From the NCBI GenBank assembly GCA_016937855.1, contig JAFGVU010000107.1, positions 1 to 42,260 on the forward strand: a stretch of DNA of 42,260 nucleotides. Reading direction: 5' to 3'. The stretch is from Bacteroidales bacterium. GTDB lineage: Bacteria > Bacteroidota > Bacteroidia > Bacteroidales > ML635J-15. The translations under genes were made by a program, and so were the position numbers. The notes below the pieces were generated by a model that did not search any database, was not told the DNA's origin, and worked only from the letters and a program-made list of their open reading frames with translations. Shown piece by piece: positions 1 to 42,260 of the stretch (positions are counted from its first letter, which is position 1; each line of letters starts with the position of its first letter).

Positions 1-101
1 GCATTTAGTTTTACAAAAATTCAATTTATAGTTTTAACAGAATCGTTAAAAAAAGAGTGCAAAGCAATTTCTATTTTTAACGAGGATGCTCGAAAAATTA
101 C

Positions 102-123
102 AAATCCGCCGCAGGTCGGATTT
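102..123 (-). terminator. Candidate rho-independent terminator of the acyltransferase gene
   Basis: A perfect 7-bp stem (AAATCCG / CGGATTT) with an 8-nt loop overlaps the stop codon of the acyltransferase gene. Read on the minus strand it is followed within a few bases by TAATTTTT, as expected of an intrinsic terminator. The stem is short, so the call is moderate. Confidence 0.45.
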
Positions 124-1292
124 TATTTTTCGGCACCGCTCCCCCGCTTCAAATATCCCTTATACCACCTAATCAACTTCAACGATTGATGCTCTACCAA
201 CCAATAAAACGGATAAGAAATTAAAACTGCAATTGCAGCCGGAATCCAGTAAATGCGGGAATAGAATACTTCTTGTCCTGTTATTCTAACAAGAATTGCA
301 TATAATAAGATAAAGAATGGGAAATGAATTAAATACATAGAATAAGAAATTTTACCCATAGAGATAAAAAACTTATGAATAAAAGTAATTTTTATTGGAT
401 AAATTATCATTCTGTAAATCATAATGCATGTAAAAATGCCACCAGCAATATATGTAATAGTATGATTGATGAATAAATTACCATACATTGCAAACACTAG
501 GATAAGGATTGAACTTATGTTTAAAACCCAGACATTTAATTTTGGAATACGTTCTTGCACTTTATACTTAAATATAAGCCAATATATAAAATAACCTAAA
601 GCAAAGAAAACGGAATATAAAGTGATAAAATTAACTAAGGGTGCAAAAGGAATTACGTTAAATAAAGCTCCTTTAAAAGAGAAACCCAAAATCATTAAAC
701 AAACAGTAACATAAAGAAATATTTTTGGACGTTTGATAAAATATGGTGCTATCACATAAAACATTGCTTCAATTAGTAATGACCAATATGGATCATTATA
801 TCCAATATATACAGGATTAGAAACAAAAATCATTGACCAACCAAGAGTTTTTAGGTTGAAATTTTGATAGCTCTCAACTAAGCCCTGATTATATTCACTC
901 GGATTAGAGCTAAAAAACAACTCATTATTAATTTTAGTGGCTAACCAAAAAAATAGAATAGTTGCTAGAATAGAACCTAAATATGGGGCATATATCCTTA
1001 TAGTTCTATTTACGTAGAAATGTTTTAATTTCCAATTATTAGAGTCGTAACTATATGCAATAAAAAAACCGCTTAATACAAAAAACACAATTACCATTAG
1101 AGCAGGATTAGAGGTGAGCATATCTAAAGCGAATGTTAGATAATCTAAGATGCCCCATGTTTCACGAGGAAACATCTTTAGATATTCGGTGCCACCACTC
1201 CAAAAATGAAACTTTGCGTGACCAATGACAACAACAAGGGCAGCAAAACCTCTGATAGAATGTAATAACTGTAGTTTTTCTTTATTGATCAT
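123..1292 (-). CDS. Acyltransferase-3 family membrane protein (OafA/YrhL type)
   Basis: Integral membrane O-acyltransferase, about 389 residues, expected to transfer acetyl or another acyl group to a surface glycan at the cytoplasmic membrane. Visible family signatures are an N-terminal RGFAALVVVIGH segment with the conserved Arg and His, VFFVLSGFFIAYS in the next helix, and a C-terminal SYSMYLIHFPFF. About ten hydrophobic helices are evident, with no C-terminal SGNH domain. The longest open frame begins with TTG at 1316, but an ATG eight codons downstream (1292) leads straight into the conserved start, so I prefer it. The gene is divergent from the next one and sits at the left edge of the polysaccharide locus, suggesting O-acetylation of that polymer. 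The family is secure; the substrate is not. Confidence 0.85.
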   Translation of the reverse strand: MINKEKLQLLHSIRGFAALVVVIGHAKFHFWSGGTEYLKMFPRETWGILDYLTFALDMLTSNPALMVIVFFVLSGFFIAYSYDSNNWKLKHFYVNRTIRIYAPYLGSILATILFFWLATKINNELFFSSNPSEYNQGLVESYQNFNLKTLGWSMIFVSNPVYIGYNDPYWSLLIEAMFYVIAPYFIKRPKIFLYVTVCLMILGFSFKGALFNVIPFAPLVNFITLYSVFFALGYFIYWLIFKYKVQERIPKLNVWVLNISSILILVFAMYGNLFINHTITYIAGGIFTCIMIYRMIIYPIKITFIHKFFISMGKISYSMYLIHFPFFILLYAILVRITGQEVFYSRIYWIPAAIAVLISYPFYWLVEHQSLKLIRWYKGYLKRGSGAEK

Positions 1293-1333
1293 CTTATATA
1301 AAATCTTAAAGAACAAAACTAATTATTTTTTTT

Positions 1334-1350
1334 TACTTTTGTCAAAAATA
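1334..1350. promoter_or_regulatory. Overlapping divergent promoter boxes
   Basis: Two Bacteroidota-type -7 boxes (TAnnTTTG) lie nearly back to back in the 65-bp gap between divergent genes. TACTTTTG on the plus strand is at 1334-1341, and TATTTTTG on the minus strand is at 1350-1343. No convincing -33 TTTG is seen for either. Confidence 0.4.
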
Positions 1351-1357
1351 CTACTAA

Positions 1358-2740
1358 ATGACAATTTTTCAGCATTGGTATCATCCCGAAATCAATATCA
1401 AAGTCTATGATATTTTGGTAATACTATTGCTGTATTTTGCAGTTATTGTGTATGGAACTATAAGGCAAAACAGAAAAGCTAATGCACCGGCCTACAATTA
1501 CTACAAAAATGCATTGATAATACAGTTGAGTATGAGTGTTGTTTTTGCACTGGTTGTGATGTTCTTTTACCCTGGCGATAGCATGGTTTATTATCAAAAC
1601 CTAAATTGTTTTAATAAGCTTTTTTTTATTGACGCCGACAAGTATTTCGATATTATGTTTTATGGAAACAAGCCGGAGTTTTGGTCATATTTTACCTATG
1701 AAACAGGTTATCCAGCCACTTACATGTGGCGCGATCCGAATGCAATATTTGTGTCAAGGTTTTATGCACCATTTATGTTTTTTACAAATAGCAGTTATAT
1801 TTTAAGTACAATAATTGCCGGATTTATTGGATTCACAGGTGTGTGGAAACTATACAAAACTTTTTGTCAAATATATCCTGGTTTAGAGAAACAGTTTACG
1901 TGGGCTATACTATATTTCCCATCTGCATTATTCTGGAGTGCCGGAATGATGAAAGACACTTTAACACTTTCCGCTATTGGTTGGATTGTTTTTAGTTTCT
2001 ACCACTTTTTTATCTTAAAACAATACCGGGTAAAATATTTATTTTTTGTAATTATTGCAATAGTATTAATTATTAATATAAAATCTTACATTTTTGCAGC
2101 CTTGTTACCGGGATTACTAATATGGCTTTTCTTTAATCAATTGAAAAGGATAAAATCTAATTTGATAAAATTTATTGTTGCACCAATTGCCATGATCCTG
2201 TTAATAGTTGGATTTACGCTTATCATGAGTAATATGTCAGAAGCTATGGGAGAATATGGTAGTATTGAAAAGTCATTGCTGCAAGCGCAAGTTATACAAC
2301 AAGACTTAACACGCTCCGAACAATATGGCGAAAACTATTATGATATTGGAGAGTTTGAAGCAACACCTATGGGTGTTTTAAGAAAGTTCCCAATAGCAAC
2401 TATTTCAGGAGTTTTTCGCCCTTTTGTCTGGGAAGCAAGTAATCCATTTATTCTTTTGGCAGGAATAGAGAGTTTATTTCTTATGGGCTTTTTAGTTTAT
2501 GCTATTTTTAAAACAGGGTTAGTTAAATTCTTTAAGAATATTTTTGCTGACCCAATTTTGATTTTTGCATTCAGTTTTGTTTTAATTTTTGGGTTTGGGG
2601 TAGGATTGGCAACAGCAAATTTTGGTGCATTAGTAAGATATAAGATACCGCTTCTGCCATTTTTTACAGCAGGTTTGTTTATTTTAATTGCAGAAGTTAA
2701 GAAACGTAAGTCTGTGAATAATCAAAGAACAGGGGAATGA
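1358..2740 (+). CDS. Multi-spanning membrane protein, candidate O-antigen polymerase (Wzy-like)
   Basis: A 460-residue protein with roughly ten to eleven hydrophobic helices. It has two large polar loops: about residues 65-130, rich in Tyr, Phe and Trp, and about 295-365, with the segment SEQYGENYYDIGEF. Nothing in it identifies a catalytic family with certainty. It sits within the polysaccharide locus, and no other gene here looks like a polymerase although a flippase is present, so Wzy-like polymerase is the best contextual guess. Motifs such as SALFWSAGMMKDT are the kind seen in uncharacterised Bacteroidota surface-polysaccharide membrane proteins. The ATG at 1358 follows a TACTTTTG box by 16 nt. 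It could instead be another transporter or glycosyltransferase-C-like protein. Confidence 0.6.
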   Translation: MTIFQHWYHPEINIKVYDILVILLLYFAVIVYGTIRQNRKANAPAYNYYKNALIIQLSMSVVFALVVMFFYPGDSMVYYQNLNCFNKLFFIDADKYFDIMFYGNKPEFWSYFTYETGYPATYMWRDPNAIFVSRFYAPFMFFTNSSYILSTIIAGFIGFTGVWKLYKTFCQIYPGLEKQFTWAILYFPSALFWSAGMMKDTLTLSAIGWIVFSFYHFFILKQYRVKYLFFVIIAIVLIINIKSYIFAALLPGLLIWLFFNQLKRIKSNLIKFIVAPIAMILLIVGFTLIMSNMSEAMGEYGSIEKSLLQAQVIQQDLTRSEQYGENYYDIGEFEATPMGVLRKFPIATISGVFRPFVWEASNPFILLAGIESLFLMGFLVYAIFKTGLVKFFKNIFADPILIFAFSFVLIFGFGVGLATANFGALVRYKIPLLPFFTAGLFILIAEVKKRKSVNNQRTGE

Positions 2741-2758
2741 AATTAAAAGCAATTTCAT
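2737..2758. terminator. Stem-loop between convergent genes
   Basis: A perfect 8-bp inverted repeat (ATGAAATT / AATTTCAT, 6-nt loop) spans both stop codons of the convergent pair. There is no clear T-tract on either side, so a bidirectional terminator role is only plausible. Confidence 0.3.
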
Positions 2759-3876
2759 GCAAAAAACTTTCTATACCACTCATAAAACTTTAATATTAGT
2801 TTCTGCTGATTAGGGAAGTCTTTATAAGTTTTTGGAGGCAGACTTAAGTATTGTTCTAATTCTTCTCTTGAAATCGCATATTTTTTTGCAATATAAGTTT
2901 TATCTGCTTCAATCTTATCAGAATTGTATGGTAATTCTTTGAGTTTTTCAATAGCATAATCACGGGTAACTTGCCCGCTAACAATTTGTGATGCTAATGT
3001 TGCTCGTCTGTAATCCATATTATATTTAACCGGCATCGCATAAGATTGCCAAAATCCTGTAATTTTTGATTCGTGATGTTTACCACCATAGTCTTGCCAG
3101 TCGAATTCTTTCTTTAAAAATTCACGCGCCTCATCCTTATTGTAATCGGTATAATTAAGTGGATATAAGTACTTTATCCTTTTTATAAATTTGTAATAAA
3201 TCTCACTCCATAATCCAACATAAGGAACCTTTTTAATCTTTAGCGTACTGTGTTTTTTTACAATATGACGATACAATTTCGCATCTTTTAATACATGATA
3301 ACCCCAAGTTAAAGGCAGTATGCCCTCGCCTGAATAATTTCCTCCGGAGATAATAAATGGAATCTTATGCTTTACTGCTGTTTTGTATAAGCTACCCGGA
3401 ATAGCTAAATCCGTTGGCATCTCTAAATCCACAATCGAAGATTTTAAGAATGCAAGCTGTATCTCTCTGAATTCTGTCCAGTCTAAAACATAAGAAACAT
3501 AATCAACACCTAGTTTTGTTACAAGTTTTTTAACATTCGCAACAGCAATTTCAGAGTTCCATCCATTATCCATGTGCATAACCAAAGGTTTTAAACCCCA
3601 CTTTACACATAAGTAAACTGTATAACAGCTGTCAACTCCGCCGCTAATGCCTAGCAAACAATCATATTTTCTGCTTTTGCCTTTAACTTTTACCAAATTG
3701 ATTAATGATTCCAGTTGCTTTTCATTGTCGGATGTAAAACGAGGCTGCTGCAAAACTTTTTCAAAGTCCTTGCAATGATTGCATCTCCCATTTTTATCGA
3801 AAATGATATCCTCGTCGCTCGTGTCCATTACACAATAGCTGCAAATTTGATATGGTCTTTCTATTTTATTCATCAT
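2755..3876 (-). CDS. wbpG: N-acetyl sugar amidotransferase (WbpG/PseA family)
   Basis: A 373-residue ATP-dependent enzyme of the family that, with HisH/HisF-like partners, converts an acetamido group on a sugar to acetamidino. It starts with two CxxC pairs (CSYC and CNHC, about residues 12-36), probably a zinc ribbon. The PP-loop ATPase signature GISGGVDSCYTVY follows near residues 77-90. The rest (for example SGGNYSGEG) fits the WbpG/PseA layout. In Pseudomonas aeruginosa WbpG acts with HisH2 and HisF2; Campylobacter PseA is the relative acting on pseudaminic acid. Here hisF and hisH paralogues lie just upstream on the same strand, which supports the role. Two consecutive ATGs (3876 and 3873) are possible starts. 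An octamer repeat array begins immediately upstream. Confidence 0.85.
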   Translation of the reverse strand: MMNKIERPYQICSYCVMDTSDEDIIFDKNGRCNHCKDFEKVLQQPRFTSDNEKQLESLINLVKVKGKSRKYDCLLGISGGVDSCYTVYLCVKWGLKPLVMHMDNGWNSEIAVANVKKLVTKLGVDYVSYVLDWTEFREIQLAFLKSSIVDLEMPTDLAIPGSLYKTAVKHKIPFIISGGNYSGEGILPLTWGYHVLKDAKLYRHIVKKHSTLKIKKVPYVGLWSEIYYKFIKRIKYLYPLNYTDYNKDEAREFLKKEFDWQDYGGKHHESKITGFWQSYAMPVKYNMDYRRATLASQIVSGQVTRDYAIEKLKELPYNSDKIEADKTYIAKKYAISREELEQYLSLPPKTYKDFPNQQKLILKFYEWYRKFFA

Positions 3877-3877
3877 T

Positions 3878-3975
3878 CCTTTGTCTCTTTGTCCCTTTGT
3901 TACTTTGTCTCTTTGTCCCTTTGTCTCTTTGTCCCTTTGTCCCCTTGTTACTTTGTCCCTTTGTCCCTTTGTCCC
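3878..3975. repeat. Tandem 8-bp repeat array (CTTTGTCN type)
   Basis: About twelve degenerate copies of an 8-bp unit (CTTTGTCC, CTTTGTCT, CTTTGTTA) fill the gap between the amidotransferase start and the hisF stop. All frames stay open through most of it. A second, larger array of the same unit lies at about 7155-7343. Confidence 0.9.
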
Positions 3976-3979
3976 ATTA

Positions 3980-4741
3980 TCACCTCACCACCGCATCCTT
4001 CTCTTCTTTCCCCGGATAATTGATCAACACTCCTTTATGTACTCCTTGATATACAAACAAACTGCCGGCAGCCAAACCTGTAGCATTTGCTTTTTGAAAA
4101 GCATCTTTTAAATGTTCTGAATTCCCTGCACCACCCAGAGCAACTACAGGGATTGTTACGGCATCTGTAATAGATTTGATTAGATCAAGGTCATAACCAT
4201 CCATTTTTCCGTCACGCTCGATGGATTGAATAATTATTTCGCCAGCACCCTTTTCTTCCATTATTTTAGCAAATTCCACAGGAGTAAAACAAGCATCCTT
4301 TGAACCATTATGAGTCCAAATTCGTTGATTTCCAAAGAGTTTCTTTTTCACATCAATACAAACTACAATTGTTGATGAACCGAAATGCTCAACTGCTTGC
4401 CGTATAAAATCTGGATTCTCAACAGCATAAGTCCCGATAACAACTTTCTCGGCTCCAGAGTTTATCACATTTCTAATGTCATCAATACTCCTGATTCCAC
4501 CACCTGCTGCAAATGGCATATTAGCTTCTTCGCCTGCTTCTCGCACAAAATCAAGTGAAATTAAACGCTTTTCTTTTGTAGCATCAATGTCGAGAAAAAC
4601 AAGCTCATCAGCTTTAGAGTCGTTGAAAATACGCACTGCATTAATTGGATCGCCAATGTAAGTATGTTTTTTAAAACCTACTGTTTTTACCAATCCAAGA
4701 TTTCTCAATAATAATACCGGTATAATTCTGGGTCTAAACAT
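3980..4741 (-). CDS. hisF: HisF-family acetamidino-modification protein (WbuZ/AglZ type)
   Basis: A (beta/alpha)8-barrel paralogue of imidazole-glycerol-phosphate synthase subunit HisF, 253 residues. True HisF begins with an IPCLDV-type strand carrying the catalytic Asp11; here the strand reads IPVLLL, so that Asp is absent. The second catalytic Asp region is kept as CIDVK. The segments YIGDPINAVRIFND and LVFLDIDAT match the subgroup that partners WbpG/PseA-type amidotransferases in making acetamidino sugars rather than the histidine enzyme. Its probable job is to receive ammonia from the HisH-like glutaminase. The frame opens with TTG at 4744, but the next codon is ATG and gives the normal MFRPRIIP start. 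The stop abuts the octamer array. No other his gene is in the window. Confidence 0.85.
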   Translation of the reverse strand: MFRPRIIPVLLLRNLGLVKTVGFKKHTYIGDPINAVRIFNDSKADELVFLDIDATKEKRLISLDFVREAGEEANMPFAAGGGIRSIDDIRNVINSGAEKVVIGTYAVENPDFIRQAVEHFGSSTIVVCIDVKKKLFGNQRIWTHNGSKDACFTPVEFAKIMEEKGAGEIIIQSIERDGKMDGYDLDLIKSITDAVTIPVVALGGAGNSEHLKDAFQKANATGLAAGSLFVYQGVHKGVLINYPGKEEKDAVVR

Positions 4742-4799
4742 CAAATTTGTTTTTCAATAATCCTAATGTAAAACACAATTGTTTTTTTATCTTGTATAT

Positions 4800-6344
4800 T
4801 TAATTTTTAAGAGCATTATATAATACTATTTTACCTTTTTCTGTTGTAATATATTTTTGATTTTTCGTTGTTGGTTCTGCGGGATAAAGCATTGATAATA
4901 AAGCAAAATTAACTAATGGAACGATGTGTCTTTGATAATTTTTGTAGTGGTTACTAAGCCCAATATTAAATAATATATCGCGTCTAAACTTTTCTTGGGT
5001 ACAAAACTCTAATATTTGTAATTGCGTTTTTGTTAGGGCAATAGGAACCTTATCTTGTGCACTATCTTGTGCACTATCTTGTGCACTATCTTGTGCACTG
5101 ACAATACGTTTACTATTTGCTTTCTCCCTATAGCCACCTCCAGTAATGAGTAAGTCAACAGCGTTATAAACAGTTACGCTAAACACAGTAATTTTGTCAA
5201 AGTCAAATTCAGCCTTACCATTACCGTTCTCTATCAATTCTTCCTGCACATTTAAAATCCCTCTGTTAAATCTATTAACATATCCCAAAACTTTCATTGA
5301 CTCTGCTAAAATAGGGTTACGATAATCGTTAACGGTTGGGAAGTTTTCGGGTCTGGCGTTTCCATATAGACCTCCTGGATTAACAACTTCTATTCTGTTT
5401 GAGAATTCATAAAATTTTATGGGTGCATTCGACTCATAGTCTCTATGCATTATAGCATTCATTAGAAGCTCTCTAATTGCAAGATGAGGATAACTTCGTC
5501 TTGTTTCCTCTCTTAATGCGCTGATAAAAACAGGATGTTTTTGAACAATTGTAGTTTCTATAAAACTATCCAATTTGCTTAATATCGAAACTAAATCTCC
5601 AGTAAATTTATGTTCATTTACAACTTTTGAACTCATGCTTTTACCCTCGAACTGTACATATTGCACATAACTACCAAAATGATAATATTCAGGATTATAC
5701 CCAAATAGTAAAATTCCAGCATTTGTTGGTACGTCGAGTTTTAAATCATAAAATCTCAACGATGCCAATTTAAAAGAATCTGTTCTTTGATCGGAAGACA
5801 AAATAGTTTTGTCAATTGCTCGAGGGAGATAGTATGCATTAAAAACATCTGTTTTCAATGATTCAAAAGATGCCTCATAACAAGGACGTGAATCGAAGGT
5901 GCTAGCATTTGCAGTTCTCTTTTCAATTAATATTCTCTCTTCTGATTCGTTTGCAATTGCTTTTCTCGGTCCGATTCGAATCCAGACTTTACCTTTATAA
6001 CGTACTGGTGGAAAGCTTGATGGCTGCACTTCAACTACAACTATATCTCCATCAGCAAAACTATGTTTATACACAGTTAGTGCAGGTTGAGGTAAAATAT
6101 TACCATCAGAACGCATTCCAGCAAGATTTCGTAGCAACTCATCAGAGGCTTTAAGTCCAGAAAATGAACCATTATCGTTAGCACCTATAAATAAATAACC
6201 TGCACTTTTACAGTTGTTTATGTCATTAGAAAAAGCACAAATAGCTTCACCAAACTTGTCTGTATTGCTCACCGAAATAGTTCTTTCTATCCTTTCGCTT
6301 TCAATGTCGGATAAATATTCTAATATTTGGATTTCAGTCAACAC
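4800..6344 (-). CDS. AlbA_2/Schlafen-type putative transcriptional regulator with GHKL-like domain
   Basis: A 514-residue protein of the widespread AlbA_2 family. The N-terminal 130 residues form the AlbA_2 domain (FGEAICAFSND, GYLFIGANDNG, WIRIGPRK). A RecG-related ATPase-like region of HATPase_c_4 type follows, with RELLMNAIMHRDYES near residues 287-301 and RIEVVNPGGLYG about 40 residues later. Residues 416-431 are a fourfold SAQD repeat linker. The C-terminal 75 residues look like a winged helix. The start must be GTG at 6344 or TTG at 6341, since a stop lies just upstream and no ATG occurs early. It separates hisH from hisF, which normally adjoin, so it is either an insertion or a local regulator. 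DNA or RNA binding is inferred from the family only. Confidence 0.8.
   Translation of the reverse strand: MLTEIQILEYLSDIESERIERTISVSNTDKFGEAICAFSNDINNCKSAGYLFIGANDNGSFSGLKASDELLRNLAGMRSDGNILPQPALTVYKHSFADGDIVVVEVQPSSFPPVRYKGKVWIRIGPRKAIANESEERILIEKRTANASTFDSRPCYEASFESLKTDVFNAYYLPRAIDKTILSSDQRTDSFKLASLRFYDLKLDVPTNAGILLFGYNPEYYHFGSYVQYVQFEGKSMSSKVVNEHKFTGDLVSILSKLDSFIETTIVQKHPVFISALREETRRSYPHLAIRELLMNAIMHRDYESNAPIKFYEFSNRIEVVNPGGLYGNARPENFPTVNDYRNPILAESMKVLGYVNRFNRGILNVQEELIENGNGKAEFDFDKITVFSVTVYNAVDLLITGGGYREKANSKRIVSAQDSAQDSAQDSAQDKVPIALTKTQLQILEFCTQEKFRRDILFNIGLSNHYKNYQRHIVPLVNFALLSMLYPAEPTTKNQKYITTEKGKIVLYNALKN
5052..5099. repeat. Four perfect 12-bp tandem repeats in the AlbA_2 gene
   Basis: ATCTTGTGCACT is repeated four times exactly. 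On the minus strand it encodes SAQD x4 in the linker before the C-terminal helix-turn-helix. Because the unit is 12 bp, slippage would change linker length in frame rather than switch the gene off. Confidence 0.95.
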
Positions 6345-6383
6345 AAGTTAATTTCTTTTTTAGGGTTACAATAATATTTTTAT

Positions 6384-6391
6384 CAAAGTTA
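6384..6391 (-). promoter_or_regulatory. Candidate promoter of the AlbA_2 regulator gene
   Basis: TAACTTTG on the minus strand matches TAnnTTTG and lies about 40 nt before the GTG start. A TTTG at 6418-6415 is a possible -33 box, with a rather long 23-nt spacer. A second box, TATTTTTG, is at 6446-6439. A promoter here would separate the regulator from hisH. Confidence 0.35.
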
Positions 6392-6462
6392 ATCTTTTTT
6401 GCAAAAGACTGTTACAAAACAACAAAAAAAAGTGATTGCAAAAATATCCAGACTAATTTTTT

Positions 6463-7080
6463 TCAGATACTCAAAAAATTCCCCAACAACCTCTCCCCAC
6501 TCTCATGACTCTTCTCTGGGTGATATTGTACTCCAAAAATATTTTCTTTTTCAACGGCAGAACAAAAAGTATATCCATATTCGGTTTCATTAAGTACGTC
6601 CGCTTGATTATTGGTCAAATAATGGAATGAGTGCACAAAATAGAATTCGTCCATCTCTGAAATGTCTTTCATCAAAATGCTATTCTTTTTTATTTGCACA
6701 TTGTTCCAACCCATGTGTGGGTTGCGGAATTTTTTGTTGTCGTGTTTAAACTTTACTACGTTTGCATCAAGCCATCCAAACCCGGAACAATTGCCTTCCT
6801 CGCTGTTTGTTGCCATTATTTGCATCCCAAGACAAATTCCTAAAATTGGTTTTTTTTGAATCAGAACAAAATTATTGAGAACATCCTTTAAACCAAGTTC
6901 ATCAATATTATGCATTGCTTTTGCAAAATGACCAACGCCCGGCAAAACAAGTTTGTCGGCAGCAGAAATAACTATCTTATCAGAACTAACAGCTACATTT
7001 GCTTTTAAACGCAAAAGTTTCTTATATACCGAGTGCAGGTTGCCCATGCCATAATCTACTATTACTGTCTTACCGTTCAT
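6463..7080 (-). CDS. hisH: HisH-family glutamine amidotransferase (acetamidino-modification partner)
   Basis: A class-I glutaminase of the HisH type, 205 residues, a normal length. It would hydrolyse glutamine and pass ammonia to the HisF-like barrel. The start IVDYGMGNLHSV and the oxyanion strand LPGVGHF are present. The nucleophile is Cys83 in GICLGMQ, and the catalytic His187 and Glu189 are in YHPEKSHESGERLLGNF. In the P. aeruginosa and E. coli acetamidino systems this protein works with WbpG and the HisF paralogue, and both are encoded nearby on the same strand. The ATG at 7080 is clear. Upstream is a short inverted copy of the octamer repeat containing a TAACTTTG promoter-like box. A true histidine-pathway role is unlikely given the divergent hisF. 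Confidence 0.85.
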   Translation of the reverse strand: MNGKTVIVDYGMGNLHSVYKKLLRLKANVAVSSDKIVISAADKLVLPGVGHFAKAMHNIDELGLKDVLNNFVLIQKKPILGICLGMQIMATNSEEGNCSGFGWLDANVVKFKHDNKKFRNPHMGWNNVQIKKNSILMKDISEMDEFYFVHSFHYLTNNQADVLNETEYGYTFCSAVEKENIFGVQYHPEKSHESGERLLGNFLSI

Positions 7081-7102
7081 AATCTATATTATTCTTAAAT
7101 GG

Positions 7103-7135
7103 GTAACAAAGTTACAAAGAAACAAAGTAACAAAG
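7103..7135. repeat. Short inverted copy of the octamer array
   Basis: About four units of GTAACAAA / GTTACAAA type, in the opposite orientation to the larger array that starts 20 bp away. On the minus strand it contains TAACTTTG (7114-7107), 27 nt ahead of the hisH start, and could act as its -7 box. Confidence 0.7.
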
Positions 7136-7154
7136 AATTTTAGTTCGTCTTTTT

Positions 7155-7343
7155 CTCTTTGTCCCGATGCCCCCTTGTCCCCTTGTCCCTTTGTCACCTT
7201 GTTACATTGTCTCCTTGTTACCTTGTCTCCTTGTCTCTTTGTGTCTCCTTATATCTTTGTCCCTTTGTTCCCTTGTCTCCTTGTCCCTTTGTTACCTTGT
7301 CTCCTTGTTACCTTGTCTCCTTGTCTCCTTGTCTCCTTGTCCC
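7155..7343. repeat. Large tandem 8-bp repeat array (CCTTGTCT / CTTTGTCC type)
   Basis: Roughly 23 degenerate units of an octamer centred on CCTTGTCT or CTTTGTCC. The array runs from the hisH upstream region into the 3' end of the neighbouring glycosyltransferase gene, where it is translated with an 8-residue period (RRQGNKGT). It is the same family as the array at 3878-3975. Confidence 0.9.
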
Positions 7344-8694
7344 TATAACCCTTTTTCTCCTCCTCCTCAACAACACTCTTGATTAAATCCGCCAACTTCT
7401 TTGCCTGATTGCGGCGAGAGTATTCCTCTATTCCATTTGAGAAACAATCGATTTTTTTTGATGTTTCAAATTCAGTATAAAGATCGTCCAAAACCCTGAA
7501 AAGATGAGCTGAGTTTTTAACTATTATTCCTGAGTTTGTCTCTAATAATAATTCTTCTTGCAACTTTTCATTTACCGGAGTTTTTGAAGTAATGTTGAAA
7601 TATTTAGCTTTTAACTTCTCTGATTCTTCATCCTCAGAAAAACAAAAAAGTATCTTTCTTTTTAAACCAAGATAGTCATAGATTTTTGTTCCCATGTATG
7701 AGTAGTAGTTAAAAAGAAGTAATAAGTTTCTTTCGGCTAATGATCGTAGTAGCTCCTCATTTGGCATTCGGGGAATCTTGAAAAAATGATTTTGCAGAGC
7801 AGAAAACTTTTCTAAAAGATTGTCAAAATCATCTTGGCTTAAATTTGTGCCGTATAAATAAATATGGATATTTTTATCTGGATTAATTGTCACAAATTCT
7901 GAAACTACTTTTAAAAAGATTTCTAATGGATGCCAATTATAAACAGTGCCAACAAAACCAATACTGAGGATTTCGTTCCCTTGTGAAATGTTTTGTACAG
8001 CACTAATGTTTTCCTCATCGAAACCGTTGGGACATATAAGGTTTGTCCTAGTTTCAACATTTTGGCGAATCTGACTTAAAAAGAATACAGAAACTGTAGA
8101 AACCCCTGATGCATTGGCGAGGAATTGTCTTTCTAATAGTTTATCTTTAAATATTCTGACAGGATTATTTCCTCTGCTTTTATCCTGAGTCCAAGGATCT
8201 CTATAATCAGCAATCCAGTGGACGTTAAATTTTGAACTGAGTTTAGCCGCATATTTGAAAAGAACAAACGGTTCGCCTGTAGCAATTATGATGTCAACCT
8301 TTTGCTTTTTTATGTATTTTTTCGCCCCGCGGTATATACCGGCTTTTGGCCCTACAAAAAACAAAAACTGCATAAATTCGTAATACGCAGTGACCAATTT
8401 TCTTAAAAACCGAAATTTATTTTCCCCATATTTAAGAATTATGCGATTCGATAAGTTGGGCTTATATGGAGTTCTAATTATAGTCCCAAATTCAGTTTCT
8501 TCAACTATTGTTTCGTTTGTTTCGCTCGGCGCAATATAATCCAGTTGGGTTCCGTATTTATTGCCCCATTGACGGGTAATAACAATAGGATAAAGTCCAA
8601 ATTCTTTAAAGTACTTATACCAACTAAACGGGCGCAATCCGCCAACGGAAACGTAGGGAGGAAAGTCGTATGCTATTATCAGGACTTTTTTCAT
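7249..8694 (-). CDS. Glycosyltransferase (GT4-like, GT-B fold) with repeat-encoded tail
   Basis: A 481-residue GT-B-type glycosyltransferase, probably cytoplasmic, acting on lipid-linked oligosaccharide. The N-terminal domain has the usual donor-enzyme start KVLIIAYDFPPYVSVGGLR and the segment IADYRDPWTQD. The C-terminal half contains IGFVGTVYNWHPLEIF and a DYLGLKRKILF segment that matches the nucleotide-sugar binding region. Residues 449-481 (GYRDKETRRQGDKVTR onward) are a translation of the octamer array and are not part of the normal fold. The ATG overlaps the stop of the next upstream gene by 4 bp (ATGA), suggesting coupled translation. Donor and acceptor cannot be told from sequence. Confidence 0.85.
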   Translation of the reverse strand: MKKVLIIAYDFPPYVSVGGLRPFSWYKYFKEFGLYPIVITRQWGNKYGTQLDYIAPSETNETIVEETEFGTIIRTPYKPNLSNRIILKYGENKFRFLRKLVTAYYEFMQFLFFVGPKAGIYRGAKKYIKKQKVDIIIATGEPFVLFKYAAKLSSKFNVHWIADYRDPWTQDKSRGNNPVRIFKDKLLERQFLANASGVSTVSVFFLSQIRQNVETRTNLICPNGFDEENISAVQNISQGNEILSIGFVGTVYNWHPLEIFLKVVSEFVTINPDKNIHIYLYGTNLSQDDFDNLLEKFSALQNHFFKIPRMPNEELLRSLAERNLLLLFNYYSYMGTKIYDYLGLKRKILFCFSEDEESEKLKAKYFNITSKTPVNEKLQEELLLETNSGIIVKNSAHLFRVLDDLYTEFETSKKIDCFSNGIEEYSRRNQAKKLADLIKSVVEEEEKKGYRDKETRRQGDKVTRRQGNKGTRRQGNKGTKI

Positions 8695-9866
8695 TTAAAA
8701 ATTTCTTTTAATACTTGTACTTGATTTTCCCAATTATATTTATTTGCTGCCAATTTACAATTTTTACGATAATCTGTTATATCTTCCATTGTAATATTAT
8801 TAATTGCTTCAGCTATTTTATGAGGATCGTTCTCAACTAGTTTTCCAATACAAAATTCTTTATATATAGCAACGGATTCAGGCATTTTGCTTGATATTAC
8901 CGGCAGACCAGCATGGATATATTCAAAAAGTTTGTTGGGAACGGCATATTTTTTACTCAAATTAATATCTTCTAGTAAATTGATCCCAAAGTCTGCAGCT
9001 GCAGTATAAGAAGGAAGTGTTGAAAGGCTTACCTTTTCGTGAAACAGTACTTTGTTTTCAAGCTTATACTGCTTTACCAAAGCTACTAGCTCATGCTTTA
9101 TCATTCCAGAACCAAGTATCAATAAGTAAATATCATCGCTTACATTTCTGAATGACTCTATCATTAAATGTAGGCCTCTACCATAATTTAAAACTCCTTG
9201 GTAAATCACCAGTTTGGAGCTTTGTTTTATGCCAAGCAATGACTTTAAATCTATCTCTACCATCGGGTTTTTAATATCAGGACAATTCATTAATATCTTT
9301 ATTCCTTTGTATTGGTACTTTTGCTCAAAGTATTTTCTAAGTTCATTACCTACTGTAACGAAAAAATCTGTCTTTTTCAAAAGCTTCTTTTCTGCATAAA
9401 AGCCTGCAAAGCGCATAAATAAAAGCAAAGCTTTAAATATTAGTGATTTAATAAACACTGCTTTTTTGGGAAAAAATTGATTTAACGTTTCATTATAAAT
9501 TTCGTGTGAATCGTAAATTAGTTTTGCTCCTGTTTTCTTTTTGATTTTTACAGCTGGTTTTAGGCAGGGTAAATCATTTGCCCAAACATAGTCATATTGC
9601 TTTTTGTTCTTTAAGACCTCTCTTGCTATGAAGTTAAACTCATTATAGAAAAAAGTATGCCTCAATAATTTACGATAATTAGACACTTGATATTTTATTG
9701 CAAATAAACTAATATTGCCATTGAAAATAAGCTCATCAGTTTTGTCTCCAAATACATAGTAAAGATCAATATTATTATTGTTATTGTTCAAAAGAGTCTT
9801 TATCACTTTTCTTACCCGGGAGTCATTCTTTATAGGGCCATTTAATAATATGCAAATTTGGTTCAT
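8691..9866 (-). CDS. Glycosyltransferase family 4 protein
   Basis: A 391-residue GT-B glycosyltransferase. It begins ICILLNGPIKNDSRVRKV, continues with LIYDSHEIYNET in the acceptor domain, and has the retaining GT4 signature in the C-terminal domain (VIYQGVLNYGRGLHLMIES, then PNKLFEYIHAGLPVIS). Length and layout are complete. A short Asn run near residue 30 comes from an ATT/GTT-rich stretch (about 9774-9791) and could vary in length. It overlaps both neighbours by 4 bp (ATGA), so it is part of the methyltransferase-to-glycosyltransferase operon. The sugar transferred is unknown. Confidence 0.9.
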   Translation of the reverse strand: MNQICILLNGPIKNDSRVRKVIKTLLNNNNNNIDLYYVFGDKTDELIFNGNISLFAIKYQVSNYRKLLRHTFFYNEFNFIAREVLKNKKQYDYVWANDLPCLKPAVKIKKKTGAKLIYDSHEIYNETLNQFFPKKAVFIKSLIFKALLLFMRFAGFYAEKKLLKKTDFFVTVGNELRKYFEQKYQYKGIKILMNCPDIKNPMVEIDLKSLLGIKQSSKLVIYQGVLNYGRGLHLMIESFRNVSDDIYLLILGSGMIKHELVALVKQYKLENKVLFHEKVSLSTLPSYTAAADFGINLLEDINLSKKYAVPNKLFEYIHAGLPVISSKMPESVAIYKEFCIGKLVENDPHKIAEAINNITMEDITDYRKNCKLAANKYNWENQVQVLKEIFK

Positions 9867-11068
9867 AAACTTAAGAAATTTAAGTATTTATTTAAATTTG
9901 AATCAAAAGTGTATTTGTTTTCAATCGTTAAACGAGCACTTTTACTTATTTGTAGCAAATCTACTCTATCTTCTAATATTTGTTTTAAAATGATTTCCCA
10001 TTCTTTTTGGTTTTTTGCTAAAAATGAATTTGAGCCGTTTTCAATAATATCACAGTTTATTGTAACTGCACTTGCTATACTTACTATTCCAAGACCCATA
10101 TATTGTATGAGTTTAAATCCTCCTTTTCCTTTTGATTTGTCGTCATTAATTAAGGGCATTAATCCAAAATCAATTTTAAGAAGATCTTCAATTTCAGTTT
10201 TTAGTGACCAAGGCACAAACTCAACAGTAAAATCTGTTTCTCGGATATAATTTTCTCCCCCAATAACCAATAATTTAAAGTCGTATTCTTTCGCAAGATT
10301 GTTCAAAATAGGTAATATTGTATCCAGTAAAAAGTAATTATGATTACCCCCAATCCATCCGAAAACTGGCTTATCTGGCAGAGTTGTATAATTTTTAGGT
10401 GGCAAGTGGTTATAATCAACACATGTAGGAATAACTAAAATATTCTTTTCATCCATATACTGCTTGGTGTTAATAACGTATGATTTGAGATAAGAAGATG
10501 CAACAATAAATTTATTGTACAGTTTTACGCTTTGTGTGAATTTATCACCATTTTCTAGCATAATTTTGCCGAAAGTTGATTCGATTGATCTTGGTTCCTG
10601 CTTGGCGGCAGCAATATTGTCATCAAAGTCAAGAATTACATTGTTATGTATTTTAAGTAAAAATTTATCAAGGAATAAGTTCCCATAATCATTATAAATT
10701 AACAGTTCTCTTCTTACAATTATTGTTTCATATCGGCAAGCATATAGGCATTGCCTGAATCTTTTATTCATGTATTTTCGCAAAAAATGAGACTTATTGT
10801 ATGATAAAAGAAAAGTATCAAAATCATTTTTGGTTTCTACTATTGTAAGGACTTCACTTTTTATGAAATTATTATTTAAAATTTCACTCCACTTCGATGC
10901 TCTATATTGATATCCTGCATTTTCATAAGGGAAGTTTTCAAGAAATATAACACCTTTGATTTTGTTTTTTTTACATCCCGTAAGCGAAAAAAGGTACTTT
11001 AATATTGATGTGACAATAAGAAGTAGATATAAATTTAGAACAAATACTAAGTTATTTAATTTATTCAT
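9863..11068 (-). CDS. Glycosyltransferase, GT4-like
   Basis: A GT-B-type glycosyltransferase of 401 residues using the ATG at 11068. The open frame extends 24 codons further upstream, but that would overlap the methyltransferase heavily, while the 11068 ATG gives the 4-bp ATGA overlap used by every other gene of this operon. Visible features are a hydrophobic N-terminal stretch (LYLLLIVTSILKYLF), possibly a membrane anchor, then NFPYENAGYQYRASKW, VILDFDDNIAAAKQEP, FGWIGGNHNYF, and the donor-site segment GKGGFKLIQYMGLGIVSIAS. The acidic DFDDN motif is typical of this subgroup. Substrates are unknown. Confidence 0.85.
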   Translation of the reverse strand: MNKLNNLVFVLNLYLLLIVTSILKYLFSLTGCKKNKIKGVIFLENFPYENAGYQYRASKWSEILNNNFIKSEVLTIVETKNDFDTFLLSYNKSHFLRKYMNKRFRQCLYACRYETIIVRRELLIYNDYGNLFLDKFLLKIHNNVILDFDDNIAAAKQEPRSIESTFGKIMLENGDKFTQSVKLYNKFIVASSYLKSYVINTKQYMDEKNILVIPTCVDYNHLPPKNYTTLPDKPVFGWIGGNHNYFLLDTILPILNNLAKEYDFKLLVIGGENYIRETDFTVEFVPWSLKTEIEDLLKIDFGLMPLINDDKSKGKGGFKLIQYMGLGIVSIASAVTINCDIIENGSNSFLAKNQKEWEIILKQILEDRVDLLQISKSARLTIENKYTFDSNLNKYLNFLSL

Positions 11069-11997
11069 TTTTTTGCAATAATAGTAAATTTCCAACCAGG
11101 GAAAAGCCTTGAAAACTTTTTTAAAGCCGAACCTTTCCATGTTGTGTGATCTTTTAACATTTCATGAATCGCATTTTCATTATTACTCATCGGCTCTGTG
11201 TTGATTTTATCTACTGCTTTACGTTTATTATCATGCTGCCAGTTGAATAATTTTAATACGAATTCGGGATAATACAGGTCTGTTTCTAGAATCGTAAAAC
11301 TATTTTCCAACAACCTCTTTTTTAAAAAACTGGGTGAAAAATGGCTAAGATGTCTTGGAAGGTCATAGGAAAGCCATTTTCTTTTTTTACTTATACGGAG
11401 GTCAAATGCTTTTACATTAGGGACTTCAATAACCAAAATACCATTTTTGTTCAAAAGCCGAAAGGCTTTCTCTATTACATACTTTGGATCTTTTACGTGT
11501 TCCAAGGTTTGATACATACAGATTACATCAAACTTTTTATCTGTCTCAAAGTCTTCAAATGTTCCGTTAAATATCTTCAAGTTATTTTTCATCAATGCAA
11601 GTTCAACAGCTTCAACAGATATCTCAATACCGTAAGTTTCCCAACCACGCTGAGTCATTTTATAAAGAAAATCACCATGAGCTGACCCTAATTCTAGAAG
11701 TTTACCTCGAGTTGAAAACCATTTCTCTATATCTTTGATTCTATTATAATAGTCTTCGACATTACTCTTTACTGATCCATCAGAATTAAAAAACTTATCA
11801 TGGTGTCTTGTGTCCTTAAAATAGTCAAAATCATAAAAGCTCTGCAAATCTTCATCTGAAGGTCTTGGATTTGTAAATATGTATCTGCAACTGCGGCATT
11901 CAGATATTTCCCACCCATCAAGACTGTCATATATTTTGTATTCGCTGCTTTTACAGAAAATACAGTTTTCTATTTTTACTAATTTAATATCTTCCAT
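11065..11997 (-). CDS. Class I SAM-dependent methyltransferase with N-terminal zinc ribbon
   Basis: A 310-residue SAM-dependent methyltransferase. The first 40 residues hold two CxxC pairs (CIFCKSS and CRSC), the small zinc-binding domain common to polysaccharide-locus C- or O-methyltransferases. The Rossmann core follows with LLELGSAHGDFLYKM (motif I, about residues 100-115), FDVICMYQTLEHVKDP and NGILVIEVPNV. It is the first gene of the operon that continues through three glycosyltransferases, linked by a 4-bp overlap. It probably methylates a sugar nucleotide or a nascent glycan, but the acceptor atom cannot be assigned. A TAAGTTTG box lies 48 nt upstream. Confidence 0.85.
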   Translation of the reverse strand: MEDIKLVKIENCIFCKSSEYKIYDSLDGWEISECRSCRYIFTNPRPSDEDLQSFYDFDYFKDTRHHDKFFNSDGSVKSNVEDYYNRIKDIEKWFSTRGKLLELGSAHGDFLYKMTQRGWETYGIEISVEAVELALMKNNLKIFNGTFEDFETDKKFDVICMYQTLEHVKDPKYVIEKAFRLLNKNGILVIEVPNVKAFDLRISKKRKWLSYDLPRHLSHFSPSFLKKRLLENSFTILETDLYYPEFVLKLFNWQHDNKRKAVDKINTEPMSNNENAIHEMLKDHTTWKGSALKKFSRLFPGWKFTIIAKK

Positions 11998-12044
11998 TAA
12001 AACACTGATTCATTAAATTCTACATGCAGTTAAAAATATCAATA

Positions 12045-12052
12045 CAAACTTA
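12045..12052 (-). promoter_or_regulatory. Candidate promoter of the methyltransferase-glycosyltransferase operon
   Basis: TAAGTTTG (TAnnTTTG type) on the minus strand lies in the 90-bp gap before the methyltransferase start. No clear -33 box is seen. If real, it starts a transcript covering the methyltransferase and three glycosyltransferase genes. Confidence 0.35.
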
Positions 12053-12087
12053 ATTAAAAAATGACATTAAAATAATTTTGATACTTT

Positions 12088-13587
12088 TTATTTTATGAGA
12101 TAATACAACACTTTGGCGATTTCCTTCATTCTTTCATACAAAGGTTTCTTTTTAGGCTTGTAAAAAGAAGGTGAAGGAATTTCAAATAATTCGGGCCAGT
12201 TGTGGTTAAGTAAAAATATGTTAAGTTCATTAAGTCCTTTTGCCCTGTGTTTCTTGGGCAAACATAATGCTAGATAAAAGATTTCCCGACTGTTGAAAGG
12301 CTCAAATGTGTCGTGAATAAAATCAGATTCTGCCCTGAGCATCCCGTGCCATCTCCCTAGCTTTTGCTCTATCAGGAACAAGTCTTCTATACTAATGTTG
12401 AAATCACGTTTTACATTCTTTGACATTTTTAGCCAAATTTCGAAAGCCTTTACAGAAAAATTATTTTCTCCCATAAAAGTAAGATTTGAAATGTCCTTGG
12501 GTTTGTAATTATAAGGCCTGTACCAGTATTTACTTCTGGCAACCTCATTTACAACCCCTCCAATAAACTTACTTCCATGCGTCATATTACAGAATCCCAC
12601 ATAATTATAATTTAAGAAAAAATCATTTTTTAGCGAACTGTTTTTGTTAAACAATTCTGTGAATTCAATGGTTGGTACCCCAACTGGTTTAAAAAGTGTG
12701 TAATTTAGGCTATAAGCCTCTGCAATCTTGAGTGGAATACGAAAGTCTTCTTCATTAGTATCGCTATCATAGTAAAATGTAGAACAATTTACTTTGCTTA
12801 AGTAAGGTTTACAATAGGCAAGGTTTACTCGGCTATCAAGACCTCCAGTTAATCCCAAAACAGCATTATAGTTATTAAATAAGGACTTATAATATCCTTT
12901 TAAAAGAGTGTCTATTTTATTAAATATTTCAAAGGAAGACTTTGGAATTACAACTTTTTTTTCTGGCCAGAAACGGATAGTATCTAAAGTTCTCAAATTG
13001 ATAAAAAAATCAGGAATAAGTGCTTTAACTTCTTCAAAAGGTGTTTCAATGCCAGGCCACCAAACACCAATATGTTTGCCCAAAGGTTTTAAAAAATTCA
13101 TCCTGACATTTGTCGAAATTTTTAAATTAAAAATATCTGCTATTAAGTTTTCTGATGATGAGAAAGCTTTTTTGCCTTCTATTTTACTAAAAAAAACCTG
13201 CTTCAAGCCCGATGCATCATTGAAAAGATATGCACCATTAATATCCTGATAAAATATTGCCCATCTACCACACATTTTATGTGTAGCTTTAATAATCTCA
13301 TCAATGGTCTGGTTATTCTCAAATATCAGCTTCAAATTTCCATTGTTGTCCATTAGTGGATTTGATGCATTTAACAAGTAACCAAACAATATTATATGTC
13401 GATTACCGGAACTCAATCTCTCGAATTCACAGGTAGGGTGGATATATGTATAATAGTCTCCACAATTGAATGTGACAAATGAACTCAACAGATGATTCTC
13501 AATTTTGTAATCGCAGACGATGAATTGCCTACTATATGCCATTTTTGTTATATTTATTTTCTCATATAAAATTGTGTCTTTGCTCAT
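12088..13587 (-). CDS. Asparagine-synthetase-like protein with degenerate glutaminase domain
   Basis: A 499-residue relative of AsnB-type glutamine amidotransferases. The C-terminal half carries the PP-loop signature LGLTGGLDSRVNLAY near residues 242-256, which activates a carboxylate through AMP. The N-terminal region still resembles the Ntn glutaminase fold (GRWAIFYQDINGAYLFND), but the protein begins MSKDTILYEK, so the catalytic Cys2 is missing. It would therefore use free ammonia or another amine, or have a different role. Such proteins are common in polysaccharide loci and are thought to amidate uronic acids or similar carboxyl groups; a nonulosonate carboxylate is one possible target. 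It is transcribed toward the methyltransferase and is divergent from the GT52-like gene. Confidence 0.8.
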   Translation of the reverse strand: MSKDTILYEKINITKMAYSRQFIVCDYKIENHLLSSFVTFNCGDYYTYIHPTCEFERLSSGNRHIILFGYLLNASNPLMDNNGNLKLIFENNQTIDEIIKATHKMCGRWAIFYQDINGAYLFNDASGLKQVFFSKIEGKKAFSSSENLIADIFNLKISTNVRMNFLKPLGKHIGVWWPGIETPFEEVKALIPDFFINLRTLDTIRFWPEKKVVIPKSSFEIFNKIDTLLKGYYKSLFNNYNAVLGLTGGLDSRVNLAYCKPYLSKVNCSTFYYDSDTNEEDFRIPLKIAEAYSLNYTLFKPVGVPTIEFTELFNKNSSLKNDFFLNYNYVGFCNMTHGSKFIGGVVNEVARSKYWYRPYNYKPKDISNLTFMGENNFSVKAFEIWLKMSKNVKRDFNISIEDLFLIEQKLGRWHGMLRAESDFIHDTFEPFNSREIFYLALCLPKKHRAKGLNELNIFLLNHNWPELFEIPSPSFYKPKKKPLYERMKEIAKVLYYLIK

Positions 13588-13678
13588 GTAAATCTACTTG
13601 GTTATTTGATGCGATAAAATTAAACTAAAAATTATAAATGTGAAATATTTTTTATCTCAGGGGTAAAATTAAAAGATG

Positions 13679-13706
13679 TTGTGTTTTAAAATTATTGCTA
13701 TATTTG
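13679..13706 (+). promoter_or_regulatory. Promoter for the GT52-like/Wzx gene pair
   Basis: TATATTTG at 13699-13706 is a perfect TAnnTTTG box. A TTG at 13679-13681, 17 nt upstream, serves as a plausible -33 element. The start codon follows about 30 nt downstream. Confidence 0.55.
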
Positions 13707-13736
13707 GCAACACTTTTAATTTAAAAAGTAAGAACA

Positions 13737-14705
13737 GTGTATTATTATATCAGTCATACATATACTATGTGGAGTGTTGCAAAAAATCAACACTTTAGCG
13801 ATGTGGTAATAATAACACCAAACAAGATTTTGTTGGAGTTTCTTAATAAAATGCAAATAAAGTATATCGAAATTGATACTCTTGTGGACTATTCATTAAA
13901 AGGATTGAAAGCACATAAGCATACTCTTGATATGATTGCCTTGCAAATCTTTTCACATGACATATACTTTGAACATATTGCGCATGATTACTGGGGGCTT
14001 TATTTAATGTACATGTTAAGAAAAACAAACAAAGTTTACTTCGACTATCCGCTTTCTGTCTGCCCAATCAGAAACACAATACTAGATACAATTTTGGAAA
14101 AGAATAGCAGGACAGTTTTTAAAGAAAACCTTATCCGTTATTTTGTTACTGGTGTCCGTTTCAATGTTTTACGCACTCCAAATAATCCGATTGTTGGAAT
14201 ACATCTGAAAAGAATATATAGGCTTTTTAAATTCTTAAAAATCGAGTATAATCATGATATCTTTATTAAAAACCGACAGCTTGTTGCAGATGTTTATAAA
14301 CTATCTATACCACAAATAGTACTAGCCGATCAGGGAGATATTCTTTATTCATATCCGGAAGCACTTACCGGGATGATATCTGAACTTGCAAAAGAATTCA
14401 GGATATTGCTTAAGCAGCATCCAAGATTATTAACGAAAGACAAGGTCTTATTGGCATCTTTAGATAAAGTCCCTACGGAAATACCTATGGAACTACTGAT
14501 TTCGGAAGAGACAGTAATAGTTGGGATTGCTTCAGCTTTTTTGAGGGATTTTAATTCGATATCCCTGATAAGATTGGTTGATTTTTATAACGAAGAAAAA
14601 AGAGAATATTACTATAATTTCATAAAAACCGATAATGTGCAGATTCCGGAAACGCCAGAAGAGTTTATTAAATTGATCAGGGATAGGTTGTTAGCGAATA
14701 GTTAA
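13737..14705 (+). CDS. GT52/sialyltransferase-like protein, candidate nonulosonate transferase
   Basis: A 322-residue protein without an obvious common family name. Its pattern matches the GT52 and polysialyltransferase-type GT-B enzymes. It has a short N-terminal strand YYYISHTYTMWS, a mid-protein strand IVLADQG (residues 194-200), the HP motif in LLKQHPRL (His228-Pro229), and a serine-containing VVGIASAF strand (Ser266) preceded by IPMELLI. In bacterial sialyltransferases the HP motif contacts CMP and a following Ser motif binds its phosphate. The start is GTG at 13737; an ATG at 13767 would remove the first strand, so I keep GTG. It pairs with the flippase gene 20 bp away, and the large nonulosonate operon faces this pair. 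The family call is by eye and tentative, but it would supply the transferase the locus needs. Confidence 0.5.
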   Translation: MYYYISHTYTMWSVAKNQHFSDVVIITPNKILLEFLNKMQIKYIEIDTLVDYSLKGLKAHKHTLDMIALQIFSHDIYFEHIAHDYWGLYLMYMLRKTNKVYFDYPLSVCPIRNTILDTILEKNSRTVFKENLIRYFVTGVRFNVLRTPNNPIVGIHLKRIYRLFKFLKIEYNHDIFIKNRQLVADVYKLSIPQIVLADQGDILYSYPEALTGMISELAKEFRILLKQHPRLLTKDKVLLASLDKVPTEIPMELLISEETVIVGIASAFLRDFNSISLIRLVDFYNEEKREYYYNFIKTDNVQIPETPEEFIKLIRDRLLANS

Positions 14706-14733
14706 TATAAATATAATAATCTGGGTGGTAGAA

Positions 14734-16188
14734 ATGGAAAAATCAATACGACAGCATGCAGCATCAGGGGTATTATGGGGGGCAGTTGGTCAGTTAGGAA
14801 CACAAACATTTAATTTTATCCTTTCGATAATTCTTGCTAGATTGCTTTTTCCTGAAGAATTCGGGTTGCTAGCAATGATAAGTATCTTTATAGCTATTGC
14901 CGAAGTGTTTATAAATTCAGGTTTGGGCGCAGCTATCATTCGAAAGAAAGATGCTACACCACAGGACTGTTCAACAGTATTTTATTTTAATATAGCAGTC
15001 AGTGCACTTTTTTATGTTATATTATTTTTCTCTGCTCCATTAGTATCTGCTTTTTTCAATGAACCTATACTTGTTAATTTAACACGATTAATCTCAATTG
15101 TTTTTATTTTAAACGCGTTTGGCGTTGTTCAGAATGCCCTGTTAGCAAAAGAACTTAACTTCAAAAAAATTAAGCTTATTGAACTCTCCAGTCTGGCTAT
15201 TTCCGTATTGCCGACAATTTATCTGGCTTATCATGGATATGGGGTTTATAGTCTAGTTGCTCAAAGATTGGTGCAATCTTTCTTTAAAAGCATGTTTTTA
15301 TGGGTGTTCTCAAAATGGAAACCTAGAGATGGATTTAGTGTTAAGTCGTTTAAGAGCCTATTCGCGTTTGGGTCAAAGATTTTACTGACCGGAATTTTCA
15401 ATATTATTTTTACCAATATTGATTCAATTTTAATAGGAAAAATTTTTCTTGCCCAGCAATTGGGTTTCTATTCAAAGGCAAAAGCAACAAAAGATCTGCC
15501 TGTTAATACTTTGTCAAATATACTCACTTTGCCTGTATATTCAATAATGGCAAAAATACATGATGATCACGAGGCTTTAAGAAGATTGAATATTAAGTTT
15601 TACAAAGTATTTTCTTTTGTGTTTTTTCCGATTGTTTTTGGGTTGATTGCGGTGGCAGAACCACTTATAATTACAATGTACACTGAAAAATGGGCTTTTT
15701 CGATTCCGATGCTAAGGATACTTGCGTTTACGGCTATCCCGTTTTTATTAGGATATATACAGGATCAAACGATTATTGCAAAGGGCTTGTCTGGATTATA
15801 CATGAAACTTTCAATAATTAACAGGGTTATCAATGTTGTAACAATTCCGATCGGGATTTTTTGGGGCTTGTTTCCGTTTTTATGGAGTATTACCATTGTC
15901 AGCCTGATAGGATTATTTATTAGCAATCATTATACTGGAAGGCTTATAAACGTTAAATTTTTTGATTATGTAAAAATAATGTTTCCCTATTTTGGGATGT
16001 CATTATTGATGTTTGGAGTTGTTTCACTTTGGGAACTTATTCCTTTTGTAAAGCAATACATTAAGTTATTTGTACAGTCAGGTACAGGACTTGGTGTCTA
16101 TCTGGGGATTGCATATTTATTCAAAGTGGAAGAACTGGAATATGTTAAAACAATCATTCTTGGACGTTTAAAATTCGAAAAAAAATAA
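14734..16188 (+). CDS. wzx: Polysaccharide flippase (Wzx/WzxC type, MOP superfamily)
   Basis: A 484-residue integral membrane protein with about twelve to fourteen helices, expected to move lipid-linked oligosaccharide across the inner membrane. The N-terminus is typical (SIRQHAASGVLWGAVGQ), followed by LARLLFPEEFGLLAMISIF and the loop GLGAAIIRKKDATPQD; these are WzxC/polysaccharide-synthesis signatures. The frame opens with GTG at 14725, but ATG at 14734 is better placed after a GGTGG purine-rich stretch and gives the usual start. It follows the GT52-like gene on the same transcript. It converges with the nonulosonate operon at a stem-loop just after its stop. Confidence 0.9.
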   Translation: MEKSIRQHAASGVLWGAVGQLGTQTFNFILSIILARLLFPEEFGLLAMISIFIAIAEVFINSGLGAAIIRKKDATPQDCSTVFYFNIAVSALFYVILFFSAPLVSAFFNEPILVNLTRLISIVFILNAFGVVQNALLAKELNFKKIKLIELSSLAISVLPTIYLAYHGYGVYSLVAQRLVQSFFKSMFLWVFSKWKPRDGFSVKSFKSLFAFGSKILLTGIFNIIFTNIDSILIGKIFLAQQLGFYSKAKATKDLPVNTLSNILTLPVYSIMAKIHDDHEALRRLNIKFYKVFSFVFFPIVFGLIAVAEPLIITMYTEKWAFSIPMLRILAFTAIPFLLGYIQDQTIIAKGLSGLYMKLSIINRVINVVTIPIGIFWGLFPFLWSITIVSLIGLFISNHYTGRLINVKFFDYVKIMFPYFGMSLLMFGVVSLWELIPFVKQYIKLFVQSGTGLGVYLGIAYLFKVEELEYVKTIILGRLKFEKK

Positions 16189-16199
16189 TGCTCTAGAAT

Positions 16200-16214
16200 G
16201 TAGGTTACACCTAC
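16200..16214. terminator. Candidate terminator between convergent flippase and SGNH genes
   Basis: A perfect 6-bp stem (GTAGGT / ACCTAC, 3-nt loop) is followed on the plus strand by TTTATTATTT. It overlaps the stop of the convergent SGNH gene. It is short but well placed to end the wzx transcript. Confidence 0.35.
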
Positions 16215-16915
16215 TTTATTATTTGCTCCAGTTCGCTTACCAATGATTCTAATACAATTATGTTTCCTCTAGGGTTAGGATGATAACCGTCATCATAGAT
16301 GTCTTCACCTTTATCAGCATTTAAAGGGTTTACTATCTTGACAAAATCATATTTTTGTGAAACTTCACTAATTATGTCGTTGTATTTGATAACATTTGTA
16401 ATAATTGACGGGTTTTTAAAAATCATTTCCTGACCAGGAATTGGAATTGCAATGTAGATTACTTTAAGCACTTCATTTTTCTGACACCTGTTGAAGTACG
16501 CAATAAGGTTTGACCTGAATTTTTCTTTGGAAACGTAAACATTTTCAGTATCTCTTTTATTATTTCGTTTTAAGTAGTCAATGTATTTGTTAACAACTTT
16601 TTTTGGCATCCTGCGCACGATTTTCCATACTAGCGAATTTTCCTTTATAAGTCTGGGTGCGCAATCAACTATTCCAAGTTGTAGGATAACAACCTGTGGG
16701 TTATAATATTCTAAACAATCTGATCCGTATGGGAATTTGTTGTTATTGACATCTGCACCCATGGTAATCAATCCGTCTGTTGTCAAACTGCGTTGAAATA
16801 CAGAAATAAAATCATAATTTTTGTATTTTTCCTTTAATTTGTAGAACCAGGTATCCTCATATAAATTTGTATGCCCCGGTCTGGACAATGAATCTCCTAT
16901 ACAAAGTATTTTCAT
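16211..16915 (-). CDS. SGNH/GDSL-family hydrolase
   Basis: A 234-residue SGNH hydrolase. It starts with KILCIGDSLSRPGHTN, giving the catalytic Ser in GDSL near residue 9. It ends with DDGYHPNPRGN, giving the Asp and His of the triad. Block III reads LQLGIVDCAPR, so the usual Asn of the GxND motif is replaced. There is no signal peptide, so it likely acts in the cytoplasm or on lipid-linked intermediates. It is the last gene of the nonulosonate operon, and its ATG touches the stop of the acyltransferase gene before it. A role in O-deacylation, or as an acyltransferase on the sugar, is inferred from its neighbours. Confidence 0.8.
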   Translation of the reverse strand: MKILCIGDSLSRPGHTNLYEDTWFYKLKEKYKNYDFISVFQRSLTTDGLITMGADVNNNKFPYGSDCLEYYNPQVVILQLGIVDCAPRLIKENSLVWKIVRRMPKKVVNKYIDYLKRNNKRDTENVYVSKEKFRSNLIAYFNRCQKNEVLKVIYIAIPIPGQEMIFKNPSIITNVIKYNDIISEVSQKYDFVKIVNPLNADKGEDIYDDGYHPNPRGNIIVLESLVSELEQIIK

Positions 16916-17464
16916 TTAAATTTCTTTTATTAATTTGGCAGGGTTTCCTACAAATACACAAGCATCCGGAACATCTTTAGTAACAATACTTCCAGCTCCA
17001 ACTACAGCATTCTGTCCTATTGTAACACCAGGTAAAATTATTGCATTTGCTCCAATCCATGCTCCGGTTCTTATAATTACATTTTTCCCTACATAATGTC
17101 CTTGCTTTATAATAGGAATATTCAAATCATCAAAGCGGTGATTGTTTACATAAATATGCACACCAGAACCAATTAATACATCATCTTCAATTACTATTTG
17201 AGCACCATCCTTTCTTGTGTCTGCAAACAGCATTGATGTAGGTCTTATCACCACATTTGCTCCTAGTGAGATATTTGAGCAAGCGATAGCATATGCTCCC
17301 GGCCTAAATTCAGCTCCCTCTCCAAAATGCTTAAATTTTTTAACACACAATTTTTTCCCGGCTTTTTTAAAATATAGCTTAAATTGTGTTGTTAAGCAAT
17401 CAGGTCCAAGTCTATCGGCATTATTCCAAAATTTAATTCTCGAAAACAACTCAAAAATTACCAT
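16916..17464 (-). CDS. Hexapeptide-repeat O-acetyltransferase
   Basis: A 182-residue left-handed beta-helix acetyltransferase of the maltose/virginiamycin acetyltransferase type. Hexapeptide turns are visible (IVIEDDVLIGSGVHI, IIRTGAWIGANAIILPGVTI, AVVGAGSIVTKDV), as is the catalytic-type His in VNNHRFDD. The C-terminal GNPAKLIKEI is typical. It would use acetyl-CoA to acetylate a sugar hydroxyl. It overlaps the SDR gene by 7 bp and is followed directly by the SGNH hydrolase gene, so the pair may set acylation of the nonulosonic sugar. The sugar position cannot be read from sequence. Confidence 0.85.
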   Translation of the reverse strand: MVIFELFSRIKFWNNADRLGPDCLTTQFKLYFKKAGKKLCVKKFKHFGEGAEFRPGAYAIACSNISLGANVVIRPTSMLFADTRKDGAQIVIEDDVLIGSGVHIYVNNHRFDDLNIPIIKQGHYVGKNVIIRTGAWIGANAIILPGVTIGQNAVVGAGSIVTKDVPDACVFVGNPAKLIKEI

Positions 17465-18276
17465 ATCGAAAATCCTCCATCAATTATTAAATTATGACCA
17501 GTCACATAAGAAGAAGCATCTGATGCAAGATAAATCAGTGCTCCATTTATTTCGTCAGGATTTGCTTTTCTCCCCAATGGAACTTTAGCACTATATTTTT
17601 TTAGAAAAGTCTCATTTTCACCTGGGTAATATATTCCGCCGGGAGTAATCGTGTTAACTCTTACATTATATTTCCCATAATAAGCAGCTAAATATCTGGT
17701 AAAATTATTTAACCCTCCTTTTGCTGCATTATATACTCCATGTGAATATATTTGTTTGATGTTAGGAGAATCCTTAACATAAATCTCATGAAGATTTGAA
17801 CCTTCATATATACTTTGATCATTGCCTAAAATGCCATAAATTGAAGATATATTTATTATTGAACCAGATCTTTTCTCTCTCATAATAGGGATAAAAGTCT
17901 GAATTGCCAAAAATGCTGCCGTAAGATTGCCTTTTAGACCAATTTCCCAACCCTCTAAAGAGACTTCTTCAAAAGGCAAATAAAAGTCATTACCCTTTGA
18001 AGTAGTGGCATTTATTAATACATCAATTTTATTATGTGTATTTACTATTGTATGATATACTTTTACTAAATCATCTTTATTTGTAGAATCTGCTTTTATT
18101 AAATGAAACTTTTCAGAATATGTTTCTTTTAAGCTTTTTATTAATTCATCTTCTTCTACTCTTATATCACAACAATACAATATTGCTCCATTCTCCAACA
18201 AACATTTACAAAAATGTTTACCCAAGATTCCGTTTCCGCCAAATAATACAACTATTTTTCCTTTTAAATTAAACAT
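17458..18276 (-). CDS. Short-chain dehydrogenase/reductase (PtmA-like)
   Basis: A 272-residue classical SDR. The NAD(P)-binding motif reads VVLFGGNGILGKHF (about residues 9-22). The catalytic Ser lies in INISSIYG and the Tyr/Lys pair in YNAAKGGLNNF. The C-terminus has the usual YVTGHNLIIDGGF. It overlaps the Gfo/Idh/MocA gene by 13 bp and the hexapeptide acyltransferase gene by 7 bp. SDRs of this kind, called PtmA in Campylobacter, are found in nonulosonate and flagellin-glycosylation loci. Here it probably oxidises or reduces a ring or side-chain hydroxyl of a nonulosonate precursor, possibly in sequence with the neighbouring oxidoreductase. The exact reaction is unknown. Confidence 0.85.
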   Translation of the reverse strand: MFNLKGKIVVLFGGNGILGKHFCKCLLENGAILYCCDIRVEEDELIKSLKETYSEKFHLIKADSTNKDDLVKVYHTIVNTHNKIDVLINATTSKGNDFYLPFEEVSLEGWEIGLKGNLTAAFLAIQTFIPIMREKRSGSIINISSIYGILGNDQSIYEGSNLHEIYVKDSPNIKQIYSHGVYNAAKGGLNNFTRYLAAYYGKYNVRVNTITPGGIYYPGENETFLKKYSAKVPLGRKANPDEINGALIYLASDASSYVTGHNLIIDGGFSIW

Positions 18277-19244
18277 ATTGAAGTATTTTTTAAGTTAGAC
18301 TCTTCACACTTTTCAATTATTTTCATCACATTAATCCCCTGATTAAAACTGCAGGCATAACTTGTTGCTCCTAACCCTACAAATTCCGCCATTTGAAATT
18401 TATATTGTAAATTATAATCCTCCGTATTGCTATAAATTACTTCATTCTTTTTGTTTTCATAATCAATAAAACTAACCTCTTTCTTAACAAAATCATATTG
18501 TAATAGCCCTTTTTCAAAATATATTGATCCCTTACGCACAAGAACTGGGTCTAAAAAATTTATATGAACATTAACCAACTTACAAAACTCCGCTTCACAT
18601 TGTATAGATGCAACATCATCAACATCAATTTCCAAATCGCTTAATTTAGATACTTTTGCAAATACTGATTTAATTTCTCCAAAGAAATACTGCATTAAAT
18701 CAATTTCATGACTCAGTGTTCTAATTGCTCCTCCTCCTAAATCTTTTCTCGAATAATACGCTTTTCTATAGTCCTCATAAGGATGCCAATCCGGCAAATA
18801 CTGTCCTACATGCAGTTGCGCTGTTATTATTCTACCATATTTTTGGGAAGAAATACAAGATTTCACAAATTGAAAAACTCCGTGAAACCTTAAATTATAA
18901 CCAACAATCCCCTCAATATTGGGCTCATTTAATAAATCGGAAATATCCACAATATTCTCAGCAACAGGTTTTTCTACGAAGAATCTGATTTTTTTCTCAA
19001 TTAACTTCGCAACATAGTATTTGTGTAAACTTGTTGGGTTACTAATAACCACATGTGTAGGTTTCCAAGCAAATGCATCTTCCTCATCACTAAACATTTT
19101 GATCTTATCAATTAGAATCTTTTCTAACTGCTTTGATCCTTTATTTGTCCGTAATGCTGCTACATTTTCCAAACCAAGCTCAAGCAATGCTTTTGCATGC
19201 CTTTGACCAATAGAGCCAAGTCCAATTATCAGTACTTTTATCAT
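18264..19244 (-). CDS. Gfo/Idh/MocA-family sugar oxidoreductase
   Basis: A 326-residue NAD(P)-dependent oxidoreductase. The Rossmann start is VLIIGLGSIGQRHAKAL, and the family's FVEKPVAENI motif with the catalytic Lys follows near residue 91. The C-terminal beta-sheet domain contains GGGAIRTLSHEIDLMQYFFG, with the conserved His. Members oxidise or reduce sugars and sugar nucleotides. It overlaps the cytidylyltransferase gene by 4 bp and the SDR gene by 13 bp, so the three are surely co-translated. A Gfo/Idh/MocA plus SDR pair beside a NeuB-like synthase suggests epimerisation or redox tailoring of the nine-carbon sugar or its six-carbon precursor. Confidence 0.85.
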   Translation of the reverse strand: MIKVLIIGLGSIGQRHAKALLELGLENVAALRTNKGSKQLEKILIDKIKMFSDEEDAFAWKPTHVVISNPTSLHKYYVAKLIEKKIRFFVEKPVAENIVDISDLLNEPNIEGIVGYNLRFHGVFQFVKSCISSQKYGRIITAQLHVGQYLPDWHPYEDYRKAYYSRKDLGGGAIRTLSHEIDLMQYFFGEIKSVFAKVSKLSDLEIDVDDVASIQCEAEFCKLVNVHINFLDPVLVRKGSIYFEKGLLQYDFVKKEVSFIDYENKKNEVIYSNTEDYNLQYKFQMAEFVGLGATSYACSFNQGINVMKIIEKCEESNLKNTSICLI

Positions 19245-19993
19245 TTAAGTTTTATTTGATTTTGATCGTCCCATCTAATTTGATAAGATTGTTTTAAGTC
19301 TTTGTTAATGCTAACTATTTCAGGATTTAAATCAAGAAAAGCTATTATTTCCTTGATTCCAGTTTTATAAGTATTAAGGCCAAAATGATTATATATTTTT
19401 GAGAAAAAATCAAAATCAGCTTGATAATCTAATGTTAATCTGTATTCTTTTCTAATTAATTCCTCTGGTATTTCAATATCCAAAACATTAAACAAACCCG
19501 TATCTGTAAAGTATCTGCCCCAAACTTCTGTCTCGATGCCCTCTTTTATTTCACAAACTTTGCGCATTGCATCAATTTTTAACCCATAAGTGAAAAAACC
19601 ATGCGGCAAATCCAATGTCCTTATAAAATCTGCATTAGTCTTCTTATATGTATTAATTATTTCATCAATGTATTCCGTGGAAACCAAGGGGCAATCTGCT
19701 GTTATATTTAAAGCGTAGTCCAAATTAAAACAAACTGATGCATCATAAAGACGTTGAATTACATCATCTTCATGTCCTCGAAAAACTTTTATGTTTTCCT
19801 CTTTTGCAATTACTTCCAAAATATCATCTTGTGGATTCACAGAAGTGCAAAGAATTATTTCGTCAACTGATTTTGCAGTCTTAATGCGATCAATCATCCA
19901 TCGGATTATTTGTCTGTTGTTAATTTCAAGTGTCAGTTTTTTAGGTAGTCTTGTGGACTTCATACGTCCTGTAATCAAATATCCTGTTTTCAT
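19241..19993 (-). CDS. SpsF/NeuA-like cytidylyltransferase
   Basis: A 250-residue nucleotidyltransferase of the acylneuraminate cytidylyltransferase/SpsF group, expected to activate a nonulosonic acid as its CMP derivative. The signature ITGRMKSTRLPKKL (about residues 7-20) is the CTP-binding loop, and ALNITADCPLVSTEYID carries the metal-binding Asp. It is closer to the Bacillus SpsF style than to NeuA. It is the only cytidylyltransferase seen in the window, so it may have to serve products of both NeuB-like enzymes. It lies immediately after the second NeuB-like gene and overlaps the next gene by 4 bp. Confidence 0.8.
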   Translation of the reverse strand: MKTGYLITGRMKSTRLPKKLTLEINNRQIIRWMIDRIKTAKSVDEIILCTSVNPQDDILEVIAKEENIKVFRGHEDDVIQRLYDASVCFNLDYALNITADCPLVSTEYIDEIINTYKKTNADFIRTLDLPHGFFTYGLKIDAMRKVCEIKEGIETEVWGRYFTDTGLFNVLDIEIPEELIRKEYRLTLDYQADFDFFSKIYNHFGLNTYKTGIKEIIAFLDLNPEIVSINKDLKQSYQIRWDDQNQIKLK

Positions 19994-19994
19994 A

Positions 19995-20990
19995 TTACTC
20001 CAAATCAGATTTTTTAATACAATGTCCAGTCTTTAAATTTTTAACAAACTTTTTACCATGCAGACCAACTATGTCTATTTGAGACAAATCTGCTTTTTGA
20101 CCCGTTCTCTTAAAAGAATACAACTCTTCAGAAAGTTCATCACCAACGATTACATCTTTAATCAGAACACCCGCTTTTTTATTAGGCCCAAAAACCGAAT
20201 ATGACTTTTCGCCTGAATTAAGCGTTATTGCGCCATTACCGACAGATTCGACAAGTACTTCTATTTTATCGGTTAATTTATTAAATTGATCAATGCTTAC
20301 TGCAGCCTGCCAGTCAGTTCGGTTCTCGCCTGGCCGAATACTAACATGCTTTTCTACATATTTTACTCCTAACGCAGCCCCGAACAATGTAATTAAAATA
20401 TTATTTTCATTATCCCATGCTGTGTGGTCAGCATATCCATGTTCAAAATTAGGGAATAGATGCATTATTCTTCTTACTTTTTCAAAATTGATATCCTCAT
20501 ATTTTGTAGGGTAATTCTGAAATCCATGCATTAAAACAATATTTGATGTGCCAATTAAAGCAATCGCATTCTCAATTTCATACAAATCTGTTCCACCAAC
20601 ACCCAAAACAACTTTTGTGAGATTGTTTATTTTAGACTTTAAATGACGAAGTAGTTTATAATCGTTTAAACAAACTGAATGAATTTCAACTATCTCTGGA
20701 TTGAATTTCATTCCATATTCAATAGCCTTGATATCATTAAAAAGCAACATCAGTTTTTTATTGAATTTCGTTGGAATTGACAAAATTTCGTCCCATTGCT
20801 TTTCTGTAAACATCCTATCTTTTGCCCAACTATATGCAGGATGATCAGTGTGCATATACTCATCTAGATTAACTGTTAAATGGAATTTTATATAATCAAC
20901 TTTGGTCTGTTGAGCTATTTCAGTTACCAACTGTTTAAAAAACTCGAAATCACCATCATGGTGCCACGCCGTTTCTGCTATTAATCTCAT
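19995..20990 (-). CDS. Second, divergent NeuB-family synthase (with SAF domain)
   Basis: A 331-residue member of the NeuB family, which condenses phosphoenolpyruvate with a six-carbon amino sugar. The TIM-barrel start is IAETAWHHDGDFEFF instead of the usual IAEAGVNHNG. VDYIKFHL keeps the substrate-binding Lys. The metal-binding histidines are retained in YADHTAWD and VEKHVS. The usual HC-x-x-x-YP segment reads LMHGFQNYPT, and the loop after EKH is RPGENRTDWQAA rather than a PGPDH type. A C-terminal SAF/antifreeze-like domain (about 270-331) has the family Arg in FKRTGQKAD. The divergence suggests a different acceptor sugar from the canonical NeuB encoded 2.6 kb upstream. It sits between the YhcH and cytidylyltransferase genes with gaps of 1-2 bp. 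Confidence 0.8.
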   Translation of the reverse strand: MRLIAETAWHHDGDFEFFKQLVTEIAQQTKVDYIKFHLTVNLDEYMHTDHPAYSWAKDRMFTEKQWDEILSIPTKFNKKLMLLFNDIKAIEYGMKFNPEIVEIHSVCLNDYKLLRHLKSKINNLTKVVLGVGGTDLYEIENAIALIGTSNIVLMHGFQNYPTKYEDINFEKVRRIMHLFPNFEHGYADHTAWDNENNILITLFGAALGVKYVEKHVSIRPGENRTDWQAAVSIDQFNKLTDKIEVLVESVGNGAITLNSGEKSYSVFGPNKKAGVLIKDVIVGDELSEELYSFKRTGQKADLSQIDIVGLHGKKFVKNLKTGHCIKKSDLE

Positions 20991-20992
20991 TC

Positions 20993-21448
20993 TTAATCAA
21001 TTTTAATTTTAACGACAATCTTTTTTATCTGCTCCGAGTTTGTGAGAGCAAAACCTGGCATATGCAAATCATTCGGGAAAAACATTGCACACATTCCTCG
21101 CGAAAGACAAAGCTTATTACTTTCCTGTCCGACAAACAAAGAGTAATCACTTATTTCATCATACTCCTTATTCACTATTTGATTTACAAAAACTTCAAAG
21201 TTTATAATTTCATTTCCACTTATCATGTATTGTAAATCAATATACTTGCGATGAGACTCCAGAATATTATTCTGTACCGTCTTTGTTTCATACTCATTTA
21301 CGAGAAAAAACAACTTGTCTCCATCAATTTCATGTTTTCCTTTTGGATATTTTGAAAAATCAGTTGTTTGAATAAATTCGAATGCTTGATTTATTCTTTG
21401 TCCAAGATTTTTATAGATACTAATATTTGTAACGTGGTCAAAAATCAT
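20993..21448 (-). CDS. YhcH/YjgK/YiaL (EbgC-like) family protein
   Basis: A 151-residue single-domain cupin-like protein of the DUF386 family (YhcH, YiaL, EbgC). Visible signatures are KHEIDGDKLFFLVNEY, SHRKYIDLQYMISG with conserved metal-ligand type residues, and a C-terminal MFFPNDLHMPGF. In E. coli yhcH belongs to the sialic-acid catabolic nan operon and has been linked to handling sugar anomers. Here it sits inside a biosynthetic operon, 2 bp from the second NeuB-like gene and from ptmE. A supporting role such as anomer or epimer selection of the sugar substrate is an inference; no reaction is established. Confidence 0.85.
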   Translation of the reverse strand: MIFDHVTNISIYKNLGQRINQAFEFIQTTDFSKYPKGKHEIDGDKLFFLVNEYETKTVQNNILESHRKYIDLQYMISGNEIINFEVFVNQIVNKEYDEISDYSLFVGQESNKLCLSRGMCAMFFPNDLHMPGFALTNSEQIKKIVVKIKID

Positions 21449-21450
21449 TT

Positions 21451-22506
21451 TTAATCAAATTTAATAAAGTTAATATCATTGTTTGCTTTTAAATAATCCT
21501 CATGTTTTCCAATGTCAAGCCAATATCCCTCCAAAGGGTAAGACACAACTTTTTTTCCTATTTTTATCAATTCCTCCATAAGATCAGTTGTGTTATAATG
21601 TTTCTCTATTGGAATCAGTTTTAACAATTCTCTTTTCATCAAATAGATGCCACCATTTGAATAATATGTATATGTTGGCTTTTCTTTAAAATTTACTACA
21701 TGTCCGTTACTTGTTTCAAGAACAGCATAAGGAATATCAACTCTATATGGTATTGTTGCTACCGAAAAATCAGCATCCTGTTTAATAAAATCAAGAAAGA
21801 AATGTTCGTAATCAATATTTGTCAATAAATCACTATTGGTAACCAGAATGTAATCATGAATAAAGTTTTTTATTTTAGAAACGGACCCGATTGTTCCCAA
21901 TGGCTCAGTTTCGTAAATATACTGAATAATTGTGTTTTTTTCTTCTCCGTCTCCAAAATACGCCTCTATTTGTTCACCTAAGTACTTAACAGTAATCCAA
22001 AAATCATCAATCCCGAATAAGCATAAACGATTTAAGTTATGCTCAAGAATGGGTTTATCTCCGACTTTGAGCAATGGTTTGGGCACCAAGTCTGTTAAAG
22101 GCCTTAATCGCTCACCTCGTCCACCTGCCATAATCACAGCATCAACAGGCAAATAGGATTTTATTTTACGAAAGTTAATTACATTTACAATTCGGTCATC
22201 TTTATCAAGTATAGGAATAATACGAAAATTATTTTCTCTGAACTCAACGACTTTTTTAATATCCCTTTCCCCTTTTCTGATAAATTTAGGATTCTGCTGG
22301 ATGATATTTTCCACCAAATCATCAACTCCAAAACCTTTTAAAAGACCTCTCCTAACATCACCATCAGTTAGAGATCCAATCAGTTTTTCATTTTCGTCAA
22401 CAATAAATATAATTGCATCTTTTGCAAGAGAATCAAGCACTTTCAATGCATCCTTTATCTTGTGTCCTTTTTCAAGAAGGTGTTTTTTGTAGTTATCTAT
22501 TTGCAT
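21451..22506 (-). CDS. ptmE: PtmE-like sugar-1-phosphate nucleotidyltransferase with CBS domains
   Basis: A 351-residue fusion. Residues 1-120 form a CBS pair (DAIIFIVDENEKLIGSLTD and IIPILDKDDRIVNVI), and residues 125-350 form a nucleotidyltransferase with the signature AVIMAGGRGERLRPLTDLVP and YSNGGIYLMKRELL. This arrangement matches Campylobacter PtmE, a glucosamine-1-phosphate guanylyltransferase that begins the GDP-linked route to legionaminic acid. Its presence with LegB, LegC, LegH, LegG and LegI homologues suggests a GDP- rather than UDP-sugar route here. The CBS pair may bind an adenine nucleotide and regulate activity. It overlaps the NeuC gene by 14 bp. Nucleotide specificity is inferred. 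Confidence 0.85.
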   Translation of the reverse strand: MQIDNYKKHLLEKGHKIKDALKVLDSLAKDAIIFIVDENEKLIGSLTDGDVRRGLLKGFGVDDLVENIIQQNPKFIRKGERDIKKVVEFRENNFRIIPILDKDDRIVNVINFRKIKSYLPVDAVIMAGGRGERLRPLTDLVPKPLLKVGDKPILEHNLNRLCLFGIDDFWITVKYLGEQIEAYFGDGEEKNTIIQYIYETEPLGTIGSVSKIKNFIHDYILVTNSDLLTNIDYEHFFLDFIKQDADFSVATIPYRVDIPYAVLETSNGHVVNFKEKPTYTYYSNGGIYLMKRELLKLIPIEKHYNTTDLMEELIKIGKKVVSYPLEGYWLDIGKHEDYLKANNDINFIKFD

Positions 22507-23599
22507 AGTTTTTTAAATATTTAATCATTTCCTCTGCTGCTTTTCCATTGCCATATATCTTTGTTTCTTTAGATGAAGAATAACTAGCTGCTTTTGAAAT
22601 TGCATTGATAATCTCATCCTTTTTGATTTTGCTATTAAAAATATTTGGTGTAATAATCCTTCCTTTTTGCCTGTTCCCTAAGTTTACAACAGGCTTATCA
22701 AAACCTGCGGCTTCGATAAAACCACTCGAGGTATTACCAAGTAGCATTGAACAATGCTTAATACAAGTTAAATAACCAAGAGATCCAAAAGATTCGACTC
22801 CAATGACATTTGCATTTTTCTCAATAAACTTGTTTAGTTCCGACCTAATTTGCAAACCCATTGTATCTGAATTTGGCATCGTAATTATTATCTGATAGGC
22901 CTTGAGCTCAGCAAGAGCACAAATTATTTCATTTATGAAAAATGTATTTTTTTCGAATTCAACTGTTTCGGGATGGAAAGTAAAAAGAATACTAGGAATA
23001 CTTAAGTCAATACCAAATTTTTCCTTAAATTGTACTAATGTAAAAAGCTGTGTTAGTTTTATGTTGTCAATGCTAAGCGCTCCAGTATTGTAAACATTTT
23101 TGTCGTTGCCGATAATTTCAATTACACGTTTTCTATATTCTTCTGCAGCAGTAAAATGAATGTCAGACATTAAAGTTATTGAATGTCTGAACGAATTATC
23201 AATTGCGCCTAATGTAGTTTCCCCGCCATGTATATGAGCAATTTTTAGGTTAAAGGGAATTGTAGAACTTACTGCTGCAAACATTTCATATCGGTCACCC
23301 AAAGCGATAACCAAATCAAAATTATGTTTGTACCACACTTTAGAAAACTCTTCTATTGTTTTGCCTATAGAAAATGAAATTTCTGCTGGACTATCTCCAG
23401 TTGGCATAGTGTCAATTTTCTCTGCAATGTTAAAACCATCTGCATAAATATTTTCAATAGTATTCCCAAATTTTAAGGAAAGATGAGTACCGAATACTAG
23501 CAAATTAAGGTCGAAAAAGCTATCTTTTTCTAACAATTCCAATAACGGACGATAAATACCGTAATCAGCTCTCGAACTTGTTAAAACTGCAACTTTCAT
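22493..23599 (-). CDS. neuC: NeuC/LegG-type hydrolysing NDP-sugar 2-epimerase
   Basis: A 368-residue hydrolysing 2-epimerase with the UDP-GlcNAc 2-epimerase fold. The start VAVLTSSRADYGIYRPLL is diagnostic, followed by LVIALGDRYEMFAAV, IAHIHGGETTLGAID and GNTSSGFIEAAGFDKPVVNLG. In the legionaminic pathway the LegG member removes the nucleotide from the 2,4-diacetamido sugar and inverts C2 to give the free manno-configured substrate for the synthase. It overlaps the synthase gene by 4 bp and ptmE by 14 bp. Sialic-acid NeuC acting on UDP-GlcNAc is the alternative, but the LegB/LegC neighbours favour LegG. Confidence 0.9.
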   Translation of the reverse strand: MKVAVLTSSRADYGIYRPLLELLEKDSFFDLNLLVFGTHLSLKFGNTIENIYADGFNIAEKIDTMPTGDSPAEISFSIGKTIEEFSKVWYKHNFDLVIALGDRYEMFAAVSSTIPFNLKIAHIHGGETTLGAIDNSFRHSITLMSDIHFTAAEEYRKRVIEIIGNDKNVYNTGALSIDNIKLTQLFTLVQFKEKFGIDLSIPSILFTFHPETVEFEKNTFFINEIICALAELKAYQIIITMPNSDTMGLQIRSELNKFIEKNANVIGVESFGSLGYLTCIKHCSMLLGNTSSGFIEAAGFDKPVVNLGNRQKGRIITPNIFNSKIKKDEIINAISKAASYSSSKETKIYGNGKAAEEMIKYLKNYANR

Positions 23600-24621
23600 T
23601 TAAAATCCTCCGATTTAAGCATTTGTTCTTCCTCGACATCACTAATGAGAGTTTTTCCAATGTAGAAATCGATATCCATTGGTGAAACCCCGTTTCCAGG
23701 TCTTTTGGCGATTAAATCATCTTTCTTTATAACATTTCCCTTAGACAATGCATTTGAATAATGAAGACTTTTACGTGCAATATTTATATTCTTTTTTTCA
23801 GATGGGCTTGGGGTTTTTAATCCACTCCCACTAATTGCTAATTCAATATTTCTAATAGATTCAACCATTGACTTTAATTCATCAGGTTCTAAAGATGCTT
23901 TATGATCTGGTCCTGGTAAATTACGATCTAAAGTAAAGTGCTTTTCTATGACAGATGCTCCTAATGCGACAGCTGCAATTGCAACTTCAACACCTTGTGT
24001 GTGATCAGAGTAACCCACTTTTACCCCAAATTCATTTTTAATATGTTGCATTGCCAACAAATTGACATCACACATAGGAGTTGGATATTCTGTATTGCAA
24101 TGTAGCAGGGTAATCTTTTCCTTTGGCAAGCCTTCTGAATAAATGACTTCGAGTGCATTTCGAATTTCAGTAATGTCAGCCATTCCGGTTGAAATAATCA
24201 CTTCTTTAGCTTTTTTCGCAATATGTTGAAGATATGGTTTATTTGTAATTTCTCCAGAGGGTATCTTAAAAAAGTTAATCCCTAGCTTATCAAGAAAATC
24301 AATACTCTCAATATCAAAACCTGTGGACAAAAACAAAATTCCTCTTTCTTCAGCATACTCTTTTAATTTGTAATACCATTCTTCAGGCATTTCAAGTTTC
24401 TTGAGCATCGAATATTGAGAATCGTCATCATCAACAGTATTTAATTGTTGATATTTAGCTTTTTTTGCTGACTTTGACACTAATCTGGAAGCATTAAATG
24501 TTTGAAACTTTACATAGTCTGCTCCTGCATCTGCAGCACTGCCAATAAGCTTTTTTGCAAGTTCAAAACTTCCGTTATGATTTACTCCAGCTTCAGCTAT
24601 TACTATCGTTTTATTAACCAT
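23596..24621 (-). CDS. neuB: Nonulosonic acid synthase NeuB/LegI
   Basis: A 341-residue phosphoenolpyruvate-dependent synthase. It shows all the canonical NeuB landmarks: IAEAGVNHNGSFELA at the start, DYVKFQTF, LHCNTEYPTP, VGYSDHTQG and IEKHFTLDRNLPGPDHKAS. The SAF domain near the end carries KRPGNGVSP, with the Arg that reaches the neighbouring active site. By neighbourhood its acceptor is probably the 2,4-diacetamido-trideoxymannose made by the LegB-LegG enzymes, giving a legionaminic-type acid. ATG at 24621 overlaps the NeuD gene by 8 bp. Compare the divergent second copy at 19995-20990. Confidence 0.93.
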   Translation of the reverse strand: MVNKTIVIAEAGVNHNGSFELAKKLIGSAADAGADYVKFQTFNASRLVSKSAKKAKYQQLNTVDDDDSQYSMLKKLEMPEEWYYKLKEYAEERGILFLSTGFDIESIDFLDKLGINFFKIPSGEITNKPYLQHIAKKAKEVIISTGMADITEIRNALEVIYSEGLPKEKITLLHCNTEYPTPMCDVNLLAMQHIKNEFGVKVGYSDHTQGVEVAIAAVALGASVIEKHFTLDRNLPGPDHKASLEPDELKSMVESIRNIELAISGSGLKTPSPSEKKNINIARKSLHYSNALSKGNVIKKDDLIAKRPGNGVSPMDIDFYIGKTLISDVEEEQMLKSEDFK

Positions 24622-25246
24622 TCTGCGTTAGTTTTTTTGCTGGATTGCCAGCCCATGTTTCATTATCGGGGATGTCCCCTAAAACGACGGCACCAGCTCC
24701 AACAATAACATTATTACCAATATTAACACCTTGTTTTATTACAGAGTTTGCACCAATGAAAGTCTTTGGACCAATAAAAACATTACCGGCTAAAACTGCA
24801 CCAGGTGCAATATGAGAGAAATCTCCAATATTACATTCATGCTCTACAATTGCTCCAGTATTAATGATTACTCCATTACCAATTTTTGCAAAGGCATTTA
24901 TACAAGCCCCTGTAGAGATTAAACTTCCACTATTTATTTCCGCGTAAGGTGATACATTTGCCTTTGGACTAATTGCAGTAATAAGTTCAATATTATTACT
25001 GTTTAGAAACTTGATAACTTCGCTACGTATTGCGTTATCACCAATCGACACAAAACATGAAGTTCCTTTTTTAAGCAGCTCTTTTAAATTAGTTTCTCTC
25101 TCATTTCCAAGATACTTTAACTTAAACGGATTGTAATTTGCTTCATTTTTTTCGAAATAACCTATTATAGAATAATTTAGTTGCAAAAAAATATCTGCAA
25201 CAACATATGCATGTCCCGAGTAACCAATCAAAGCAACATTTTTCAT
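24614..25246 (-). CDS. neuD: NeuD/PglD-like sugar O- or N-acetyltransferase (LegH candidate)
   Basis: A 210-residue hexapeptide acyltransferase of the NeuD/PglD family. The N-terminal Rossmann-like domain starts VALIGYSGHAYVVADIFLQ. The left-handed beta-helix follows, with IVEHECNIGDFSHIAPGAVL (the catalytic-type His), VIKQGVNIGNNVIVGAGAVV and the end WAGNPAKKL. In this position, between LegC and the synthase, it is best read as LegH, which N-acetylates the 4-amino sugar nucleotide. Sialic acid O-acetylation is the alternative for NeuD proteins. It overlaps legC by 4 bp and neuB by 8 bp. Confidence 0.88.
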   Translation of the reverse strand: MKNVALIGYSGHAYVVADIFLQLNYSIIGYFEKNEANYNPFKLKYLGNERETNLKELLKKGTSCFVSIGDNAIRSEVIKFLNSNNIELITAISPKANVSPYAEINSGSLISTGACINAFAKIGNGVIINTGAIVEHECNIGDFSHIAPGAVLAGNVFIGPKTFIGANSVIKQGVNIGNNVIVGAGAVVLGDIPDNETWAGNPAKKLTQNG

Positions 25247-26394
25247 AAAACAACACTACTAGGAATATTTACAACTCTTTCTTCGAACCAAACTGAATTT
25301 GTCATGCTATCTGTTTGACAATTCTCGAACATTGGTAACTTGTGCATTAATTTCCAAATCGGTCTTGTCATAACACCATTCGAATTCGAAAATTCTAAAA
25401 ATTGGTCTCTTTCTATTTTATCTGCCATAACAATTACATTTAGCCAATAATTTGACCTTGCATTTTTAGGTTCGGAAAAGAAACTAATACCCTCTTTATT
25501 ATTAAAAAATTCTTTATATTGATTTGCTATTTGCCGCTTATTTTCAAGAATAAGATCAATCTTTTCCAGCTGTGCGCAGCCAATTGCAGCGTTAATATTT
25601 GGCATTCGATAATTATATCCTATCTCATCGTGTACAAATTCCCATTGGTGAGGGACTTTTGCTTGTGTTGTGAGATGTTTTGCTTTGGCGGCTAACGCTA
25701 AATCATTAAATAATAGCATTCCACCTCCGCCAGTGGTTATAGTTTTATTACCATTAAAACTTAAAATACCAACTTTGCTAAATGTTCCTGTATGCTTTCC
25801 TTTGTAAAAGCTCCCGAGGGACTCTGCTGCATCCTCAATCAGCTCAATCTTATATTTTTCGCAAACTTCAACTAATTCTGCGATTAAAACCGGATGTCCA
25901 AAAGTATGCATTGGTACACATGCTTTAATTCTACGGCCAGTGTTTATATTAAAACAACTCCCTTTTTTTATTTCTGCATTTTTACTTAACCAGCTTTCAG
26001 TTGCTTTTGGCGAAAGTCCCATTGTTTCTTTGTCAACATCCAAAAAAACCGGAATTGCTCCTGTATAAGAAATTGCATTTGCAGTTGCAATAAAAGTAAG
26101 AGATTGTGTAATTACTTCGTCGTTTCGCTCAACACCAGATAAAAGCAGAGCCAAATGTAGGGCATTAGTTCCGTTAACACAAGCAACTGCTTTTTGGGAG
26201 CCTGTATATTCAGCAATCATTTCTTCAAATCTGTCAACATATTTACCTACACTTGAAACAAAGGTACTGTCAATACAGTCATTCAAATATTTTTTCTCAT
26301 TACCACAAAAAACAGGAGCATGTAATGGGATAAAGTAATCACTGCTAGAATTATATAAGTCTCTAATTTTATTTATTATTAATTTGTAATCCAT
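25243..26394 (-). CDS. legC: LegC-type PLP-dependent sugar aminotransferase
   Basis: A 383-residue DegT/DnrJ/EryC1-family aminotransferase, which transfers an amino group to the C4 keto sugar nucleotide. The PLP lysine is in SFNGNKTITTGGGGML, the binding Asp in IELIEDAAESLGS, and FVSSVGKYVDRFEE plus ACVNGTNALHLALLLSG are typical of the LegC subgroup. The protein is complete, ending VNIPSSVVL. It follows legB by 17 bp and overlaps neuD by 4 bp. The subgroup assignment rests on these segments and on the operon order, which matches legionaminic acid clusters. Confidence 0.9.
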   Translation of the reverse strand: MDYKLIINKIRDLYNSSSDYFIPLHAPVFCGNEKKYLNDCIDSTFVSSVGKYVDRFEEMIAEYTGSQKAVACVNGTNALHLALLLSGVERNDEVITQSLTFIATANAISYTGAIPVFLDVDKETMGLSPKATESWLSKNAEIKKGSCFNINTGRRIKACVPMHTFGHPVLIAELVEVCEKYKIELIEDAAESLGSFYKGKHTGTFSKVGILSFNGNKTITTGGGGMLLFNDLALAAKAKHLTTQAKVPHQWEFVHDEIGYNYRMPNINAAIGCAQLEKIDLILENKRQIANQYKEFFNNKEGISFFSEPKNARSNYWLNVIVMADKIERDQFLEFSNSNGVMTRPIWKLMHKLPMFENCQTDSMTNSVWFEERVVNIPSSVVL

Positions 26395-26411
26395 TTATAC
26401 TGGCAAAGAAT

Positions 26412-27395
26412 TTAAATATTGTAAATATCTGTTTTATATTTTTCCAAATTTGCTCTATCTAAAAACCATTTTATTGTATCTTCGAGTCCTGTTTTAATGT
26501 CGTAAATAGGTTTCCAGTCTGTAGTTTTCTTTATTAACTTATCATCCCCAAATAATCTAAAGACTTCTGACTTTACTGGCCTTATTCTTTGATTATCCGT
26601 AATGAACTTCACATCACTATTCATTATTTCTTTTATCAAATTTAGTGTATCATGCATTGATATTTCTGAATTTGAGGCAATGTTTATTTCTTTTCCAATT
26701 GTTTGATTACTAACCGCAATTGCCAGAAATCCTTCTACGGTATCTTTTACATAATTAAAATCACGCGTTGGAGTTAAGTCACCAAGTTTAATTTCTTTTA
26801 TTCCGGCAGCAATCTGACTAATAATTGTAGGGATTATCGCTCTTGCCGATTGGCGTGGACCATAAGTATTAAACGGACGGACTATTGTAACCGGCAATTC
26901 AAATGCGTTATAAAAGCTCATTGCCATGGCATCGGCGCCAATTTTAGATGCTGAATATGGAGACTGTGGCTGTTTTGGGTGATTTTCGTCAATTGGTACA
27001 TATTGTGCGGTTCCATAAACTTCGCTTGTTGAAGTAACAAGGATTCTCTTTACACCATTTTCTTTTGCTGCCTGACAGATGTTTAATGTTCCTTTAACAT
27101 TTGTATCAATATAAGAATCGGGTGCAACATAAGAATATGGTATTGCTATGAGTGCTGCCAGATGAAAAACAATATCAATATCTTTAGTAATATACTTACA
27201 AAAGTGTGGATCTCTAACATCTCCGCTAACAACTTCTAAGTTAACATGATTAATCCCTTCGAGCCAGCCCCAGTGGTTAAACGAATTATAATATGACAAA
27301 GCTCTTACTTTATAACCTTTTTCTAATAGGAGCTCTGTAAGATGTGAGCCAATAAAACCATCTGCACCTGTTACTAAACAATTTTTACTTGCCAT
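26412..27395 (-). CDS. legB: LegB-type NAD-dependent 4,6-dehydratase
   Basis: A 327-residue extended SDR. The nucleotide-binding motif is CLVTGADGFIGSHLTELL, and the catalytic Thr/Ser and Tyr-Lys are in VTSTSEVYGTAQ and YSASKIGADAMA. The segment YNSFNHWGWLE after the first helix is characteristic of the LegB group. It would convert an NDP-GlcNAc (GDP form, given PtmE) into the 6-deoxy-4-keto sugar, the first committed step. It is the first gene of the 13-gene minus-strand operon, with a TAAGTTTG box 19 nt upstream of the ATG. Confidence 0.92.
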   Translation of the reverse strand: MASKNCLVTGADGFIGSHLTELLLEKGYKVRALSYYNSFNHWGWLEGINHVNLEVVSGDVRDPHFCKYITKDIDIVFHLAALIAIPYSYVAPDSYIDTNVKGTLNICQAAKENGVKRILVTSTSEVYGTAQYVPIDENHPKQPQSPYSASKIGADAMAMSFYNAFELPVTIVRPFNTYGPRQSARAIIPTIISQIAAGIKEIKLGDLTPTRDFNYVKDTVEGFLAIAVSNQTIGKEINIASNSEISMHDTLNLIKEIMNSDVKFITDNQRIRPVKSEVFRLFGDDKLIKKTTDWKPIYDIKTGLEDTIKWFLDRANLEKYKTDIYNI

Positions 27396-27413
27396 AGTAT
27401 AAGATTTTTATTG

Positions 27414-27421
27414 CAAACTTA
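27414..27421 (-). promoter_or_regulatory. Candidate promoter of the nonulosonate operon
   Basis: TAAGTTTG on the minus strand fits TAnnTTTG and lies 19 nt before legB. A TTTG at 27437-27434 is only 12 nt further up, shorter than the usual spacer. It is the only good box seen before the 11-kb operon. Confidence 0.4.
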
Positions 27422-27454
27422 AGCAATTTTCGTCAAACTCATTAAATTAAACCT

Positions 27455-27462
27455 TATATTTG
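27455..27462 (+). promoter_or_regulatory. Candidate promoter of the giant secreted protein gene
   Basis: TATATTTG is a perfect -7 box located 30 nt before the ATG at 27493. No TTTG was found at the expected -33 distance. Confidence 0.45.
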
Positions 27463-27492
27463 TAAATAATAGTAATCAATTATCGGATTATA

Positions 27493-30400
27493 ATGAAGAA
27501 GAGTTTATTATTTCTAACAATTATTGCTTTTGTTTTTGAAGCGAATTGTCAAATTACAACAGTATTGCCAAAAAACAATGCTTATGTTCCGTTTGATGAC
27601 GTTGTGTTGCTTTGGAATACTGCATCTGACGCTGATAATTACGATTTGGAAATTTCACTCGCGGCAGACTTTACAACAATATATTTGTCCAAGACTGGCA
27701 TAATTAACAATACAGACACTTTAAAATTTGATTTTGGGTACAAATACTATTGGCGAGTGCGTTATTTTGATGGCACTTCACACAGCAGTTGGTCTGTTTC
27801 AAATTGTTTTACAGTATATCGGCCTAATGATATCTCAAATAATATAGTTTATATCCTAAATGCTGACTCAATTCATCATTCTTCTAGCGCAATTGATACA
27901 GTCTATAATACAGTTGGGAGCTCATATTTTGCAACGCAAAATACAGCTACAGCCAAACCCACTTTAGTCCCTAATATAATCAACGGTTATCCAATAATGC
28001 GTTTCGATGGGAACGATTTTTTAAATGGGTCTGGTAGTGTTGGTGGATTTACTCAGTATTCATTTTTTGTTGTTACAAAAGCAACAGAATTTGCAAATTT
28101 TAGATGGATTTATCAGAATGCACCTTTTGGAACGAACTCGTCATTTTCAGTAACTGCAATAACAGGTTCTAAATTTAGATTTTGGCCACAAGGTGGTAGT
28201 GGTACTGGGATTAAAGACTATAATACTGTTGGGACAACGTCTAATTTTTATGCCCTTTCTGTTATAAATGATAATAATTTGAGTACAGCAAAAGCTGAGC
28301 TTTTTTTCAACGGCCTTTCAGACGGCACTACGAATAGCAATACACTAACTCATTCTGATATTGGTTATAAAATTGGTGTTTATAACTCTGGTACAAACTT
28401 TTTTAAAGGCGACATTGCCGAAGTTATTTTGTATGACACCTGCCTCAATTCTTCAGATAAATTTTTAGTTGACAATTTTTTAAGATACAAATATTTTCCA
28501 AGCACATATGTTGAACCGGTGGACCTTGGGCTTGACATTTCAATTAGTGATAGTTTCTGTGACACATTGCTTGTTGCGTATAAGGATTATTTTGCAAGCT
28601 ACAATTGGAGTACCGGTGAAACAGATTCTATTATAAGTGTTGACAAAAGCGGTACATACTCTGTTACAGCAACGGATATTTATGGTATTCAAAGTATTGA
28701 TACTGTTTTGGTTTCCTTTCCTTTTGTTAATCAAATAAACGACACACTATTATGCTCAGGTGCAAGCTTATTATGGGATACTGGATTAAGTATTCCTTTT
28801 ACATTTGAATGGCTTAATAGTTCAGAAACTGGCAGTTCTTTAGAAATGTATTCGGCTGGTGAATTTGCTGTAACAGTATCTGATATTTATGGTTGTAGTT
28901 ATCATTCAGACACAGCTACAATAAGCTTTGACCCGATAAACATTTTAGATAGCCTTGGTATTGATAGAGCAGTATGTTCCGGAGAGCCAATATTTCTTAC
29001 TGGTTATAATGGTGAGATTAGTAGTTATTTGTGGAACAACAGCGATACAGAAGAACAAATTAATGTTATTGCTTCTGGTATATATTCCCTTACAGTTACT
29101 TCACCAAACATGTGTATATCTGTAGATACTGTTGTCATTACCATAAAAGGCACTGCACCGGATATTGATTTTACTGCCGATACAGTTTGTTATGGTGGTC
29201 CAACAAGCTTTTTTGATTTAACTTCAATAATTGCTCCTGATGATTTTAGTTCATGGAGTTGGGATTTTGGCAGTTCTAACTATTCTAATGAACAAAACCC
29301 AGAGTTCACATTTGACAGCTTCGGTGAATTTGATATTAGTCTAACTGTTGTTTCTGATTCGGGTTGTTTTAATACAATTACTAAACAAGTTTTAGTCAAG
29401 GAAAATCCAGTAGCAGATTTCGTAATTCTAAATGGGAATATCCAATGTATAAACCAGAATGTTGAGTTCAACGATTTATCTCAATTCGTTACTGCAGCAC
29501 TTTCTTATGAATGGCTTGTCGATGATGAATTATTCTCAAATTCAGCTAATCCTATTGTGAACTTTGATATTGCTGGCAATTATGATATTTCGTTGGTTGC
29601 AACTGATAATAATGGATGTACAGATACCTCTACTTCAATTCTGACAATTAATTCAAGTCTACCTTTACCTATTGATTTTTTTACGGTATCTCCTTCGGAT
29701 AATTATCAATTTTACGACACTAATCAGATTGAACTTAGTTGGAATAATTCTGAAAACTATATTTATTATGTATTGGAGGTGTTTGATCACGATTCTCCTG
29801 AAACTCCATTGTTCGAAATTAATACTAATAGTAATTCTGAAACCATTTTAATTGCTGATACTTCTCATTATTTTTGGCTCGTTAAAGCATACAACTTATG
29901 TGGCAACTATATCATTTCAAATCTATCTAATTTCAGTATCAATAGTCTTGATACATCAAATATAGGTTTATGGTTCGATGCTAGTTTTGATTTAAGTATT
30001 ACAAATGACAGTCTTATAAATCAATGGACAGACAGGAAAAACTCTAATATTGTTCAACAATCTATGTTATCATTGGCACCAGTTTTAGATACTGTATCGG
30101 AAATAAATAATCAAAAATCAGCAAAATTTGACGGCATAAATGATAATTTTATTTATGATTTTCAAACAGAAGTAGGTTCTTTACTAGCAGTGTGTAATTA
30201 TAATTCCTCGTCGTTGACATTTCCCGATTACAAAGGAATAATAAACTCTCCAACAGTTGTTAGCAAATCATATATACTTCTTGCTGATAAAAGCACAGAC
30301 TTAATGTACACTGGTGGTGGCAATCTATTAGGCTCAAACATTAATGTAAATAATGCAAGCAATATGGTAATGTCTCCATTAAGCAGGTTTAAAATAGTTT

Positions 30401-33162
30401 ATGGTTACACTAATACTGCTGAAATATATGAGTCTTTACAAATTGGTGGTGCAATTAGTAATACTGCTCGATATTGGAAAGGGAATATTCCAGAATTAAT
30501 TGTTTTTGATACTATAATAAATGACACACTTTTGCAACAGTATTACCAATACCTCCGCCACAAATACTCTCCCCCCGTCAACCTACTCTACGACATCCGC
30601 ATCCCCTACGGCTTCTGCGATACGGCGATTACAACTGCTTATAAACCGTGGTTTACATCTTATGAGTGGAGTACGGGCGCAACCGATTCTATAATTCATG
30701 TTAATAAGCCGGGAGTTTATTCGGTAACGGTAACCGATATTTTTGGCTTTGAGAGTAGCGACGATATCAGGGTGTTTTATCCCGAGGTTAACGACTTTGC
30801 CGATACTATTGTATGTTTTGGCAATTCGGTGGTTTGGGATGCCGATATTATTGGTGATTATACTTACGCCTGGTATGGCAGCAGCGAAACTACTCAGCAA
30901 ATCAATATCGATTCGCAGGGCGATTATGCCATTATTGTGAACGATACTCTGGGTTGCCAATATCTCAGCGATACAATTAACTTTAGCTTCGATAATTATG
31001 AGTTTACAAGCTCGGTGGGTCCTGCCGATACTACTCTGTGTGCAGGAAACAGGCTTATGCTTGTTGCAAATGCCGACCAAACCGTAACATGGGAGTGGAG
31101 CACCGGCGCTTCAAACCCCGAAATCGTTCTCTCAACTACCGGCGAATACTCCGTTACAACTACAAACTGGCGTGGTTGCCAAGCTGTCGATACTATAAAC
31201 GTAACTATTAACGGTACTGTGCCGGAGCCAAACTTCGAAAGCCTCGGGCACTGCTCCCAAAACCCCGTTTACTTCACCGACCTCTCAACATCACCCGAAG
31301 GCACAATCAACTCCTGGACATGGTCAATAAACGGCGAAGTCTTCTCAACTGAGCAAAACCCCAGCTGGGTGAGCGGAGTCGAAGCCAGCGAGTTCGAAGT
31401 GAAATTAGTAATCGAAACCGACGCCGGTTGCTCCGATTTTATAACAAACAATCTTACAATATATCCTCTACCAACAGTCTCATTCACCCCACAACTCGTC
31501 TGCCAAAATACCGCAGTAGAATTTACCTCCACATCATCCGTTGCCGGCGGAACTATTATAAACGATATATGGGCATTCCTCCCACAATCTAAGGTGACTG
31601 AGGAGTCCGACGATAGGAGGACGTCTCGAAGTCACCGCTCAACTATTACTAACACAGACTTACCGCGCGATTCTAAGTTACCGCGCGATTCTATCGCGTG
31701 GTTCCCGAAACCGCGGTATTCGAGCAAAAGCTTAATAACTCACACCTTCACCACCCCCGGCTACCACACAGTCCAACTTACAAGCACCACCGATGCCGGC
31801 TGTGTTGACTCTGCCGAATTTGAGGTTTATGTAAAGCCTGCCGAGTTACCACAATTTTCCGCCGAAAACACATGTTTGGGAGAGCCGGTTTACTTTATCA
31901 ATCAAACGCCTTACAATCCTGTGTCTTTGATTTCCGAAATTAATTGGGATTTTGGCGATGGCGAAAGTTCAGATATCAGTTCACCTCAGCATATTTTTGA
32001 GGATGCTGGTCTGCACGACATCGGCCTAACAATAAATTACTCAAACGGCTGTATTTTAGGCACAACTCAGGAGATAGAAGTATATCACAAACCCGAGGTC
32101 GATATTATTTCGCTAAGTGCATGTGAGGGCAGCGCATTTGGACTAGTGCCTCAGGCAAGTGTCGAGTCCGGAAATATTTCAACATATAATTGGCAACTTG
32201 GCGATCCGGTATTTTTTGAATCTGATCAGGAGTCTCCCGATTTGGGAATATCCGATGCCGGAAATTATCCAATTAGTCTCAATGTAAGCAGCGATTTGGG
32301 TTGTAGCACATTGGTAAGTGACACTTTGCGAGTTCATGTAGCCCCGGAATCCGATTTTACAGCAAGTCCTACATGGGGAGCTGTGCCTCTTTGGGTCGAT
32401 TTTACAAACACTTCGTTGGGAGCAGAAGCATACACATGGTCAATCAACAACGAGCAATTCTCATCCGACGAAAATCCTTATTTCGTATTTCAGGATTCCG
32501 GTCTGTTTGTTGTGGAATTAACATCATACAATGAGTTTGGCTGTCATGATATTTCGACATTAACCATAAAATCTGTTATCCCGGTAATGGATATAATTCT
32601 GTACTCATTGCGAACAGTTGTTGAAGGCGATTATTTAAAGACATCGGTTTACATAATCAACAACGGAACATTGCCTGTCGAGCAATTGAATTTAGATTTA
32701 AATTTAGGTTCCGGAAAAATTTACCGCGAGACGATAGAAAACTTTGAGCCAAGTCAGGTTTTGGACTACACATTTACTTTCAAGCCATATTTGGCCAGTG
32801 GCGAATTACCCGAATTGGTGTGTGTTGAGGCAGTTGATCCAACTTACGGCATTTACACTGATATAAATTACGAAAACAATACCGTTTGCAACACAAATGT
32901 TCAAAATCTGTTGGTTTTCCGCCCATATCCAAATCCGGCAAGCAATCAGATAATCTGCGAATTTATCACAGCAAAAACAGAAGATATTACAATTACATTA
33001 ATTAATGGTATAGGAAAAATTGTACATCAGCAATCATATCCAAATCACACCGGCTATCAAAAAACACTAATCGATGTAAGTACTTTCTCTCAGGGCGTTT
33101 ATTATTTGCAGATAAGCACAAGCACAGAAAAGCAAAGCTTTAAGATTGAGGTAAATAGGTAA
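27493..33162 (+). CDS. Giant modular secreted protein with Fn3-like, LamG-like, PKD repeats and T9SS sorting domain
   Basis: An 1,889-residue surface or secreted protein. A signal peptide (about residues 1-20, ending near EANC) leads into an Fn3-like domain (25-110) and a LamG/ConA-like domain (112-335, ending KGDIAEVILYD). Cys-rich Ig-like segments follow (340-550), then two PKD domains (555-716). This series then recurs: Fn3-like 726-816, LamG-like 820-1026, Ig-like 1027-1240, PKD-like 1243-1696. A CARDB-like domain (about 1698-1805) precedes a type-A T9SS sorting domain (about 1810-1889, FRPYPNPASNQ). It is likely an adhesin or glycan-binding protein. Base composition rises visibly near 30,545 (residue 1017), and residues 1366-1411 are repeat-derived. 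No catalytic domain was recognised. Confidence 0.9.
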   Translation: MKKSLLFLTIIAFVFEANCQITTVLPKNNAYVPFDDVVLLWNTASDADNYDLEISLAADFTTIYLSKTGIINNTDTLKFDFGYKYYWRVRYFDGTSHSSWSVSNCFTVYRPNDISNNIVYILNADSIHHSSSAIDTVYNTVGSSYFATQNTATAKPTLVPNIINGYPIMRFDGNDFLNGSGSVGGFTQYSFFVVTKATEFANFRWIYQNAPFGTNSSFSVTAITGSKFRFWPQGGSGTGIKDYNTVGTTSNFYALSVINDNNLSTAKAELFFNGLSDGTTNSNTLTHSDIGYKIGVYNSGTNFFKGDIAEVILYDTCLNSSDKFLVDNFLRYKYFPSTYVEPVDLGLDISISDSFCDTLLVAYKDYFASYNWSTGETDSIISVDKSGTYSVTATDIYGIQSIDTVLVSFPFVNQINDTLLCSGASLLWDTGLSIPFTFEWLNSSETGSSLEMYSAGEFAVTVSDIYGCSYHSDTATISFDPINILDSLGIDRAVCSGEPIFLTGYNGEISSYLWNNSDTEEQINVIASGIYSLTVTSPNMCISVDTVVITIKGTAPDIDFTADTVCYGGPTSFFDLTSIIAPDDFSSWSWDFGSSNYSNEQNPEFTFDSFGEFDISLTVVSDSGCFNTITKQVLVKENPVADFVILNGNIQCINQNVEFNDLSQFVTAALSYEWLVDDELFSNSANPIVNFDIAGNYDISLVATDNNGCTDTSTSILTINSSLPLPIDFFTVSPSDNYQFYDTNQIELSWNNSENYIYYVLEVFDHDSPETPLFEINTNSNSETILIADTSHYFWLVKAYNLCGNYIISNLSNFSINSLDTSNIGLWFDASFDLSITNDSLINQWTDRKNSNIVQQSMLSLAPVLDTVSEINNQKSAKFDGINDNFIYDFQTEVGSLLAVCNYNSSSLTFPDYKGIINSPTVVSKSYILLADKSTDLMYTGGGNLLGSNINVNNASNMVMSPLSRFKIVYGYTNTAEIYESLQIGGAISNTARYWKGNIPELIVFDTIINDTLLQQYYQYLRHKYSPPVNLLYDIRIPYGFCDTAITTAYKPWFTSYEWSTGATDSIIHVNKPGVYSVTVTDIFGFESSDDIRVFYPEVNDFADTIVCFGNSVVWDADIIGDYTYAWYGSSETTQQINIDSQGDYAIIVNDTLGCQYLSDTINFSFDNYEFTSSVGPADTTLCAGNRLMLVANADQTVTWEWSTGASNPEIVLSTTGEYSVTTTNWRGCQAVDTINVTINGTVPEPNFESLGHCSQNPVYFTDLSTSPEGTINSWTWSINGEVFSTEQNPSWVSGVEASEFEVKLVIETDAGCSDFITNNLTIYPLPTVSFTPQLVCQNTAVEFTSTSSVAGGTIINDIWAFLPQSKVTEESDDRRTSRSHRSTITNTDLPRDSKLPRDSIAWFPKPRYSSKSLITHTFTTPGYHTVQLTSTTDAGCVDSAEFEVYVKPAELPQFSAENTCLGEPVYFINQTPYNPVSLISEINWDFGDGESSDISSPQHIFEDAGLHDIGLTINYSNGCILGTTQEIEVYHKPEVDIISLSACEGSAFGLVPQASVESGNISTYNWQLGDPVFFESDQESPDLGISDAGNYPISLNVSSDLGCSTLVSDTLRVHVAPESDFTASPTWGAVPLWVDFTNTSLGAEAYTWSINNEQFSSDENPYFVFQDSGLFVVELTSYNEFGCHDISTLTIKSVIPVMDIILYSLRTVVEGDYLKTSVYIINNGTLPVEQLNLDLNLGSGKIYRETIENFEPSQVLDYTFTFKPYLASGELPELVCVEAVDPTYGIYTDINYENNTVCNTNVQNLLVFRPYPNPASNQIICEFITAKTEDITITLINGIGKIVHQQSYPNHTGYQKTLIDVSTFSQGVYYLQISTSTEKQSFKIEVNR
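31589..31725. repeat. Palindromic repeat elements inserted in frame in the giant gene
   Basis: CTAAGGTGACTGAG (31589-31602) and GTCTCGAAGTCACCG (31623-31637) match the two ends of the intergenic element at 39782-39890. Next come two copies of TTACCGCGCGATTCTA (18-bp period, 31660-31695) and CGCGTGGTTCC, the same family as the intergenic repeats at 33181 and 33339. They are translated as an extra stretch of about 45 residues within a PKD domain. Confidence 0.85.
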
Positions 33163-33180
33163 TCTGTGTTTTTTGTAACC

Positions 33181-33213
33181 CCACGCTACCGCGCGATTAT
33201 ATCGCGTGGTGCC
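33181..33213. repeat. Palindromic dispersed repeat, copy 1
   Basis: CCACGCTACCGCGCGATTAT followed by ATCGCGTGGTGCC. CGCGAT/ATCGCG and CCACGC/GCGTGG form nested inverted repeats. An identical copy is at 33339-33371. The sequence after it (GACGGAGTCGAGCGGCATTG, 33233) also recurs after copy 2. Confidence 0.85.
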
Positions 33214-33338
33214 ACCAGAAAACAGCCGTGAGACGGAGTCGAGCGGCATTGCGCTATCCTTACCTTTACCACGCGTGGTTCCGCAAGTAAGCCCAACTAC
33301 TAACATAAACAGCGAGCACCATTTAAATATTAATGGTC

Positions 33339-33371
33339 CCACGCTACCGCGCGATTATATCGCGTGGTGCC
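33339..33371. repeat. Palindromic dispersed repeat, copy 2
   Basis: Identical to 33181-33213 over 33 bp. It is followed by GACGGAGTCAAGCCGCATCG, a diverged form of the sequence after copy 1, so the repeating unit is longer than the palindrome. Confidence 0.85.
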
Positions 33372-33696
33372 TACGACGGAGTCAAGCCGCATCGCGATGA
33401 TCTATAGTGGCAGGAACAGAAACTCAAGTTAAAAGTATATGTCACTTCGGCTGGCTCAGCGCACCGCCTACGGACAAAAACTGAAAAGCATAAGCAGTTT
33501 TTACTAACATTTATGTCCTACGGACAAAAAAACAGTAATCGGTAAAATTTGTAATTCGCCGAATCATAATTCGATATTTTGAACAAATACAGCAAAATTA
33601 TCGAGTTACTCCAAACTAATTACAAATTATACAAATTATTTGTCGAAGGAAATTAATCTGTTAAAAAAATTATAATGATACAATATTTAACAATCG

Positions 33697-33750
33697 AATC
33701 CCGTTAAAATCCCGACTAGCCAAAGGCTGAGTCGGGATTTTAACGGGATT
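33697..33750. repeat. Long perfect inverted repeat (21-bp arms)
   Basis: Arms 33697-33717 and 33730-33750 are perfect reverse complements (core CCCGTTAAAATCCCGACT), and the 12-nt middle can itself pair AGCC/GGCT. No flanking coding sequence explains it. It could be a mobile palindromic element or a strong bidirectional terminator; there is no long T-tract. Confidence 0.8.
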
Positions 33751-34128
33751 CCTCCGTTCTTCTGTTCGTTTGTTTTTTTACCACTAACGGCTTTAGCAAC
33801 GTTTTTATGAGTGTCCTCGAACAGCCAGTTGGCTGATTCGGTACCCTCGCTACTTTTGTAGCAAAATACGAAAAACACGAAAGGGCTTGTCACTGCGTTC
33901 GCAGTGCAGCAACCGACCGCAGGGAGCTCACGCAAGTAATCTGTTTAACAACTACCAATTCTAACAGCGAGCACTCAGACGATGGAAAGTAATCAAACGC
34001 TACCGCGCGTAGGTTGCCTAGCGAAGTCGAAGGGCAAATGATAAACCGATAAACTCGCCCCTACATAGAAATACGTAATCAGAGTTAAAAAATATTTCCG
34101 TAGAATGTGGTCTTTATACAATTTTTTG

Positions 34129-34173
34129 TAGATTTGCACTTTATACCACATGGTATAATACCAACTAGTATAA
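34129..34173 (+). promoter_or_regulatory. Promoter and operator-like inverted repeat of the AAA ATPase gene
   Basis: TAGATTTG (34129-34136) fits the -7 consensus. Just after it is a perfect inverted repeat TTATACCA-CA-TGGTATAA (34141-34158), followed by a related half-site pair TACCAACTAGTATAA. The placement over the expected transcription start suggests an operator, possibly for autoregulation. Confidence 0.45.
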
Positions 34174-34186
34174 TTAAAAGGCATTT

Positions 34187-35317
34187 ATGAAACGTTCACC
34201 ATTTATATACGGGAATACGGTATCTTTGGAATCATTTACAAACAGAGAAGAGGAAACTAAAAAGCTATATAATAATTTAGTAAATGGAATTAATACAAGT
34301 ATTATTTCACCAAGAAGGTGGGGCAAATCTTCATTAGTAGAAAAAGTAATATCTGATATTAACAATCAAGAGAGTGGTTTTAAAACAGTGGTTATAGATT
34401 TGTTTTCTGTTAGCTGCGAAGAAGAGTTTTTAGAAACTTTTGCCAGAGAGGTAATCAAAGCATCATCATCTAAATTTCAAGATTGGATAAATAGTAGTAA
34501 ATATTTTTTTAAACATATTATTCCTCAGATTAGTATTGGAGTTGATCCAACTACGGACTTTAGTTTAAGTTTTAATTGGAATGAAATAAAAAAGCATAGT
34601 ACTGAAATTCTGAATTTGCCAGAAGTAATCGCAGAAAAAAAAGCTATAAATTTTATTGTTTGTTTAGACGAATTTCAGAATCTTTCAGGGTTTAAAGATT
34701 ACGAAAATCTTGAAAAGAAAATGAGATCTGTTTGGCAACGACATAAAAATGTAACTTATTGTTTATATGGTAGTAAGCGACATATGATGTCTGAGATATT
34801 TAACAATCCGTCTAAACCATTTTATCGCTTTGGAGATATAGTAATTCTAAAAAAGATTAGAAAAGAAAAGTGGATTGACTTTATAATTAATGGGTTTAAA
34901 AAAACTGGGAAGTCTATCTCTGAAGAATTTGCCACCCTAATCCCAGAATTAATGGAAAATCATTCTTGGTATGTTCAACAGTTGTCTCATTACACTTGGA
35001 ATAATACTAATAAAGTTGTAAGTCGCAATGATATTGATTTTGCATTAAATGAATTGCTACGGGCAAACTCTCCACTTTATCAGCAACAAATTGAGATTAT
35101 TAGTACAACCCAATTAAACCTATTAAAAGCCGTATTATCTGGAGAGACTCAACTTACAAGTTCGAACGTTATGAGTAAATATAAATTAGGGACACCTAAT
35201 AATGTAAATAAAAATAAGACAAGATTGGTAAATGATGACATAATACAAGAGCACGAAGGACTATTCGAGTTTGTTGACCCCGCTTTTAAAATTTGGTTTA
35301 AAACGCATACCTATTAG
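34187..35317 (+). CDS. AAA ATPase of the archaeal-ATPase (ATPase_2) type
   Basis: A 376-residue P-loop ATPase. Walker A is the SPRRWGKSSLVEKV variant (about residues 42-55), and Walker B is IVCLDEFQNL near residue 160. CLYGSKRHMM resembles the sensor strand of the ATPase_2 group. The C-terminal 80 residues form a winged-helix-like domain ending FVDPAFKIWFK, typical for this group. Such proteins are common as single genes in Bacteroidota and archaea, often in mobile or repeat-rich regions, and their roles are largely unknown. It stands alone, preceded by an operator-like inverted repeat and followed by repeat-rich DNA. Confidence 0.8.
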   Translation: MKRSPFIYGNTVSLESFTNREEETKKLYNNLVNGINTSIISPRRWGKSSLVEKVISDINNQESGFKTVVIDLFSVSCEEEFLETFAREVIKASSSKFQDWINSSKYFFKHIIPQISIGVDPTTDFSLSFNWNEIKKHSTEILNLPEVIAEKKAINFIVCLDEFQNLSGFKDYENLEKKMRSVWQRHKNVTYCLYGSKRHMMSEIFNNPSKPFYRFGDIVILKKIRKEKWIDFIINGFKKTGKSISEEFATLIPELMENHSWYVQQLSHYTWNNTNKVVSRNDIDFALNELLRANSPLYQQQIEIISTTQLNLLKAVLSGETQLTSSNVMSKYKLGTPNNVNKNKTRLVNDDIIQEHEGLFEFVDPAFKIWFKTHTY

Positions 35318-35530
35318 TAGCAATGACCTCCATCATAAAGCTAAGTGTGTGTGGTCATTGCGAACAAAGCGAAGAAACCTGCATGGTCCCACCAAAAACA
35401 AAAAAAATACTATTATGATTAGGTCAAAGTCCCTAATGAATATTCGAGTTTCTAAAAAAAATATTATTTTTACATCAAAGAATCAGAACAAGAAATTACA
35501 AATTAAAACTATTAATCAAAACTCACAACC
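35318..35530. other. Intergenic region with dispersed repeat
   Basis: A 213-bp gap containing GTCATTGCGAACAAAGCGAA and, overlapping it, GCGAAGAAACCTGCATGGTC at 35369. The latter is nearly identical over 29 bp to 41300-41328. The rest is A-rich, with a weak TATTTTTA box before the lipase gene. Confidence 0.6.
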
Positions 35531-37876
35531 ATGATAATTAAACAGCTGATTATCTTAATTTTGATTATTTTCTCGGTAAATTTTACTTTTGCACAAAAGC
35601 AAAAAACATCAAAAGTACGTGTGTATGTAGGTACAATTGAAAACTTTGGAACAGGCGCTAAAGAAACAGGCGGGCGCGATTTAGAGTTCAGAACAACAGA
35701 AACCCATCAAGGAGTATGGAAAAGTGAATGCGATTGGGCATTTGAAGTTGTTTCCGGCAAAGTGGACAAAATTTATGCAGTAACCATTAATAAATACGAC
35801 GCTTGGGCAACGGTAAAATCTGATATTAGCACAGGCCGAATTTACGACAAATCAACCTTTAGCCGGTATTTTAATCAACGCGACATCGAAAAAGTGAGAT
35901 TTTCAGTAAACGGATCTCATGGACAATACACAAAAAAACCATGTGTTGTTGATGTATATGTAATTTATGAAACTAACTTAGGAGCCGGCACACAATACAA
36001 ATCGAGTTTACCAAAAGGAGGCAGTAATGTTTTTGTGGATGGTACATCAACACCATTGACAATAAGTTTATCATATCCGGGAAATAAATCATTAAAAATC
36101 GAAAATCCTATAGTTGGTTCACTTGGTGGTACACATTATGACAACTACAGCAAAAGTCCAATAATAAATCTTGACGAAACAGGATTTGCTAAATTAGAAT
36201 ATTTCCCACCCAAAAGTCTCAGCGAAGAAAAATGGCAAAAACTTTCTGAACAAGCCGGATTATTTAACGTTAGTGACCATATACCACTAAAAATAGTAAT
36301 AGAATATCAAGATTTTGAAAATAAAAGTAACTACGATACCCTAAATCTCAATCTACGAAGACCACCTGTTGTTTTTGTTCATGGATTTTTGGGTGATTAC
36401 GACACCTGGGGTACGATGTCTTTAAATTTAAAAGCTCGAGGATTCGAAAACATTAGTCAATCCTACAGAGTTGGTTCCGGCTCTATCGAGGAGCAATCAG
36501 AAGCTCTTGCGAAAGATATCGCAAGGATTACCGAGTTTTCGTCCTGCAAAAAAGTTGATTTAGTTTGTCATTCAATGGGAGGATTAATTGCTCGAAACTA
36601 TGTTCAAAGCAATTATTATGCAGGTAATGTACGCAAGCTTATAACTGTTGGAACTCCGCATCATGGTGTACCTTACTCGGGATATTTATTTGGTAAGATT
36701 GGTTCGATGTATTACAATACTCACAAAATTGCAATAAATCAACTACTTGAAAATAGCCAATTTTTGCGCAACTTAAATGGAGGCGAGATATCAGGTTATC
36801 ATCGGGTTGCAGGCATCGAATATGGAAATATTTATACCAGCGGATGGGATGGAATTGTATATGCGAGTTCGGCACGTCTTAATACGGTGCCCGCATATAT
36901 TGTCTATGATATTCCACATTCGAGCATGATTGGAGACCCATCTCTAACAAATCATCCCGAGGTCGAAAATCAAATTGTTTACTGGTTACTTAATAAAATT
37001 AAACCTACACCAAACATTCACATCAATGCAGAATTGTCCCAAGCTTGTCGTGGAGATATTTATCGCGGATATTTCCCAACAGGATCGTATGATATTGTGG
37101 AAGAAAAAATCACTAAGTTTCCATCAACTTTTGAGCTATACAATAGCCTTATCACAAAAGAGAATGGCAAAGCAATTTTACATCTTAAAGCCGGATCCAG
37201 AATCTGGGGGACAATCTATCTTTACCCAAATTCCGAAATTCATATAGCTAGTTGTAGCCCTCAATACATGGAAGTTCGGTTAATAAACGGAAAAGCTCAA
37301 TTCAGGAGTTATAAAAGCAATGGGGCTCACTTTATAGTTCAAATTCACGATAAAAACAATGAAACTTATATTAAAGATGGAAAATTTGTTTTTAGCCCAA
37401 TGGCAGTAATTACAGGATTAAATACCGAGTTTGCAGTAGAATACGAAGATGAATTAAAGATTATTGGAATGGAAGGTAAGATGGAAATTCTTACAAATCC
37501 AAAATTTGACAATGAACCAACAATTATTAACCAAAATCAGTCGGTAATAATCAAAGGTAATAAAATTACCGAAACTAAGCATGAGATTCCGAATTGGACA
37601 ATAAATACTAATCAGTTCGAAAAGGATGCTGCAAAAAATCCTGCCGATGAGATTGATTCATATAAAAACTTTAAACCCGACCTATCACAAAATGAGGATG
37701 AGCAAAATGATAATAATCAGGATGATAATATAGAAAACAAAAAAGACAACAAGCAAGATAGCGGAGACGCTGGTATTACTTATTTAATTATCGGACTGAT
37801 TGTTATTTTTGCTGTAATCGCAATAATTGTTGTCGTAATAATATTGTTGGTTAAAATTATTAAGAAAAAAAAATAA
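35531..37876 (+). CDS. Secreted, membrane-anchored lipase/esterase with FecR-like domain
   Basis: A 781-residue exported protein. A signal peptide (residues 1-21, ending FTFAQ) is followed by a beta-rich domain (26-150) that resembles a PLAT-type fold. Residues 280-480 form an alpha/beta hydrolase: oxyanion region VVFVHGFLGDYDTWG (His284), nucleophile elbow VCHSMGGLIARNY (Ser348), VGTPHHGVPYSG, and the likely Asp and His in SGWDGIVYAS and YDIPHSSMIGD. About 550-690 looks FecR-like (GSRIWGTIYLYPNSEIHI, NTEFAVEYED). An acidic Asn/Asp-rich linker leads to a C-terminal membrane helix with a KIIKKKK end. The layout suggests a periplasmic or surface-facing lipase tethered in a membrane. The substrate is unknown. 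Confidence 0.75.
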   Translation: MIIKQLIILILIIFSVNFTFAQKQKTSKVRVYVGTIENFGTGAKETGGRDLEFRTTETHQGVWKSECDWAFEVVSGKVDKIYAVTINKYDAWATVKSDISTGRIYDKSTFSRYFNQRDIEKVRFSVNGSHGQYTKKPCVVDVYVIYETNLGAGTQYKSSLPKGGSNVFVDGTSTPLTISLSYPGNKSLKIENPIVGSLGGTHYDNYSKSPIINLDETGFAKLEYFPPKSLSEEKWQKLSEQAGLFNVSDHIPLKIVIEYQDFENKSNYDTLNLNLRRPPVVFVHGFLGDYDTWGTMSLNLKARGFENISQSYRVGSGSIEEQSEALAKDIARITEFSSCKKVDLVCHSMGGLIARNYVQSNYYAGNVRKLITVGTPHHGVPYSGYLFGKIGSMYYNTHKIAINQLLENSQFLRNLNGGEISGYHRVAGIEYGNIYTSGWDGIVYASSARLNTVPAYIVYDIPHSSMIGDPSLTNHPEVENQIVYWLLNKIKPTPNIHINAELSQACRGDIYRGYFPTGSYDIVEEKITKFPSTFELYNSLITKENGKAILHLKAGSRIWGTIYLYPNSEIHIASCSPQYMEVRLINGKAQFRSYKSNGAHFIVQIHDKNNETYIKDGKFVFSPMAVITGLNTEFAVEYEDELKIIGMEGKMEILTNPKFDNEPTIINQNQSVIIKGNKITETKHEIPNWTINTNQFEKDAAKNPADEIDSYKNFKPDLSQNEDEQNDNNQDDNIENKKDNKQDSGDAGITYLIIGLIVIFAVIAIIVVVIILLVKIIKKKK

Positions 37877-38039
37877 GGTAATTCTACTAGGGAAACTTGA
37901 AAAATTGAAAGATGTGAGCGCGCAGGACTCCCCTAGGTCATTGCTCCGATGTTTATCGGAGGTCGAAATGAGGGACGCAGGGGCGCGGTGGTAAAAGGGG
38001 AAAAAAAATAAGGTAATTTTTCGAGAAACTCGAAAAATT
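37866..38039. repeat. 18-bp direct repeats with hairpins between and after
   Basis: AAAAAAAATAAGGTAATT occurs at 37866-37883, including the lipase stop codon, and again at 38001-38018. Between them lies CTCCGAT/ATCGGAG (37944-37961). After the second copy is a perfect 11-bp hairpin AATTTTTCGAG/CTCGAAAAATT (38015-38039). The sequence after the first copy is a degenerate version of that hairpin, so a tail segment was duplicated or an element was inserted. Confidence 0.75.
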
Positions 38040-38088
38040 TGTTTAAAAAAAACAAACAAAAAAGGACAAAACTTAAAAAAAATTAGAT

Positions 38089-39765
38089 ATGAAAAACTAC
38101 AAGACAATTATCGCGAGTATCATTATGTTAGCAATTTGCATTGGTTTTACATCCTGTAATGGGAATCCCCCCGACAAAAAAGACACAACGACAATCTCCG
38201 GGATTGTTACAGATGATGAAAACTATCCAATGTCAGATGTTGAAATAGTCATTGATGGGATATCTAAAAAAACTGACAAAAACGGAACATTTCTAATCGA
38301 CAAAATAGAAATAAAAAATGAAAATAAAGTCATCAGGTTTTCAAAACCAGGGTATTTTGATAGTTATCGAACGGTCAATTTGTCGGAAGAATTAACTCAA
38401 ATTCAGATTGCATTACTGCCATTTGGAAATAAACACGGCTTGAGGAGCAACTCTACTCAGATGCAAAACAATCGTGGAGGTGTTTTACGTCTATCCGATG
38501 GTTCAGAAATTGTATTTGAGGCTGGATCATTAAGCACATCTGACGGTAAAACTAATGTTTATGCATGTTTGACTTCTCCCGACGAATATATATTTGCTTC
38601 GAGTATCCCGGGTAACGGACTTAAAGGAATCTATGATGATGAAATATATCAGTTAATAGCATATTCTTTGTTTAATGTTGAGATCCAAGATTATCAACAA
38701 AAACCGGCAAAACTAACTAAACCGGCTATTCTAAAAACAAAAATTGCGGTGCAAGATTTAGAATATATGCCCAAAGAAATGGAGTTGTGGTCGTTTGACA
38801 AAGAATCTGCAACGTGGAAGTTCGAAAAAATGGCACAAAAACAAGGAGCATATTATGTTGCCGAAGTTGATCATTTCTCATCGTGGATGTTTGGTATATC
38901 GACAAATCAAGTTGCAAAAGTTAAAGGGAAAGTAATAGACCGCAGCGGCAGGGTGATTGCAGGACAAAATGTAATAGTTGGTCAAACTACATCTGTAACA
39001 AAAAACAATGGCAGTTACGAGGCTGAGGTTCCGGCGAATCAAACTTTTTTTGTCGGCATGAAATACAAAGGCTTCGAAATAAAAATGGAAGCAGGTCCGT
39101 TGAGTGATGGCGAAACTCTAGAAATGGACTTATCTGTTCCGCCAATGACAATGGTTTCGGGAACAATTACAGATTGCCAAGGGAACAAAATTGGAGGACA
39201 AGCTACATTAACATGGGGAGAGCCCGATTTCTCAACAAATTTTACAAAATCCGGCGATTTTGAGTTATCAATACCATCAGCAGTACAATCTGCAAATCTT
39301 ACTATTAAAGTCGGAGACTCGATACGCACTAAGGAAATAAAAAATCCAAATAAAAGCACCGAAATTAATGCCGGCAAATTTGAAATATGCATCGAAAGTG
39401 ATGAAAATCAATCAGAAAATACCGAAAATGATATTAGTGAAAAAGAAGAAAATAAAAAAGAAGAGAAAAAGCCCGAAAAACCAAAAGCATTAAATCCTGT
39501 TGGGGTATGGAATTTTTACAGCAGATCGGATGGAAAGAACTTGGTTAGTTATCATCGATTTACAATAAATGCCGACGGCACATATCAGGAAGATTATCAA
39601 CCTCATGGAAGCACATATATTGGTGGAACAAAAGGGACTTGGCAAGTAAACGGCAATGTTATAACTTTTACTTATGTCTCCGGAGGAGGCGAATCATATA
39701 CAATAGAAGGAAATATAATGAGTCGCAAATCGGACGATGGCATAGTTTTCAAATTTAAAAAATAG
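38089..39765 (+). CDS. Lipoprotein with carboxypeptidase-regulatory-like domains and a lipocalin-like end
   Basis: A 558-residue lipoprotein. The signal peptide ends IGFTSC, giving lipidation at Cys23. Residues 33-110 and about 270-350 look like CarboxypepD_reg-like beta sandwiches (ISGIVTDDENYPMSDVEIVI; VKGKVIDRSGRVIAGQNVIV), and about 355-435 is a third similar unit. A central region (110-270) contains a ZU5-like or similar beta domain. An E/K-rich linker (about 440-470) precedes a C-terminal domain, NPVGVWNFYSRS to IVFKFKK, resembling lipocalin-like/copper-resistance folds. It has no catalytic motif. It follows the lipase gene by 212 bp on the same strand, so the pair may act together at the cell surface, but a shared transcript is not shown. 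Confidence 0.75.
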   Translation: MKNYKTIIASIIMLAICIGFTSCNGNPPDKKDTTTISGIVTDDENYPMSDVEIVIDGISKKTDKNGTFLIDKIEIKNENKVIRFSKPGYFDSYRTVNLSEELTQIQIALLPFGNKHGLRSNSTQMQNNRGGVLRLSDGSEIVFEAGSLSTSDGKTNVYACLTSPDEYIFASSIPGNGLKGIYDDEIYQLIAYSLFNVEIQDYQQKPAKLTKPAILKTKIAVQDLEYMPKEMELWSFDKESATWKFEKMAQKQGAYYVAEVDHFSSWMFGISTNQVAKVKGKVIDRSGRVIAGQNVIVGQTTSVTKNNGSYEAEVPANQTFFVGMKYKGFEIKMEAGPLSDGETLEMDLSVPPMTMVSGTITDCQGNKIGGQATLTWGEPDFSTNFTKSGDFELSIPSAVQSANLTIKVGDSIRTKEIKNPNKSTEINAGKFEICIESDENQSENTENDISEKEENKKEEKKPEKPKALNPVGVWNFYSRSDGKNLVSYHRFTINADGTYQEDYQPHGSTYIGGTKGTWQVNGNVITFTYVSGGGESYTIEGNIMSRKSDDGIVFKFKK

Positions 39766-39781
39766 GTGCTAAACCCAACCG

Positions 39782-39890
39782 CTAAGGTGACTGAGCGATT
39801 CACTGCAAGCACTGAGGTAAGGTTGGTGAGCTTGTCGAAGTGGGTTTTTATGTTCTTTTTTCAGAACATAAAAATGTCTCGAAGTCACCG
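39782..39890. repeat. Palindromic mini-element (CTAAGGTGACTGAG ... GTCTCGAAGTCACCG)
   Basis: Ends GGTGACT (39786-39792) and AGTCACC (39883-39889) are inverted repeats. Inside is a perfect 12-bp hairpin TTTTTATGTTCT/AGAACATAAAAA (39845-39874) and GGTGAGCTTGTCGAAGT. The ends recur inside the giant gene at 31589-31637, and the left 50 bp recurs at 41216. Confidence 0.85.
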
Positions 39891-39932
39891 ATCAACATGC
39901 TTTACATTAAAGCAAAATTAAATCAATAATGC

Positions 39933-39963
39933 TTTGCAAAATAGCAAAATAGACGTATATTTG
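39933..39963 (+). promoter_or_regulatory. Consensus Bacteroidota promoter of the DUF4143 ATPase gene
   Basis: TTTG (39933-39936), a 19-nt spacer, then TATATTTG (39956-39963). This is the best match to the TTTG-N19-TAnnTTTG consensus in the window. TAGCAAAATA and TATATTTGCTA form an imperfect inverted repeat across the -7 box. Confidence 0.65.
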
Positions 39964-39981
39964 CTAAAATAAAAATCAATT

Positions 39982-41169
39982 ATGGAACAATTACTAAGAA
40001 AATCTAAACAAAAAATCCAAAATGCACCTCTTAGCTTTAAAAGGTATTTGTTTAATCAGATAAATTTCAAAAATCGCCAAATTAGCATTTTAGGTGGTAG
40101 AGGTACGGGTAAAACCACAATTTTACTTCAAATTGCTGCAACAAGAAAAGACACATTGTCATTATATGTAGCACTAGATGATCTTTTCTTTACCGATAAC
40201 ACAATGTATCAATTAGCCGAAGATTTTGATAAACATGGTGGCAAATTACTTTTATTTGACGAAGTTCATAAATATCCGGGATGGTCACGAGAATTAAAGT
40301 TGATTTATGATGATTTTCCTGAACTAAATGTAATATTTACATCTTCATCAATATTGGATATTTACAAGGGAGAATCAGATTTAAGTCGCAGAACAATTTC
40401 TTATGTCTTAAAAGAGATGTCATTTCGTGAATATTTGTTATTTTATGAAAACATTAATTTGCCAAAACTATCACTTGAAACCTTGCTCAAAGATCATGAA
40501 ACTGTCAGTTTAGATTTGGTGAAAAGAATCAAACCCATTAAATATTTTTCATCATATATAAAACATGGCGCATATCCTTTTTATAATGGTAATGTAAATG
40601 AATATTATCAGCAACTTAAAAACATCATTAATTTGATTCTCGAAGTTGATTTGCCTGCAGTAAAATCAATTGAATACAACAATATTGCTAAATTAAAACG
40701 ATTGCTTTATGTTTTGTCCGTTAATGTGCCCTTTACACCGAATATTAGCAAGCTCAGCGAAAAAGTCGGATTAACTCGCAACTCATTAGTAGAAGCATTG
40801 CATTTATTAAACAAAGCTGAACTTATCCAAATATTATATAAGCAAACAAAAAGCATTAGTGTTTTAAACAAGCCTGACAAAATATGGCTTAATAATCCAA
40901 ATTTGAGCTTTGCCTTAAGTGAGGGAGCCCCTGATATTGGCAATTTAAGGGAAAGTTTTTTTATCTCTCAATTAAGTATTTTGCATGATATATCATTAGT
41001 TGATAAAGGAGATTTTATTATTGACAATAGATATGTTTTTGAAGTTGGAGGCAAAAACAAAACACAGAAACAAATTAAGGACTTACACAATGCTTATATC
41101 GTTAAGGATGATATCGAAACAGGTATTTTAAACATCATCCCACTATGGTTATTTGGACTTTTATACTAA
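39982..41169 (+). CDS. AAA ATPase with DUF4143 domain
   Basis: A 395-residue ATPase of the AAA_14/DUF4143 type. Walker A is ISILGGRGTGKTTILLQ near residues 34-50, and Walker B is LLLFDEVHKYPGW near residue 92. VIFTSSSILDI and FREYLLFYE are the typical following segments. The C-terminal DUF4143 region contains NLRESFFISQL and YVFEVGGKNK, resembling a degenerate nuclease-like core. Such genes are frequent single genes in Bacteroidota, with unknown function. It has a strong promoter of its own and is bordered on both sides by the same palindromic element (39782-39890 and 41216-41268). Confidence 0.85.
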   Translation: MEQLLRKSKQKIQNAPLSFKRYLFNQINFKNRQISILGGRGTGKTTILLQIAATRKDTLSLYVALDDLFFTDNTMYQLAEDFDKHGGKLLLFDEVHKYPGWSRELKLIYDDFPELNVIFTSSSILDIYKGESDLSRRTISYVLKEMSFREYLLFYENINLPKLSLETLLKDHETVSLDLVKRIKPIKYFSSYIKHGAYPFYNGNVNEYYQQLKNIINLILEVDLPAVKSIEYNNIAKLKRLLYVLSVNVPFTPNISKLSEKVGLTRNSLVEALHLLNKAELIQILYKQTKSISVLNKPDKIWLNNPNLSFALSEGAPDIGNLRESFFISQLSILHDISLVDKGDFIIDNRYVFEVGGKNKTQKQIKDLHNAYIVKDDIETGILNIIPLWLFGLLY

Positions 41170-41215
41170 TGCCAAAATGCTATCAAAATACCCGTATTAA
41201 GTGACAATCAACCAC

Positions 41216-41328
41216 CAAGGTGACTGAGCGATGCACTGCAAGCACTGAGGTAAGGTTGGTGAGCTTGTTGAATCATCGAAGTGAGCCTTGTCGAAGTAAG
41301 CGAAGAAACCTGCATGGTTCCACCAAAA
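41216..41328. repeat. Dispersed repeat, related to 39782-39890 and 35369-35397
   Basis: AAGGTGACTGAGCGATGCAC and the following 30 bp match the left part of the element at 39782. The right part (GCGAAGAAACCTGCATGGTT, from 41300) matches the repeat at 35369-35397. The element looks like a composite or a truncated copy. Confidence 0.8.
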
Positions 41329-41348
41329 TTGTGGGATAAAAAATACCA

Positions 41349-42044
41349 TTAAGCCTCAGCCAAAACTCCAATACTCAATTTTAACCCTTTAACTTTTAGC
41401 AAAACTTCACCACAAGCCTCGAGGGTCGAACCGGTTGTAACAACATCATCAACGAGTAAAACATGTTTGTTGATTATTAAATTATCGTTGTGAATTACGA
41501 ATTTACCTGAAACATTTTTCCATCTTTCCTCCCGAGACATTTTTGTTTGAGTAACTGTTTCTACGTTTCTAACTAAAACTTCGGTCAGCATCTGGATATC
41601 AGTAACAACAGATATGCCTTTTGCAATCATTTCGCTTTGATTATAGCCTCTTTGTTTTTGTCGATTAGGATGTAACGGTACGGGAATAACAAAATCAATA
41701 TCTTTAAAATTTCCCGAACTACGCATTGCTGCTCCTAACTCCTTCCCAAGAATAACTCCTATTTCAGGTTTGCTTTTATATTTAAGGCTGTGTAAAAGTT
41801 TACGAAATCGACTCCCCTTATAAAAATGGAATAATGCAAAAGCATTTTCAAGCTTAATCCTACCGGCAAATAGATTTGCAATTGGATTATCGGGATCTTT
41901 GCAATAATCTGTGCGCGGTAAATCGTAAAGACATTTAAAACAAATAGGAGGCTCATTTTTATTTAAAGCAGCTCCACACGATTCGCAAACATGTGGGAAA
42001 AACAAAAACCAAAAATCTTCCAAATATGTAATAATTCTTTTCAA
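41349..42044 (-). CDS. comF: ComF-family phosphoribosyltransferase-like protein
   Basis: A 231-residue ComF protein, linked in other bacteria to DNA uptake and processing. The N-terminal double zinc ribbon is CESCGAALNKNEPPICFKC. The phosphoribosyltransferase-like core shows DFVIPVPLHPNRQKQRGYNQ and the PRPP loop HVLLVDDVVTTGSTLEAC. The open frame starts at TTG (42044), with a stop five codons before it and no ATG near, so TTG is the likely start (MKRIITYLEDFW). It stands alone, in the opposite direction to the ATPase gene, with repeat DNA on both sides. Confidence 0.88.
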   Translation of the reverse strand: MKRIITYLEDFWFLFFPHVCESCGAALNKNEPPICFKCLYDLPRTDYCKDPDNPIANLFAGRIKLENAFALFHFYKGSRFRKLLHSLKYKSKPEIGVILGKELGAAMRSSGNFKDIDFVIPVPLHPNRQKQRGYNQSEMIAKGISVVTDIQMLTEVLVRNVETVTQTKMSREERWKNVSGKFVIHNDNLIINKHVLLVDDVVTTGSTLEACGEVLLKVKGLKLSIGVLAEA

Positions 42045-42138
42045 AGTGATAATTATTTAGGTGCCAATTTAATAATATACTCTATTTTGGGCTTTTCGAC
42101 ACTTCGGTAAACTCAGTGCAGGCAAGCTCAATACATCG

Positions 42139-42260
42139 CATGGAGCATAGGGCATGGGGCAATAAGTGCAGGGTGTTAACACAATGCTTATACTGCAATT
42201 TAGCACAATGTTTTTATTAGCACAAATGCTATTCTCTCTACAATATAAGCCCCATGCTCC
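42139..42260. repeat. Heptamer-type repeat fragments at the window end
   Basis: CATGGAG-CATAGGG-CATGGGG (42139-42159) is a short 7-bp tandem series. The window ends with GCCCCATGCTCC (42249-42260), the reverse complement of the same motif. Between them are the palindrome GTGTTAACAC (42173-42182) and repeated TTAGCACAA. A degenerate copy of the TCGACACTTCGG/AAGCTCA repeat lies before it (about 42098-42130). Confidence 0.55.

Follow-up and report, generated by a model that had tools for sequence, protein, structure and literature searches.

It is common practice to predict nonulosonic acids from the genes present, NeuB and NeuA serving as markers. The window, i.e. the whole stretch of 42,260 nucleotides that was analysed from a Bacteroidales bacterium, raises the question of what a second NeuB-like protein (NeuB2) does in an operon of the legionaminic type (Leg) that already encodes a canonical nonulosonate synthase (NeuB1).

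Gene content of the operon

The upstream part of the operon possessed the genes for LegB, LegC, NeuD/LegH, NeuB1/LegI, NeuC/LegG and PtmE (Table 1). The intergenic gaps from LegB to the SGNH gene ranged from +17 to -14 bases, so that the 13-gene block reads as a single operon, in line with the touching or overlapping genes of the preliminary description. The seven ORFs listed there, from YhcH to the SGNH hydrolase, were recovered at the same coordinates, on the minus strand and with the same families. The Pfam families NeuB (89.6 bits), DUF386/YhcH, CTP_transf_3, GFO_IDH_MocA, SDR and hexapeptide were found on ORFs of the window, and the SGNH/GDSL assignment fell just below the cut-offs of two Pfam models (30.0 of 32.9 bits and 22.6 of 23.6 bits). 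The upstream legionaminic-type set had been called complete; it is not, as NeuA/LegF was absent from the 13-gene operon, where the SpsF-like protein was the only cytidylyltransferase found.

Table 1. Genes of the operon, listed from its first gene to its last.
Gene product	Coordinates	Strand	Remarks
LegB-like NAD-dependent dehydratase	26412..27395	-	First gene; LegB presumed from the position and from homologues found in further Leg clusters
LegC aminotransferase	25243..26394	-	TIGR04181 568.8 bits, cut-off 420
NeuD/LegH acetyltransferase	24614..25246	-	TIGR03570 221.8 bits, cut-off 160.8
NeuB1/LegI, canonical nonulosonate synthase	23596..24621	-	TIGR03569 477.6 bits, cut-off 399.65
NeuC/LegG hydrolysing 2-epimerase	22493..23599	-	388.5 bits, cut-off 235.9
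PtmE-like CBS-nucleotidyltransferase	21451..22506	-	Slot marker: NeuA or NeuB2 and SpsF usually next
YhcH/DUF386, probable nonulosonate anomerase giving the open-chain form	20993..21448	-	Family function from passages of PMC8141875
NeuB2, 331 aa	19995..20990	-	NeuB fold, in a clade of its own; metal ligands retained, PEP-facing residues exchanged
SpsF-like cytidylyltransferase	19241..19993	-	In place of NeuA/LegF
Gfo/Idh/MocA oxidoreductase	18264..19244	-	Resembles PtmF in length and position; optional in Leg clusters
SDR	17458..18276	-	PtmA-like by position only (PtmA NF050062 112.5 bits, below cut-off 350); optional in Leg clusters
Hexapeptide acyltransferase	16916..17464	-	Position matches that of the GlmU-like gene in a published Leg cluster
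SGNH/GDSL-like hydrolase	16211..16915	-	Operon end; just under both Pfam cut-offs

The operon was compared with the CMP-legionaminic acid pathway of Campylobacter jejuni, reportedly described by Schoenhofen in 2009, the functions of LegB and LegC in this comparison being presumed from family knowledge. According to passages of PMC4481668, whose Table 5 sets a Plesiomonas Leg cluster beside homologues from Vibrio fischeri and E. coli, this pathway and the Plesiomonas-type clusters share with the window the LegB, LegC, LegH, LegI, LegG and PtmE functions as well as PtmF, PtmA and GlmU-like genes, like which the Gfo, SDR and hexapeptide genes are placed. Where these clusters have LegF/NeuA, the window has SpsF, a second NeuB-like protein and YhcH. 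The preliminary description knew of no pathway with this exact gene set. No description of the NeuB2-SpsF pair, of a second NeuB with YhcH, or of NeuB2, SpsF and YhcH combined was found in the titles, abstract starts and passages of PMC full texts in open access.

Clade, fold and residues of NeuB2

NeuB2 possessed the full NeuB fold (TIM barrel and SAF domain), and scored far below the cut-offs of both TIGR03569 (NeuB/LegI; 93.6 bits, cut-off 399.65) and TIGR03586 (PseI; 70.4 bits, cut-off 340.25). In a tree of NeuB proteins it belonged to a deep clade apart from canonical NeuB (SH-aLRT 99), with members found in bacteria, among them a Glaciecola (L088) and a Balneola (L091) strain, and in archaea. 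The Bacillus subtilis SpsE fell among canonical NeuB, with 315 bits to the canonical profile versus 153 to the NeuB2 profile. The divergence claimed at the outset is thus borne out. Only NeuB/PseI/SpsE, DAHP and KDO8P synthases appeared among the 50 VIA-align matches listed for NeuB2; PHROGs held no family for NeuB2, YhcH or SpsF, and the viral structure library gave no informative match.

As first reported, the window's NeuB2 retains H189 and H215, the histidines of the metal site, as well as the SAF-domain Arg (R295), and differs in the HCxxxYP and PGPDH regions. Across the clade, the metal site (canonical positions H215, H236, E234 and D247, of which we take His215 and His236 to be metal-binding) was kept in 74/74 NeuB2-labelled rows. 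Four other canonical residues, conserved in canonical NeuB, were replaced: T110 by L/M in 70/72 NeuB2-labelled rows (T/S in 62/64 canonical rows), K129 by E/D in 71/73 (K in 64/64), S154 by G in 69/74 (S in 63/64) and S213 by A in 70/74 (S in 64/64). The roles of positions 154 and 213 are presumed, in part from a residue list. A new H was present at position 131, and the segment between K53 and T110 was some 13 residues shorter than its canonical counterpart. Fifteen positions were at least 90 percent conserved in the NeuB2 core but no more than 10 percent in canonical rows; the register at the changed positions was checked by hhalign. In the window's NeuB2 the new residues include E102, H104 and R224. 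Compared with NeuB/SiaC of Neisseria meningitidis (PDB 2wqp, 1xuu), NeuB2 was 22 percent identical and changed at positions 110, 129, 131, 154, 182, 184 and 213. Positions 110 and 129 of NeuB are named as PEP-facing in passages of PMC7371886.

A decayed pseudogene was rejected because the frame is intact, the metal ligands are invariant and new positions have become conserved. These invariant ligands and core-specific positions would hardly be needed by a mere scaffold, and so speak against a non-enzymatic NeuB2 acting as a subunit with a binding or regulatory role in SpsF or NeuB1. This reading, which the loss of the PEP-facing residues would fit, appears quite improbable to us.

The same alignment bears in both directions on NeuB2 as a second PEP-dependent synthase making a different ulosonic acid, with SpsF activating both products or just the second. 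The NeuB fold, the complete metal site and K53, kept in 72/72 core-labelled rows, agree with such an activity; the core's loss of four residues that canonical NeuB retains, PEP-facing or close by, does not. Among the 13 outer relatives, K129 was kept in 12 and S154 in 8, so the wider family, judged from these residues, may still use PEP.

Exchange with NeuA and pairing with SpsF

Among 395 Bacteroidota genomes searched, 40 exceeded the LegC cut-off and all 40 loci were scanned. The 34 Leg clusters with a canonical NeuB (window included) comprised 26 with NeuA and no NeuB2, five with NeuB2 and SpsF and no NeuA, three with neither and none with both (Fisher 2e-4). In Thermodesulfobacteriota, 14/297 genomes exceeded the LegC cut-off, with six NeuA clusters lacking NeuB2, two NeuB2-SpsF clusters lacking NeuA and none holding both. 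On the NeuB1 tree the NeuB2 label required 16 changes, at least 10 of them forced by supported branches, and the window NeuB1 was the sister of one from a NeuA cluster (SH-aLRT 99). Among the genes scanned for, the gene after PtmE was NeuA in 20/26 NeuA clusters, and NeuB2 followed PtmE or PtmE-YhcH in 4/5 NeuB2 clusters. NeuB2 with SpsF, often together with YhcH, thus stands where comparable Leg operons carry the CMP-Leg synthetase NeuA. Exceptions to this exclusion exist: in the 80 NeuB2 loci fetched, NeuA-like matches occurred in 3 of the 68 core loci (L056, L068, L086), which a second synthase would accommodate, and in 6 of the 12 outer loci.

The accompanying genes were distributed unevenly. 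YhcH exceeded the cut-off of TIGR00022 (YhcH/YjgK/YiaL; 131.2 bits, cut-off 45.5) and remained below that of NF040884 (N-acetylneuraminate anomerase; 120.7 bits, cut-off 160). It was present in 3/5 NeuB2 clusters versus 0/26 NeuA clusters in Bacteroidota (p = 0.002), and in only 31/68 core NeuB2 loci; the 14 Thermodesulfobacteriota loci all lacked it, even the NeuB2 clusters among them. SGNH genes likewise occurred in 3/5 NeuB2 and 0/26 NeuA clusters of Bacteroidota. NeuB2 and SpsF recur adjoining, often with YhcH; homologues of Gfo and SDR were also found in NeuA clusters without NeuB2 (L165, L169, L170, L175, L181, L184), on which ground a separate second-sugar operon was rejected as the main reading.

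NeuB2 was regularly accompanied by NeuB1 and SpsF. A canonical NeuB lay near it in 52 of the 54 loci flanked by 7 kb on either side, and each of the 42 NeuB2 genomes searched contained another NeuB-family gene, the best match scoring 160 to 345 bits. SpsF lay within 200 bp of NeuB2 in 77/82 loci holding both, some of which are duplicates (L033/L091, L035/L110, L073/L074); a chance neighbourhood was rejected on this count. NeuB2-SpsF fusions, such as that of L119 with 578 aa, occurred, all in the outer group, and, like the adjacency, would suit the subunit reading, against which L187, a Bacteroidota Leg cluster, has an SpsF-like gene without NeuB2. Distance matrices for 65 loci gave partial r values of 0.43 (NeuB2-SpsF) and 0.41 (NeuB2-NeuB1); co-evolution did not discriminate. 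A close NeuB2 was absent from sixty relatives at genus, family and order level (best outside the window 29 percent identical, E 9.7e-19), and plasmid records gave 25 matches, all below 60 percent, the best 20 of 25 being below 26 percent.

The SpsF-like protein matched PF02348 (CMP-sugar cytidylyltransferase) with 69.2 bits (cut-off 22.6). In 19/28 NeuB2 genomes it was the only cytidylyltransferase above 50 bits besides KdsB-like ones (census table entered by hand, matches below 50 bits left out, KdsB identity taken from full-profile matches above 150 bits without one-by-one checking), and these genomes held just two NeuB-family matches above 50 bits, NeuB1 and NeuB2. Leg must therefore pass through SpsF in these genomes, and the operon and the census together suggest that SpsF activates a nonulosonate with CTP. 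Passages of PMC7439481 describe SpsF as the putative cytidylyltransferase of the B. subtilis spore sps Leg pathway and name one NeuB, SpsE, where the window has two NeuB-like proteins; with L187, this indicates that SpsF does not always need NeuB2. An SpsF-like domain fused to an aldo-keto reductase was also suggested to replace the missing NeuA in the cluster of Vibrio sp. B9-25K2, which is of the Pse type, unlike the Leg-type window, and for which the passages of PMC7371886 mention no second NeuB.

For a second synthase, the census cuts both ways. A further cytidylyltransferase besides KdsB-like ones and SpsF was present in 12/14 outer versus 9/28 core genomes, as two sugars would need (outer-group enzymes sorted by hand with a looser KdsB-like bound, and with a model that missed the SpsF of L117); but in the 19/28 genomes above the NeuB1 product would be left without its own activator. 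The exchange of NeuB2 and SpsF with NeuA also opposes this reading, as does the neighbourhood map, in which NeuB2 was not seen together with a set of genes for making a second six-carbon precursor. According to passages of PMC3438082, Leptospira has two synthases for NulO and two CMP-NulO synthetases, which differs from the window's NeuB2-SpsF set. Overall, we regard a second synthase as unlikely. Of the two readings offered in the preliminary description, a separate second nonulosonate module is hence not supported, and the better fit is an uncharacterised tailoring of the first sugar, since the operon otherwise resembles those in which NeuA occupies the position of NeuB2 and SpsF, and the PEP-facing residues are lost.

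A candidate reaction for NeuB2

NeuB2 probably abandoned the synthase reaction and now carries out a new step on that same sugar. With confidence a little above even, we lean towards a PEP-independent NeuB2 that acts on the open-chain product of NeuB1, followed by activation by SpsF, the operon making one legionaminic-type sugar. Judging from their families, LegB to NeuB1 would make free Leg, and YhcH would supply the open-chain form of the NeuB1 product. NeuB2, a putative NeuB-fold metalloenzyme without PEP use, would take up this form and alter it, most likely by isomerisation, and SpsF would convert the product with CTP into the CMP-sugar. Since C4 is the atom created by NeuB chemistry, one speculative guess for the NeuB2 reaction is C4 epimerisation through reversible aldol cleavage.

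The role given to YhcH follows its E. coli homologue, a DUF386 protein also acting on a nonulosonic acid, which according to passages of PMC8141875 opens the sialic acid ring and gives the aldolase NanA the open form of Neu5Ac; that enzyme serves catabolism, whereas the YhcH of the window lies in a biosynthetic operon. This precedent and the kept metal site would also suit a nonulosonate lyase (aldolase) clearing wrong or surplus sugar. Replacing an activating enzyme with a lyase would, however, undo the pathway, and the NeuA exchange and the cytidylyltransferase fusions of the outer relatives point to activation, which makes a lyase very improbable.

Extending the step on the open-chain NeuB1 product to the whole clade, we suggest tentatively, and with more doubt than belief, that this widespread unnamed NeuB-fold clade consists of PEP-independent isomerases (possibly C4 epimerases) that receive open-chain nonulosonic acids from YhcH and have SpsF as their own CMP-synthetase partner. 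If true, this would provide a biosynthetic route to nonulosonate epimers, for whose origin we know of no explanation, and a new reaction type for the NeuB fold. Genomes with NeuB2 and SpsF but no NeuA (5/34 in the LegC-drawn Bacteroidota sample) would be misread from their marker genes either as two-sugar producers or as lacking the means to activate their sugar. Should the NeuB2 reaction be new, the family would supply a step that is lacking on the way to sugar isomers, and would clearly exemplify how a PEP synthase was turned to other chemistry.

The NeuB2 clade and its operon

The window represented one entire contig of a 4.44 Mb genome (264 contigs). On its minus strand, 13 genes with intergenic gaps of +17 to -14 bases formed an operon whose product names were taken from protein families, with LegC, NeuD, NeuB1 and NeuC passing curated cut-offs in a family-model scan. 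No NeuA/LegF, the usual CMP-sugar synthetase, was found within the operon, and SpsF was its sole cytidylyltransferase. Besides NeuB1, the canonical synthase of the legionaminic acid (Leg) pathway, the operon encoded NeuB2, which fell far short of two curated models, reaching 93.6 bits where NeuB requires 399.65 and 70.4 bits where PseI requires 340.25.

Five NeuB2 proteins were aligned and used to scan bacterial and archaeal species genomes, and 80 of the 82 stretches encoding relatives were kept and sorted into 68 core loci (the inner clade) and 12 outer loci (its outlying relatives). Of the core loci, 39 belonged to Bacteroidota, 8 to Pseudomonadota and 6 to archaea; the others were spread over nine more bacterial phyla, candidate phyla among them, plus one bacterium without a placement. 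All 85 rows with Gly182 and Phe/Tyr183 formed a single clade (FastTree support 0.998), within which the 72 core rows were nested (support 1.0). In the IQ-TREE phylogeny (71 rows), one branch split core from canonical NeuB (100/99). B. subtilis SpsE grouped with canonical NeuB (support 99). The divergent second NeuB-type synthase claimed in the preliminary description was thereby borne out.

Published systems cover much of the operon. The Leg cluster of Plesiomonas, as listed in Table 5 of PMC4481668 beside Vibrio fischeri and E. coli, comprises a GlmU-like acetyltransferase, PtmA, LegF, PtmF (326 aa), PtmE, LegH, LegI and LegG, among them counterparts of four window genes: PtmE, Gfo (326 aa), the SDR and the hexapeptide acyltransferase. 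As the SDR scored 112.5 bits against the PtmA model, below its cut-off of 350, PtmA-like and PtmF-like are positional names; Gfo/SDR-type genes were optional and also present in NeuA-bearing clusters. SpsF is proposed in NeuA's place in a Vibrio Pse cluster (PMC7371886) and is the putative cytidylyltransferase of the B. subtilis Leg pathway (PMC7439481). NeuB2 and the adjoining YhcH are left unexplained by these systems, the literature searches covering the open PMC library.

Several other genes were also recorded. The 322 aa protein beside the flippase-like gene had no Pfam match and is, by position, a candidate nonulosonate transferase. The second half of the PKD-repeat gene and the bases just beyond had a G+C of 0.41-0.43, against ~0.33 around. 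The window's genome carried two more NeuB genes (L041, G000:C135; L042, G000:C204), one with small phosphatase-like (by eye) and cytidylyltransferase genes, the other with a NeuA that carries a fused phosphatase-like domain (by eye). In a NeuB2-bearing Leg cluster (L032), HisF-, HisH- and WbpG-like genes (by eye) suggest an acetamidino group on the sugar. A ~290 aa protein adjoined NeuB1, in a spot often taken by NeuC, in 20 scanned loci (three in the table), namely 19 NeuB2 loci and one NeuA cluster (L163), all without NeuC seen. It had no Pfam match (two tested), but a profile of 18 such proteins matched the glycosyltransferase GalT1 (5hea, E 6e-16), and it may replace the hydrolysing 2-epimerase.

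Positions of the operon and of other features in the window and in scanned loci
Feature	Stretch	Positions	Strand
Operon: LegB, LegC, NeuD/LegH, NeuB1/LegI, NeuC/LegG, PtmE, YhcH, NeuB2, SpsF, Gfo, SDR, hexapeptide acyltransferase, SGNH hydrolase	window	27395 -> 16211	-
NeuB1/LegI	window	23596-24621	-
YhcH	window	20993-21448	-
NeuB2	window	19995-20990	-
SpsF	window	19241-19993	-
SGNH hydrolase	window	16211-16915	-
322 aa protein	window	13737-14705	+
Flippase-like gene	window	14725-16188	
PKD-repeat protein with secretion-tail domain	window	27493-33162	+
~290 aa protein	L035	5009-5839	
~290 aa protein	L095	6222-7115	
~290 aa protein	L163	6815-7690	
HisF-, HisH-, WbpG-like genes	L032	4548-7276	
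Small cluster with outer NeuB2 relative	L117	2125-8154	
Small cluster with outer NeuB2 relative	L126	4041-10642	

Exchange of NeuB2 and SpsF with NeuA

The Bacteroidota sample was drawn on LegC, not NeuB2: among 395 genomes searched, 40, the window's own included, exceeded the LegC cut-off, and all 40 loci were scanned. NeuB2, canonical NeuB, SpsF and NeuA were called with profiles built from fetched loci, and PtmE, NeuC, LegC, LegB, Gfo, SDR, NeuD and SGNH with single window sequences. Canonical NeuB was present in 34 loci, of which 26 had NeuA without NeuB2 or SpsF, five (window included) NeuB2 and SpsF without NeuA, and one (L187) an SpsF-like gene alone, while two had none of the three in the stretch (L172, with a KdsB-like match; L193, a 4-kb contig). 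In the other six, canonical NeuB was absent from the stretch, and one of these had a NeuA-like match. The exclusion between NeuA and NeuB2 was significant (Fisher test, 2e-4, uncorrected for kinship). In a Thermodesulfobacteriota sample centred on a NeuB2 genome, 14 of 297 genomes exceeded the LegC cut-off: six had canonical NeuB and NeuA without NeuB2, two NeuB2 and SpsF without NeuA (in one, canonical NeuB lay outside the stretch), three canonical NeuB with neither NeuA nor NeuB2, and three none of these genes. The exclusion is not absolute; among loci fetched for NeuB2, NeuA-like matches occurred in 3/68 core loci (L056, L068, L086; 236-315 bits) and 6/12 outer loci, four of them weak (70-91 bits).

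The next scanned-for gene after PtmE was NeuA in 20 of 26 NeuA clusters; after PtmE or PtmE-YhcH, it was NeuB2 in four of five NeuB2 clusters. A quick tree was built from 87 canonical NeuB proteins, 58 of which came from NeuB2 clusters and 26 from NeuA clusters, with three other. It required 16 changes of the NeuB2 label, at least 10 of them forced by supported branches (shuffled mean 24.3), and 15 changes between the two states once the three others were dropped. The window's NeuB1 paired with the NeuB of a NeuA cluster (L185; support 99).

Synthases and activators in core and outer genomes

Canonical NeuB lay inside 52 of the 54 NeuB2 loci having 7 kb on either side, the two exceptions carrying one in another part of the genome. 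A NeuB-family gene additional to NeuB2 (best 160 to 345 bits) was present in every one of the 42 genomes examined, 28 core and 14 outer. The 28 core genomes, several of them incomplete bins, came from 30 of the 68 core loci, chosen mostly as long contigs or isolates. With matches >50 bits, 19 of them encoded exactly two NeuB-family proteins and, besides KdsB-like full-length matches, one cytidylyltransferase, SpsF. These counts bear on the possibility, which we judge unlikely, that NeuB2 is a second PEP-dependent synthase making a different ulosonic acid: were SpsF to serve that second sugar only, nothing would be left in these 19 genomes to activate what NeuB1 makes. We lean towards NeuB2 acting without PEP on the open-chain NeuB1 product, SpsF then making the CMP-sugar.

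NeuB2-like/SpsF fusions were confined to the outer group (L030, L036, L119, L122), where K129 (reference NeuB numbering), a PEP-facing position, was mostly kept and a further cytidylyltransferase occurred in 12/14 genomes (hand sorting), against 9/28 in the core (p = 0.0025). The retained K129 and the extra cytidylyltransferase make a true second synthase plausible in the outer group. Since the fusions are an outer-group trait, and three core loci also contain NeuA, our confidence in a PEP-independent NeuB2 was slightly reduced and that in a second synthase slightly raised.

Two outer relatives (L117, L126) lay in small clusters with kinase-like and HAD-like proteins (by eye), an aminotransferase (class III by Pfam in L126, the one tested), a PtmF-like oxidoreductase and SpsF; no canonical NeuB was found on either stretch.

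YhcH and the proposed role of NeuB2

E. coli YhcH is described in PMC8141875 as supplying the open form of Neu5Ac to an aldolase. With a profile built from fetched loci, YhcH was found in 3/5 NeuB2 clusters against 0/26 NeuA clusters of the Bacteroidota sample (p = 0.002), and in 31/68 core against 0/12 outer loci (p = 0.0025); it was absent from NeuA and NeuB2 clusters alike in the Thermodesulfobacteriota sample. In 25 of 34 cases no more than 250 bp separated it from NeuB2, SpsF or PtmE. As NeuB-type enzymes handle open-chain sugars, a YhcH opener adjoining NeuB2 fits NeuB2 taking up a finished sugar, not building it. The SGNH hydrolase (also in L033 and L035) likewise tracked NeuB2 (3/5 NeuB2 against 0/26 NeuA clusters; single-sequence profile; p = 0.002).

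Under the PEP-independent reading, free Leg would be made by LegB, LegC, LegH, LegG and NeuB1, and its ring opened by YhcH. NeuB2 would bind the opened sugar at its metal, in what was formerly the sugar site, while acidic and histidine side chains fill PEP's place, and would alter it before activation by SpsF. The alteration might be a C4 inversion through reversible aldol cleavage, a quite doubtful guess made because the aldol bond there is the one that NeuB makes; 4-epi-Leg is found in nature. The label switching on the NeuB1 tree and the cluster counts together indicate that one kind of Leg pathway has repeatedly been finished by either NeuA or NeuB2 with SpsF.
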